Assembly: GCA_021734045.1 (NCBI GenBank) | Contig: JAIPJR010000026.1 | Location: 1 to 32,660, forward strand | Source: Fidelibacterota bacterium | GTDB taxonomy: Bacteria > Fidelibacterota > UBA8477 | Reading direction: 5' to 3' | DNA: 32,660 nt | Shown here: positions 1 through 32,660 of the stretch, piece after piece | How the letters are laid out: each line of letters starts with the position of its first letter | Position numbering within the stretch: the first letter of the stretch is position 1 | Position numbers and translations under genes: made by a program | The notes under the pieces: generated by a model | Database searches by the model: none | Told to the model about the DNA's origin: nothing | What the model saw: only the letters and a program-made list of their open reading frames with translations

Positions 1-83
1 TCTTGCTCTATATTAATCGCGTGTTTGAGCCTGATTCAGAACTCCAATTAATCATATTATTTACAATTATTTAGGTCAGTTAA

Positions 84-620
84 ATGGAAAATTTTCACGC
101 CACAACAATACTGGGTGTACGCCACAATGGCAAAATCGCCCTGGGGGGAGACGGTCAGGTCACATTTGGTGAAACCGTCATGAAACATTCAGCCACAAAA
201 ATTCGCACACTTTTTAACGATACGGTGTTGGCTGGTTTTGCCGGCGCAGCGGCAGATGCCTTTGCGCTGTTTGAGAAGTTTGAAGGACGCCTGGAAGAGT
301 ATAACGGCGACCTGATTCGTGCCGCGGTGGAACTGGCCAAAGAATGGCGGATGGATAAATATCTGCGTCAATTGGAAGCCATGTTGGTGGTAATGGATAA
401 AGAACACGGCCTTATCATTTCTGGAAACGGCGATGTACTGGAATCGGATGATGGTGTTTTATCCATCGGATCGGGGAGTCCCTACGCCACTGCAGCTGCC
501 CGGGCATTTGTGGAAGCCGGAAAGAAAAATCCCCGGGAGATTGTGCAGAAATCACTGGAAATCACCTCGGATATTTGCATTTACACCAACCGGCATATCA
601 GTGTTTTGGAATTGAAATAA
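84..620 (+). CDS. hslV: ATP-dependent protease proteolytic subunit HslV (ClpQ)
   Basis: HslV is the proteolytic dodecamer of the cytoplasmic HslVU protease, an N-terminal-nucleophile threonine peptidase that degrades unfolded and regulatory proteins fed by the HslU ATPase. The 178-residue product has the family's usual length. It starts [17 protein letters not shown], so a 6-residue propeptide would be removed to expose Thr7 of the ATTI motif. Further family signatures are [40 protein letters not shown] and the ending [14 protein letters not shown]. The sequence reads more like the Bacillus/Thermotoga type with a short propeptide than the E. coli type, which begins directly at TTIV. hslU follows after 40 nt on the same strand, the normal hslVU operon. 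The ATG is preceded only by a weak AGG. The 83 nt upstream hold no gene I can recognise; in many bacteria xerC lies there. Confidence 0.97.
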
Positions 621-660
621 GCCGCTTTAAGCAAAGACTATTTAGAAGAAGATTGGCATT

Positions 661-2022
661 ATGACTGAAAAAAATATTAAGACATTCACACCTCGCGAGA
701 TTGTGGATGAGTTGGATAAACACATTATCGGACAAGATGCCGCAAAACGGGCCGTCGCTATTGCTTTGCGAAATCGTTGGCGCCGGAAACGCGTGACTGG
801 TGACATTCGTAACGAAATTCTCCCCAATAACATAATCATGATTGGTTCTACCGGTGTGGGTAAGACGGAAATTGCCCGTCGGTTAGCCAGCCTGGCCCAA
901 GCACCATTTATTAAAGTGGAGGCTTCAAAATTCACCGAAGTGGGTTATGTGGGTCGCGATGTGGAAAGTATCATCCGTGACCTGGTGGAGGTAAGTTTTA
1001 ACATCGTAAAAGCTGAGCAGCAGGAAGTTGTGCACGCCAAAGCCCAGGAAAATGCCAATGAAAGATTGATGGATTTGCTCCTCCCTCCCGTGAAGCGACC
1101 GGTAAATTCTACCGAAGACGACCCGGACTATGAGCGGTATAAAAAAACGCGTGGCCGCTTACATGAAAAACTCATGGCCGGGGAATTCGAGGATCGTGAA
1201 GTAGAATTAAAAGTGCAGCAGGACGCCACGCCCATGATGCAGGTATTCGGTCCGCTGGGGATGGATGACCTGGGCATGAATCTGCAGGATATGTTGGGCA
1301 GCGCCATGCCCAAAAAGAATCGCATCAAGAAGGTCAGCGTAGCCGAAGCGCGAAAGATTCTGATTGACGAGGAAGCACATAAGCTCATTGATATGGACAA
1401 AGTCCAGGCTGAAGCCGTGCGCCGCGCTGAAGAAGCAGGTATCGTCTTTATTGATGAGATTGACAAAATTGCCGGTGAACATGCGGGCTCGGGTCCGGAT
1501 GTTTCCCGTGAGGGCGTTCAGAGAGACATTCTTCCCATCGTCGAAGGTAGCACTGTTAAAACCAAATACGGTACGGTTCGGACCGACCATGTCTTGTTCA
1601 TTGCTGCCGGTGCTTTTCATATCGCCAAACCGTCCGATCTGATTCCCGAACTACAGGGACGCTTCCCTATTCGGGTTGAACTGGACAATCTCACGGAAGA
1701 AGATTTTGTAAAAATCCTTACCCTGCCGCGATCCGCGCTCATCAAACAGTACCAGGCATTGGTGGAAGCGGATGGGGCATCGCTCAGCTTTAATGATGAA
1801 GCGATAAAAGAAATCGCCCATGTCGCCTATAAAGTCAATGATACTACCGAGAACATTGGTGCCCGGCGGCTACACACAATCATGAGCCGATTACTGGATG
1901 ACATTATGTACGATCTGCCCGATGACATTAAGACAAAAAAAATCCGGATCACCAAAAAGAAAGTGACTGCGGCATTCGAAAACTACATGGAAGATCAGGA
2001 CCTGAGCCGCTATATCCTATAG
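661..2022 (+). CDS. hslU: HslU (ClpY) AAA+ unfoldase ATPase
   Basis: HslU is the hexameric AAA+ unfoldase that binds ATP, unfolds substrates and threads them into HslV. The 453-residue product is full length. Visible motifs are Walker A GSTGVGKT (residues 62-69, with Ser where most HslU have Pro), the pore loop GYVG (95-98), the inserted I-domain (about 110-240), Walker B IVFIDEID (261-268), and the ELQGRFPIR arginine-finger region (330-338). The C-terminus ends LSRYIL, the tail that docks between HslV subunits and activates them, so the partner pair is intact. The start ATG follows hslV by 40 nt; upstream AAGAAG is a poor ribosome-binding site, which fits co-transcription with hslV. Transcription probably ends at the hairpin at 2125-2153. 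Confidence 0.98.
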   Translation: MTEKNIKTFTPREIVDELDKHIIGQDAAKRAVAIALRNRWRRKRVTGDIRNEILPNNIIMIGSTGVGKTEIARRLASLAQAPFIKVEASKFTEVGYVGRDVESIIRDLVEVSFNIVKAEQQEVVHAKAQENANERLMDLLLPPVKRPVNSTEDDPDYERYKKTRGRLHEKLMAGEFEDREVELKVQQDATPMMQVFGPLGMDDLGMNLQDMLGSAMPKKNRIKKVSVAEARKILIDEEAHKLIDMDKVQAEAVRRAEEAGIVFIDEIDKIAGEHAGSGPDVSREGVQRDILPIVEGSTVKTKYGTVRTDHVLFIAAGAFHIAKPSDLIPELQGRFPIRVELDNLTEEDFVKILTLPRSALIKQYQALVEADGASLSFNDEAIKEIAHVAYKVNDTTENIGARRLHTIMSRLLDDIMYDLPDDIKTKKIRITKKKVTAAFENYMEDQDLSRYIL

Positions 2023-2034
2023 AGCTAACCGGTG

Positions 2035-2096
2035 ATGGACGCGCAATGCAAAAAATATGGCCACAAGGCAATTTTCACTGGTAACCATGCGTCCAT
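2035..2096 (+). repeat. Inverted repeat after hslU
   Basis: ATGGACGC at 2035-2042 is matched exactly by GCGTCCAT at 2089-2096, with 46 nt between. It lies in the 3' untranslated region of hslU, ahead of the terminator hairpin. No T-run follows, so it is not a terminator itself. It may be part of an RNA structure in the hslU tail or the argF leader, or chance; no known riboswitch or T-box core was seen. Confidence 0.3.
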
Positions 2097-2124
2097 TGTT
2101 TTCAACACAAATAGACACCACGAG

Positions 2125-2153
2125 GCCATCCGCAGTTAACGGGTGGCTTTTTT
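2125..2153 (+). terminator. Rho-independent terminator after hslVU
   Basis: GCCATCCG (2125-2132) pairs with CGGGTGGC (2140-2147) over a 7-nt loop, with one G-U pair, followed directly by six T (2148-2153). It separates hslVU from argF, which starts 116 nt further on. A role as an argF leader attenuator is possible, but no competing antiterminator is evident. Confidence 0.85.
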
Positions 2154-2268
2154 ATAGAAACATGACAACTTGAGGTCTATACGGATTGTACGACCACAAC
2201 TACACCTACAATTACCAGCATACTTCAAAGCATTTTTCACCCCTGAACGGGGAAAAAACGGAGGCATC

Positions 2269-3204
2269 GTGAAGCGAGATTTTTTACATGTAACCGATTT
2301 TACTGCAGCAGAAATTACTGAGACTTTTGAAATCGCCCGGAAGTTGAAATCAAAAGTTCGAAATGCTGAGGAGCATCATTTTTTCAAAGGGCAGTCCATG
2401 GCAATGATTTTTTCAAAGCCATCTGCGCGCACACGCATCAGTTTTGAAACCGGTATGTACCAGTTTGGTGGACATGCGCTATACCTGAGTCCCAATGATA
2501 TTGGCATCGGGAAACGGGAAGCAGTGAAGGATATTGCCCGTGTCATTTCGCGGTACAATAACTGGATAATGGCACGTCTATTTGACCACAAATACATGCT
2601 GGAGCTGGCAGAGTACGCATCTGTCCCTGTCATTAACGGGTTGACCGATTATAATCACCCCTGTCAGATCATGGCTGATATGCTCACCATTCAGGAACAT
2701 CGCGGTACCATTGAAGGTCAAAAAATTGTTTTTATCGGTGATGGAAATAATGTCTGCAATTCGTTCCTGAATTTCTCCACCCTCATGCCTTTTCATCTGG
2801 TCATTGCAGGACCGGCAGGCTACGAACCTGACGCTGAAACCCTGGCCTATGCCCGGGATGCGGGTGTGAGTGAAATTGAAATTGTGCATGATCCCATCAC
2901 CGCGGCCAAGGAAGCAGACGTACTCTATACCGATGTGTGGACATCCATGGGACAGGAAGCAGAACAGCAACAGCGCTTGATGGATTTCACATCCTTCCAG
3001 GTGAACGAAGAGCTGCTCGCCTATGCCAAGTCAAATGCTATTGTGATGCATTGTCTGCCGGCCCATTACAACGAAGAAATTACAGATGAAGTCTTAAACG
3101 GACCACAATCGGTAGTATTTGATGAAGCGGAAAATCGCCTGCATGCTCAAAAAGCCATTATGGTGATGCTGGCCCGCTCCGGTGGTGCAAATATCGAGTT
3201 GTGA
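2269..3204 (+). CDS. argF: Ornithine carbamoyltransferase
   Basis: The enzyme transfers the carbamoyl group of carbamoyl phosphate to ornithine to give citrulline in cytoplasmic arginine biosynthesis. The reading frame is open further upstream, but I choose the GTG at 2269 because GGAGG lies 4 nt before it (2260-2264) and the protein then begins MKRDFLHVTDF, as OTCs do; this gives 311 residues, the usual size. Motifs are the carbamoyl-phosphate site SARTR (52-56), HPCQ (130-133), DVWTSMG (222-228, ornithine-binding region) and HCLP (261-264). The SMG and HCLP motifs favour ornithine over aspartate as acceptor. N-acetyl- or N-succinylornithine carbamoyltransferases are paralogous alternatives, but the motif set fits plain OTC better. 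No other arg gene lies nearby. A short CCCC/GGGG hairpin (2240-2252) sits just before the ribosome-binding site. Confidence 0.93.
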   Translation: MKRDFLHVTDFTAAEITETFEIARKLKSKVRNAEEHHFFKGQSMAMIFSKPSARTRISFETGMYQFGGHALYLSPNDIGIGKREAVKDIARVISRYNNWIMARLFDHKYMLELAEYASVPVINGLTDYNHPCQIMADMLTIQEHRGTIEGQKIVFIGDGNNVCNSFLNFSTLMPFHLVIAGPAGYEPDAETLAYARDAGVSEIEIVHDPITAAKEADVLYTDVWTSMGQEAEQQQRLMDFTSFQVNEELLAYAKSNAIVMHCLPAHYNEEITDEVLNGPQSVVFDEAENRLHAQKAIMVMLARSGGANIEL

Positions 3205-3270
3205 TGCTGACGAACCGGACTGCTTTAAACCAGCTGTTCCTGTAAACAGCCACTCCAAACCTGAAATCGA

Positions 3271-3316
3271 ATAGATGCAAAACAGGGACCTTTTCCGGTC
3301 CCTGTTTTACATCTAT
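3271..3316. terminator. Strong bidirectional terminator between argF and the hsp20 unit
   Basis: ATAGATG-c-AAAACAGGGACC (3271-3290) and GGTCCCTGTTTT-a-CATCTAT (3297-3316) form 20-nt arms with a single mismatch over a 6-nt loop. The core GGGACC/GGTCCC with flanking A-run and T-run can end transcription from both sides, serving argF (+) and the minus-strand hsp20 unit. Confidence 0.9.
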
Positions 3317-3345
3317 CTATGGTAAAGCCTGGGTGGGTTACTTTA

Positions 3346-3549
3346 TTATGCATTACCCCAGGTCTTGGCGTTGACCAATTGGTGGATTATCCATTGTTCC
3401 AAATGCTCCAACTGCCGTTCGTTCAACAGGTTCAGCGCATTTTCGTCATTTCTGTCCCGATCTTCCAATTCCAACCAGTAAGCAAGGGGATGGTCTTCCA
3501 CCATCCCCAGCACTACTTTGTTCAGAAAAATGGTAAAATCAAAGGTCAT
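3346..3549 (-). CDS. Short hypothetical protein downstream of hsp20
   Basis: I do not recognise this 67-residue ORF. It starts at ATG 3549, 12 nt after the hsp20 stop codon; an in-frame TTG at 3561 would add four residues. The product, MTFDFTIFLNKVV to AKTWGNA, is acidic and soluble with no membrane segment. Its centre reads AYWLELEDRDRNDENALNLLN, followed by a predicted helical stretch with LEHLEQWIIHQL. The amino-acid make-up looks like a genuine protein, and it lies between hsp20 and the shared terminator at 3271-3316, so it would be co-transcribed with hsp20. There is no strong ribosome-binding site. An overlapping plus-strand frame is less protein-like. It could still be a chance ORF. 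Confidence 0.5.
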   Translation of the reverse strand: MTFDFTIFLNKVVLGMVEDHPLAYWLELEDRDRNDENALNLLNERQLEHLEQWIIHQLVNAKTWGNA

Positions 3550-3561
3550 TGATTTACCCAA

Positions 3562-3999
3562 TCACTTCACATTGATTGAGATTTCCCGGGCCACTTCCTG
3601 TTTGGACTTTGGCAGCGTCAGGGTCAGAATTCCGGCACTGTAATCAGCAGAGATTTTATCGGCATCCACATCATCCGGTAATTCAATAGAACGCATGTAG
3701 GAACCACGGCTGATTTCTCTCACCAGGTATTCATCCTGTTCCTCTTTTTTCTCTTCCTTCTTCTGCTCAGCCTTCACAATCAGGGAATTTTTCTTGAAAG
3801 AAACATTGATGTCCTTCCGATCGAAGCCTGGGAGCATGAAAGAGACTTTATACTCTTTACCCTCGTCACGAACATCCATTGCGGGACGCCAGACCGGACG
3901 CATGTCATCACCTTCCTCAAAGAAAGATTTGAACATTTCGTCAAAGGTCTTGGAAAGGCGCGGTAAAGTTACACTGGGGTTATAGCGTACGAGTGTCAT
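3562..3999 (-). CDS. Small heat-shock protein, Hsp20/alpha-crystallin family
   Basis: This is an ATP-independent holdase chaperone that binds unfolding proteins in the cytoplasm. The frame is open to 4053, but the ATG at 3999 is chosen because GGAGG lies 8 nt upstream (4012-4008) and MTLVRYNP is a typical Hsp20 start, giving 145 residues. The short N-terminal arm is followed by an alpha-crystallin domain from about residue 40 (AMDVRDEGKEYKVSFMLPGF) to GILTLTLPKSK. The C-terminal tail ISINVK carries the I-x-I motif used in oligomer assembly. A highly charged Lys/Glu loop (EQKKEEKKEEQDE) sits in the middle. No CIRCE element was found upstream, so its heat regulation is not evident. The unknown ORF 3346-3549 follows. 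Confidence 0.95.
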   Translation of the reverse strand: MTLVRYNPSVTLPRLSKTFDEMFKSFFEEGDDMRPVWRPAMDVRDEGKEYKVSFMLPGFDRKDINVSFKKNSLIVKAEQKKEEKKEEQDEYLVREISRGSYMRSIELPDDVDADKISADYSAGILTLTLPKSKQEVAREISINVK

Positions 4000-4306
4000 G
4001 GTTAGATCCTCCATTTTTGAATCGTTTGTTGTGTTGTTAAATCTTTGTCTCACAGTTCTTCTCGCTTTTCAAAGTTTTCATATCTGCTCATTTCGCCCTT
4101 ATCTATCTCCAGAAGCGTGCCAGATCCATTTATAAGCCATGATGGCGTATATTTGCAGAATTTTCCGCCTGATTCCACGACACAGCATGCTGATATGACA
4201 TATTTCTGTTGTCCGCTGTTATTCCCTGCCAGGTTGGCGGGATAAAAAAGACGAGTCGAAACGGAATCGAGGTCCTATTTTTCAGTATGATGAAAGGTGA
4301 TTTCAG
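4000..4306. other. Divergent intergenic region, hsp20/cupin
   Basis: These 307 nt must hold the promoters of hsp20 (-) and the cupin gene (+). On the minus strand a TTGAAA at 4072-4067 could be a -35 box, but no convincing -10 lies at the right distance. CCTGCCA/TGGCGGG (4225-4241) can form a small hairpin with no T-run after it on either strand. A 66-codon frame on the plus strand is low-complexity and lacks a ribosome-binding site. I see no gene here. Confidence 0.4.
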
Positions 4307-4696
4307 ATGAATGATCGAACGGATAGGTATCTTTTAATCAATAAACCGGTCGGGATCCCCGTACCCGGTGGTAAAAAAATCGATGAGTATGTGGGCCAGG
4401 TCAATACCAATACCGATAGCGTGAGTGTGGCGCGAATGGAAGCGCCTCCCGGGTGGTCTGAGCCCGTTCAACAACCTGCATTTGATGAGCTAACGATTTT
4501 GCTGGAAGGAAGGCTTCGCGTCATTATCGGTGGCAAAACGGTTACGATGTCCGCAGGACAAGTGTTGATGGTCAACCGGGGAATGCGTGTACAGTACGAG
4601 AATCCGTATGATAAAATGGCAATCTATTGGGCGATCTGCATGCCAGCCTTCACACCGGACCGGGCCGGACGTGAACCGGGTAAACGAACGGAATGA
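4307..4696 (+). CDS. Cupin-domain protein with an altered metal-site motif
   Basis: A 129-residue single-domain protein with a beta-barrel cupin pattern: PPGWSEPVQQPAFDELTILLEGRLRV (about residues 47-72) is cupin motif 1, and SAGQVLMVNRGMRVQYENP (about 85-103) is motif 2. The usual HxH metal ligands are absent; their place is taken by Q-x-x-x-F-D-E. The GWSEP...FDE pattern with the ending CMPAFTPD matches a recurrent small bacterial cupin family that I recall only as 'cupin domain-containing'. Substrate and reaction are unknown; a sugar- or small-molecule-binding role is possible. The start is supported by AAGGTGA (4294-4300) 6 nt before the ATG. The gene stands alone on its strand; no terminator was found before the convergent gene ending at 4757. 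Confidence 0.8.
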   Translation: MNDRTDRYLLINKPVGIPVPGGKKIDEYVGQVNTNTDSVSVARMEAPPGWSEPVQQPAFDELTILLEGRLRVIIGGKTVTMSAGQVLMVNRGMRVQYENPYDKMAIYWAICMPAFTPDRAGREPGKRTE

Positions 4697-4756
4697 TGAA
4701 TAACTGATGCGCTGCTATGTGTTGACGAAAGGTCTGGTATTCATTAGCTGGGTTTA

Positions 4757-5605
4757 CTAACGCGGCAGAATCACAAAGGCATTTGCAACTTTACGCTCAC
4801 CCGTAAGGTCGCTGGGATGATTCACTACACCGCGATCGCGCACCCACAAGGTTGTGGATCCGCCACCATCCAGATTGATCGCATCCACACACCCAAGATT
4901 CAATAGATAGTCCTGCGCTTCATAGAGTGACATACCATGGGCAGATTTGGAGCGACCGTCCACCGAAATAAATAGAATTTTATCCTGCGTCGCAGCCAGG
5001 TAGCTGCGGGGATGCCGGTCGGCAACAAAATGGGCTTTCGGCATTTGAACCTTCTGACCATCCTGAAGTAACAGCGGTCCGGCAACCAATACGGCATTCT
5101 CTTCCCGTGACAGAGCATAGGCACTGTCCGGTCGCGCATGCTCCATGACCAGATGACCGGATTTGGTGAGAATGACCGCAGCATTAATAAGACTGTCAGG
5201 AAATGCCCATTTCAGACTGTCCACATCGGGTTGGGTCCAGCAAATGACCGAATCCTGAATCTCCAGATAGGTAACACTCCCTCCGTTGTCCATATCGAAA
5301 TAGCTCCCGTTCACGGCCGTGAGAGCACCGGAAGTTTCACCAAACCAACTGGTTTTGCGCAAGGCACCTTGACTGTATCTGAGGTCCAGCAGGTAATTGG
5401 AAAAGGCAGTTTGGGGCAGCGCCACCGTATGGATGCGCTGATGACTGCCGAAGAGGGTGTCAGATTGCACCTGAGTTAACACAATTGGATGCGCTGAATT
5501 AGTGAGAATTTGCACCGTTCGATCGTACGAAACCGATTTTGTCGCTGCACAATTGAGAAACAGAATGGATGTGACGATTGAAAGAATCGAAATTTTGACT
5601 CGCAA
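4757..5605 (-). CDS. Secreted lipoprotein-like phosphodiester glycosidase (NAGPA domain)
   Basis: The product carries the NAGPA/phosphodiester alpha-N-acetylglucosaminidase domain, known from the lysosomal uncovering enzyme and bacterial exopolysaccharide or cell-wall proteins. Signatures are AVNGSYFDMD, the HPRSYLAA turn, ISVDGRSKSAHGMSLYEA and the highly conserved NLDGGGSTTLWV near the C-terminus. I choose the TTG at 5605 because GGAG lies 6 nt upstream and it gives a clean N-terminus, MRVKISILSIVTSILFLNC: two basic residues, a hydrophobic core and a Cys. The Cys is preceded by Asn, so the lipobox is non-canonical; it may be lipidated or simply exported. The protein has 282 residues, and the target sugar phosphodiester is unknown. 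It lies 84 nt beyond uspA and may be the last gene of the long minus-strand run or have its own promoter. Confidence 0.85.
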   Translation of the reverse strand: MRVKISILSIVTSILFLNCAATKSVSYDRTVQILTNSAHPIVLTQVQSDTLFGSHQRIHTVALPQTAFSNYLLDLRYSQGALRKTSWFGETSGALTAVNGSYFDMDNGGSVTYLEIQDSVICWTQPDVDSLKWAFPDSLINAAVILTKSGHLVMEHARPDSAYALSREENAVLVAGPLLLQDGQKVQMPKAHFVADRHPRSYLAATQDKILFISVDGRSKSAHGMSLYEAQDYLLNLGCVDAINLDGGGSTTLWVRDRGVVNHPSDLTGERKVANAFVILPR

Positions 5606-5689
5606 TGCAAACTCCGCTAGGGTTATCAATAGGTTAACGGTTCGAAAAAGACGATCCGTTACGCGTTTCCACTAATCAAATTCATCGGG

Positions 5690-6151
5690 TCAGGGCATGT
5701 CGAATTTCACATCCGGGTGACGGATGGTGAGTACCGGACAGGGCGCTTTGCGAATGACTTTCTCTGCAGTACTACCGTAAATGGCGTGACTCAATCCGCT
5801 TAATCCATGCGTGGGAATGACAATGAGGTCAATATCATTTTCTTTCGCATGCGTGACGACTTCTCGCCAGGGTTTCCCATACAGAATCACCACATCGGTC
5901 TCAATTTCACCCGGAACATTCTCATCCACGATCTTTTTCAGCGAATCTTCCGCGTACGAATTTACCTGTTTTTCAATGTCCGGATAATTATAGGTTCCCC
6001 AGGCAAAATCCACCGGTGTGACAATCGGTTCAATTACATGCACCAATGTAAGGTGTGCCTGGAATTTTGTGGCCATGCTTACCGCGAATGGCAACGCAAA
6101 TTTAGATGATTCCGAGAAATCCGTCGGAAAGAGGATTTTTCTGAAGTCCAT
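5690..6151 (-). CDS. Universal stress protein, UspA family
   Basis: A single-domain cytoplasmic USP of 153 residues, the usual length. It starts MDFRKILFPTDFSESS, typical of the family, and ends in the nucleotide-binding segment PTHGLSGLSHAIYGSTAEKVIRKAPCPVLTI. The classical ATP-binding pattern G-2x-G-9x-G-S is present, except that its first Gly is Pro, as in many bacterial USPs; ATP binding is therefore likely but not certain. The ATG at 6151 is chosen over the ATG at 6157 because GGGAGG (6165-6160) lies 8 nt before it and only 2 nt before the other. It begins 28 nt after the fused oxidoreductase gene stops, so it is probably part of the ald-VOR operon and may link that pathway to energy or stress status. 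Confidence 0.92.
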   Translation of the reverse strand: MDFRKILFPTDFSESSKFALPFAVSMATKFQAHLTLVHVIEPIVTPVDFAWGTYNYPDIEKQVNSYAEDSLKKIVDENVPGEIETDVVILYGKPWREVVTHAKENDIDLIVIPTHGLSGLSHAIYGSTAEKVIRKAPCPVLTIRHPDVKFDMP

Positions 6152-6179
6152 AACCATAACCTCCCTTTGTGTGGCAGGG

Positions 6180-7613
6180 TCAGGTCATTTGCTTCAACGA
6201 CGCTGCAAACTCCAACCCTTTGTTGAACGCCTGCATGTTCAAATCCAGCAGGTGTTTCTTTTTGAAGATTTCCGGTAATGTACGCCTGACGATATTTTCA
6301 TCAAGAAAATCCGAGACCGCGGTAATGACACCCAACATCACCACATTAGCAGCTTTCGTATTCCCAAGTTGATTGGCAATTTCCGTGGCGGGCACGGGCA
6401 GGCTTACGATATCACTTCGGGATGGTGAAATATCGATGAGCGAATTATCCCAGAAAATTTTCCCGCCTGCCACAACCTCCTGCTCAAATTTTTCCAGAGA
6501 CGGTCGGTTGGTAGCAACCAACACGGTTGGCTGAGCCACAAGCGGTGATCCGATTGGCCGGTGGGAGAGCTTCACATGGCAATGGGCTGTACCGCCACGC
6601 ATTTCCGGGCCATAAGAGGGAATCCAGCTCACATTCAGATCTTCCCGCATGCCAAACTCGCTGAGCCAGACACCCAGGGAGAGCACACCCTGACCGCCAA
6701 AACCGGAGATTTTTATCTCCTCGCTCACCGTTTCAGGAATCTTATATACGAGCTTTTCCTTATCCCCCAGAGGCAGGCTAATGGCTTTTGGAATGCGTTC
6801 TGCAGGGAGCTGATCCTTTGTGAGGTTCAGCGGTTCAGCATCTCCCGATATGTCCTTGAAAACCCCCAACGGGAAATGCTGGGTCATGGTTGTTTTTACC
6901 CATTCTTCCGCTTGCGGTGCCGTCACTTTCCATCCGGTAGGACAGGTTGACAACACTTCCACGAAGGAAAAGCCCTTTTTCTCCACCTGGTTTTTAATGG
7001 CTTTTCGTACCGCTTTGCGAGTCGTGTTGATGCTTTTTGTATCAGCCATCATGGTTCGTTCCACATAGACAGGGGCCTGCAATTGGGAAATTAGTTCTGT
7101 CATCCGAATCGGATAACCTTCGTTCGCAACGGTTCGTCCGTACGGTGTGGTGGTGGTTTTCTGCCCGATGAGCGTGGTGGGCGCCATCTGTCCACCGGTC
7201 ATGCCATAAATTGCATTGTTCACAAAAAACACGGAAATCGCCTCACCACGATTGGCGGCATGGAGAATTTCGTTTCCGCCGATAGCAGCCAGATCACCAT
7301 CTCCCTGGTACGAGATGACAATGGACTCCGGCAAGGCACGCTTCACTCCGGTAGCCACTGCAGGCGCCCGACCATGGGCAGCCTGAAAATTACCCGCGGC
7401 AAAGTAGTAATAGGCAAAAACACTACACCCCACGGGACTGATGATGATGGAATTGTCATTCACACCAAAATCCATGAGCGCTTCGGCAATCATTTTATGC
7501 AGGATACCGTGACCACATCCGGGACAATAGTGGGTGGTTTCCTGGTCACTGCCCGGACGCCGTTCGTACAGATCGTAGAATCCCTGGGACTTACTTAAAA
7601 TCTTCGTGCTCAT
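6180..7613 (-). CDS. 2-oxoacid:ferredoxin oxidoreductase, fused beta (TPP) and gamma subunits
   Basis: Part of an oxygen-sensitive enzyme that converts a 2-oxoacid plus CoA to acyl-CoA and CO2 while reducing ferredoxin. The 477-residue chain joins two subunits that are often separate. The beta part (about 1-260) has CPGCGHG (30-36) and the thiamine-diphosphate motif GDGD (104-107) to NNAIYG (132-137). The gamma part (about 300-477) begins ISGFGGQGV (302-310) and includes [10 protein letters not shown] linker rich in Pro and charged residues joins them. The start overlaps the stop of the alpha gene by 4 nt (ATGA), so the two are probably translationally coupled. The alpha subunit looks like the 2-ketoisovalerate (VorB) type, but 2-oxoglutarate or pyruvate cannot be excluded. 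Confidence 0.92.
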
Positions 7614-8668
7614 ATTTCCCTCATCTGCTTTTTAATCTGGTCTACGATTTCCTGAATTGTGGGGACATTCCCACCCATCCGTCCATAAAATTTCACGGGT
7701 TTGTCACCATTCACAACTAACCTGACATCTTCCACCATCTGGCCGTTATTCAGTTCGAATACCGAAAATAACTTTACCCGCTCTTCAGCAGCCAGTTTTT
7801 CCAACACATGCCCTGGAAACGGCATGAGGGTAATCGGTCTTAGCATGCCGACTTTTACCCCGTCCTCCCGCAGTGTATCGACAGCACTTTGAACCAACCG
7901 GGAAACGATACCGAAGGCGACAAGAATTATTTCCGCGTCCTCAGTTTCATATTCCTGAAAACGAACTTCATTTTTACCGATAATTTCATATTTCTGCTGC
8001 AATTTCCGGTTGTGCCGTTCCAGATCATCCGGGTCCAGCTCAATTGAACTGATGAGGTTATCCTTATCTTCGGGAATGCCCTTAATGGCCCACTTTTTTT
8101 CGGGCAGCTCTTTAACAGGATCCGGAAAAACCACCGGTTCCATCATTTGCCCGATAAAACCATCGGCCAGCACTACCGCCGGGTTACGATATTTATCCGC
8201 TAACTCAAAGGCCAACATGGTAAGATCACACATCTCCTGAGCGGAATTGGGCGCTAAAACAATATTTTTATAATTCCCGTGTCCCCCACCCTTCACGATT
8301 TGGTGATAGTCACCCTGTTCCGGGGCAATATTGCCCAAACCGGGTCCGCCACGCATTACATCAACAATCACACCGGGCAGTTCGGCGCCGGCGATGTACG
8401 AAATACCTTCCTGCTTGAGACTGATACCCGGACTGGAAGAAGCGGTCATCACCCGCTGACCGGTTCCGGACGCACCGTACACCATATTGATGGCAGCCAC
8501 TTCGCTCTCTGCCTGTAAAAAAGTTCCGCCCACCAAGGGCATATACAAAGCAGCAGCCTGGGCAATTTCGCTGGCAGGGGTGATGGGATATCCAAAATAT
8601 GCCCGGCAGCCAGCCAGAATCGCACCCTTGACGATTGCTTCGTTTCCTTTGATTAATTGTCGTTCCAT
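7610..8668 (-). CDS. vorB: 2-oxoacid:ferredoxin oxidoreductase alpha subunit, VorB type
   Basis: The alpha subunit holds the pyrimidine-binding and domain II regions of the oxidoreductase and works with the fused beta-gamma protein and the ferredoxin encoded on either side. The 352-residue product begins [20 protein letters not shown] and carries [51 protein letters not shown] and [10 protein letters not shown], which match the VorB-type alpha subunits of 3-methyl-2-oxobutanoate:ferredoxin oxidoreductases. The frame is open to 8704, but the ATG at 8668 has GGAG 7 nt upstream and the conserved N-terminus. It starts 4 nt after the ferredoxin gene stops and overlaps the next gene by 4 nt. The exact 2-oxoacid used is inferred, not proven. 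Confidence 0.9.
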
Positions 8669-8672
8669 ACCA

Positions 8673-9041
8673 TCACTCCGCAAAATTGAGTTTCCGAAAA
8701 TCACTCAGCACAATCGTATCACCGGTGGATTCGATTACAGCCACACCTTTTACCGGGTCTTTTAGTGTCAGACTCGTCACACCTTCACCCTCAGGATTGA
8801 GGTACTTATGACGTGATTCCTCCCAATTCTTAAAGACCGTTATCGCACCAGGCTCAGGACAAGCATAAAAACAAACACCGCAGCCCGTGCACCCGTCACC
8901 ATCGTATTCTGAAGGATTGTAACCGTGTGTGTTGAAATGTTTCGCCAGGTGCAAAACATCCACGGGACACGCCACCACACACAAATCACACCCTTTGCAT
9001 TCTTCCTCGTTAATTGCTACAAATCCACGTGCATTCGCCAT
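8673..9041 (-). CDS. 2-oxoacid oxidoreductase delta subunit, 2[4Fe-4S] ferredoxin
   Basis: An electron-carrying subunit of the VOR/KOR complex. The 122-residue product has two complete CxxCxxCxxxCP clusters, [12 protein letters not shown] and [14 protein letters not shown], each able to hold a [4Fe-4S] centre. A C-terminal extension of about 50 residues follows and may contact the other subunits. The frame is open to 9122, overlapping the upstream gene, but the ATG at 9041 has AAGGAG (9053-9048) 6 nt before it. It lies 13 nt after the CoA-transferase gene and 4 nt before the alpha gene, giving the delta, alpha, beta-gamma order seen in many archaeal and bacterial 2-oxoacid:ferredoxin oxidoreductases. 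Confidence 0.92.
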
Positions 9042-9054
9042 TCCAAACTCCTTG

Positions 9055-10350
9055 TTATAGCAATCCGGCAGAGATTGCCTGCTCTTGTAATTCTTCCCTG
9101 AATTTCGGGTGGGCAATATCAATCAGCGCTTTGGCCCGGTTGCGTGTGCTCTTGCCGTGCAGGTAGGCTACGCCGTATTCTGTCACCACATAATGTACAT
9201 CCCCCCGGCTGGTGGTTACCGCTGCACCCGGTTTCAAATCCAACACAATCCGGGATTGGGTATCTTTCTTTGCCGTGGATGGCAAGGCAATGATGGGCTT
9301 CCCGCCCTTGCTGTGGGACGCCCCACGGATAAAATCAACCTGCCCGCCAATCCCTGAATAATTCCACCGTCCCATGGAATCAGAACACACCTGACCGGTG
9401 AGATCAACCTCAATGGCTGAATTTATGGCTACCATTTTGTCATTTTTAGAGATGATGAATGGGTCATTCACATAATCAGAAGGGTGGAACTCGATAAAGG
9501 GATTTTCCTCAATAAAATCATATACATGCCGGGTTCCCAGCACAAAGCTGGCGATGATTTTTCCCGGGTGTAATGTCTTGCGTTCCCCGTTGATAATCCC
9601 GGCTCCTGCCAATTCGACCACACCGTCGCTGAACATCTCGGTATGTATGCCCAGATCGCGCTTATCCTTCAAATGGTATAGTGTCGCATCCGGAATTCCG
9701 CCAATCCCCATCTGTAGCGTAGAGCCATCCTCCACCAGATCGGCAATGAATTTACCGATTTTCATGTGACGCTCGGTGAGCTCAATTCGCGGCAATTCAA
9801 TCAGATCAAAATCCTGCTCAACAATATGAGTCAGTTTAGACACATGAATGAAATTATCCCCATGCACACGCGGCATTCTGCGATTCACCAACGCGATGAT
9901 GGTTTTAGAGACTTTGGTGGCCGCCATGGTTGTTTCCACGCCCACACCAAAGGAGCAAAACCCGTGTTCGTCCGGTGGACTCACATGAATGAGTGAGATA
10001 TCCAACGGAATCTGCCGGCTCAGGTACAAGTCAGGAATTTCTGATAAAAAAATGGGCGTCCAGTCAGCACGTCCGGTATTCACCGCTTCCCGTACATTGG
10101 CACCAGTAAATAATGAATCCACCCGACAATGCTTTTCCATACCCGGTTCGGCATAGGGAGCATCACCCAGGGTGAGAATATGGCTTACCGTCACATCTTC
10201 CAGCGATTTGACCCTCTCGCTGAACCCTTCAACCAAGGGTAATGGTGTGGCACACCCGGGATGGATATACACCGTGTGATGCGACTGTACCGCCTCCATC
10301 GCTTCTTCGATGGAGCAAATCTTTTTACGATAGATGTCCGTCCAGTTCAT
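9055..10350 (-). CDS. Acetyl-CoA hydrolase/CoA-transferase family protein
   Basis: A 431-residue acyl-CoA:carboxylate CoA-transferase of the acetyl-CoA hydrolase/4-hydroxybutyrate CoA-transferase family. Visible family motifs are [16 protein letters not shown] (about 124-139), GIGGIPDA (215-222), HTEMFSDG (236-243), [11 protein letters not shown] (310-320) and [10 protein letters not shown]. Glu238 in HTEMFSDG falls where the catalytic Glu that carries the CoA thioester is reported in the Clostridium aminobutyricum enzyme; this is assigned by position from memory. In this operon the likely task is to move CoA from the acyl-CoA made by the ferredoxin oxidoreductase onto acetate or another acid, releasing the branched-chain or other acid. 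The ATG at 10350 lies 11 nt after the ald stop, with no strong ribosome-binding site, so coupling to ald is likely. Confidence 0.88.
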
Positions 10351-10361
10351 AGCAGCCGGGA

Positions 10362-11462
10362 TTACTTTCGGTTATTCAAGGTAAAATGTTCTCGAATGGC
10401 TGGAATCAGGCATTCCCCCTCAAGGAGATAGGTGCCCCGCCGTAAAGCGGAATTTTTATTCAACGCCTCTTTAGTTCCCAGATGTCCAATGGTTTGTAAC
10501 ACATCCACCAGCATATTCGCCAATGCCCGGGACGCCGTACGATTCACACCGGCTGTAATGTTGGGAACGCAGTAATGAATCACCCCTTCATCCATGTAAA
10601 TAGGATCGGATAATGTGGTTGGACGACTGGTCTCGCTAATTCCCCCTTCATCGATGGAAAAATCGATGAAGATGGATAACGGTTTCATAGCAGCGATCAT
10701 GGAGCGTTTCAGGATATGTGGCGTGAGGCTCCCGCGGATTAATACAGCACCCATGAAGACATCTGCAAATTTCAGGGTTTTTGTGATGTTATTTTGATCC
10801 GCAAACAGTGTGGCTACCTGGTTACCCAGTCGCCGCCTTACTTCCCGCAATTTATCAAGATTGCGATCCAGAACATGAACCTGCGCGCCCAGTCCGGCGA
10901 AGGCACAGGCGGCGTTCAGTCCGGATGTCCCCGCACCAAGAATTACCACCGATGCGGGCGAAACACCCGCTACACCGCCCAGTAAAACACCCTTCCCCAT
11001 GGGATCCCGACCCAGATAGTTGCCGGCAATGATGGGCGCCAATTGACCCGCGATTTCACTCATCCCCTTCAAAATTGGTCGTGAACCATCTTCATCCTCG
11101 ATGATTTCCATACCAATCAGGTTCACCTGTTTCTCTACCAACCCATGGTAAACTTCCGGACTGGCTATGGCCAGATGTTGGAATGAAACAATCGTCTGAC
11201 CGGTTTGGATGTATTCTAAATTTTCAGCCACTACCGGTAGGATTTTCAGGAGAATTTCCGACCGACCGTAGATTTCCTCGTGGTTAAAAACAATCTGCGC
11301 ACCCTGGTTCTGGTAATCCTGATCCGTCCAGCCACACGCCAGACCGGCACCGGATTCCAGATACACTGTATGTCCCGCCCTTACCAAGGTGGCAGCACCA
11401 CCGGGTGTGAGTGCGACACGCTTTTCATTCAGCCGGGTTTCATGTACGATACCGAAATTCAT
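10362..11462 (-). CDS. ald: Alanine dehydrogenase
   Basis: NAD-dependent alanine dehydrogenase interconverts L-alanine with pyruvate, NADH and ammonia. The 366-residue protein matches the family in length and order: RVALTPGG (15-22), substrate residues at Arg15, Lys73 and His96 (SFQHLA), the nucleotide-binding loop VVILGAGTSG (172-181), and Asp271 in DFSIDEGG, all at the positions expected for Ald. Similarity to the alpha subunit of NAD(P) transhydrogenase is general to the family, but the chain length and the SFQHLA site favour Ald. AAGGA precedes the ATG by 9 nt. It is the first gene of the packed minus-strand run that continues into the CoA-transferase and VOR genes, so alanine or pyruvate status may control the whole unit. 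Its promoter must lie in 11463-11679; no confident boxes were seen. Confidence 0.92.
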   Translation of the reverse strand: MNFGIVHETRLNEKRVALTPGGAATLVRAGHTVYLESGAGLACGWTDQDYQNQGAQIVFNHEEIYGRSEILLKILPVVAENLEYIQTGQTIVSFQHLAIASPEVYHGLVEKQVNLIGMEIIEDEDGSRPILKGMSEIAGQLAPIIAGNYLGRDPMGKGVLLGGVAGVSPASVVILGAGTSGLNAACAFAGLGAQVHVLDRNLDKLREVRRRLGNQVATLFADQNNITKTLKFADVFMGAVLIRGSLTPHILKRSMIAAMKPLSIFIDFSIDEGGISETSRPTTLSDPIYMDEGVIHYCVPNITAGVNRTASRALANMLVDVLQTIGHLGTKEALNKNSALRRGTYLLEGECLIPAIREHFTLNNRK

Positions 11463-11679
11463 GGGGTACTATCCTTAATTCACTTCGGTGGATTATTCAA
11501 TTTGTGTATCACGGTCTTACTATCAAACAAACAATATGCCAGAGGTGGCACAATTCAGCTATTTCCTGAACGCTGTCAAATGCTGTGAGGGGACATTACC
11601 AAACCACCGCGTGGAACACACACATACTCTGGATTAACACCTTGGAAAATCATGCCAGTCTTAGCACATTTGTTATCTG

Positions 11680-14600
11680 ATGAAACAACCACTACCGAAC
11701 CAAATACCAGATTTAGACCTGGACTTTAAACACCACAAAACACTTTCGTTTCGTGCCCTGATGCAATTTCGGGTACACGATATCCTAATTGTGGCCAGTC
11801 TGTATGATGCCTTTAAACTGGAGGAAGGTGGACACATCACCGAGATGGTATTCATGGAATATCATCAGCTTAACCTGAATAATCCGCCGCATGTGATTCG
11901 CGTATCCACGGCTCGGGACGCGTTGGAATATTTGGAGCACAATCGTGTGGATCTGGTCATCACCATGGCTCGCCTGGGTGATATGGATGCGGAAGAATTT
12001 GGCCGAAAAGTACGGGAGCAGCACCCCAACCTGCCCCTGATCCTGCTGGCTGCGGACAAGCGCATTCTTGAAGCCGCACCCGACCCCGATTCACCATTTG
12101 AGTTTGTCTTTGCCTGGGTGGGTACGCCTTCCCTGCTGCCCGCAATCATCAAGGTGGTTGAGGATAAACACAATGCCGAGCGAGATATTCTGGAGGGCGG
12201 TGTTCGTTGTATCATCGTGGTGGAAGACTCACCCCAATATTATTCTGTCTTCATGTCAATGATATACCGGGAAATCATTCAGCACACCCAACACCTGATG
12301 CGCAATGAGTACACCGATGCATTACGCTTATTGCGGATGCGCTCCCGACCAAAAATCCTACTGGCAACCACCTACGAGGAGGGGCTGGCCTATTTTAATA
12401 AGTTCCAACAACAAGCACTGGCCGTTATCAGTGATGTCCGCTACCCGAAAAATGGTGTTCTGGATCCCAATGCCGGCGTGTCACTTTTGTCCCTGATTCA
12501 CAAAACCGACCGCGATTTACCGGTCGTCCTCCAATCCAAGGATCGTAAGAATCGCACCAAAGCTCAGCGGATTAACGCCTATTTCCTGGACAAGAACTCA
12601 CCGCGACTGGTGAAAGATTTACTCGAGTTCGTCGTGAAACACTGCGGATTTGGCAATCTGGTCTTCTCGAACCGGGACGGTACGCCCATTGACGAAGTGT
12701 ATGACTTAAAGGGACTGGAAAACGCCTTGCTGAAAGTTCCGGATCAAAGCGTCGAATATCACGCCCGACGGAATCATTTCAGCAATTGGCTCGCAGCTCG
12801 CGGATATTTCCAACTGGCAGATCAGATCAAACCGCTGCATCTGGAAGATTTTTCCCATGTGAATGAATTGCGGAAAATCATCACTGATTTGGTCCGTCGG
12901 GAACGCGCTACCCAATACCAGGACAAAATCCTGGATTTCGTTCCCGAAACCTATGATCCCGCCTTTCGCTTCGTCCGTTTCGGGACCGGCTCACTGGGCG
13001 GAAAAGCACGCGGACTGGCCTTTGTATCCACCTTTTTAAAACGCTTCGAGTGGCACACGAAATACCCCAATGTGGTGGTGGATATTCCCCATACATCGGT
13101 GGTTGCAACCGACATTTTTGATCAGTTCATCGAATTAAATCGTATTCAGAGCGCATTGGGGGACGCCGACAGCAATGAGGAAATCAATGCGATTTTTCGG
13201 GCAGGTCAATTTCCGGAAAGCTTTGTGGCCGATCTACGGGCATACCTGGAGCATCACCGCGTCCCCCTGGCTGTGCGTTCTTCTTCCCTCCTGGAAGATT
13301 CCCTTTTCCAGCCCTTCGCAGGTATTTACGCTACATTCATGCTGCCCAATAACACACCCCAGCTTGATGATCGATTGCAATTGGTATTGGATGCAATCAA
13401 AATGGTCTATGCATCTACCTTCCATCTGGAAGCACAACACTACATGACCGCCACTGGTAATCGTCCGGAAGATGAAAAAATGGCAGTGATTATCCAGAAT
13501 CTGGTAGGTGCTCAGTACGGAGACTATTTTTACCCCACCATTTCTGGAATCGCCCAGTCCTATAATTATTATCCCTTTAAAAACATGAAGCGTGAAAATG
13601 GGATTGCCAATGTTGCGTTAGGTTTGGGGCGTACGGTGGTTTTGGGGAATAAATCCTTGAGTTTCTGTCCCAAATACCCAAAAATTCTGCCCCAATTTTT
13701 TGACGCACGTTCCGTTTTAAAAAACAGCCAAAGCACCTTTTTTGCGTTGCCCATGAACTCTGAGCGCGATCCGCTGGCGGAAGGTGAACAGGGCAATCTT
13801 GAACTTTTGTCGATCCAACATGCAGAAAAAGATGGAACCCTGGAGCCCCTCACCAGCGTGTACGATGCAAACGATAATGCTTTCGTGGAAGCACCGGATA
13901 TGAAGGGGCCGCGCGTTATTTCATTTGCCAATATTTTGAAATGGAATGTCTTCCCACTGGCGGACATCCTTCAGAATCTCCTCCACTATGGTCGCCGTGG
14001 AATGGGTTGTGAGGTGGAGGTGGAATTTGCGGCCAACGTAGGCATGAATCAGGATGCCCCGACTGTGTTTAATATCCTTCAGATCCGACCCATGTTGACC
14101 TATGCTCAACTCACTGTGCTAGACCCGGATGAAATCAAGTCGGAAGATGTGATTTGCACGAGTGATCGCTGCCTCGGTCATGGCACGACCAATACCATCA
14201 AAGATATTATTTTGGTAAAACCCGAAACCTTTAAAGTTCAGGAAACCCATGAAATTGCATCTGAGATCGCGACACTAAACAGGTCAATGGGCGAGAATCA
14301 CCATTACCTGCTGATGGGGCCGGGACGCTGGGGTACGGCTGACCCGTTTTTAGGGATTCCAGTGAATTGGGATGAAATTTCACAGGCCAGGGCAATTGTT
14401 GAAGTGGGGTTACCCAATCTGTTTATCGAACCCTCATTTGGCAGCCACTTCTTCCAGAATCTGACCACATTGGGAATAAGTTACTTCACTATTCCCCCCG
14501 AAGCCTATGACACAGCTATTGATTGGGATTGGTTTAGTCACACCAGGGCTATAGAGGAGACAAAGTATCTGCGGCATTTTCGATTTAAAAAATCACTACC

Positions 14601-14682
14601 GATTCGGATTGATGGGCGGACTGGATTTGGTGCCATTTATAAACCCGGCCGTCAATCTCACGTTAACGATTTGATGACCTGA
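11680..14682 (+). CDS. Receiver-receiver-ATP-grasp protein with PPDK/PEP-synthase N-terminal domain (paralog 1)
   Basis: A 1000-residue cytoplasmic protein of unknown function. Domains: a degenerate receiver (about 30-165), with Met96 in place of the phosphoacceptor Asp; a second receiver (about 175-325) that keeps the acidic pair Glu182-Asp183, phosphoacceptor Asp252 in SDVRYP and Lys305; a linker with YHARRNHFSNWLAARG; then the ATP-grasp domain of PEP synthase/pyruvate phosphate dikinase, with GSLGGKARGL (437-446), AVRSSSLLEDS (531-541), EVEFA (780-784) and LQIRP (800-804). The phosphohistidine swivel domain and PEP/pyruvate barrel are absent. Instead there is a C-terminal region with GPGRWGT (880-886) and PSFGSHFFQN (918-927). 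It cannot be an ordinary PEP synthase; phosphorylation-controlled ATP use is inferred. No Shine-Dalgarno is seen. The start is supported by the similar length of the paralog at 16493. Confidence 0.9.
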   Translation: MKQPLPNQIPDLDLDFKHHKTLSFRALMQFRVHDILIVASLYDAFKLEEGGHITEMVFMEYHQLNLNNPPHVIRVSTARDALEYLEHNRVDLVITMARLGDMDAEEFGRKVREQHPNLPLILLAADKRILEAAPDPDSPFEFVFAWVGTPSLLPAIIKVVEDKHNAERDILEGGVRCIIVVEDSPQYYSVFMSMIYREIIQHTQHLMRNEYTDALRLLRMRSRPKILLATTYEEGLAYFNKFQQQALAVISDVRYPKNGVLDPNAGVSLLSLIHKTDRDLPVVLQSKDRKNRTKAQRINAYFLDKNSPRLVKDLLEFVVKHCGFGNLVFSNRDGTPIDEVYDLKGLENALLKVPDQSVEYHARRNHFSNWLAARGYFQLADQIKPLHLEDFSHVNELRKIITDLVRRERATQYQDKILDFVPETYDPAFRFVRFGTGSLGGKARGLAFVSTFLKRFEWHTKYPNVVVDIPHTSVVATDIFDQFIELNRIQSALGDADSNEEINAIFRAGQFPESFVADLRAYLEHHRVPLAVRSSSLLEDSLFQPFAGIYATFMLPNNTPQLDDRLQLVLDAIKMVYASTFHLEAQHYMTATGNRPEDEKMAVIIQNLVGAQYGDYFYPTISGIAQSYNYYPFKNMKRENGIANVALGLGRTVVLGNKSLSFCPKYPKILPQFFDARSVLKNSQSTFFALPMNSERDPLAEGEQGNLELLSIQHAEKDGTLEPLTSVYDANDNAFVEAPDMKGPRVISFANILKWNVFPLADILQNLLHYGRRGMGCEVEVEFAANVGMNQDAPTVFNILQIRPMLTYAQLTVLDPDEIKSEDVICTSDRCLGHGTTNTIKDIILVKPETFKVQETHEIASEIATLNRSMGENHHYLLMGPGRWGTADPFLGIPVNWDEISQARAIVEVGLPNLFIEPSFGSHFFQNLTTLGISYFTIPPEAYDTAIDWDWFSHTRAIEETKYLRHFRFKKSLPIRIDGRTGFGAIYKPGRQSHVNDLMT

Positions 14683-14788
14683 CCTTCCTGTTATCTCCCT
14701 CGGTATCGAGACAAAAATATTGCTGGTATCAAATGAGACAGCCCCAACTTTGCCTTGTACATAGAGTTATTGTCCATCCCCGGTTTTT

Positions 14789-16492
<1,704 letters not shown>

Positions 16493-19441
16493 ATGACCAT
16501 TGATGAATCGATAACGTTAGGTCCCCATAATCAGATTTCCTTCCGAGATCTGATGCATTTGCGGGTTCACGAAATTCTTATCGTTTCAAGTCTGTATGAC
16601 GCCTTCATTCTGGAGGAAGATGGCCGCCTGACCGAGTTGATTTTTACTGAATATCAGGACATGAATTTGTCCAATGCCCCACGGGTTACACGAGTTTCCA
16701 CCGCCAAACACGCCCTGCAAAAATTGGATAGGGAAAAATATGACATGGTGATTACCATGTCCCGCCTTCCAGATATGCATCCTTTTGAATTTGGAAAAGC
16801 AGTAAAAGAAAGTCATCCTGACCTGCCGGTAATTTTGTTGGCATCTCACCAGCGAGAATACAATTACCTGATTTCCAAAAACAAAGAAAAGAACGAGCTG
16901 GATAAAATTTTCTTCTGGTCCGGGGATTCCTCTCTATTCACAGCCATCATCAAATTTGTTGAAGACCGGAAGAATGCGGAGCGGGACATTCTCCACGGGG
17001 GTGTTCGTGCCATTATTGTTGTGGAAGATTCACCCCAGTTTTACTCGGTCTTTCTGCCCATGATTTACCGGGAGACAATCAAGCATATCTATAAATTGAT
17101 GAAGCGTGAATACACAGAATCTTTGCGTTTGCTTAGAATGCGGTCCCGGCCAAAGATCTTACTGGCATCCAATTACGAGGAAGCCGCCGCTTATTTCGCA
17201 AAATATCAGAACAATATATTAGCTGTTATATCGGATGTGCGCTATCCCCGAAAAGGAACGGTGGACGAACAAGCCGGTGCAAAATTACTCAGCATGGTCA
17301 CATCCAAAGTTCCGGATCTCCCCATTGTGCTCCAGAGCAAGGAGCCCGAAAATGCCTCTGTGGCTAAGCAATTAAACGCCTATTTCCTGGATAAAAATTC
17401 TCCCGAGCTGGTAATGAATCTACGGAAATTTGTGGTGAAGCATTGTGGTTTCGGGGAATTGGTGTTCAGCTCACCGGATAAATCAGAGATCTGCCGGGTT
17501 AGTGATTTGCGCTCTTTGGAGGCTGCCCTTGCGGTTGTACCGGCACAAAGTATCGGTTATCATGCCCGTAGAAATCATTTTTCAAACTGGCTTGCGGTGC
17601 GGGGTTATTTTGAAATCGCTGACATTCTGCGCACCAAGCATGCCCGAGATTTTGAGAATCTGGAAGCCATGCGAACACTACTGCTGGACCTGGTTCGGAG
17701 TCAGCGGAAAATACAGCACCAGGGAGAAATTATTTACTTCGATCCGGAAACCTACGATCCGGAATTCAAATTCGTCCGGTTCGGGCGCGGCTCCCTGGGT
17801 GGAAAAGGGCGCGGTTTAGCCTTTATGAATACGTATATGCGCGAATTCAACTGGTATCGTGCCAATAAACAAATTATCATTGATATTCCTCACACAGCAG
17901 TCCTGGGCACCAATCTCTACGACCGTTTCCTGGAGATGAATAACATAGATTCTGCGTCCCTGATGGAAGCGGATATTGACACAATCGACAAAGTTTTTCT
18001 GGCAGGAATTTTTGAGACCGCGACGGTGGAGAACATCAAATCGTACCTCTCGTATCACACCACACCATTGGCGGTACGCTCCTCATCGCTATTGGAGGAC
18101 TCCCTGTTTCAACCCTTCGCCGGGATTTACCGCACTTACATGATTCCCAATAATTCACCCAAACCAGCCAACCGGGTTGCCGACGTGTTGAATGCCGTGA
18201 AGCGAGTATACGCTTCCACTTTTTACCCTGATGCCAGAGCTTATATGGAAGCTACGGGAAATCGGCCTGAAGATGAAAAAATGGCAGTGATTATTCAAAA
18301 TCTGGTGGGTGCTCAGCACGGAAACTATTTCTATCCGGTGGCATCAGGATTGATACAGAGTCATAATTTTTATCCCATCGGTGTGATGAAACGGGAAGAA
18401 GGTGTGGTTTCCATGGCCCTTGGATTGGGCCGGACAGTCATGGGTGGCAATGACGCCCTGCGATTTTCTCCAAAACACCCTTCGGTGCTACCCCAATTTT
18501 ATAATGCCCAATCGGTGCTGAAAAATTCCCAGAAAAGTCTTTTTGTCCTGCCGCTAACCCAGACGGACCAAGAAACCGTGGATTCAGAGTTGAAACTTTC
18601 TGTGAAGGAAGCCTGGAAAGAGGGGTTGGCCGATCTGGTGGTTAGTTATTATTCCCAGGAGGACGGCCGGTTTTATGACTATGCGGTTGATGACGGGAAG
18701 CCCATTATCACACTAAAACCGTTATTGAACGCATCCAAATGGCAGCTCACAAATGCCTTCACCCAGCTTATTGATGAATGTCGTATTGCCATGGGTGGAG
18801 ACGTGGAAATCGAGTTCGCCATGCAGGTGGAGGATCTCACCACCAAACCCAGATTGTACATTTTGCAGATTCGACCCCAACACACGGTGAAAACGACTGA
18901 AGAATTTGAATTGGATGAGTATCCACTTTCGAAAATAGCTTTTAAAAGCTCACTCGCTATGGGGAATGGCATCAATGATCGAATTCGGGACATTGTGTAT
19001 GTGAAGCATCAAAAATTTTCTCCCCAAGTGACGCACCAGATTGCCCGGGAGATTGGCCAGCTGAATCGATCATTGGATGCTGAGCACCCCTATCTGTTAA
19101 TTGGACCCGGACGGTGGGGCACCAGTGATCCGAATCTGGGAATTCCCATCGGCTGGGAGCAGATCAGCCATGCCCGGAGCATGGTAGAACTGGGTTTGGA
19201 AGATTTCGACATTGACCCCTCATTCGGGAACCATTTTTTCCAGAATGTCACAGCATTGGAAATAGGGTATTTCAAAGTTAGCGTCCATGTCCAAAAAGAT
19301 TATCTTGACTGGAAATGGCTGGACAATCTACCGTCCGCACAGGAAACGGAATTTCTGCGTTACATCCGCTTAAAAGAACCCCTGACCATCATGATTGACG
19401 GTAAAAAGGGCGTTGGATTAGCCCTGAAACCCAAAAGGTGA
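16493..19441 (+). CDS. Receiver-receiver-ATP-grasp protein with PPDK/PEP-synthase N-terminal domain (paralog 2)
   Basis: A 982-residue paralog of the protein at 11680-14682; about 61 of 101 positions are identical by hand count over the first receiver. It has the same order: a first receiver with Met89 at the phosphoacceptor position; a second receiver with Glu178-Asp179, Asp248 (SDVRYP) and Lys301; the linker YHARRNHFSNWLAVRG; ATP-grasp motifs GSLGGKGRGL (433-442), AVRSSSLLEDS (527-537) and LQIRP (791-795); and a C-terminal region with GPGRWGT (871-877) and PSFGNHFFQN (909-918). It also lacks the swivel-histidine and PEP domains. The region just before the LQIRP block differs most between the copies. 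The function is unknown; a phosphorylation-gated ATP-dependent enzyme or regulator tied to amino-acid metabolism is inferred. The gene ends inside a terminator-like palindrome (19433-19453). Confidence 0.9.
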   Translation: MTIDESITLGPHNQISFRDLMHLRVHEILIVSSLYDAFILEEDGRLTELIFTEYQDMNLSNAPRVTRVSTAKHALQKLDREKYDMVITMSRLPDMHPFEFGKAVKESHPDLPVILLASHQREYNYLISKNKEKNELDKIFFWSGDSSLFTAIIKFVEDRKNAERDILHGGVRAIIVVEDSPQFYSVFLPMIYRETIKHIYKLMKREYTESLRLLRMRSRPKILLASNYEEAAAYFAKYQNNILAVISDVRYPRKGTVDEQAGAKLLSMVTSKVPDLPIVLQSKEPENASVAKQLNAYFLDKNSPELVMNLRKFVVKHCGFGELVFSSPDKSEICRVSDLRSLEAALAVVPAQSIGYHARRNHFSNWLAVRGYFEIADILRTKHARDFENLEAMRTLLLDLVRSQRKIQHQGEIIYFDPETYDPEFKFVRFGRGSLGGKGRGLAFMNTYMREFNWYRANKQIIIDIPHTAVLGTNLYDRFLEMNNIDSASLMEADIDTIDKVFLAGIFETATVENIKSYLSYHTTPLAVRSSSLLEDSLFQPFAGIYRTYMIPNNSPKPANRVADVLNAVKRVYASTFYPDARAYMEATGNRPEDEKMAVIIQNLVGAQHGNYFYPVASGLIQSHNFYPIGVMKREEGVVSMALGLGRTVMGGNDALRFSPKHPSVLPQFYNAQSVLKNSQKSLFVLPLTQTDQETVDSELKLSVKEAWKEGLADLVVSYYSQEDGRFYDYAVDDGKPIITLKPLLNASKWQLTNAFTQLIDECRIAMGGDVEIEFAMQVEDLTTKPRLYILQIRPQHTVKTTEEFELDEYPLSKIAFKSSLAMGNGINDRIRDIVYVKHQKFSPQVTHQIAREIGQLNRSLDAEHPYLLIGPGRWGTSDPNLGIPIGWEQISHARSMVELGLEDFDIDPSFGNHFFQNVTALEIGYFKVSVHVQKDYLDWKWLDNLPSAQETEFLRYIRLKEPLTIMIDGKKGVGLALKPKR

Positions 19442-19453
19442 TATCACCTTTTT
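19433..19453. terminator. Terminator-like palindrome overlapping the paralog 2 stop codon
   Basis: AAAAGGTG-ATAT-CACCTTTT (19433-19452) is self-complementary and includes the TGA stop of paralog 2, followed by more T. The stem is short and A-T rich at its base. It can work for both convergent genes (paralog 2 and the Cys-rich protein). Confidence 0.6.
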
Positions 19454-19471
19454 CTTACGCTTACGCCTTTT

Positions 19472-19783
19472 TTACACGTACTCCTCACAGTGCCATACAC
19501 CGGCTTCACCCCTGGGCAAAGTGCACTGGGTGCGGATATCACAATTGGAACAGAGTCCTAACAACTGAGCCGAAGCAGACGATTCAGCCTTGGGGGTATG
19601 GTGTAATTTCAAATTTGTCCCCCCCTCAAAATCATATTCTTCACATGCTACGATTTTATCGGTGGCATAACGTTTCAGGGTACAATTCAAATTATGAATA
19701 CAGTTGAGACACAATCCGGTGTCAATTTCTTCAGCGGGACTCACATTTGATTGATGAGCAATTGATTCGCTCGGTGTTACCAT
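19472..19783 (-). CDS. Small protein with two repeated four-cysteine motifs
   Basis: I do not recognise a named family. The 103-residue product contains an internal duplication: C25-x2-C28-x5-C34-x12-C47 followed by EEY, and C78-x2-C81-x5-C87-x11-C99 followed by EEY. Both units start GLC and share a TL after the third Cys. Each four-Cys unit could bind one zinc ion or an Fe-S cluster; a rubredoxin-like or zinc-ribbon fold is possible. A spacer of about 30 residues separates them, and the first 20 residues look disordered. GGAG lies 7 nt before the ATG. It is convergent with paralog 2. The following regulator gene on the same strand lies upstream of it, 363 nt away, so it has its own promoter; TTTACA and ACTAAT about 17 nt apart upstream are a weak candidate. 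Confidence 0.8.
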   Translation of the reverse strand: MVTPSESIAHQSNVSPAEEIDTGLCLNCIHNLNCTLKRYATDKIVACEEYDFEGGTNLKLHHTPKAESSASAQLLGLCSNCDIRTQCTLPRGEAGVWHCEEYV

Positions 19784-19901
19784 TTCCCATCTCCAATCAG
19801 GTCTAAATATTCATTAGTGGCTTTCATCACCCTCTTGTAAATCAATTAGCCTGCCAAAAATTCCCGGCAGTTAGAATTCACCATTATGTCTTTATTATCA
19901 G

Positions 19902-19918
19902 TATGTTACAGTAACATA
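19902..19918. promoter_or_regulatory. 17-bp perfect palindrome, candidate operator
   Basis: TATGTTAC and GTAACATA are perfect 8-nt arms around a single A. Its size and symmetry suit a dimeric DNA-binding protein. It lies 22 nt upstream of the sigma54-like element on the plus strand and 119 nt upstream of the Cys-rich gene on the minus strand. I cannot assign the regulator. Confidence 0.4.
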
Positions 19919-19940
19919 TGTAGAATTGTAATTCGTAATG

Positions 19941-19956
19941 TGGCACAAAAAAAGCG
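19941..19956 (+). promoter_or_regulatory. Sigma54-like -24/-12 element with no obvious gene
   Basis: TGGCAC (19941-19946) and GC (19954-19955) have the exact 10-nt GG-to-GC spacing of sigma54 promoters. The -12 half is weak: AAGC instead of TTGC. The predicted start is near 19967, directed into an ORF-free gap and then antisense to the regulator gene. It may be chance or may drive a small RNA. Confidence 0.3.
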
Positions 19957-20146
19957 GAGAGTTTTGTACCAGTGAGACAATTTTACCCGGAGATATCTTT
20001 TATTTCAATTTGATGGACAATACGGGTAATTATGCTTTAATGAGTTAACCGATGCTCTGCGGGTTCAGTATTTAACAGCTTTTAGCTGCTGAGCTCGATT
20101 CGAGAGTTGGCAATGGGGGGCGAATGCCTTACACTGGCTCGAACCG

Positions 20147-21490
20147 CTAATCAATCCCGTAACGCTTCATTTTCTCGCGCAGTGTTTTTCGATCAATACC
20201 CAGAATACCTGCAGCCTTGGATTTATTGCCGGCAACTTTCATGAGAACGCCCCGAATATGTTCGGCTTCAACTTCAGCAATCGTTCGACTATAGCCCCTG
20301 TCCCGATTCACGGAAAAGCGCATATGAACCGGCAGATCGGTCATCTCCACTCGGTCATTCTCCGACATAAGAATCAGACGCTGAATGGTATTCTCCATTT
20401 CGCGAACATTCCCGGGCCAGCGATATTTTTTTAGCGCTTCCAGTACCCCATGGGCAAAAAGAACCTCCGGGCGTCCCAACTCTCGTTTGAATTTTGCGAT
20501 GAAATATTTGACCAAGAGGAGCGTATCATCCTCTCGCTCCCGCAACGGCGGTATACCAATATTGATAATGTTCAAACGGAAGTATAAATCCTCCCGGAAC
20601 AATCCCCGCTTCACCAGTTCCTGTAAATCTTTATTGGTGGCAGCAATGATGCGCACATCCACTTGCTGGGTTTTGGTGCTGCCAACCATGCAGACCTCTT
20701 TGGATTGGAGCACCCGTAGCAGTTTTACCTGCATGGAGACTGTCGCCTCACTAATTTCATCCAAGAAAATAGTCCCACCGTCAGCGGTTTGAAAAAATCC
20801 AGCCCGGGTTGAGGTTGCACCAGTGAAGGCACCTTTCACATAACCGAACAATTCACTCTCCAGCAGACTCTCCGGGATTCCTCCGCAATTAACCGCAACA
20901 AATGAGGCTGATCTCCGATTTCCAGAATAGTGAATAGCACGCGCCACCAACTCCTTCCCTGTACCACTCTCACCTGTGATCAAAACCGTGGCCACAGTTT
21001 CGGCAGCCTTCGAAATCGTGCGAAAAACTTTCTTCATGGTAGGAGACTGACCAATCAAACCATAGAATGAATCTTTAAACAGATCCGGGAAAACGCCTTC
21101 CGAACGACGTAGGTGCAACTTATCGAGGGAACGCTCAACTGCCGCGAATAGCTCCTGATCCGTAAAGGGTTTGGCCAGGTACTCTTCGGCACCTTTTTTC
21201 ACCGCCTCCACGGCGCCCTCCACCGTGGCGTAACCGGTAATCATCATCACTTCCGTGTTTTTATAATTTTCCCGGATGTGCCGGATCAGATCCAATCCAC
21301 TGATACCGGGCATTTTCAGATCAGTTAAAACCAAGTCGATTCTTGTCGATTCCAATACCTTCAGGGCACTCGGAACATCTTCGGCAATAAAGACACGATA
21401 GCCCTTGCTGGTGAGATTGCGCTGTAAAAGTTCCAGTGTATCCGGAGAATCATCCACAGCCAGTATGGTCGCTGTATCACGGGGCTCCAT
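20147..21490 (-). CDS. Sigma54-dependent response regulator, NtrC family
   Basis: A cytoplasmic transcription activator of sigma54 promoters. The 447-residue product has a receiver domain with the VDD acidic pocket, phosphoacceptor Asp57 (VLTDLKMPG) and the LAKPF lysine. The central AAA+ domain follows, with Walker A GESGTGKE, the sigma54-contact loop GAFTGA, Walker B GTIFLDEI and RWPGNVREMEN. A Fis-type helix-turn-helix closes it: NKSKAAGILGIDRKTLREKMK. All activating residues are present. The frame is open to 21514, but the ATG at 21490 has AGAAGGG about 7 nt upstream. It overlaps the end of the histidine kinase gene by 14 nt, so the two form one operon and cognate pair, driven by the sigma54 promoter at 23277-23293. 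Its target genes are not evident, though autoregulation is likely. Confidence 0.96.
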   Translation of the reverse strand: MEPRDTATILAVDDSPDTLELLQRNLTSKGYRVFIAEDVPSALKVLESTRIDLVLTDLKMPGISGLDLIRHIRENYKNTEVMMITGYATVEGAVEAVKKGAEEYLAKPFTDQELFAAVERSLDKLHLRRSEGVFPDLFKDSFYGLIGQSPTMKKVFRTISKAAETVATVLITGESGTGKELVARAIHYSGNRRSASFVAVNCGGIPESLLESELFGYVKGAFTGATSTRAGFFQTADGGTIFLDEISEATVSMQVKLLRVLQSKEVCMVGSTKTQQVDVRIIAATNKDLQELVKRGLFREDLYFRLNIINIGIPPLREREDDTLLLVKYFIAKFKRELGRPEVLFAHGVLEALKKYRWPGNVREMENTIQRLILMSENDRVEMTDLPVHMRFSVNRDRGYSRTIAEVEAEHIRGVLMKVAGNKSKAAGILGIDRKTLREKMKRYGID

Positions 21491-23228
21491 GCAAATTCCC
21501 TTCTGATTTTCCATTTTTTATCGGCAGGGTCAGTATGAAATCAGTCCCTGCACCTACCGTCGACTCCACATCGATTTTTCCACCATGAGAAACAACAATT
21601 CCCAAAACCACAGGAAGTCCCAATCCGGTACCTTCATGGACATCCTTGGTGGTAAAAAAAGGAATAAATATCTGGTCTTTGACGGTGGCAGTCATACCTA
21701 CCCCTGTATCCTGAACCCGTAGAACGATCTGATCATCCTGCTGAAGGGAAGTGTGGATTATTAATTCTCCACCGTCTGGCATAGCCTGAATGGCATTGAC
21801 CACCAAATTTACAATAACCTGATTCAATTGCGCCGGATCAGCAACGATCTCGGGCAGAGTAGGACTAAAATCCAGCATCAGGGTAATTTGATTTTTTTCC
21901 AGGCGCTGAGAAAAAAGGTAGAGTGCCTCTTTGATTAATTCATTCAGATTAATCCTGGATTTCACGGGAGGCATCTGGCGCGAAAAGAGCAGGAGCTTTC
22001 GAACGATGGTTCGTGCGTGTAAGGAAGCCTTGATAATCCGTTCAATATCACTGGCAATCCCAGGTGGTAGGTCCGTTTGTTTTTGTACCAATTGAGCAAA
22101 TCCCAAAATGCTCCCCAGGGGTTCATTCAATTCATGAGCCACGCCGGCAGTCAGTTGCCCAATCGTCGCCAATCGATCAGCATGGCGTATCTGGTCATTC
22201 AATCGCGCTTTTTCACTCTCAACCTGTTTGCGCTCAATAAGAAATGCCAATTCCTGCGCTATTGCTTCCAATAAACTGACCTCTTCTCGTAAAAAGGGTC
22301 CTTGATCCAACACTCTCAGATCCCGGTCATAACACAAGGCCACAAAGCCGCGTTCCTGTCCATGTACCCAGATTGGAGCCTGTAACCGATGCCTGCATTC
22401 CCGGTCTACGTGTGAAGTATAGTTTTGATCATCCACCTGAATCATGGCGAAACCGGCTTCCGGGTAGAGAAAGGCCGGTGGGATCAGATTCACTGCTTCC
22501 GTGAGGGTTTCCTCTAACGGGGCTCCCAAAGCGGTTGCCAGCTTGGCGATCTGATACACACAGGTCAGTTCCTTGATGCGCTCCCGCAGGTGGATTTGGG
22601 CGTGTCGATAGGCAATGGCAATGCTGATAAGGCTGGCCAACCCCTCGAATAATTCCACATCATCCGCGTTGAAATGGCCGCGCTTTTCCACTTCCAGATG
22701 GAGAATGCCGATGTTTTTCCGGCCTATCGTAAGAGGCAATAACAGGCACGATCCCTTTTTACGCGGGGGATCAAAATCCAAATTCCGGAATCTGCCTGAT
22801 TCTGGAATTTTAAAGATGAACTGAACCGGACAGGCAAGATCCTCGGTCCAAAATGCACCATGGGATGTTATGTGGCCGGATTTGAATTTATCCTCGCCTA
22901 TGTGAAGCAGGAGTAATTTCAACTGATCCAAATCGATGGCTCGGGAGGTCGCTGAGTCTATCCTATCCGCTGACTTTACTTTCAAGGTTTCCAGATGAAA
23001 TTGAGGTGAGTCATTTTGGACATAAATACTCGCCTGCAGACGGGCATCCTCCTCAAGTAGAAATTCAATTCGATTGCAGTTAAAAAAGTCTATTAAAGCT
23101 TTTGACAACGCCTTGAGAAAATTGGGCAACATCAATCCCTGTTCTGCTAAATCCGAGAGCTTCTGTGTCAGAACTGGGTAGAACTGGCTGATTTTATCAG
23201 CGATTTCCTGTTTTTGGGTAACATTCAT
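21477..23228 (-). CDS. Soluble GAF-domain sensor histidine kinase
   Basis: The sensor partner of the NtrC-type regulator encoded just downstream. The 583-residue protein has no membrane segment, so it senses a cytoplasmic signal. Two GAF-like regions (about 30-210 and 220-335) precede a coiled linker, the HisKA domain with phospho-acceptor His365 (GVAHELNEPLGSILGF), and the ATPase domain with N box NLVVNAIQAM, G1 DTGVGM, FxxF FIPFFTTK and G2 GTGLGLPVV. The ATG at 23228 is preferred to the in-frame ATG at 23255, because the predicted transcription start near 23266 would leave the latter only about 10 nt of leader, whereas 23228 has GAGGAT upstream. The ligand of the GAF domains is unknown. Confidence 0.94.
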   Translation of the reverse strand: MNVTQKQEIADKISQFYPVLTQKLSDLAEQGLMLPNFLKALSKALIDFFNCNRIEFLLEEDARLQASIYVQNDSPQFHLETLKVKSADRIDSATSRAIDLDQLKLLLLHIGEDKFKSGHITSHGAFWTEDLACPVQFIFKIPESGRFRNLDFDPPRKKGSCLLLPLTIGRKNIGILHLEVEKRGHFNADDVELFEGLASLISIAIAYRHAQIHLRERIKELTCVYQIAKLATALGAPLEETLTEAVNLIPPAFLYPEAGFAMIQVDDQNYTSHVDRECRHRLQAPIWVHGQERGFVALCYDRDLRVLDQGPFLREEVSLLEAIAQELAFLIERKQVESEKARLNDQIRHADRLATIGQLTAGVAHELNEPLGSILGFAQLVQKQTDLPPGIASDIERIIKASLHARTIVRKLLLFSRQMPPVKSRINLNELIKEALYLFSQRLEKNQITLMLDFSPTLPEIVADPAQLNQVIVNLVVNAIQAMPDGGELIIHTSLQQDDQIVLRVQDTGVGMTATVKDQIFIPFFTTKDVHEGTGLGLPVVLGIVVSHGGKIDVESTVGAGTDFILTLPIKNGKSEGNLHGAP

Positions 23229-23276
23229 GGTGATACGATCCTCGCCTGGAGACATGCCCGGAGTGGTTCGTATTTC

Positions 23277-23293
23277 TGCAAGGGTTGCGCCAA
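23277..23293 (-). promoter_or_regulatory. Sigma54 (-24/-12) promoter of the kinase-regulator operon
   Basis: Reading the minus strand from 23293 to 23277 gives TTGGCGCAACCCTTGCA. This fits the sigma54 consensus YTGGCACGNNNNTTGCW with the exact 10-nt spacing between GG and GC and a perfect TTGCA. The predicted start is near 23266, 38 nt before the kinase ATG at 23228. Because the operon encodes a GAFTGA-containing activator, the promoter suggests autoregulation. A CCAATATTGG palindrome (23300-23309) lies just upstream. Confidence 0.75.
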
Positions 23294-23372
23294 TCTAATC
23301 CAATATTGGGGAATTATGAACCGATTTCGGTATGTTGAAAGGGGCGATGCGATCAAATAAATGACTTCCGAG

Positions 23373-23429
23373 CAACCTCCCCGGGCTGGTTGGACCATAC
23401 GTGATCCGGTGTCAGCAGCTTCCCTGACA
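23373..23429 (-). promoter_or_regulatory. Two inverted repeats, candidate enhancer sites for the NtrC-type regulator
   Basis: CAACC-tc-CCCGGG-ct-GGTTG (23373-23392) and TGTCAG-N8-CTGACA (23410-23429) are centred about 116 and 153 nt upstream of the predicted sigma54 start near 23266. This is the usual distance for sigma54 activator binding sites. The two do not share an obvious half-site, so at most one may be the real site. Neither has a T-run, so they do not look like the gdh terminator. Confidence 0.4.
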
Positions 23430-23516
23430 GATGCGCGGGTAAAGAAGACATTATGTTCGGACCCGGCGGCTTGAAATTTAAGCTATTCCATTCCTTTTAA
23501 GCGGTTGAGGGACGTA

Positions 23517-24830
23517 TTACAGGTACATGCCGCGAATCTCAGATGCTTTCAGCACGCGTTGAATCGCCACCACAAATGCAGCCATGCGCAAGCTAATCTT
23601 CCGCTCTTCAGATACTCTCAAGACTTCACGGATAGCACCTGACATGATTTCGGTCATCTCCTCATTTACCCGCTTTTCTGTCCAGTAGTAGCCCATACGG
23701 TTTTGAACCCATTCCAGGTAGCTGACGGTAACACCACCGGAATTACACAGAATATCGGGAATGATATGAACTCCCCGTTCATACAGCAGATGATCTGCAT
23801 TGGGTGTGATGGGGCCATTGGCACCTTCCGCGATTAATTGGGCTTTAATCGCATCGGCATTGCGCGTGGTGATTTGATTTTCCAGGGCTGCCGGCACCAG
23901 AATATCCACATTCATTTCTAAAACGGACATGGGATCATCAGGCATGGTAACACCTTCTGCAGTGTATCCCTGCAATGTCCCGTGATCTGCAACCCAGGCC
24001 ATCATTTCCGGTACATTAAGTCCTTGCTCACTGTCGGTGACATAGGCACCGGAGATATCCGCGATACCCTTGATGGTCACGCCGGCTTCATGCAGAAACA
24101 AGGCGGCATAGCTTCCCACATTACCAAATCCCTGAACGGCAGCCGTTTTTTCAGACAAATTCCAGCCCAGGTATTCGGCCATCTTCATCACACCGATGAA
24201 AACGCCCCGTGATGTGGCCTCCTTCCTTCCCAGACTACCGCCCAACTCAATGGGCTTTCCTGTAATCATGGCTGGCAGGTAATCACCCTTATTCAGTGAA
24301 AAGGTATCCATCATCCAGGCCATAATCTGGGCATTGGTATTCACATCCGGTGCAGGAATATCGCGGTCCGGACCAATAACATCGGAAAATTCCAGTACAT
24401 AGCGCCGGGAAAGGGATTCCAGTTCATGGGGAGAGAGGGATTTGGGGTCCACAATAACCCCGCCTTTTCCACCGCCCATGGGAATGTTGGCCACCGCGCA
24501 TTTAAAGGTCATCCAGAATGCAAGGGCTTTCACCTCATCCAAACTCACATTGGGATGGAAGCGAATGCCACCTTTGGCTGGTCCACGTGCGGTACTATGC
24601 TGCACCCGGATTCCGGTAAAAATGCCCACATCACCATTGTCCCGGCGAATGGGGATTTTGGAGATAGTAATTTTCTGGGGCTCTTTTATCAGGTTGATCT
24701 GATTTTCCGACAATCCCAGGATTTTCGCGGCTTCATCAAACTGTGCCACAGCATTTTGAAATGCATTCATGTTGTCAGACATGCTAACCCCTGATTTGGA
24801 GGTCGGCTGAGTCGAAGATACTGCGTTCAT
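23517..24830 (-). CDS. Glu/Leu/Phe/Val dehydrogenase family, second glutamate dehydrogenase
   Basis: A class distinct from the gdhA at 14789-16135, closer to NAD-linked hexameric glutamate dehydrogenases of archaea and Gram-positive anaerobes. Motifs are RGPAKGGIRFHPNV (substrate Lys), [23 protein letters not shown], the coenzyme fold VQGFGNVGSYAA, LIAEGANGPITP and NSGGVTVSYLEWVQN. The family often acts in glutamate catabolism. The start is uncertain: ATG 24830 (437 residues) has GAAGGG 4 nt upstream, while ATG 24782 (421 residues, MSDNMNAFQNAV) has AGGGG 5 nt upstream and matches the usual family N-terminus. The gene stands alone before the kinase-regulator operon, with no clear terminator. 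Substrate preference for Glu over Leu or Phe is inferred from sequence feel, not proven. Confidence 0.9.
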   Translation of the reverse strand: MNAVSSTQPTSKSGVSMSDNMNAFQNAVAQFDEAAKILGLSENQINLIKEPQKITISKIPIRRDNGDVGIFTGIRVQHSTARGPAKGGIRFHPNVSLDEVKALAFWMTFKCAVANIPMGGGKGGVIVDPKSLSPHELESLSRRYVLEFSDVIGPDRDIPAPDVNTNAQIMAWMMDTFSLNKGDYLPAMITGKPIELGGSLGRKEATSRGVFIGVMKMAEYLGWNLSEKTAAVQGFGNVGSYAALFLHEAGVTIKGIADISGAYVTDSEQGLNVPEMMAWVADHGTLQGYTAEGVTMPDDPMSVLEMNVDILVPAALENQITTRNADAIKAQLIAEGANGPITPNADHLLYERGVHIIPDILCNSGGVTVSYLEWVQNRMGYYWTEKRVNEEMTEIMSGAIREVLRVSEERKISLRMAAFVVAIQRVLKASEIRGMYL

Positions 24831-24984
24831 TTCACCCTTCAACTTTCCTTAAAAGTCTGGTTAGAGCGTTTATGTTGTAATAATGATTTTGCATAACCGG
24901 TAATCTGCAAAAACTAATCCACGGCCGGACATTCACAACCGCTTGTTGAACTGTGCCAAACCTTGAATACAGAGGCCACTCAGG

Positions 24985-25374
24985 TTAATCCATCCGTGTG
25001 GAATCAAAGCGTAGATCCGGATGCATCGTCTCTGGGTAATCCCTTGATATAATCGTCTCAATCCGGCGCTGATCTTCCTCTTCCTCACCCAGCTTCAACA
25101 CATGATCATAGGTCTCTGCTACCTTTTTACTGAAAGCCTCCACCTCACCCACATTCCGGTCGGACGGGCGGCGGCGGGCGATATTCAGCTTCTGAATCAA
25201 CCCCTCATATACCTCATTGGATGTGTATCCCATGAGACGGTAGCGGGAGACAAATTCACCACACCGGGCACAGCGGATATAAACATGGATATCCTCACCA
25301 CGACGGAAATGAAAATAGTTGGTGAGCTCCACCGACCCGCATTTGAGACAATGTTCGCGTCGTACAGATTCCAT
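24985..25374 (-). CDS. Hypothetical zinc-ribbon protein downstream of the symporter
   Basis: A 129-residue protein of unknown function. Its N-terminus has two CxxC pairs, C9-x2-C12 and C35-x2-C38, separated by 22 residues in the style of a zinc ribbon (REHCLKCGS, YIRCARCGEF). The C-terminal half is helical and strongly charged, with RRRPSDRN, a KLGEEEEDQRR stretch and DYPETMHPDLRFDSTRMD. The frame is open to 25419, overlapping the symporter gene, but the ATG at 25374 has AGGTGA 4 nt before it, leaving a 32-nt gap after the symporter stop. It is very likely co-transcribed with the symporter. It could bind nucleic acid or act as a small scaffold; I see no evidence for either. Confidence 0.8.
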   Translation of the reverse strand: MESVRREHCLKCGSVELTNYFHFRRGEDIHVYIRCARCGEFVSRYRLMGYTSNEVYEGLIQKLNIARRRPSDRNVGEVEAFSKKVAETYDHVLKLGEEEEDQRRIETIISRDYPETMHPDLRFDSTRMD

Positions 25375-25406
25375 TTTATCACCTTTCTCTCTTAGCTTGC
25401 TGAAAA

Positions 25407-26939
25407 TTAATTTGCCCATACGGGCGTGCTGTAGATATCGATACCAAACACCGGAACTGCAATAAAATAAGTCACCACGACCGATAAAACGGTACCAACC
25501 AGCAACAAAATAATGCCTGATTTTACCATCATGGGAATCGTCAAAAAGCCACTGCCAAACATGACCGCATTAGGTGGTGTGGAGACGGGAAGCAGAAATG
25601 CACATGATGCGGCTATCGTCGCCGGCACCATGAGGACAATAGGATGTATTCCCGCCGCAATTCCGGTTGCTGCCAGTATGGGAAGCATGACTGTGGCGAT
25701 AGCGGTATTGGATGTGACTGAGCTTAGTAATGCCACCAGCAATGCGATTCCCAACAGTAGTGGAATGATGGGGAAATGGGTAAACGTGCTGATATGACCA
25801 CCAACCCATTGATCTAACCCTGATTTATGAAATCCATCCGCCAGGGCGAATCCACCACCAAATAAAACCAGAATGTTCCAGGGAATGCTTTTGTACCAGG
25901 TGCGATCCAGCAAAAACACACGATTTTTCAAATCCACCGGCGTCAGGAATAACAGCCAGGCCATCAACACAGCCACGGTGGAGTCGTTGATATAGGCCGC
26001 GTGCGAGCCAAAAACCCGGCTCCAACCCGGCAGAACAAATTGGCCCAGTTCCAGATCTTTCCGAAAAATCCACAGAAATACGGTAAGCGTGAAAATTATC
26101 ATGGTGAATAATTCACCGCGCTGCAATTTCCCAAGCCGGATGTATTCCCGCTTCAGGAACATGGAATCCTGAATCAGATGGTCCGATTCAAAAGGCCAGA
26201 TGAATCGAACCAGGGCGTAGTAAGTCATGGGTAAAAACACTACCACCAACGGAATACCAATCTTCATCCATGTGAAAAAAGAGATCTCCGGCGCATCAGG
26301 AAAAATGCGTTTCAACATACCCACCAGGATAATATTAGGTGGCGTCCCCACCAGCGTACCTATACCGCCAATCGATGCGGCAAATGCCACCCCCAGGAGC
26401 AGGGCGGTAGCAAAATTTTTCTGTGAGCGTTGAACAGCCGTGGTAATCGGCGCTTCAATATCAAATTCCGTCATCCGACTGATAATCGCCATGGATATTG
26501 GCAGCATCATCACCGCTGTCGCGGTATTGGAAACCCACATGGAGAGCACGGCGGTTACCGTCATAAATCCGGCGATGATGGATTTTGGAGAGTGGCCAAT
26601 GCGCAACATCAGCCAGAGTGCAATCCGTCGGTGCAGATTCCAGCGCTGCATGGAGACGGCCAGGAGAAAGCCGCCCAGAAAAAGGTAAATGTTATTATTT
26701 GCAAATGGTTGTGTCGCTTCAGCGCTGGAAGAAATTCCCAAGATGGGGAATGAGAATATGGGAATGAGGGCGGTGATTGAAATGGGCAGGGCTTCCGTCA
26801 TCCACCAAATCGCCATAAGCAACGTGATAGCCGCCATGCGCCGGGTCAGCGGCGCCATTCCACCCACAGGAATCAACAGGACTGCAAGAAAAACCAGCCA
26901 GCCTAGCACAAATCCCAAAAATTTCAAATCGCGTAGCAC
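25407..26939 (-). CDS. SLC13/DASS family sodium:dicarboxylate symporter
   Basis: An inner-membrane transporter that couples Na+ entry to uptake of dicarboxylates such as succinate, malate or fumarate, or of related anions. The 510-residue product is hydrophobic, with roughly a dozen membrane segments. It carries both family-defining SNT motifs, SNTATAVMMLPI in the first repeat and SNTAIATVMLPI in the second, which form the Na+/carboxylate sites. GTLVGTPPNIIL, FGGGFALADG and LPVSTPPNAVMFGSG also match the family. The frame is open to 27047, but the GTG at 26939 is chosen because GGAGGG (26949-26944) lies 4 nt before it and the protein then starts at the first membrane segment. It heads a two-gene unit with the zinc-ribbon ORF and is divergent from the gene at 27293. 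Citrate, sulfate or phosphate specificity cannot be excluded. Confidence 0.93.
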   Translation of the reverse strand: MLRDLKFLGFVLGWLVFLAVLLIPVGGMAPLTRRMAAITLLMAIWWMTEALPISITALIPIFSFPILGISSSAEATQPFANNNIYLFLGGFLLAVSMQRWNLHRRIALWLMLRIGHSPKSIIAGFMTVTAVLSMWVSNTATAVMMLPISMAIISRMTEFDIEAPITTAVQRSQKNFATALLLGVAFAASIGGIGTLVGTPPNIILVGMLKRIFPDAPEISFFTWMKIGIPLVVVFLPMTYYALVRFIWPFESDHLIQDSMFLKREYIRLGKLQRGELFTMIIFTLTVFLWIFRKDLELGQFVLPGWSRVFGSHAAYINDSTVAVLMAWLLFLTPVDLKNRVFLLDRTWYKSIPWNILVLFGGGFALADGFHKSGLDQWVGGHISTFTHFPIIPLLLGIALLVALLSSVTSNTAIATVMLPILAATGIAAGIHPIVLMVPATIAASCAFLLPVSTPPNAVMFGSGFLTIPMMVKSGIILLLVGTVLSVVVTYFIAVPVFGIDIYSTPVWAN

Positions 26940-27292
26940 CTTACCCTCCGTGGTATGATTTCGCCCGCTTCTACATCGCGTCCCACTGGTGCAATGGGCA
27001 TGCCACGGCGCTGGTTTTTCCACTGAAATTCCAACGAGTAGCTGCAAACGATTTTAATGTACAAAACCGGAAGATCATTGGTTGAATTTCCTCACCGAAG
27101 TTGCCGTTTAATCCTTGCAAACGACTTCAGATGGCAGTGGGGCGGAAGTTTGTTAAATTAGACCTAACGTACAGAGAAAGAGGATGTGGTCCGCTCTCCT
27201 CCGGTTCTGTTTGCGCAAATGAAATTAATGATTATACTTCTTATGGACATGGTCATTATTGATGCAGAAAACTTCATTCCCACAGTCCGCTG
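26940..27292. other. Divergent intergenic region, symporter/megaprotein
   Basis: These 353 nt hold no credible gene. They should contain the symporter promoter (-) and the promoter of the gene at 27293 (+), for which a candidate is listed at 27211-27238. No terminator, palindrome longer than 6 nt per arm or sigma54 site was noted. Confidence 0.4.
27211..27238 (+). promoter_or_regulatory. Candidate sigma70-type promoter of the ligase-GNAT gene
   Basis: TTGCGC (27211-27216) and TATACT (27233-27238) are separated by 16 nt. The -10 box matches 5 of 6 consensus bases; the -35 is weak. The predicted start near 27245 would give a leader of about 48 nt before the ATG at 27293. Confidence 0.3.
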
Positions 27293-30200
27293 ATGGCTGA
27301 GCAACCCACCATATTCCCTGATCTGGAAATTGTCGATCCGGAAAAGTGGGAGCTCCATTTTCGTCGCCAACTTGAGCAAATCAACGAATTCAATACCCGA
27401 GCACCCGATGCCCTTACAAAGGAAATTTTAGAACTCGGGCATTCTATCCTTGATAAAGGTACCGCCCATCAACAGGAAGTATTGTTGGATCTGGGACGGC
27501 ATCGCGGCTTCATTGATACCCTTGAGAATCTGGGACTCACACCAGAATGGTTTGACATCGAATGGGCGCTGATTCGTAGGTTGAATTTTACACCTGGTCG
27601 TCTTATTCGTTTGCGCCATCAGCAATTTCCTCAAAAGGTGCTGCTAAGGTATCAGTCGAATTTCCAATGGCAGGAGTTGAGTTGGATCGATGTGGTGGAT
27701 ATCTCCCGCCGTTTCGCGGCTGGCATCCTACGACTTACACAGAATAAACCCGGCCCCATCGCCATTATTTCTGAAAACAGAATCGAAGTGGCGCTGGCGG
27801 ACATCGCCTGCCTCTCGTACGGCATTCTCAATGTCCCCATCCAGCCATCTCTCCCCCCACAACAACTGGCCTACATTCTTGAGCATGCGGGAATTGAGAT
27901 CGCTGTCATTTCCAATGCTGGTGTTTATGAACGACTCCAGGCAGCACTTCCCTTTCAATCCACCTTAAAACAAATCGTTTCACTGGATGAATTGAGTCAT
28001 GGCGGTGGTCTGCCTTTGCACCGCTGGTCAGGCTTGCAAAAATCCTTATCCCAGGCTGAACATGCTCAGTTGGAAGAGCGGCAGGCAGCGATTGCGCTGG
28101 ACGATATCGCCTCGCTCATGTACACCAGCGGAACCACTGGTCACCCCAAAGCTATTGAATTCACCTATGGCAATATTATTTCCAAGCGTTTTGCAAGAGC
28201 GTTGGTGTTCAAAGTGGACGAGAAGGATACCTTCCTTTCCTACCTACCGCTTTACCATACATTTGGTCGATTTTTAGAGCTGTGGGGTTCTCTGTTTTGG
28301 GGTGCGACCTATAATTTTGCCAGCGGTACCACCAGTCAGGCATTGCTTTCAGACATGCAGATTATCCGGCCTACCGTACTCATTAGCATTCCGAAACGGT
28401 GGCAGGAAATTTACGAACGGGTAACCAGCCAGTATGACCCACTCCACGCCAAGCGACTGGACATTCGCAACAAACTGTACGAATTAGTGGGGGGGCGCCT
28501 GCGCGCCGGACTTTCGGCGGCCGGGTATCTGGATCCGGAAATTTTTCAGTTTTTCCAGAGTTTTGACATACAGCTCCTGAGTGGTTACGGCATGACCGAA
28601 GCAACGGGTGGTATTACCATGACACCACCGAATGACTATGTCCCGAATTCGGTCGGCGTTCCCCTGCCCGGCATCGATGTCAAGCTTGGTGATGATGGGG
28701 AATTATTCATCAAGGGTCCCTACGTTTCACCGGGCTATTACAAACCGGAATTTGAGGATGAGCGACCGGATGGCTGGTTCGGTACGGGTGATATTTTTCG
28801 TGAGCTGCCGCGCGGTCATCTGGAAATCATTGACCGCAAAAAAGAGATCTACAAGAATGCCAAGGGGCAGACCATCGCGCCGCAAAAAATCGAGAACCTC
28901 TTCAGGGATTTTGACGCGGTGAAACAAATCTATCTGGTAGGTGATCACCGTCCTTTTAACACAGCCCTTATCTATGCCAATGAGGATGCGCCCCAAGTGC
29001 GCCAGCATTTGGATGATACGGAGCAGTTGAATGCTTACTTTGCCTCGCTGGTTAATTCGGTCAACTCCTTTCTGGCACCATATGAAAGAATCGTGAATTT
29101 CACACTGATAAACCGAGCCTTTTCCGCCAATCTGGGTGAACTCACCCCCAAAGGCACCTATAAACGCCATGCCATCCACGAAAATTTCAAACGGGACATC
29201 GAGCGGATGTACGAAAAACCCTTCCAATCGATTTTTGTAGGTGATTTGGAAGTGCAGATTCCCATGTGGTTTTTGTTGGAACGGGGCTGGATGCGGGAAG
29301 ATCTGGAGGGCACACCAAACGGTTTGCGACACAAAGCCGAAGAACTCGAGTTGTCAACAACCCGCTTGAGTCCGAATCAAATCCAGTTAGGCGACCTGAA
29401 ATACCATTACGATAATCAGGTTCTGGATTTGGATTTGTTTATCCGGCAGCCGGCTTATTGGATTGGGAACGATTCGCTACTCCAGTTTTTGGGGTATGAA
29501 GCACTGCCGCACCGGAATTTTAATCCCATTCCACAATATTATCCCGGTGATTGGACGCCTATCCATTTTTCGGAAGCCGATGCGTCTGAGATGGCGGATG
29601 AGGTTCTGGCCGCGTTCAATGAAAATAAATTTGATTTTTTCAGCCTGCACAATGCGCTGTGCTTATTGCTCGCTGAGGGGAATGGACACGCCACGGTCGC
29701 CTTCCAGTATCTTGTGCGGGCAGCTCGCCAAGCCGGCTCCAACCACCACAGCACCATTTATTACGCATTCGTCAGACTTATTAAATCCCCTCAATCAGGA
29801 TTACGCCAGGCAGCATTTCAGCAGGCATTGGCTATGTGTAACAGCCAAGAATTGAGCCGACTTCTGGATTATGCTCTCCGGGATGAAATCGTGTTAAAAT
29901 TGGACCCACAGGGATTTGAAGAATGGCCCAATATCAATACACACAAGCTGAAAGCCCTATTCTCCCGGGCTGAACAGGAACGTCAAAAATACCACCCTGC
30001 ACAAAACCTGATACTGTCGCCTTTTGATGAAAATTTACTCACCTTGCTAACGGCGATTGGCATTGTCTATCCCCAATACCACACTGGAATTCGCAGTGAA
30101 CTGGTTCGATGGGAAATTGCAGTGAAAGGCACCAGTGATTTGACCCGAGTGCTGAGAGATCACCATACCGCATTAGTGGAAGCCTTCCGGCATCGGCTGG

Positions 30201-31948
30201 GAATACCGGCGAATTTAGCCACTTCGCCCGATTCGGAACAAACCTACAGCTGGTCGGATGTGGTGGAATTTGACCGAGAAGTACCTCGGGATCACCGCCG
30301 ACGCATTCTGGAAGCCATGAGTAATACGCCGCTGTTAAATGAAGCGCTGTTCATGTTTTACCACGGCCGGTCAGTACGGCTTCAGGACATTCCTCCGGAG
30401 GGTATTTCCATTGATCTGCTGGGGTCTGCGCACCGAAAAGCCGTCTACCGTGTCGTTATTCAGACCCGGGAATTGGACACCTACTATTTTGCCATTAATG
30501 TGAATATCGATCTGCCGCTGGAGATTCTGGAATCGGAAGTGCGCTGGCTTCAGGCCAGTTCCAGCTATCAACAGGAAGATAAAATCGTTGAACAGTTCGG
30601 CGGGTATTATCCGGAACAGGAGCTCTGGACCGAAGAATATATCCCTGGTAAAACCGTGGAACAGCACCTGTTTCAACTGAAAAACGGTCGTCAGGACGAG
30701 AACAGCCCGCCGGCCACATTCCTTTGGCCACATTTTGTGTGGACCGGGATTGGTGCCTATTTCGCTTTCTGGCGTCAGACTCAGTACGAAGTATTCGTCG
30801 CCGATCCCACACCGGCAAATATCATTATTCCGCCTCATGATTATTACCGTGGTGGGCGTATCATCTCTATTTCATCGCGGATTCGCAATCAGACCCCGTA
30901 CCAGACACTGAGATTGGTGCTGGACCGGTACATTCATGATACTGCCAGGCTTTTCCCGGATATCAATACTTACCTCACACCCACGGTAGTCTACTCGCCG
31001 ATCTACGAAGCATTGGAACCAGAGGAGGGGCGTCGTTTTCTGGAGAATGCCATTAACGATGCCGAATGCCCGGATGACTTACGGACCGAAATTCAGGAAT
31101 TTCTGGATGACATTGAGACACAAGGATTTTATCCCAAGCCGGTTTTTTTCGCCATCTTGCGTTACCAGCGCTGGTTGAAGCTGAATCCGGATGCCACACT
31201 GCGGGCGAAGGGTCGCTATATTCAGGAACTTCTGAAGGACTATAATATCGGCGATGCATCGAAGCTCTACCCGGATGCACGGTTGCGTCTGTTTCTGGAT
31301 ACAGTATTCGCTGATGCCAGTCTGGTGGTACGTGCACACCTGCGCAGTTGGATGCATCAGCAGCGAGAGATGACCCTGTTGGACACGCGGCTCCAATGGG
31401 AAATTCGCGAGTTGTTGACCGATCATGAGTTATCCGAAGAGGAGGCCTATTTTCTGAAACGCTTACCACTACCCCACCTGAGTGGTGCCGACGCAATCGA
31501 AATCATCGCGAATCCCCAAACGGGCCTACAGGATGTTGAAATTATGGTAACCCGCCGGGATCAATCGGGAGAAACATTTCACATTCGCAAACCGATCAAT
31601 CCCAAAGAAATCCTGCGCCTGCACCGTCTGTTTGCCGAGGTGCATCTGGATGTGCAATTCAAGCCGGAGCACGAATACCTGCTGGCATTGAATGAGAATG
31701 GCCATGTGATTGGCGGACTGTTTTATGAGCCAGTGGATACCAGCAATGTATTCATGGACAAAATCGTCATTGCGGCGGCTTATTCGGGTCGGGGCATCAG
31801 CCGGGCGATCATGGAGGAATTTTTCAACCGGATGCGGGGTCGCGGCTTCGATGTTGTCACCACCGGATTCTACCAGCCCGGGTATTTTTATAAACAGGGA
31901 TTCCGGATTGAGAAACATTATGAAGGTTTAGTGAAACAATTGGACTAA
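27293..31948 (+). CDS. Multidomain AMP-dependent ligase/kinase-like/GNAT protein
   Basis: A 1551-residue protein I cannot name. Residues about 100-630 are an acyl-adenylate-forming domain of the long-chain acyl-CoA ligase type: YTSGTTGHPK (277-286), GYGMTEA (431-437), GTGD (497-500), DRKKEIYKNAKGQ, and the catalytic Lys620 in TPKGTYKRH. About 640-1000 is a soluble, mostly helical region with no family I recognise. Around 1060-1200 lies a stretch resembling a protein-kinase/aminoglycoside-phosphotransferase fold, with D-P-T-P-A-N (1171-1176) like a catalytic loop but IISIS (1190-1194) where D-F-G/D would be expected, so probably degenerate. The C-terminus (about 1440-1551) is a GNAT acyltransferase, with the acyl-CoA loop YSGRGIS (1497-1503) and a GFYQPGYFYKQGF ending. 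Activation of an acid and transfer to an amine is inferred. No strong ribosome-binding site; a good terminator follows. Confidence 0.88.
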   Translation: MAEQPTIFPDLEIVDPEKWELHFRRQLEQINEFNTRAPDALTKEILELGHSILDKGTAHQQEVLLDLGRHRGFIDTLENLGLTPEWFDIEWALIRRLNFTPGRLIRLRHQQFPQKVLLRYQSNFQWQELSWIDVVDISRRFAAGILRLTQNKPGPIAIISENRIEVALADIACLSYGILNVPIQPSLPPQQLAYILEHAGIEIAVISNAGVYERLQAALPFQSTLKQIVSLDELSHGGGLPLHRWSGLQKSLSQAEHAQLEERQAAIALDDIASLMYTSGTTGHPKAIEFTYGNIISKRFARALVFKVDEKDTFLSYLPLYHTFGRFLELWGSLFWGATYNFASGTTSQALLSDMQIIRPTVLISIPKRWQEIYERVTSQYDPLHAKRLDIRNKLYELVGGRLRAGLSAAGYLDPEIFQFFQSFDIQLLSGYGMTEATGGITMTPPNDYVPNSVGVPLPGIDVKLGDDGELFIKGPYVSPGYYKPEFEDERPDGWFGTGDIFRELPRGHLEIIDRKKEIYKNAKGQTIAPQKIENLFRDFDAVKQIYLVGDHRPFNTALIYANEDAPQVRQHLDDTEQLNAYFASLVNSVNSFLAPYERIVNFTLINRAFSANLGELTPKGTYKRHAIHENFKRDIERMYEKPFQSIFVGDLEVQIPMWFLLERGWMREDLEGTPNGLRHKAEELELSTTRLSPNQIQLGDLKYHYDNQVLDLDLFIRQPAYWIGNDSLLQFLGYEALPHRNFNPIPQYYPGDWTPIHFSEADASEMADEVLAAFNENKFDFFSLHNALCLLLAEGNGHATVAFQYLVRAARQAGSNHHSTIYYAFVRLIKSPQSGLRQAAFQQALAMCNSQELSRLLDYALRDEIVLKLDPQGFEEWPNINTHKLKALFSRAEQERQKYHPAQNLILSPFDENLLTLLTAIGIVYPQYHTGIRSELVRWEIAVKGTSDLTRVLRDHHTALVEAFRHRLGIPANLATSPDSEQTYSWSDVVEFDREVPRDHRRRILEAMSNTPLLNEALFMFYHGRSVRLQDIPPEGISIDLLGSAHRKAVYRVVIQTRELDTYYFAINVNIDLPLEILESEVRWLQASSSYQQEDKIVEQFGGYYPEQELWTEEYIPGKTVEQHLFQLKNGRQDENSPPATFLWPHFVWTGIGAYFAFWRQTQYEVFVADPTPANIIIPPHDYYRGGRIISISSRIRNQTPYQTLRLVLDRYIHDTARLFPDINTYLTPTVVYSPIYEALEPEEGRRFLENAINDAECPDDLRTEIQEFLDDIETQGFYPKPVFFAILRYQRWLKLNPDATLRAKGRYIQELLKDYNIGDASKLYPDARLRLFLDTVFADASLVVRAHLRSWMHQQREMTLLDTRLQWEIRELLTDHELSEEEAYFLKRLPLPHLSGADAIEIIANPQTGLQDVEIMVTRRDQSGETFHIRKPINPKEILRLHRLFAEVHLDVQFKPEHEYLLALNENGHVIGGLFYEPVDTSNVFMDKIVIAAAYSGRGISRAIMEEFFNRMRGRGFDVVTTGFYQPGYFYKQGFRIEKHYEGLVKQLD

Positions 31949-31988
31949 AACAGCTTCATCTCAATCCGATTCAGGATTTAAAACCCTT

Positions 31989-32020
31989 AAAAAAGGGCGA
32001 TCAAATGATCGCCCTTTTTT
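31989..32020. terminator. Bidirectional terminator between the megaprotein and citrate synthase
   Basis: GGGCGATC (31995-32002) and GATCGCCC (32007-32014) form a perfect stem over a 4-nt loop, flanked by six A (31989-31994) and six T (32015-32020). It serves both convergent genes. Confidence 0.92.
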
Positions 32021-32043
32021 AATTCTCCCGTGAAATTGTGGGA

Positions 32044-32660
32044 TTAGATCACCGATTTGATGTATTCGGTGGTCACTGATTTGGGTCGTTCCAGCGGTAA
32101 ACCCAGCGCACGATCCCAGATGAGGGATGCCAGGACACCCATAGCCCTGGAAACACCAAACATCACAGTGTAGAAATCGTACTCATGCATACCGTAGTGA
32201 ACCAGGAGAACACCCGAATGAGCGTCCACATTCGGCCAGGGATTCTTCGCTTTCCCATGCTCCATCAGGATGTCAGGTGCCACCTCATAAATGGTGCTCA
32301 CCACCTGAAAGAGTTCATCTTCCGGCAAATGCTTGAGTGCAAACTCGCGCTGTGCCATATACCGCGGATCGGTTTTCCGCAGAACTGCATGGCCATATCC
32401 CGGGATAACCTGACCGGAATTCAGGGTGTCCCACAAAGCCTTCACAATCTGATCCTTGCTGGGAACGCCACCACCCAATTTCTGCTGCAACTCAATAATC
32501 CAGCGCAGGACTTCCTGATTCGCCAGTCCGTGCAGCGGTCCGGCCAGTCCGTTCATTCCTGCAGCCAGGCTGTAATAGACATCTGACAGGGCAGAGCCCA
32601 CCAGATGGGTCGTATGGGCTGAGACATTACCGCCCTCATGGTCTGCGTGAATGGTGAGAT
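32044..32660 (-). CDS. gltA: Citrate synthase, mitochondrial-like type (5' part beyond the window)
   Basis: Condenses acetyl-CoA and oxaloacetate to citrate, the entry step of the TCA cycle. Only the C-terminal 204 complete codons are in the window; the frame stays open to the right edge, so a GTG at 32601 is internal and not the start. All three catalytic residues are visible in their motifs: His in PLHGLANQ, His in [15 protein letters not shown] and Asp in NVDAHSG. The sequence [29 protein letters not shown] and [17 protein letters not shown] follow the animal mitochondrial enzyme very closely, unlike E. coli GltA. Eukaryotic-like citrate synthases are known from some bacteria such as Geobacter. 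The symbol gltA is functional only. It ends at the shared terminator 31989-32020. Confidence 0.96.

Follow-up and report, generated by a model that had tools for sequence, protein, structure and literature searches.

Tandem-receiver proteins with a PEP-synthase-type ATP-grasp domain are genetically linked to glutamate dehydrogenase in many phyla

Introduction

What do two large paralogous proteins, each joining receiver domains to the ATP-binding domain of PEP synthase and PPDK, contribute on either side of a gene for glutamate dehydrogenase (GDH)? This question is raised by a contig of a Fidelibacterota bacterium (JAIPJR010000026.1, assembly GCA_021734045.1), of which a stretch of 32,660 nucleotides, the window, was analysed as a whole. 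The proteins are here called RRP1 and RRP2. Members of the RRP family are publicly annotated as 'PEP/pyruvate-binding domain-containing protein', for example WP_041525632.1 of Parabacteroides distasonis, a name that reflects the ATP-grasp domain only and assigns no function. Our literature search found no paper describing RRP, and no description of a receiver paired with a dikinase-type ATP-grasp/swivel-like output was found in the literature searched. A possible older trace of such a factor is the title of Baggio and Morrison (1996), as cited in PMC4539542, which refers to trans-acting gene(s) downstream of gdhA of Bacteroides thetaiotaomicron.

Gene arrangement and the paralog pair

The first-pass annotation of this DNA described two paralogs of ~990 residues that flank gdhA, one in convergent and one in divergent orientation, and this arrangement was confirmed. 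The genes concerned are as follows.

11680..14682, + strand: RRP1, 1000 aa; pseudo-receiver, receiver, helical linker, PPDK-type ATP-grasp domain and predicted swivel-like C-terminal module (C-module)
14789..16156, - strand: gdhA, NADP-specific GDH, 455 aa, between RRP1 and RRP2
16493..19441, + strand: RRP2, 982 aa, with the architecture of RRP1; AlphaFold2 model with pLDDT 88 and pTM 0.81
20147-23255, - strand: histidine kinase with a GAF domain and sigma-54 activator of the NtrC type, separating RRP2 from the second GDH
23517..24842, - strand: second GDH (GDH2), archaeal GdhA-like, 441 aa, which adjoins RRP2 in the congener L124

The gdhA product scored 778.9 bits against NF006929 (cut-off 536) and is thus an NADP-type GDH. 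Its gene is convergent with RRP1 across a gap of 106 bp and divergent from RRP2 across 336 bp. RRP1 and RRP2 are 52% identical overall, with a maximum of 66% in the second receiver; over the first receiver a hand count had given about 60%, for which the computed value is 54%, while the paralogy itself stands. Both copies are present in two congeners (L123 and L124), and a tree of 45 relatives separates an RRP1 clade from an RRP2 clade; hence, the duplication predates the genus. Named relatives assign the window to Fidelibacterota (Marinimicrobia/Neomarinimicrobiota). Since the second GDH gene lies directly beside RRP2 in L124, the cluster in the window is RRP1-GDH1-RRP2-GDH2, in which the kinase/NtrC pair separates RRP2 from GDH2. 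This pair is kept in L123 and was not seen at the same place in L124. In all, 24 HisKA matches were counted in the genome.

Domain architecture of RRP1 and RRP2

The domains were placed as follows.

11770..12174, + strand: RRP1 pseudo-receiver, phospho-Asp and acidic pair lost; placed via alignment to RRP2
12202..12651, + strand: RRP1 second receiver, E/D, D, S and K kept; placed via alignment to RRP2
12991..14118, + strand: RRP1 ATP-grasp domain (PPDK_N, PF01326), residues 438-813
14122..14679, + strand: RRP1 C-module, predicted to be swivel-like; placed via alignment to RRP2
16562..16975, + strand: RRP2 pseudo-receiver, residues 24-161, CheY fold in the model
17003..17452, + strand: RRP2 true receiver, residues 171-320, CheY fold; phospho-Asp D248 at 17234-17236
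17480..17767, + strand: RRP2 helical linker with the invariant motif YHA..NHFSNWL..R and a weak DUF5752-like match
17765..18895, + strand: RRP2 ATP-grasp domain (PF01326), residues 425-801
18908..19438, + strand: RRP2 C-module, predicted to be a diverged phosphohistidine-swivel-like domain; candidate phospho-His H914 at 19232-19234

Pfam detects a single receiver in RRP1 and in RRP2, the second receiver being missed, and the fold match of the second receiver in the RRP2 model reaches Z values of up to 15.9. Conservation was counted in an alignment of 81 relatives. In the first receiver, the column of the phospho-acceptor (89) holds M, T, N or other residues and an aspartate in 0 of the 81 sequences, and the acidic pair is also lost; the first receiver is a pseudo-receiver. 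In the second receiver, E178, D248, S/T282 and K301 are each found in 81 of 81 and D179 in 77 of 81 sequences. The early description of two receiver domains per protein therefore holds for the fold, whereas the active-site residues for phosphorylation are present in the second receiver alone.

Within the linker of RRP2, H357, W366 and R370 are invariant in the helical motif (residues 350-410, 17540-17722). The match to DUF5752 is borderline (23.3 bits in L094) and suggests a helical module that is common to otherwise unrelated proteins.

The PEP synthase/PPDK-type ATP-binding domain that had been recognised in both paralogs is supported by PF01326 matches with E-values of 8e-34 and 2e-35. In RRP2, its residues K438, R529, E535, E772, E774 and Q792 are invariant among the relatives, and its structure aligns with the rifampin phosphotransferase 5hv1 with a Z value of 27.1 and 2.7 A over 285 residues. 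The PEP/pyruvate barrel (PF02896) has no Pfam match in RRP1 or RRP2, in agreement with the first reading; because this barrel is absent, the classical dikinase reaction is unlikely for both proteins, as had been proposed.

The C-terminal module

The paralogs had also been said to lack the swivel histidine. On the level of sequence this appears so: the phosphohistidine swivel domain PF00391 has no Pfam match in RRP1 or RRP2, hhalign, in which the profile of the C-module was set against those of PPDK swivel domains, gave a probability of 0.3% and no similarity, the search of PDB sequences with the C-module profile returned chance matches only, and Foldseek run on the C-module alone gave no significant match. 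However, predicted structure leads to a different view. Folded alone, the C-module (the C-terminal 177 residues) yielded a model with pLDDT 94, and at least 9 of the first 12 VIA-align matches listed for it are swivel domains, with Z values of only 5.3-7.0, which are moderate and under 8, the safe level of this tool. The best match is the His domain of rifampin phosphotransferase (756..867; Z 7.0 over 107 residues), and Enzyme I (Z 6.0) and PPDK (384..509; Z 5.9) are also found. A further match, to a bacterial pyruvate kinase (Z 6.9), involves a segment that we take to be the swivel-like C-terminal domain of this enzyme.

Alignments of the whole RRP2 model extend across the His domain of each of three known enzymes, namely PEP synthase 2ols (415..981 on 4..467, Z 25.8), PPDK 1dik (425..981 on 7..511, Z 19.4) and rifampin phosphotransferase 5hv3 (425..980 on 7..866). 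H914 is present in 80 of the 81 relatives as well as in all 6 sister-family sequences aligned, at identities down to 22%. It is situated at the start of a helix that corresponds to the phospho-His helix of PPDK (G-S-H versus T-S-H), an equivalence that is taken from the order of secondary-structure elements and not from superposition. The swivel reading gains weight from the position of the module in the chain, from a matching succession of strands and helices and from the near-invariance of H914, and with moderate confidence the C-module looks like a diverged phosphohistidine-swivel-like domain. The claim of a missing swivel histidine is thus not upheld by the predicted structure, in which the C-terminus appears swivel-like in fold but not normal in sequence. 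Taken with the ATP-grasp domain, RRP looks like the complete half of PEP synthase or rifampin phosphotransferase that moves phosphate from ATP to histidine, devoid of the PEP/pyruvate barrel and probably placed under receiver control.

Comparison with known systems

The rifampin phosphotransferase RPH-Lm (5hv1, 5hv3, 5fbu) resembles RRP in its ATP-grasp domain and provides the best structural match of the C-module. In RPH-Lm a rifampin-binding domain is inserted between the ATP-grasp and His domains, whereas the C-module of RRP follows the ATP-grasp domain directly, shares no detectable sequence similarity with the His domain, and two receivers and the helical linker are added in front. PEP synthase and PPDK (2ols, 1dik) are likewise similar to RRP in the ATP-grasp domain and in the whole-model match through the swivel domain, but RRP differs by the missing barrel, a swivel that is unrecognisable by sequence, the added receivers and the position beside GDH. 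N-terminal receivers in front of an enzymatic output are known from PorX and PleD. PleD, which is among the Foldseek matches, shares with RRP the tandem of pseudo-receiver and receiver; the second receiver of PleD is degenerate. In contrast to both proteins, the output of RRP consists of a dikinase-type ATP-grasp domain and the putative swivel-like module. A defence-system library gave no match for RRP, and no relatives were found on viral contigs.

Linkage to glutamate dehydrogenase

The gene link between RRP and GDH is strong and represents the strongest result of this study. Full-length RRP was found in 40 of 60 Fidelibacterota genomes; GDH lies within 5 kb of it, at distances of up to about 3 kb, in 30 of these 40, and the remaining 10 have RRP and GDH on different contigs. 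A survey of 76 named loci from many phyla, with flanks of up to 10 kb, placed GDH immediately adjacent to RRP in 44 and anywhere on the locus in 49 cases, while the commonest neighbour cluster after GDH occurs at 9 loci. Divergent, convergent, upstream and downstream arrangements all occur, and both GDH subfamilies are involved. At three loci (L045, L054 and L066), RRP and GDH genes alternate on a single strand.

The family is present in 172 of 199 Bacteroidales genomes, among them gut commensals. GDH is found within 10 kb of RRP in at least 48 of 120 Bacteroidales genomes, compared with a chance expectation of about 1 of 120, estimated for two gdh genes, a 20 kb flank and genomes of 3-4 Mb. 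Named cases are Parabacteroides distasonis, in which RRP adjoins the annotated gdhA, and Phocaeicola massiliensis.

The link is not without exceptions. Streamlined relatives with genomes of 0.9-1.0 Mb (G027, G045, G051) have kept GDH without RRP, which fits better to a dispensable regulator than to an essential partner. Relatives without a nearby GDH comprise Acidobacteriota as well as Bacteroidota that have 2-oxoacid:ferredoxin oxidoreductase genes instead. The family as a whole is linked to amino-acid genes, although roughly one in three of the loci sampled has no such neighbour. The neighbours of the GDH-less members are mixed and offer no alternative partner, except for three loci.

At these three loci, L095 from Bacteroidales and L091 and L104, which are Bacteroidota loci labelled Chlorobiota, two tandem RRP genes stand beside subunits of 2-oxoacid:ferredoxin oxidoreductase with no GDH, which suggests a connection with the 2-oxoacid side of the glutamate/2-oxoglutarate node. 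Another record, L038 (JABHWU010000096.1), is titled Deltaproteobacteria; its RRP groups with the order of the window, its GDH is 75% identical to that of the window, and it is probably a mislabelled genome bin.

Sister proteins

The core of ATP-grasp domain and C-module also occurs in sister proteins, which have GDH as a neighbour in 12 out of 13 genomes. One form, of 579-586 aa, is the core without receivers; a second, of 1063-1070 aa, has a different N-terminal region in front of the core and a nucleotidyltransferase domain at the C-terminus (PF01909 with E 1e-8 in L084), and a further form has 800 aa. The gene order at L117-L120 is GDH, the receiver-less ~585-aa gene and the ~1070-aa nucleotidyltransferase form, while at L121-L122 it is GDH, the 800-aa sister, CoA-transferase and Vor, so that here the 800-aa sister replaces RRP, with GDH on one side and the CoA-transferase/Vor genes on the other. 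Because receiver-less and other sisters are also linked to GDH, the link is a property of the catalytic core, to which variable input domains are attached.

The nucleotidyltransferase form is located at L084:1335-4523 (-), where it adjoins a GDH gene, at L118:4025-7231 (-), and also in L117, L119 and L120; it shows a GS..SDIDI motif and, by eye, a GAF-like N-terminal region. Related nucleotidyltransferase domains modify nitrogen-control proteins elsewhere (GlnE, GlnD). By this analogy, the nucleotidyltransferase-bearing sisters favour protein modification, without showing it.

Proposed role and alternative explanations

The first-pass annotation had suggested that a two-component signal gates an ATP-dependent phosphotransfer or ligation tied to nitrogen/carbon metabolism. 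The putative phosphotransfer role gains support from the gdhA link, which extends over phyla, orientations and receiver-less sisters. The reading that we prefer, although tentatively, is that RRP1 and RRP2 may be phosphohistidine phosphotransferases that are gated by receivers and devoted to the glutamate/2-oxoglutarate node, where they would switch GDH. A histidine kinase would phosphorylate Asp248 of the second receiver, and the pseudo-receiver might serve as a docking or dimer surface. The phosphorylated receiver would then free the ATP-grasp domain to phosphorylate His914 of the swivel-like C-module, a step comparable to the half-reaction with which PEP synthase and rifampin phosphotransferase begin. 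Since RRP itself lacks a PEP/pyruvate barrel, a partner, most likely GDH, would receive the phosphoryl group and thereby be switched in its activity; the RRP pair may serve the pair of dehydrogenases in the cluster. The present data show the domain anatomy, its conservation and the gene link to GDH, and the swivel-like domain is predicted from structure, whereas histidine phosphorylation, the gating by receivers and GDH as acceptor are steps that we infer. It might further be possible, with rather more doubt, that such a stripped PEP-synthase-type phosphohistidine relay under two-component control covalently switches GDH in many phyla.

If RRP controls GDH, it would be an overlooked regulator of the point at which carbon and nitrogen metabolism chiefly meet, its gene would be a candidate for the old trans-acting control of Bacteroides GDH, and a dikinase phosphotransfer module would be serving signalling rather than PEP making. 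Covalent switching of GDH, if true, would add a further control of ammonia assimilation beside the GlnE/PII and GarA-type systems, in a family that is spread over many phyla besides being near-universal in Bacteroidales, yet is named for its ATP-binding domain only.

An alternative, unlikely but to be taken seriously, is that the phosphoryl acceptor of RRP is a small molecule of the glutamate/2-oxoglutarate node, with GDH as no more than a neighbour in the pathway. To our knowledge, the characterised swivel-His enzymes, Enzyme I excepted, act on small molecules. Such an acceptor would be in line with rifampin phosphotransferase and PEP synthase as well as with the GDH-less loci beside 2-oxoacid:ferredoxin oxidoreductase (L091, L095, L104) and with the few members whose neighbour is a protein with a glutamate synthase domain (L041). 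However, no substrate-binding domain is left in RRP, where only the C-module comes after the ATP-grasp domain, and GDH of both subfamilies is linked far more than any other enzyme.

Rather improbable is a non-catalytic role, in which RRP would sense ATP/AMP together with the phosphorylated receiver and control GDH by contact, similar to PII or GarA. The exchange of receivers for other N-terminal domains in front of one conserved core, as seen among the sisters, would suit such a sensor, and so would the loss of RRP from the streamlined relatives that retain GDH, but every catalytic-type residue of the ATP-grasp domain, like H914, is nearly invariant across many phyla, which is beyond the needs of binding.

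There is also little probability that RRP is a maturation or activation factor for GDH, perhaps the product of the trans-acting gene(s) of Baggio and Morrison (1996). Consistent with it, the Bacteroidales locus L162 has RRP convergent with and immediately downstream of a gdhA; in most Bacteroidales sampled, however, RRP is not directly downstream of gdhA, and GDH genes persist in relatives without RRP. The trans-acting gene(s) reportedly affect GDH activity, and the segment restoring it is said to be about 3 kb, which equals the size of an RRP gene. A locus like that of Bacteroides thetaiotaomicron was sought via a catalase neighbour, and none was found among 199 Bacteroidales.

A genuine PEP synthase or dikinase activity of RRP, with the barrel supplied by another gene, is very improbable: an ATP-grasp and a putative swivel-like domain are both present, but the only PF02896 and PF00391 domains of the genome belong to one ordinary PPDK of 905 aa on another contig. 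A search for stand-alone swivel or barrel domains elsewhere in the genome found this PPDK only. Finally, an accidental link or inherited synteny can practically be dismissed: closely related loci do share their gene order by descent, but the link is found in all four orientations, across many phyla and with both GDH subfamilies, and several subfamilies of the protein take part in it.

Further genes in the window

Directly upstream of RRP1, an amino-acid oxidation cluster (6180-11462) codes for alanine dehydrogenase, CoA transferase, ferredoxin and VorB/VorAC; its CoA-transferase/Vor genes, which flank RRP1, also flank the 800-aa sister in L121/L122. Two further genes of the window are the following.

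19472-19783, - strand: 103-aa protein with two Cys-rich repeats (CxNC..C..CEEY), adjoining RRP2
27293-31948, + strand: 1551-aa protein with an N-terminal AMP-forming acyl-CoA ligase and a C-terminal GNAT domain

In the 1551-aa protein, the ~800 residues between the ligase and GNAT domains gave no Pfam match. The gene for the Cys-rich protein is also present in the congener L123 and at none of the other RRP loci searched, so that among these loci it is confined to the genus.

Follow-up and report, generated by a model that had tools for sequence, protein, structure and literature searches.

The window analysed here, a stretch of 32,660 nucleotides from a 2.5-Mb draft genome of Fidelibacterota, contains an open reading frame of 1551 residues starting with ATG. 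A preliminary description of this DNA had placed a frame of this length at 27293-31948, and both coordinates and length proved exact. A full-length relative in Ca. Marinimicrobia CG1_02_48_14 (NCBI phylum Fidelibacterota) is 74% identical, with a dN of 0.19 and a saturated dS; the low dN argues that the frame is a real gene under constraint. Hydrophobicity over 19-residue stretches peaks at 1.4, too low for a membrane helix. Its features are as follows:

27293-31948, + strand: whole open reading frame, ATG start, 1551 residues
27293-27604, + strand: N-terminal region (residues 1-104), poorly conserved, mean pairwise identity 22%
27605-29224, + strand: AMP-forming acyl ligase (residues 105-644), from PF00501 and PF23562, solved structures and a tree
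28118-28150, + strand: A3 (P-loop-like) motif MYTSGTTGHPK (residues 276-286), read in the sequence and alignment
29150-29152, + strand: predicted catalytic Lys620 of the A10 motif, invariant in 46/46 members
29225-29572, + strand: conserved stretch 'IPxWxxxE...GDxxY...WxGN' (residues 645-760), also matched in a 2182-residue protein of another phylum
29600-30172, + strand: fast-evolving helical region (residues 770-960), with an armadillo/HEAT-like match at about residues 783-851
30305-30937, + strand: putative degenerate protein-kinase-like region (residues 1005-1215), assigned indirectly through a homologue (L094) in genome G331
30938-31444, + strand: conserved linker 'LRYQRWLKLNPDA...' (residues 1216-1384), mostly helical according to a low-confidence model only
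31535-31945, + strand: GNAT acetyltransferase domain (residues 1415-1551), from PF00583 and a profile comparison with GCN5 structures
31757-31759, + strand: D1489, a possible general base: an acid (D/E) in 46/46 members, on the strand that precedes the CoA loop of the GNAT
31793-31795, + strand: G1501 of the GNAT CoA loop SGRGIS, with G kept in 20/46 members

Pfam recognizes AMP-binding at residues 110-483 (E=1.2e-65), AMP-binding_C_3 at 524-642 (E=4e-12) and, at 1455-1524, the GNAT domain PF00583 (E=4e-6, 27.5 bits against a curated cut-off of 20.7). It reports no domain between ligase and GNAT, and neither a carrier (PP-binding) nor a reductase domain anywhere in the chain. The ligase and GNAT ends proposed from the bare sequence are thus recovered, as is the lack of a carrier. 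As to the roughly 800 residues between them, described as unassigned, they have indeed no Pfam domain, but profile comparisons point to helices of armadillo/HEAT type and, indirectly, to a region like a degenerate kinase. The protein appears to be a real new combination of known parts, namely an acyl ligase, a helical-repeat/kinase-like middle and a GNAT. In the part of the literature that our search covered, no description of such a fusion was found.

The ligase has the PF00501 core of the ANL superfamily with motifs A3, A5, A7, A8 and the A10 lysine. In an alignment of 46 family members, from which all residue counts given here derive, H322, E436, D500, R515, E616, T618 and K620 are each invariant (46/46). 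K620 lies in 'ELTPKGTYKR', where the ExTxK context is invariant as well, in agreement with the earlier proposal of a domain with all core motifs and Lys620 at the catalytic lysine position. Judged from these residues, the ligase looks like the constant activity of the family. The best partial NCBIfam match, well under its cut-off, is a FadD11-type fatty acid-CoA ligase. With such AMP-binding_C_3 long-chain acyl-CoA synthetases the protein shares ligase core, catalytic motifs and C-terminal subdomain family; the free-standing members, three of which are found in the same genome, measure about 590-600 residues and have neither middle nor GNAT. In a tree, the ligase domains form one clade beside these three synthetases (support 97, in a small sample) and apart from FadD-type ligases. 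The nearest solved structures are A-domains of carboxylic acid reductases (5msc, E=1e-30), enzymes with carrier and reductase domains that the family protein does not possess. CoA is assumed to be the co-substrate of the ligase; carboxylic acid reductase A-domains, which resemble it in sequence, have a carrier in that role.

Residues 645-760 of the middle carry the conserved 'GDxxY...WxGN' ('WLGN') stretch, which has a relative inside a 2182-residue protein from the phylum of G331. That protein (L145:3-6548, minus strand) combines the 'WLGN' stretch with a weak ABC1 kinase-like match, a glycosyltransferase group 1 domain and a P-loop segment. Further along, a profile of residues ~783-851 matches a designed armadillo protein (E=5.5e-11) and coatomer beta (E=0.0016). 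HEAT_2 is weakly matched in one relative, and the window protein has no HEAT/ARM match in Pfam. Mean identity drops to 18% in this helical region, lower than anywhere else in the protein, which would suit a scaffold. A match of the middle to 7on7 in a PDB profile search was rejected as a repeat-protein artefact arising from weak single stretches.

Moderate evidence suggests that residues 1005-1215 resemble a kinase with decayed catalytic residues. Proteins of 1378-1399 residues from the phylum of G331 contain a segment matched by the family profile (E about 1e-10 to 1e-12). Taken alone, the segment from one of them, L094 of G331, retrieves Snf1 kinases at E=1.5e-4, its other matches being almost all kinases, and its 'NNDVNPYN...KINDIG' falls in register with 'HRDLKPEN...KIADFG'. 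The same segment of L143, a protein of this phylum 42% identical to L094, gives no kinase match in PDB when used alone, and for this reason we grade the evidence no higher. In the window protein, 'ADPTPANIIIPPHDYYRGGRIISIS' occupies the expected place of the catalytic loop and DFG. Direct similarity of this segment to Snf1-like kinases is not significant, PDB profile searches with the middle region gave no significant kinase match, and hhalign against APH kinases of related genomes likewise fell short of significance, though with the motifs in matching register. The family does not show the full set of protein kinase hallmarks (catalytic Asp, downstream Asn, DFG Asp): most members lack the catalytic Asp, the position being D in 13/46 and N, P or other residues elsewhere, and DFG is gone. 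D1183 of this region is invariant in the 46 aligned members. The family would add a degenerate kinase-like domain within a metabolic enzyme. An AlphaFold2 model of residues 645-1551 built from two sequences reached a pLDDT of 36 and was not used.

Relatives of the middle also occur in giant frames of 9720 residues (L146, G404:C318), where they appear twice, and of 6568 residues (G403:C21). These frames belong to the phylum of G331, which we take to be like Omnitrophota in its giant ORFs.

The C-terminal GNAT, already suggested in the preliminary description, is confirmed: compared with solved structures, the family profile finds GCN5 acetyltransferases, the best being TGCN5 (E=1.6e-8), with which it shares the fold and the GF, GG and acidic-strand features. 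The domain is conserved overall (38% mean identity), and R1432, G1475, R1513, G1536, F1537 and the acid at 1489 (D/E) are invariant (46/46). The position aligned with the catalytic Glu of GCN5 is H, Y, F or Q in the family, the invariant acid standing two residues on. Unlike in GCN5-type GNATs, the CoA-loop glycine varies. It is found in 20 of 46 members, including the window protein, its nearest relatives and the copies from the four outside phyla introduced below, and is replaced by H, D, N, A or other residues in the remaining 26, a distribution that requires at least 3-4 changes on the tree. The window loop, SGRGIS, keeps the central G of the R/Q-x-x-G-x-G/A consensus and lacks both the R/Q and the last G/A. 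GNAT proteins can function without the canonical loop glycine. In the simplest reading of the alignment, the presence of a GNAT would be needed in all members and canonical CoA binding would not. That this glycine varies while the ligase residues are fixed suggests an accessory or regulatory domain rather than an obligatory second catalytic step. An essential catalytic GNAT would also be compatible with the invariant D/E1489, R1432, R1513 and GF motif.

A comparison of domain architecture across genomes, proposed at the outset as a check, revealed the same fused protein in five bacterial phyla, the full-length relatives measuring about 1500-1630 residues. Within Fidelibacterota/Ca. Marinimicrobia, 89 of 245 sampled genomes have a match at E<=1e-3; two of these are short GNAT ORFs only, so that about 87 genomes have the protein. 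Frames measure about 1420-1630 residues where contigs are long enough, and shorter matches are mostly contig-end fragments or broken copies. One ligase-GNAT gene (G113:C18:27228-29793, minus strand) has internal stops, from decay or assembly error. A wider profile-searched sample added four full-length copies from other, small phyla (G250, G309, G342 and G348). Carriers amount to 5/5 genomes in the phylum of G309 (some copies known only as contig-end pieces), 2/7 in that of G342, 2/4 in that of G250 and 1/2 in that of G348. Recurrence of the whole ligase-middle-GNAT arrangement over these phyla means that the architecture is conserved and not an accident of one assembly. The family resides in phyla known mostly through metagenomes.

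In Fidelibacterota, most copies of the gene stand alone on their strand, and no conserved metabolic neighbour or acceptor gene was found near it. The genes conserved around it there bear no relation to it and comprise divergent HD/GAF and transporter genes, SCO1, UbiA, COX15, DUF420 and citrate synthase. In the phylum of G309, there is an apparent operon in which the ligase-GNAT gene follows a gene for a ~600-residue NAD-binding-like protein and precedes that for a FadD-like long-chain fatty-acid-CoA ligase. The FadD-like ligase is downstream in 5/5 genomes of this phylum (about 58-65% identical between genomes) and points to fatty acids, the sole hint provided by gene context. The NAD-binding-like protein, upstream in four of these genomes (about 72-76% identical), was considered as a partner and rejected: in Fidelibacterota it occupies a housekeeping-like locus, with neighbours that resemble trpS, scpA/B and a pseudouridine synthase (sequences judged by eye), and does not track the ligase-GNAT gene. 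Members of this NAD-binding-like family measure ~570-600 residues (L160:8306-10012 and L091:6216-8003, both on the plus strand), and that of L091 has no Pfam or NCBIfam match.

The interpretation that we tentatively favour, at somewhat less than even confidence, is that of a soluble long-chain-type acyl-CoA synthetase with a non-catalytic scaffold as its middle and an accessory GNAT. The ligase would activate a carboxylic acid as its adenylate and then join it to CoA in thioester linkage; the substrate is probably a fatty acid. As a scaffold, the middle with its armadillo/HEAT-like and degenerate kinase-like parts would have no catalytic role; it may bind a partner or hold the C-terminal domain in position. 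As to the GNAT, it may bind acetyl- or acyl-CoA and regulate or assist the ligase; the concrete candidate mechanism is that it modifies lysines of the ligase in the manner of Pat, in cis or in trans.

Acid activation and acyl transfer are usually carried out by separate enzymes. The preliminary description had imagined acid activation and transfer to an amine within one chain, which is possible but not the best-supported reading. In such a relay, the ligase would make an acyl-AMP or acyl-CoA and the GNAT would transfer the acyl group to an amine; the HEAT/kinase-like middle would recruit the acceptor, a lipid, a metabolite or a protein. We consider this unlikely: 26/46 members have lost the loop glycine, in contrast to the fixed ligase residues, and no acceptor gene is conserved nearby. 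The invariant acid at 1489, together with the loop glycine retained by the window protein (SGRGIS), nevertheless keeps the idea alive; invariant arginines in the GNAT and the joint maintenance of ligase and GNAT ends in full-length copies also speak for it.

We may also hypothesize a fused switch of the Pat/Acs type, in which the GNAT would acetylate its own Lys620 or the lysines of sister acyl-CoA synthetases and thereby lower acid activation at high acetyl-CoA; Pat is established to modify the catalytic lysine of AMP-forming acyl-CoA synthetases. Pat types I and II likewise join an acyl-CoA-ligase homologue and a GNAT in one chain (PMC11254643). The invariant ExTxK context of K620 is consistent with such a switch, which could also do without the GNAT loop in some lineages. 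We nonetheless hold it to be improbable, since the ligase-like part of Pat is NDP-forming (PMC11254643) and belongs to a different family from the present ligase. That part is moreover inactive (PMC11254643), whereas the ligase of our family is AMP-forming with intact catalytic residues and is separated from the GNAT by the HEAT/kinase-like middle. The family thus lies outside the Pat class, as a different fusion of related parts.

Membership in an NRPS-like or carboxylic acid reductase megasynthase with a carrier in trans is very improbable despite the closest solved A-domains being those of carboxylic acid reductases: the middle is not the standard carrier or reductase module that had been named as the finding to contradict the proposal, Pfam detects no such domain in the rest of the protein and no carrier or reductase-megasynthase protein among the neighbours scanned, and the ligase groups with free-standing acyl-CoA synthetases in the tree.

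A bolder formulation, conceivable though on balance doubtful, would see across the five phyla one protein not described before, a functional acyl-activating enzyme joined to a degenerate kinase-like/armadillo recruitment module and a GNAT, which acetylates its own catalytic lysine or relays acyl groups to proteins or lipids. With a live-looking ligase and a GNAT in one chain, it would become testable in this family whether acyl activation and acetyl-CoA-dependent control are coupled.

Elsewhere in the window, two Glu/Leu/Phe/Val-type dehydrogenase (GDH) genes lie within 10 kb (14789-16156 and 23517-24842). In the corresponding neighbourhood of related genomes, a conserved ~606-residue protein without Pfam or NCBIfam match is encoded beside GDH (L044:14076-15893, minus strand; orthologues in L040-L046). 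Two proteins of ~1000 residues (11680-14682 and 16493-19441), with one GDH gene between them, each combine a response-regulator-like segment with PPDK_N, the ATP-binding domain of PEP synthase type, and have no other PEP synthase domain according to Pfam. Related genomes largely share the order PPDK_N protein, GDH, ligase-GNAT gene, citrate synthase.
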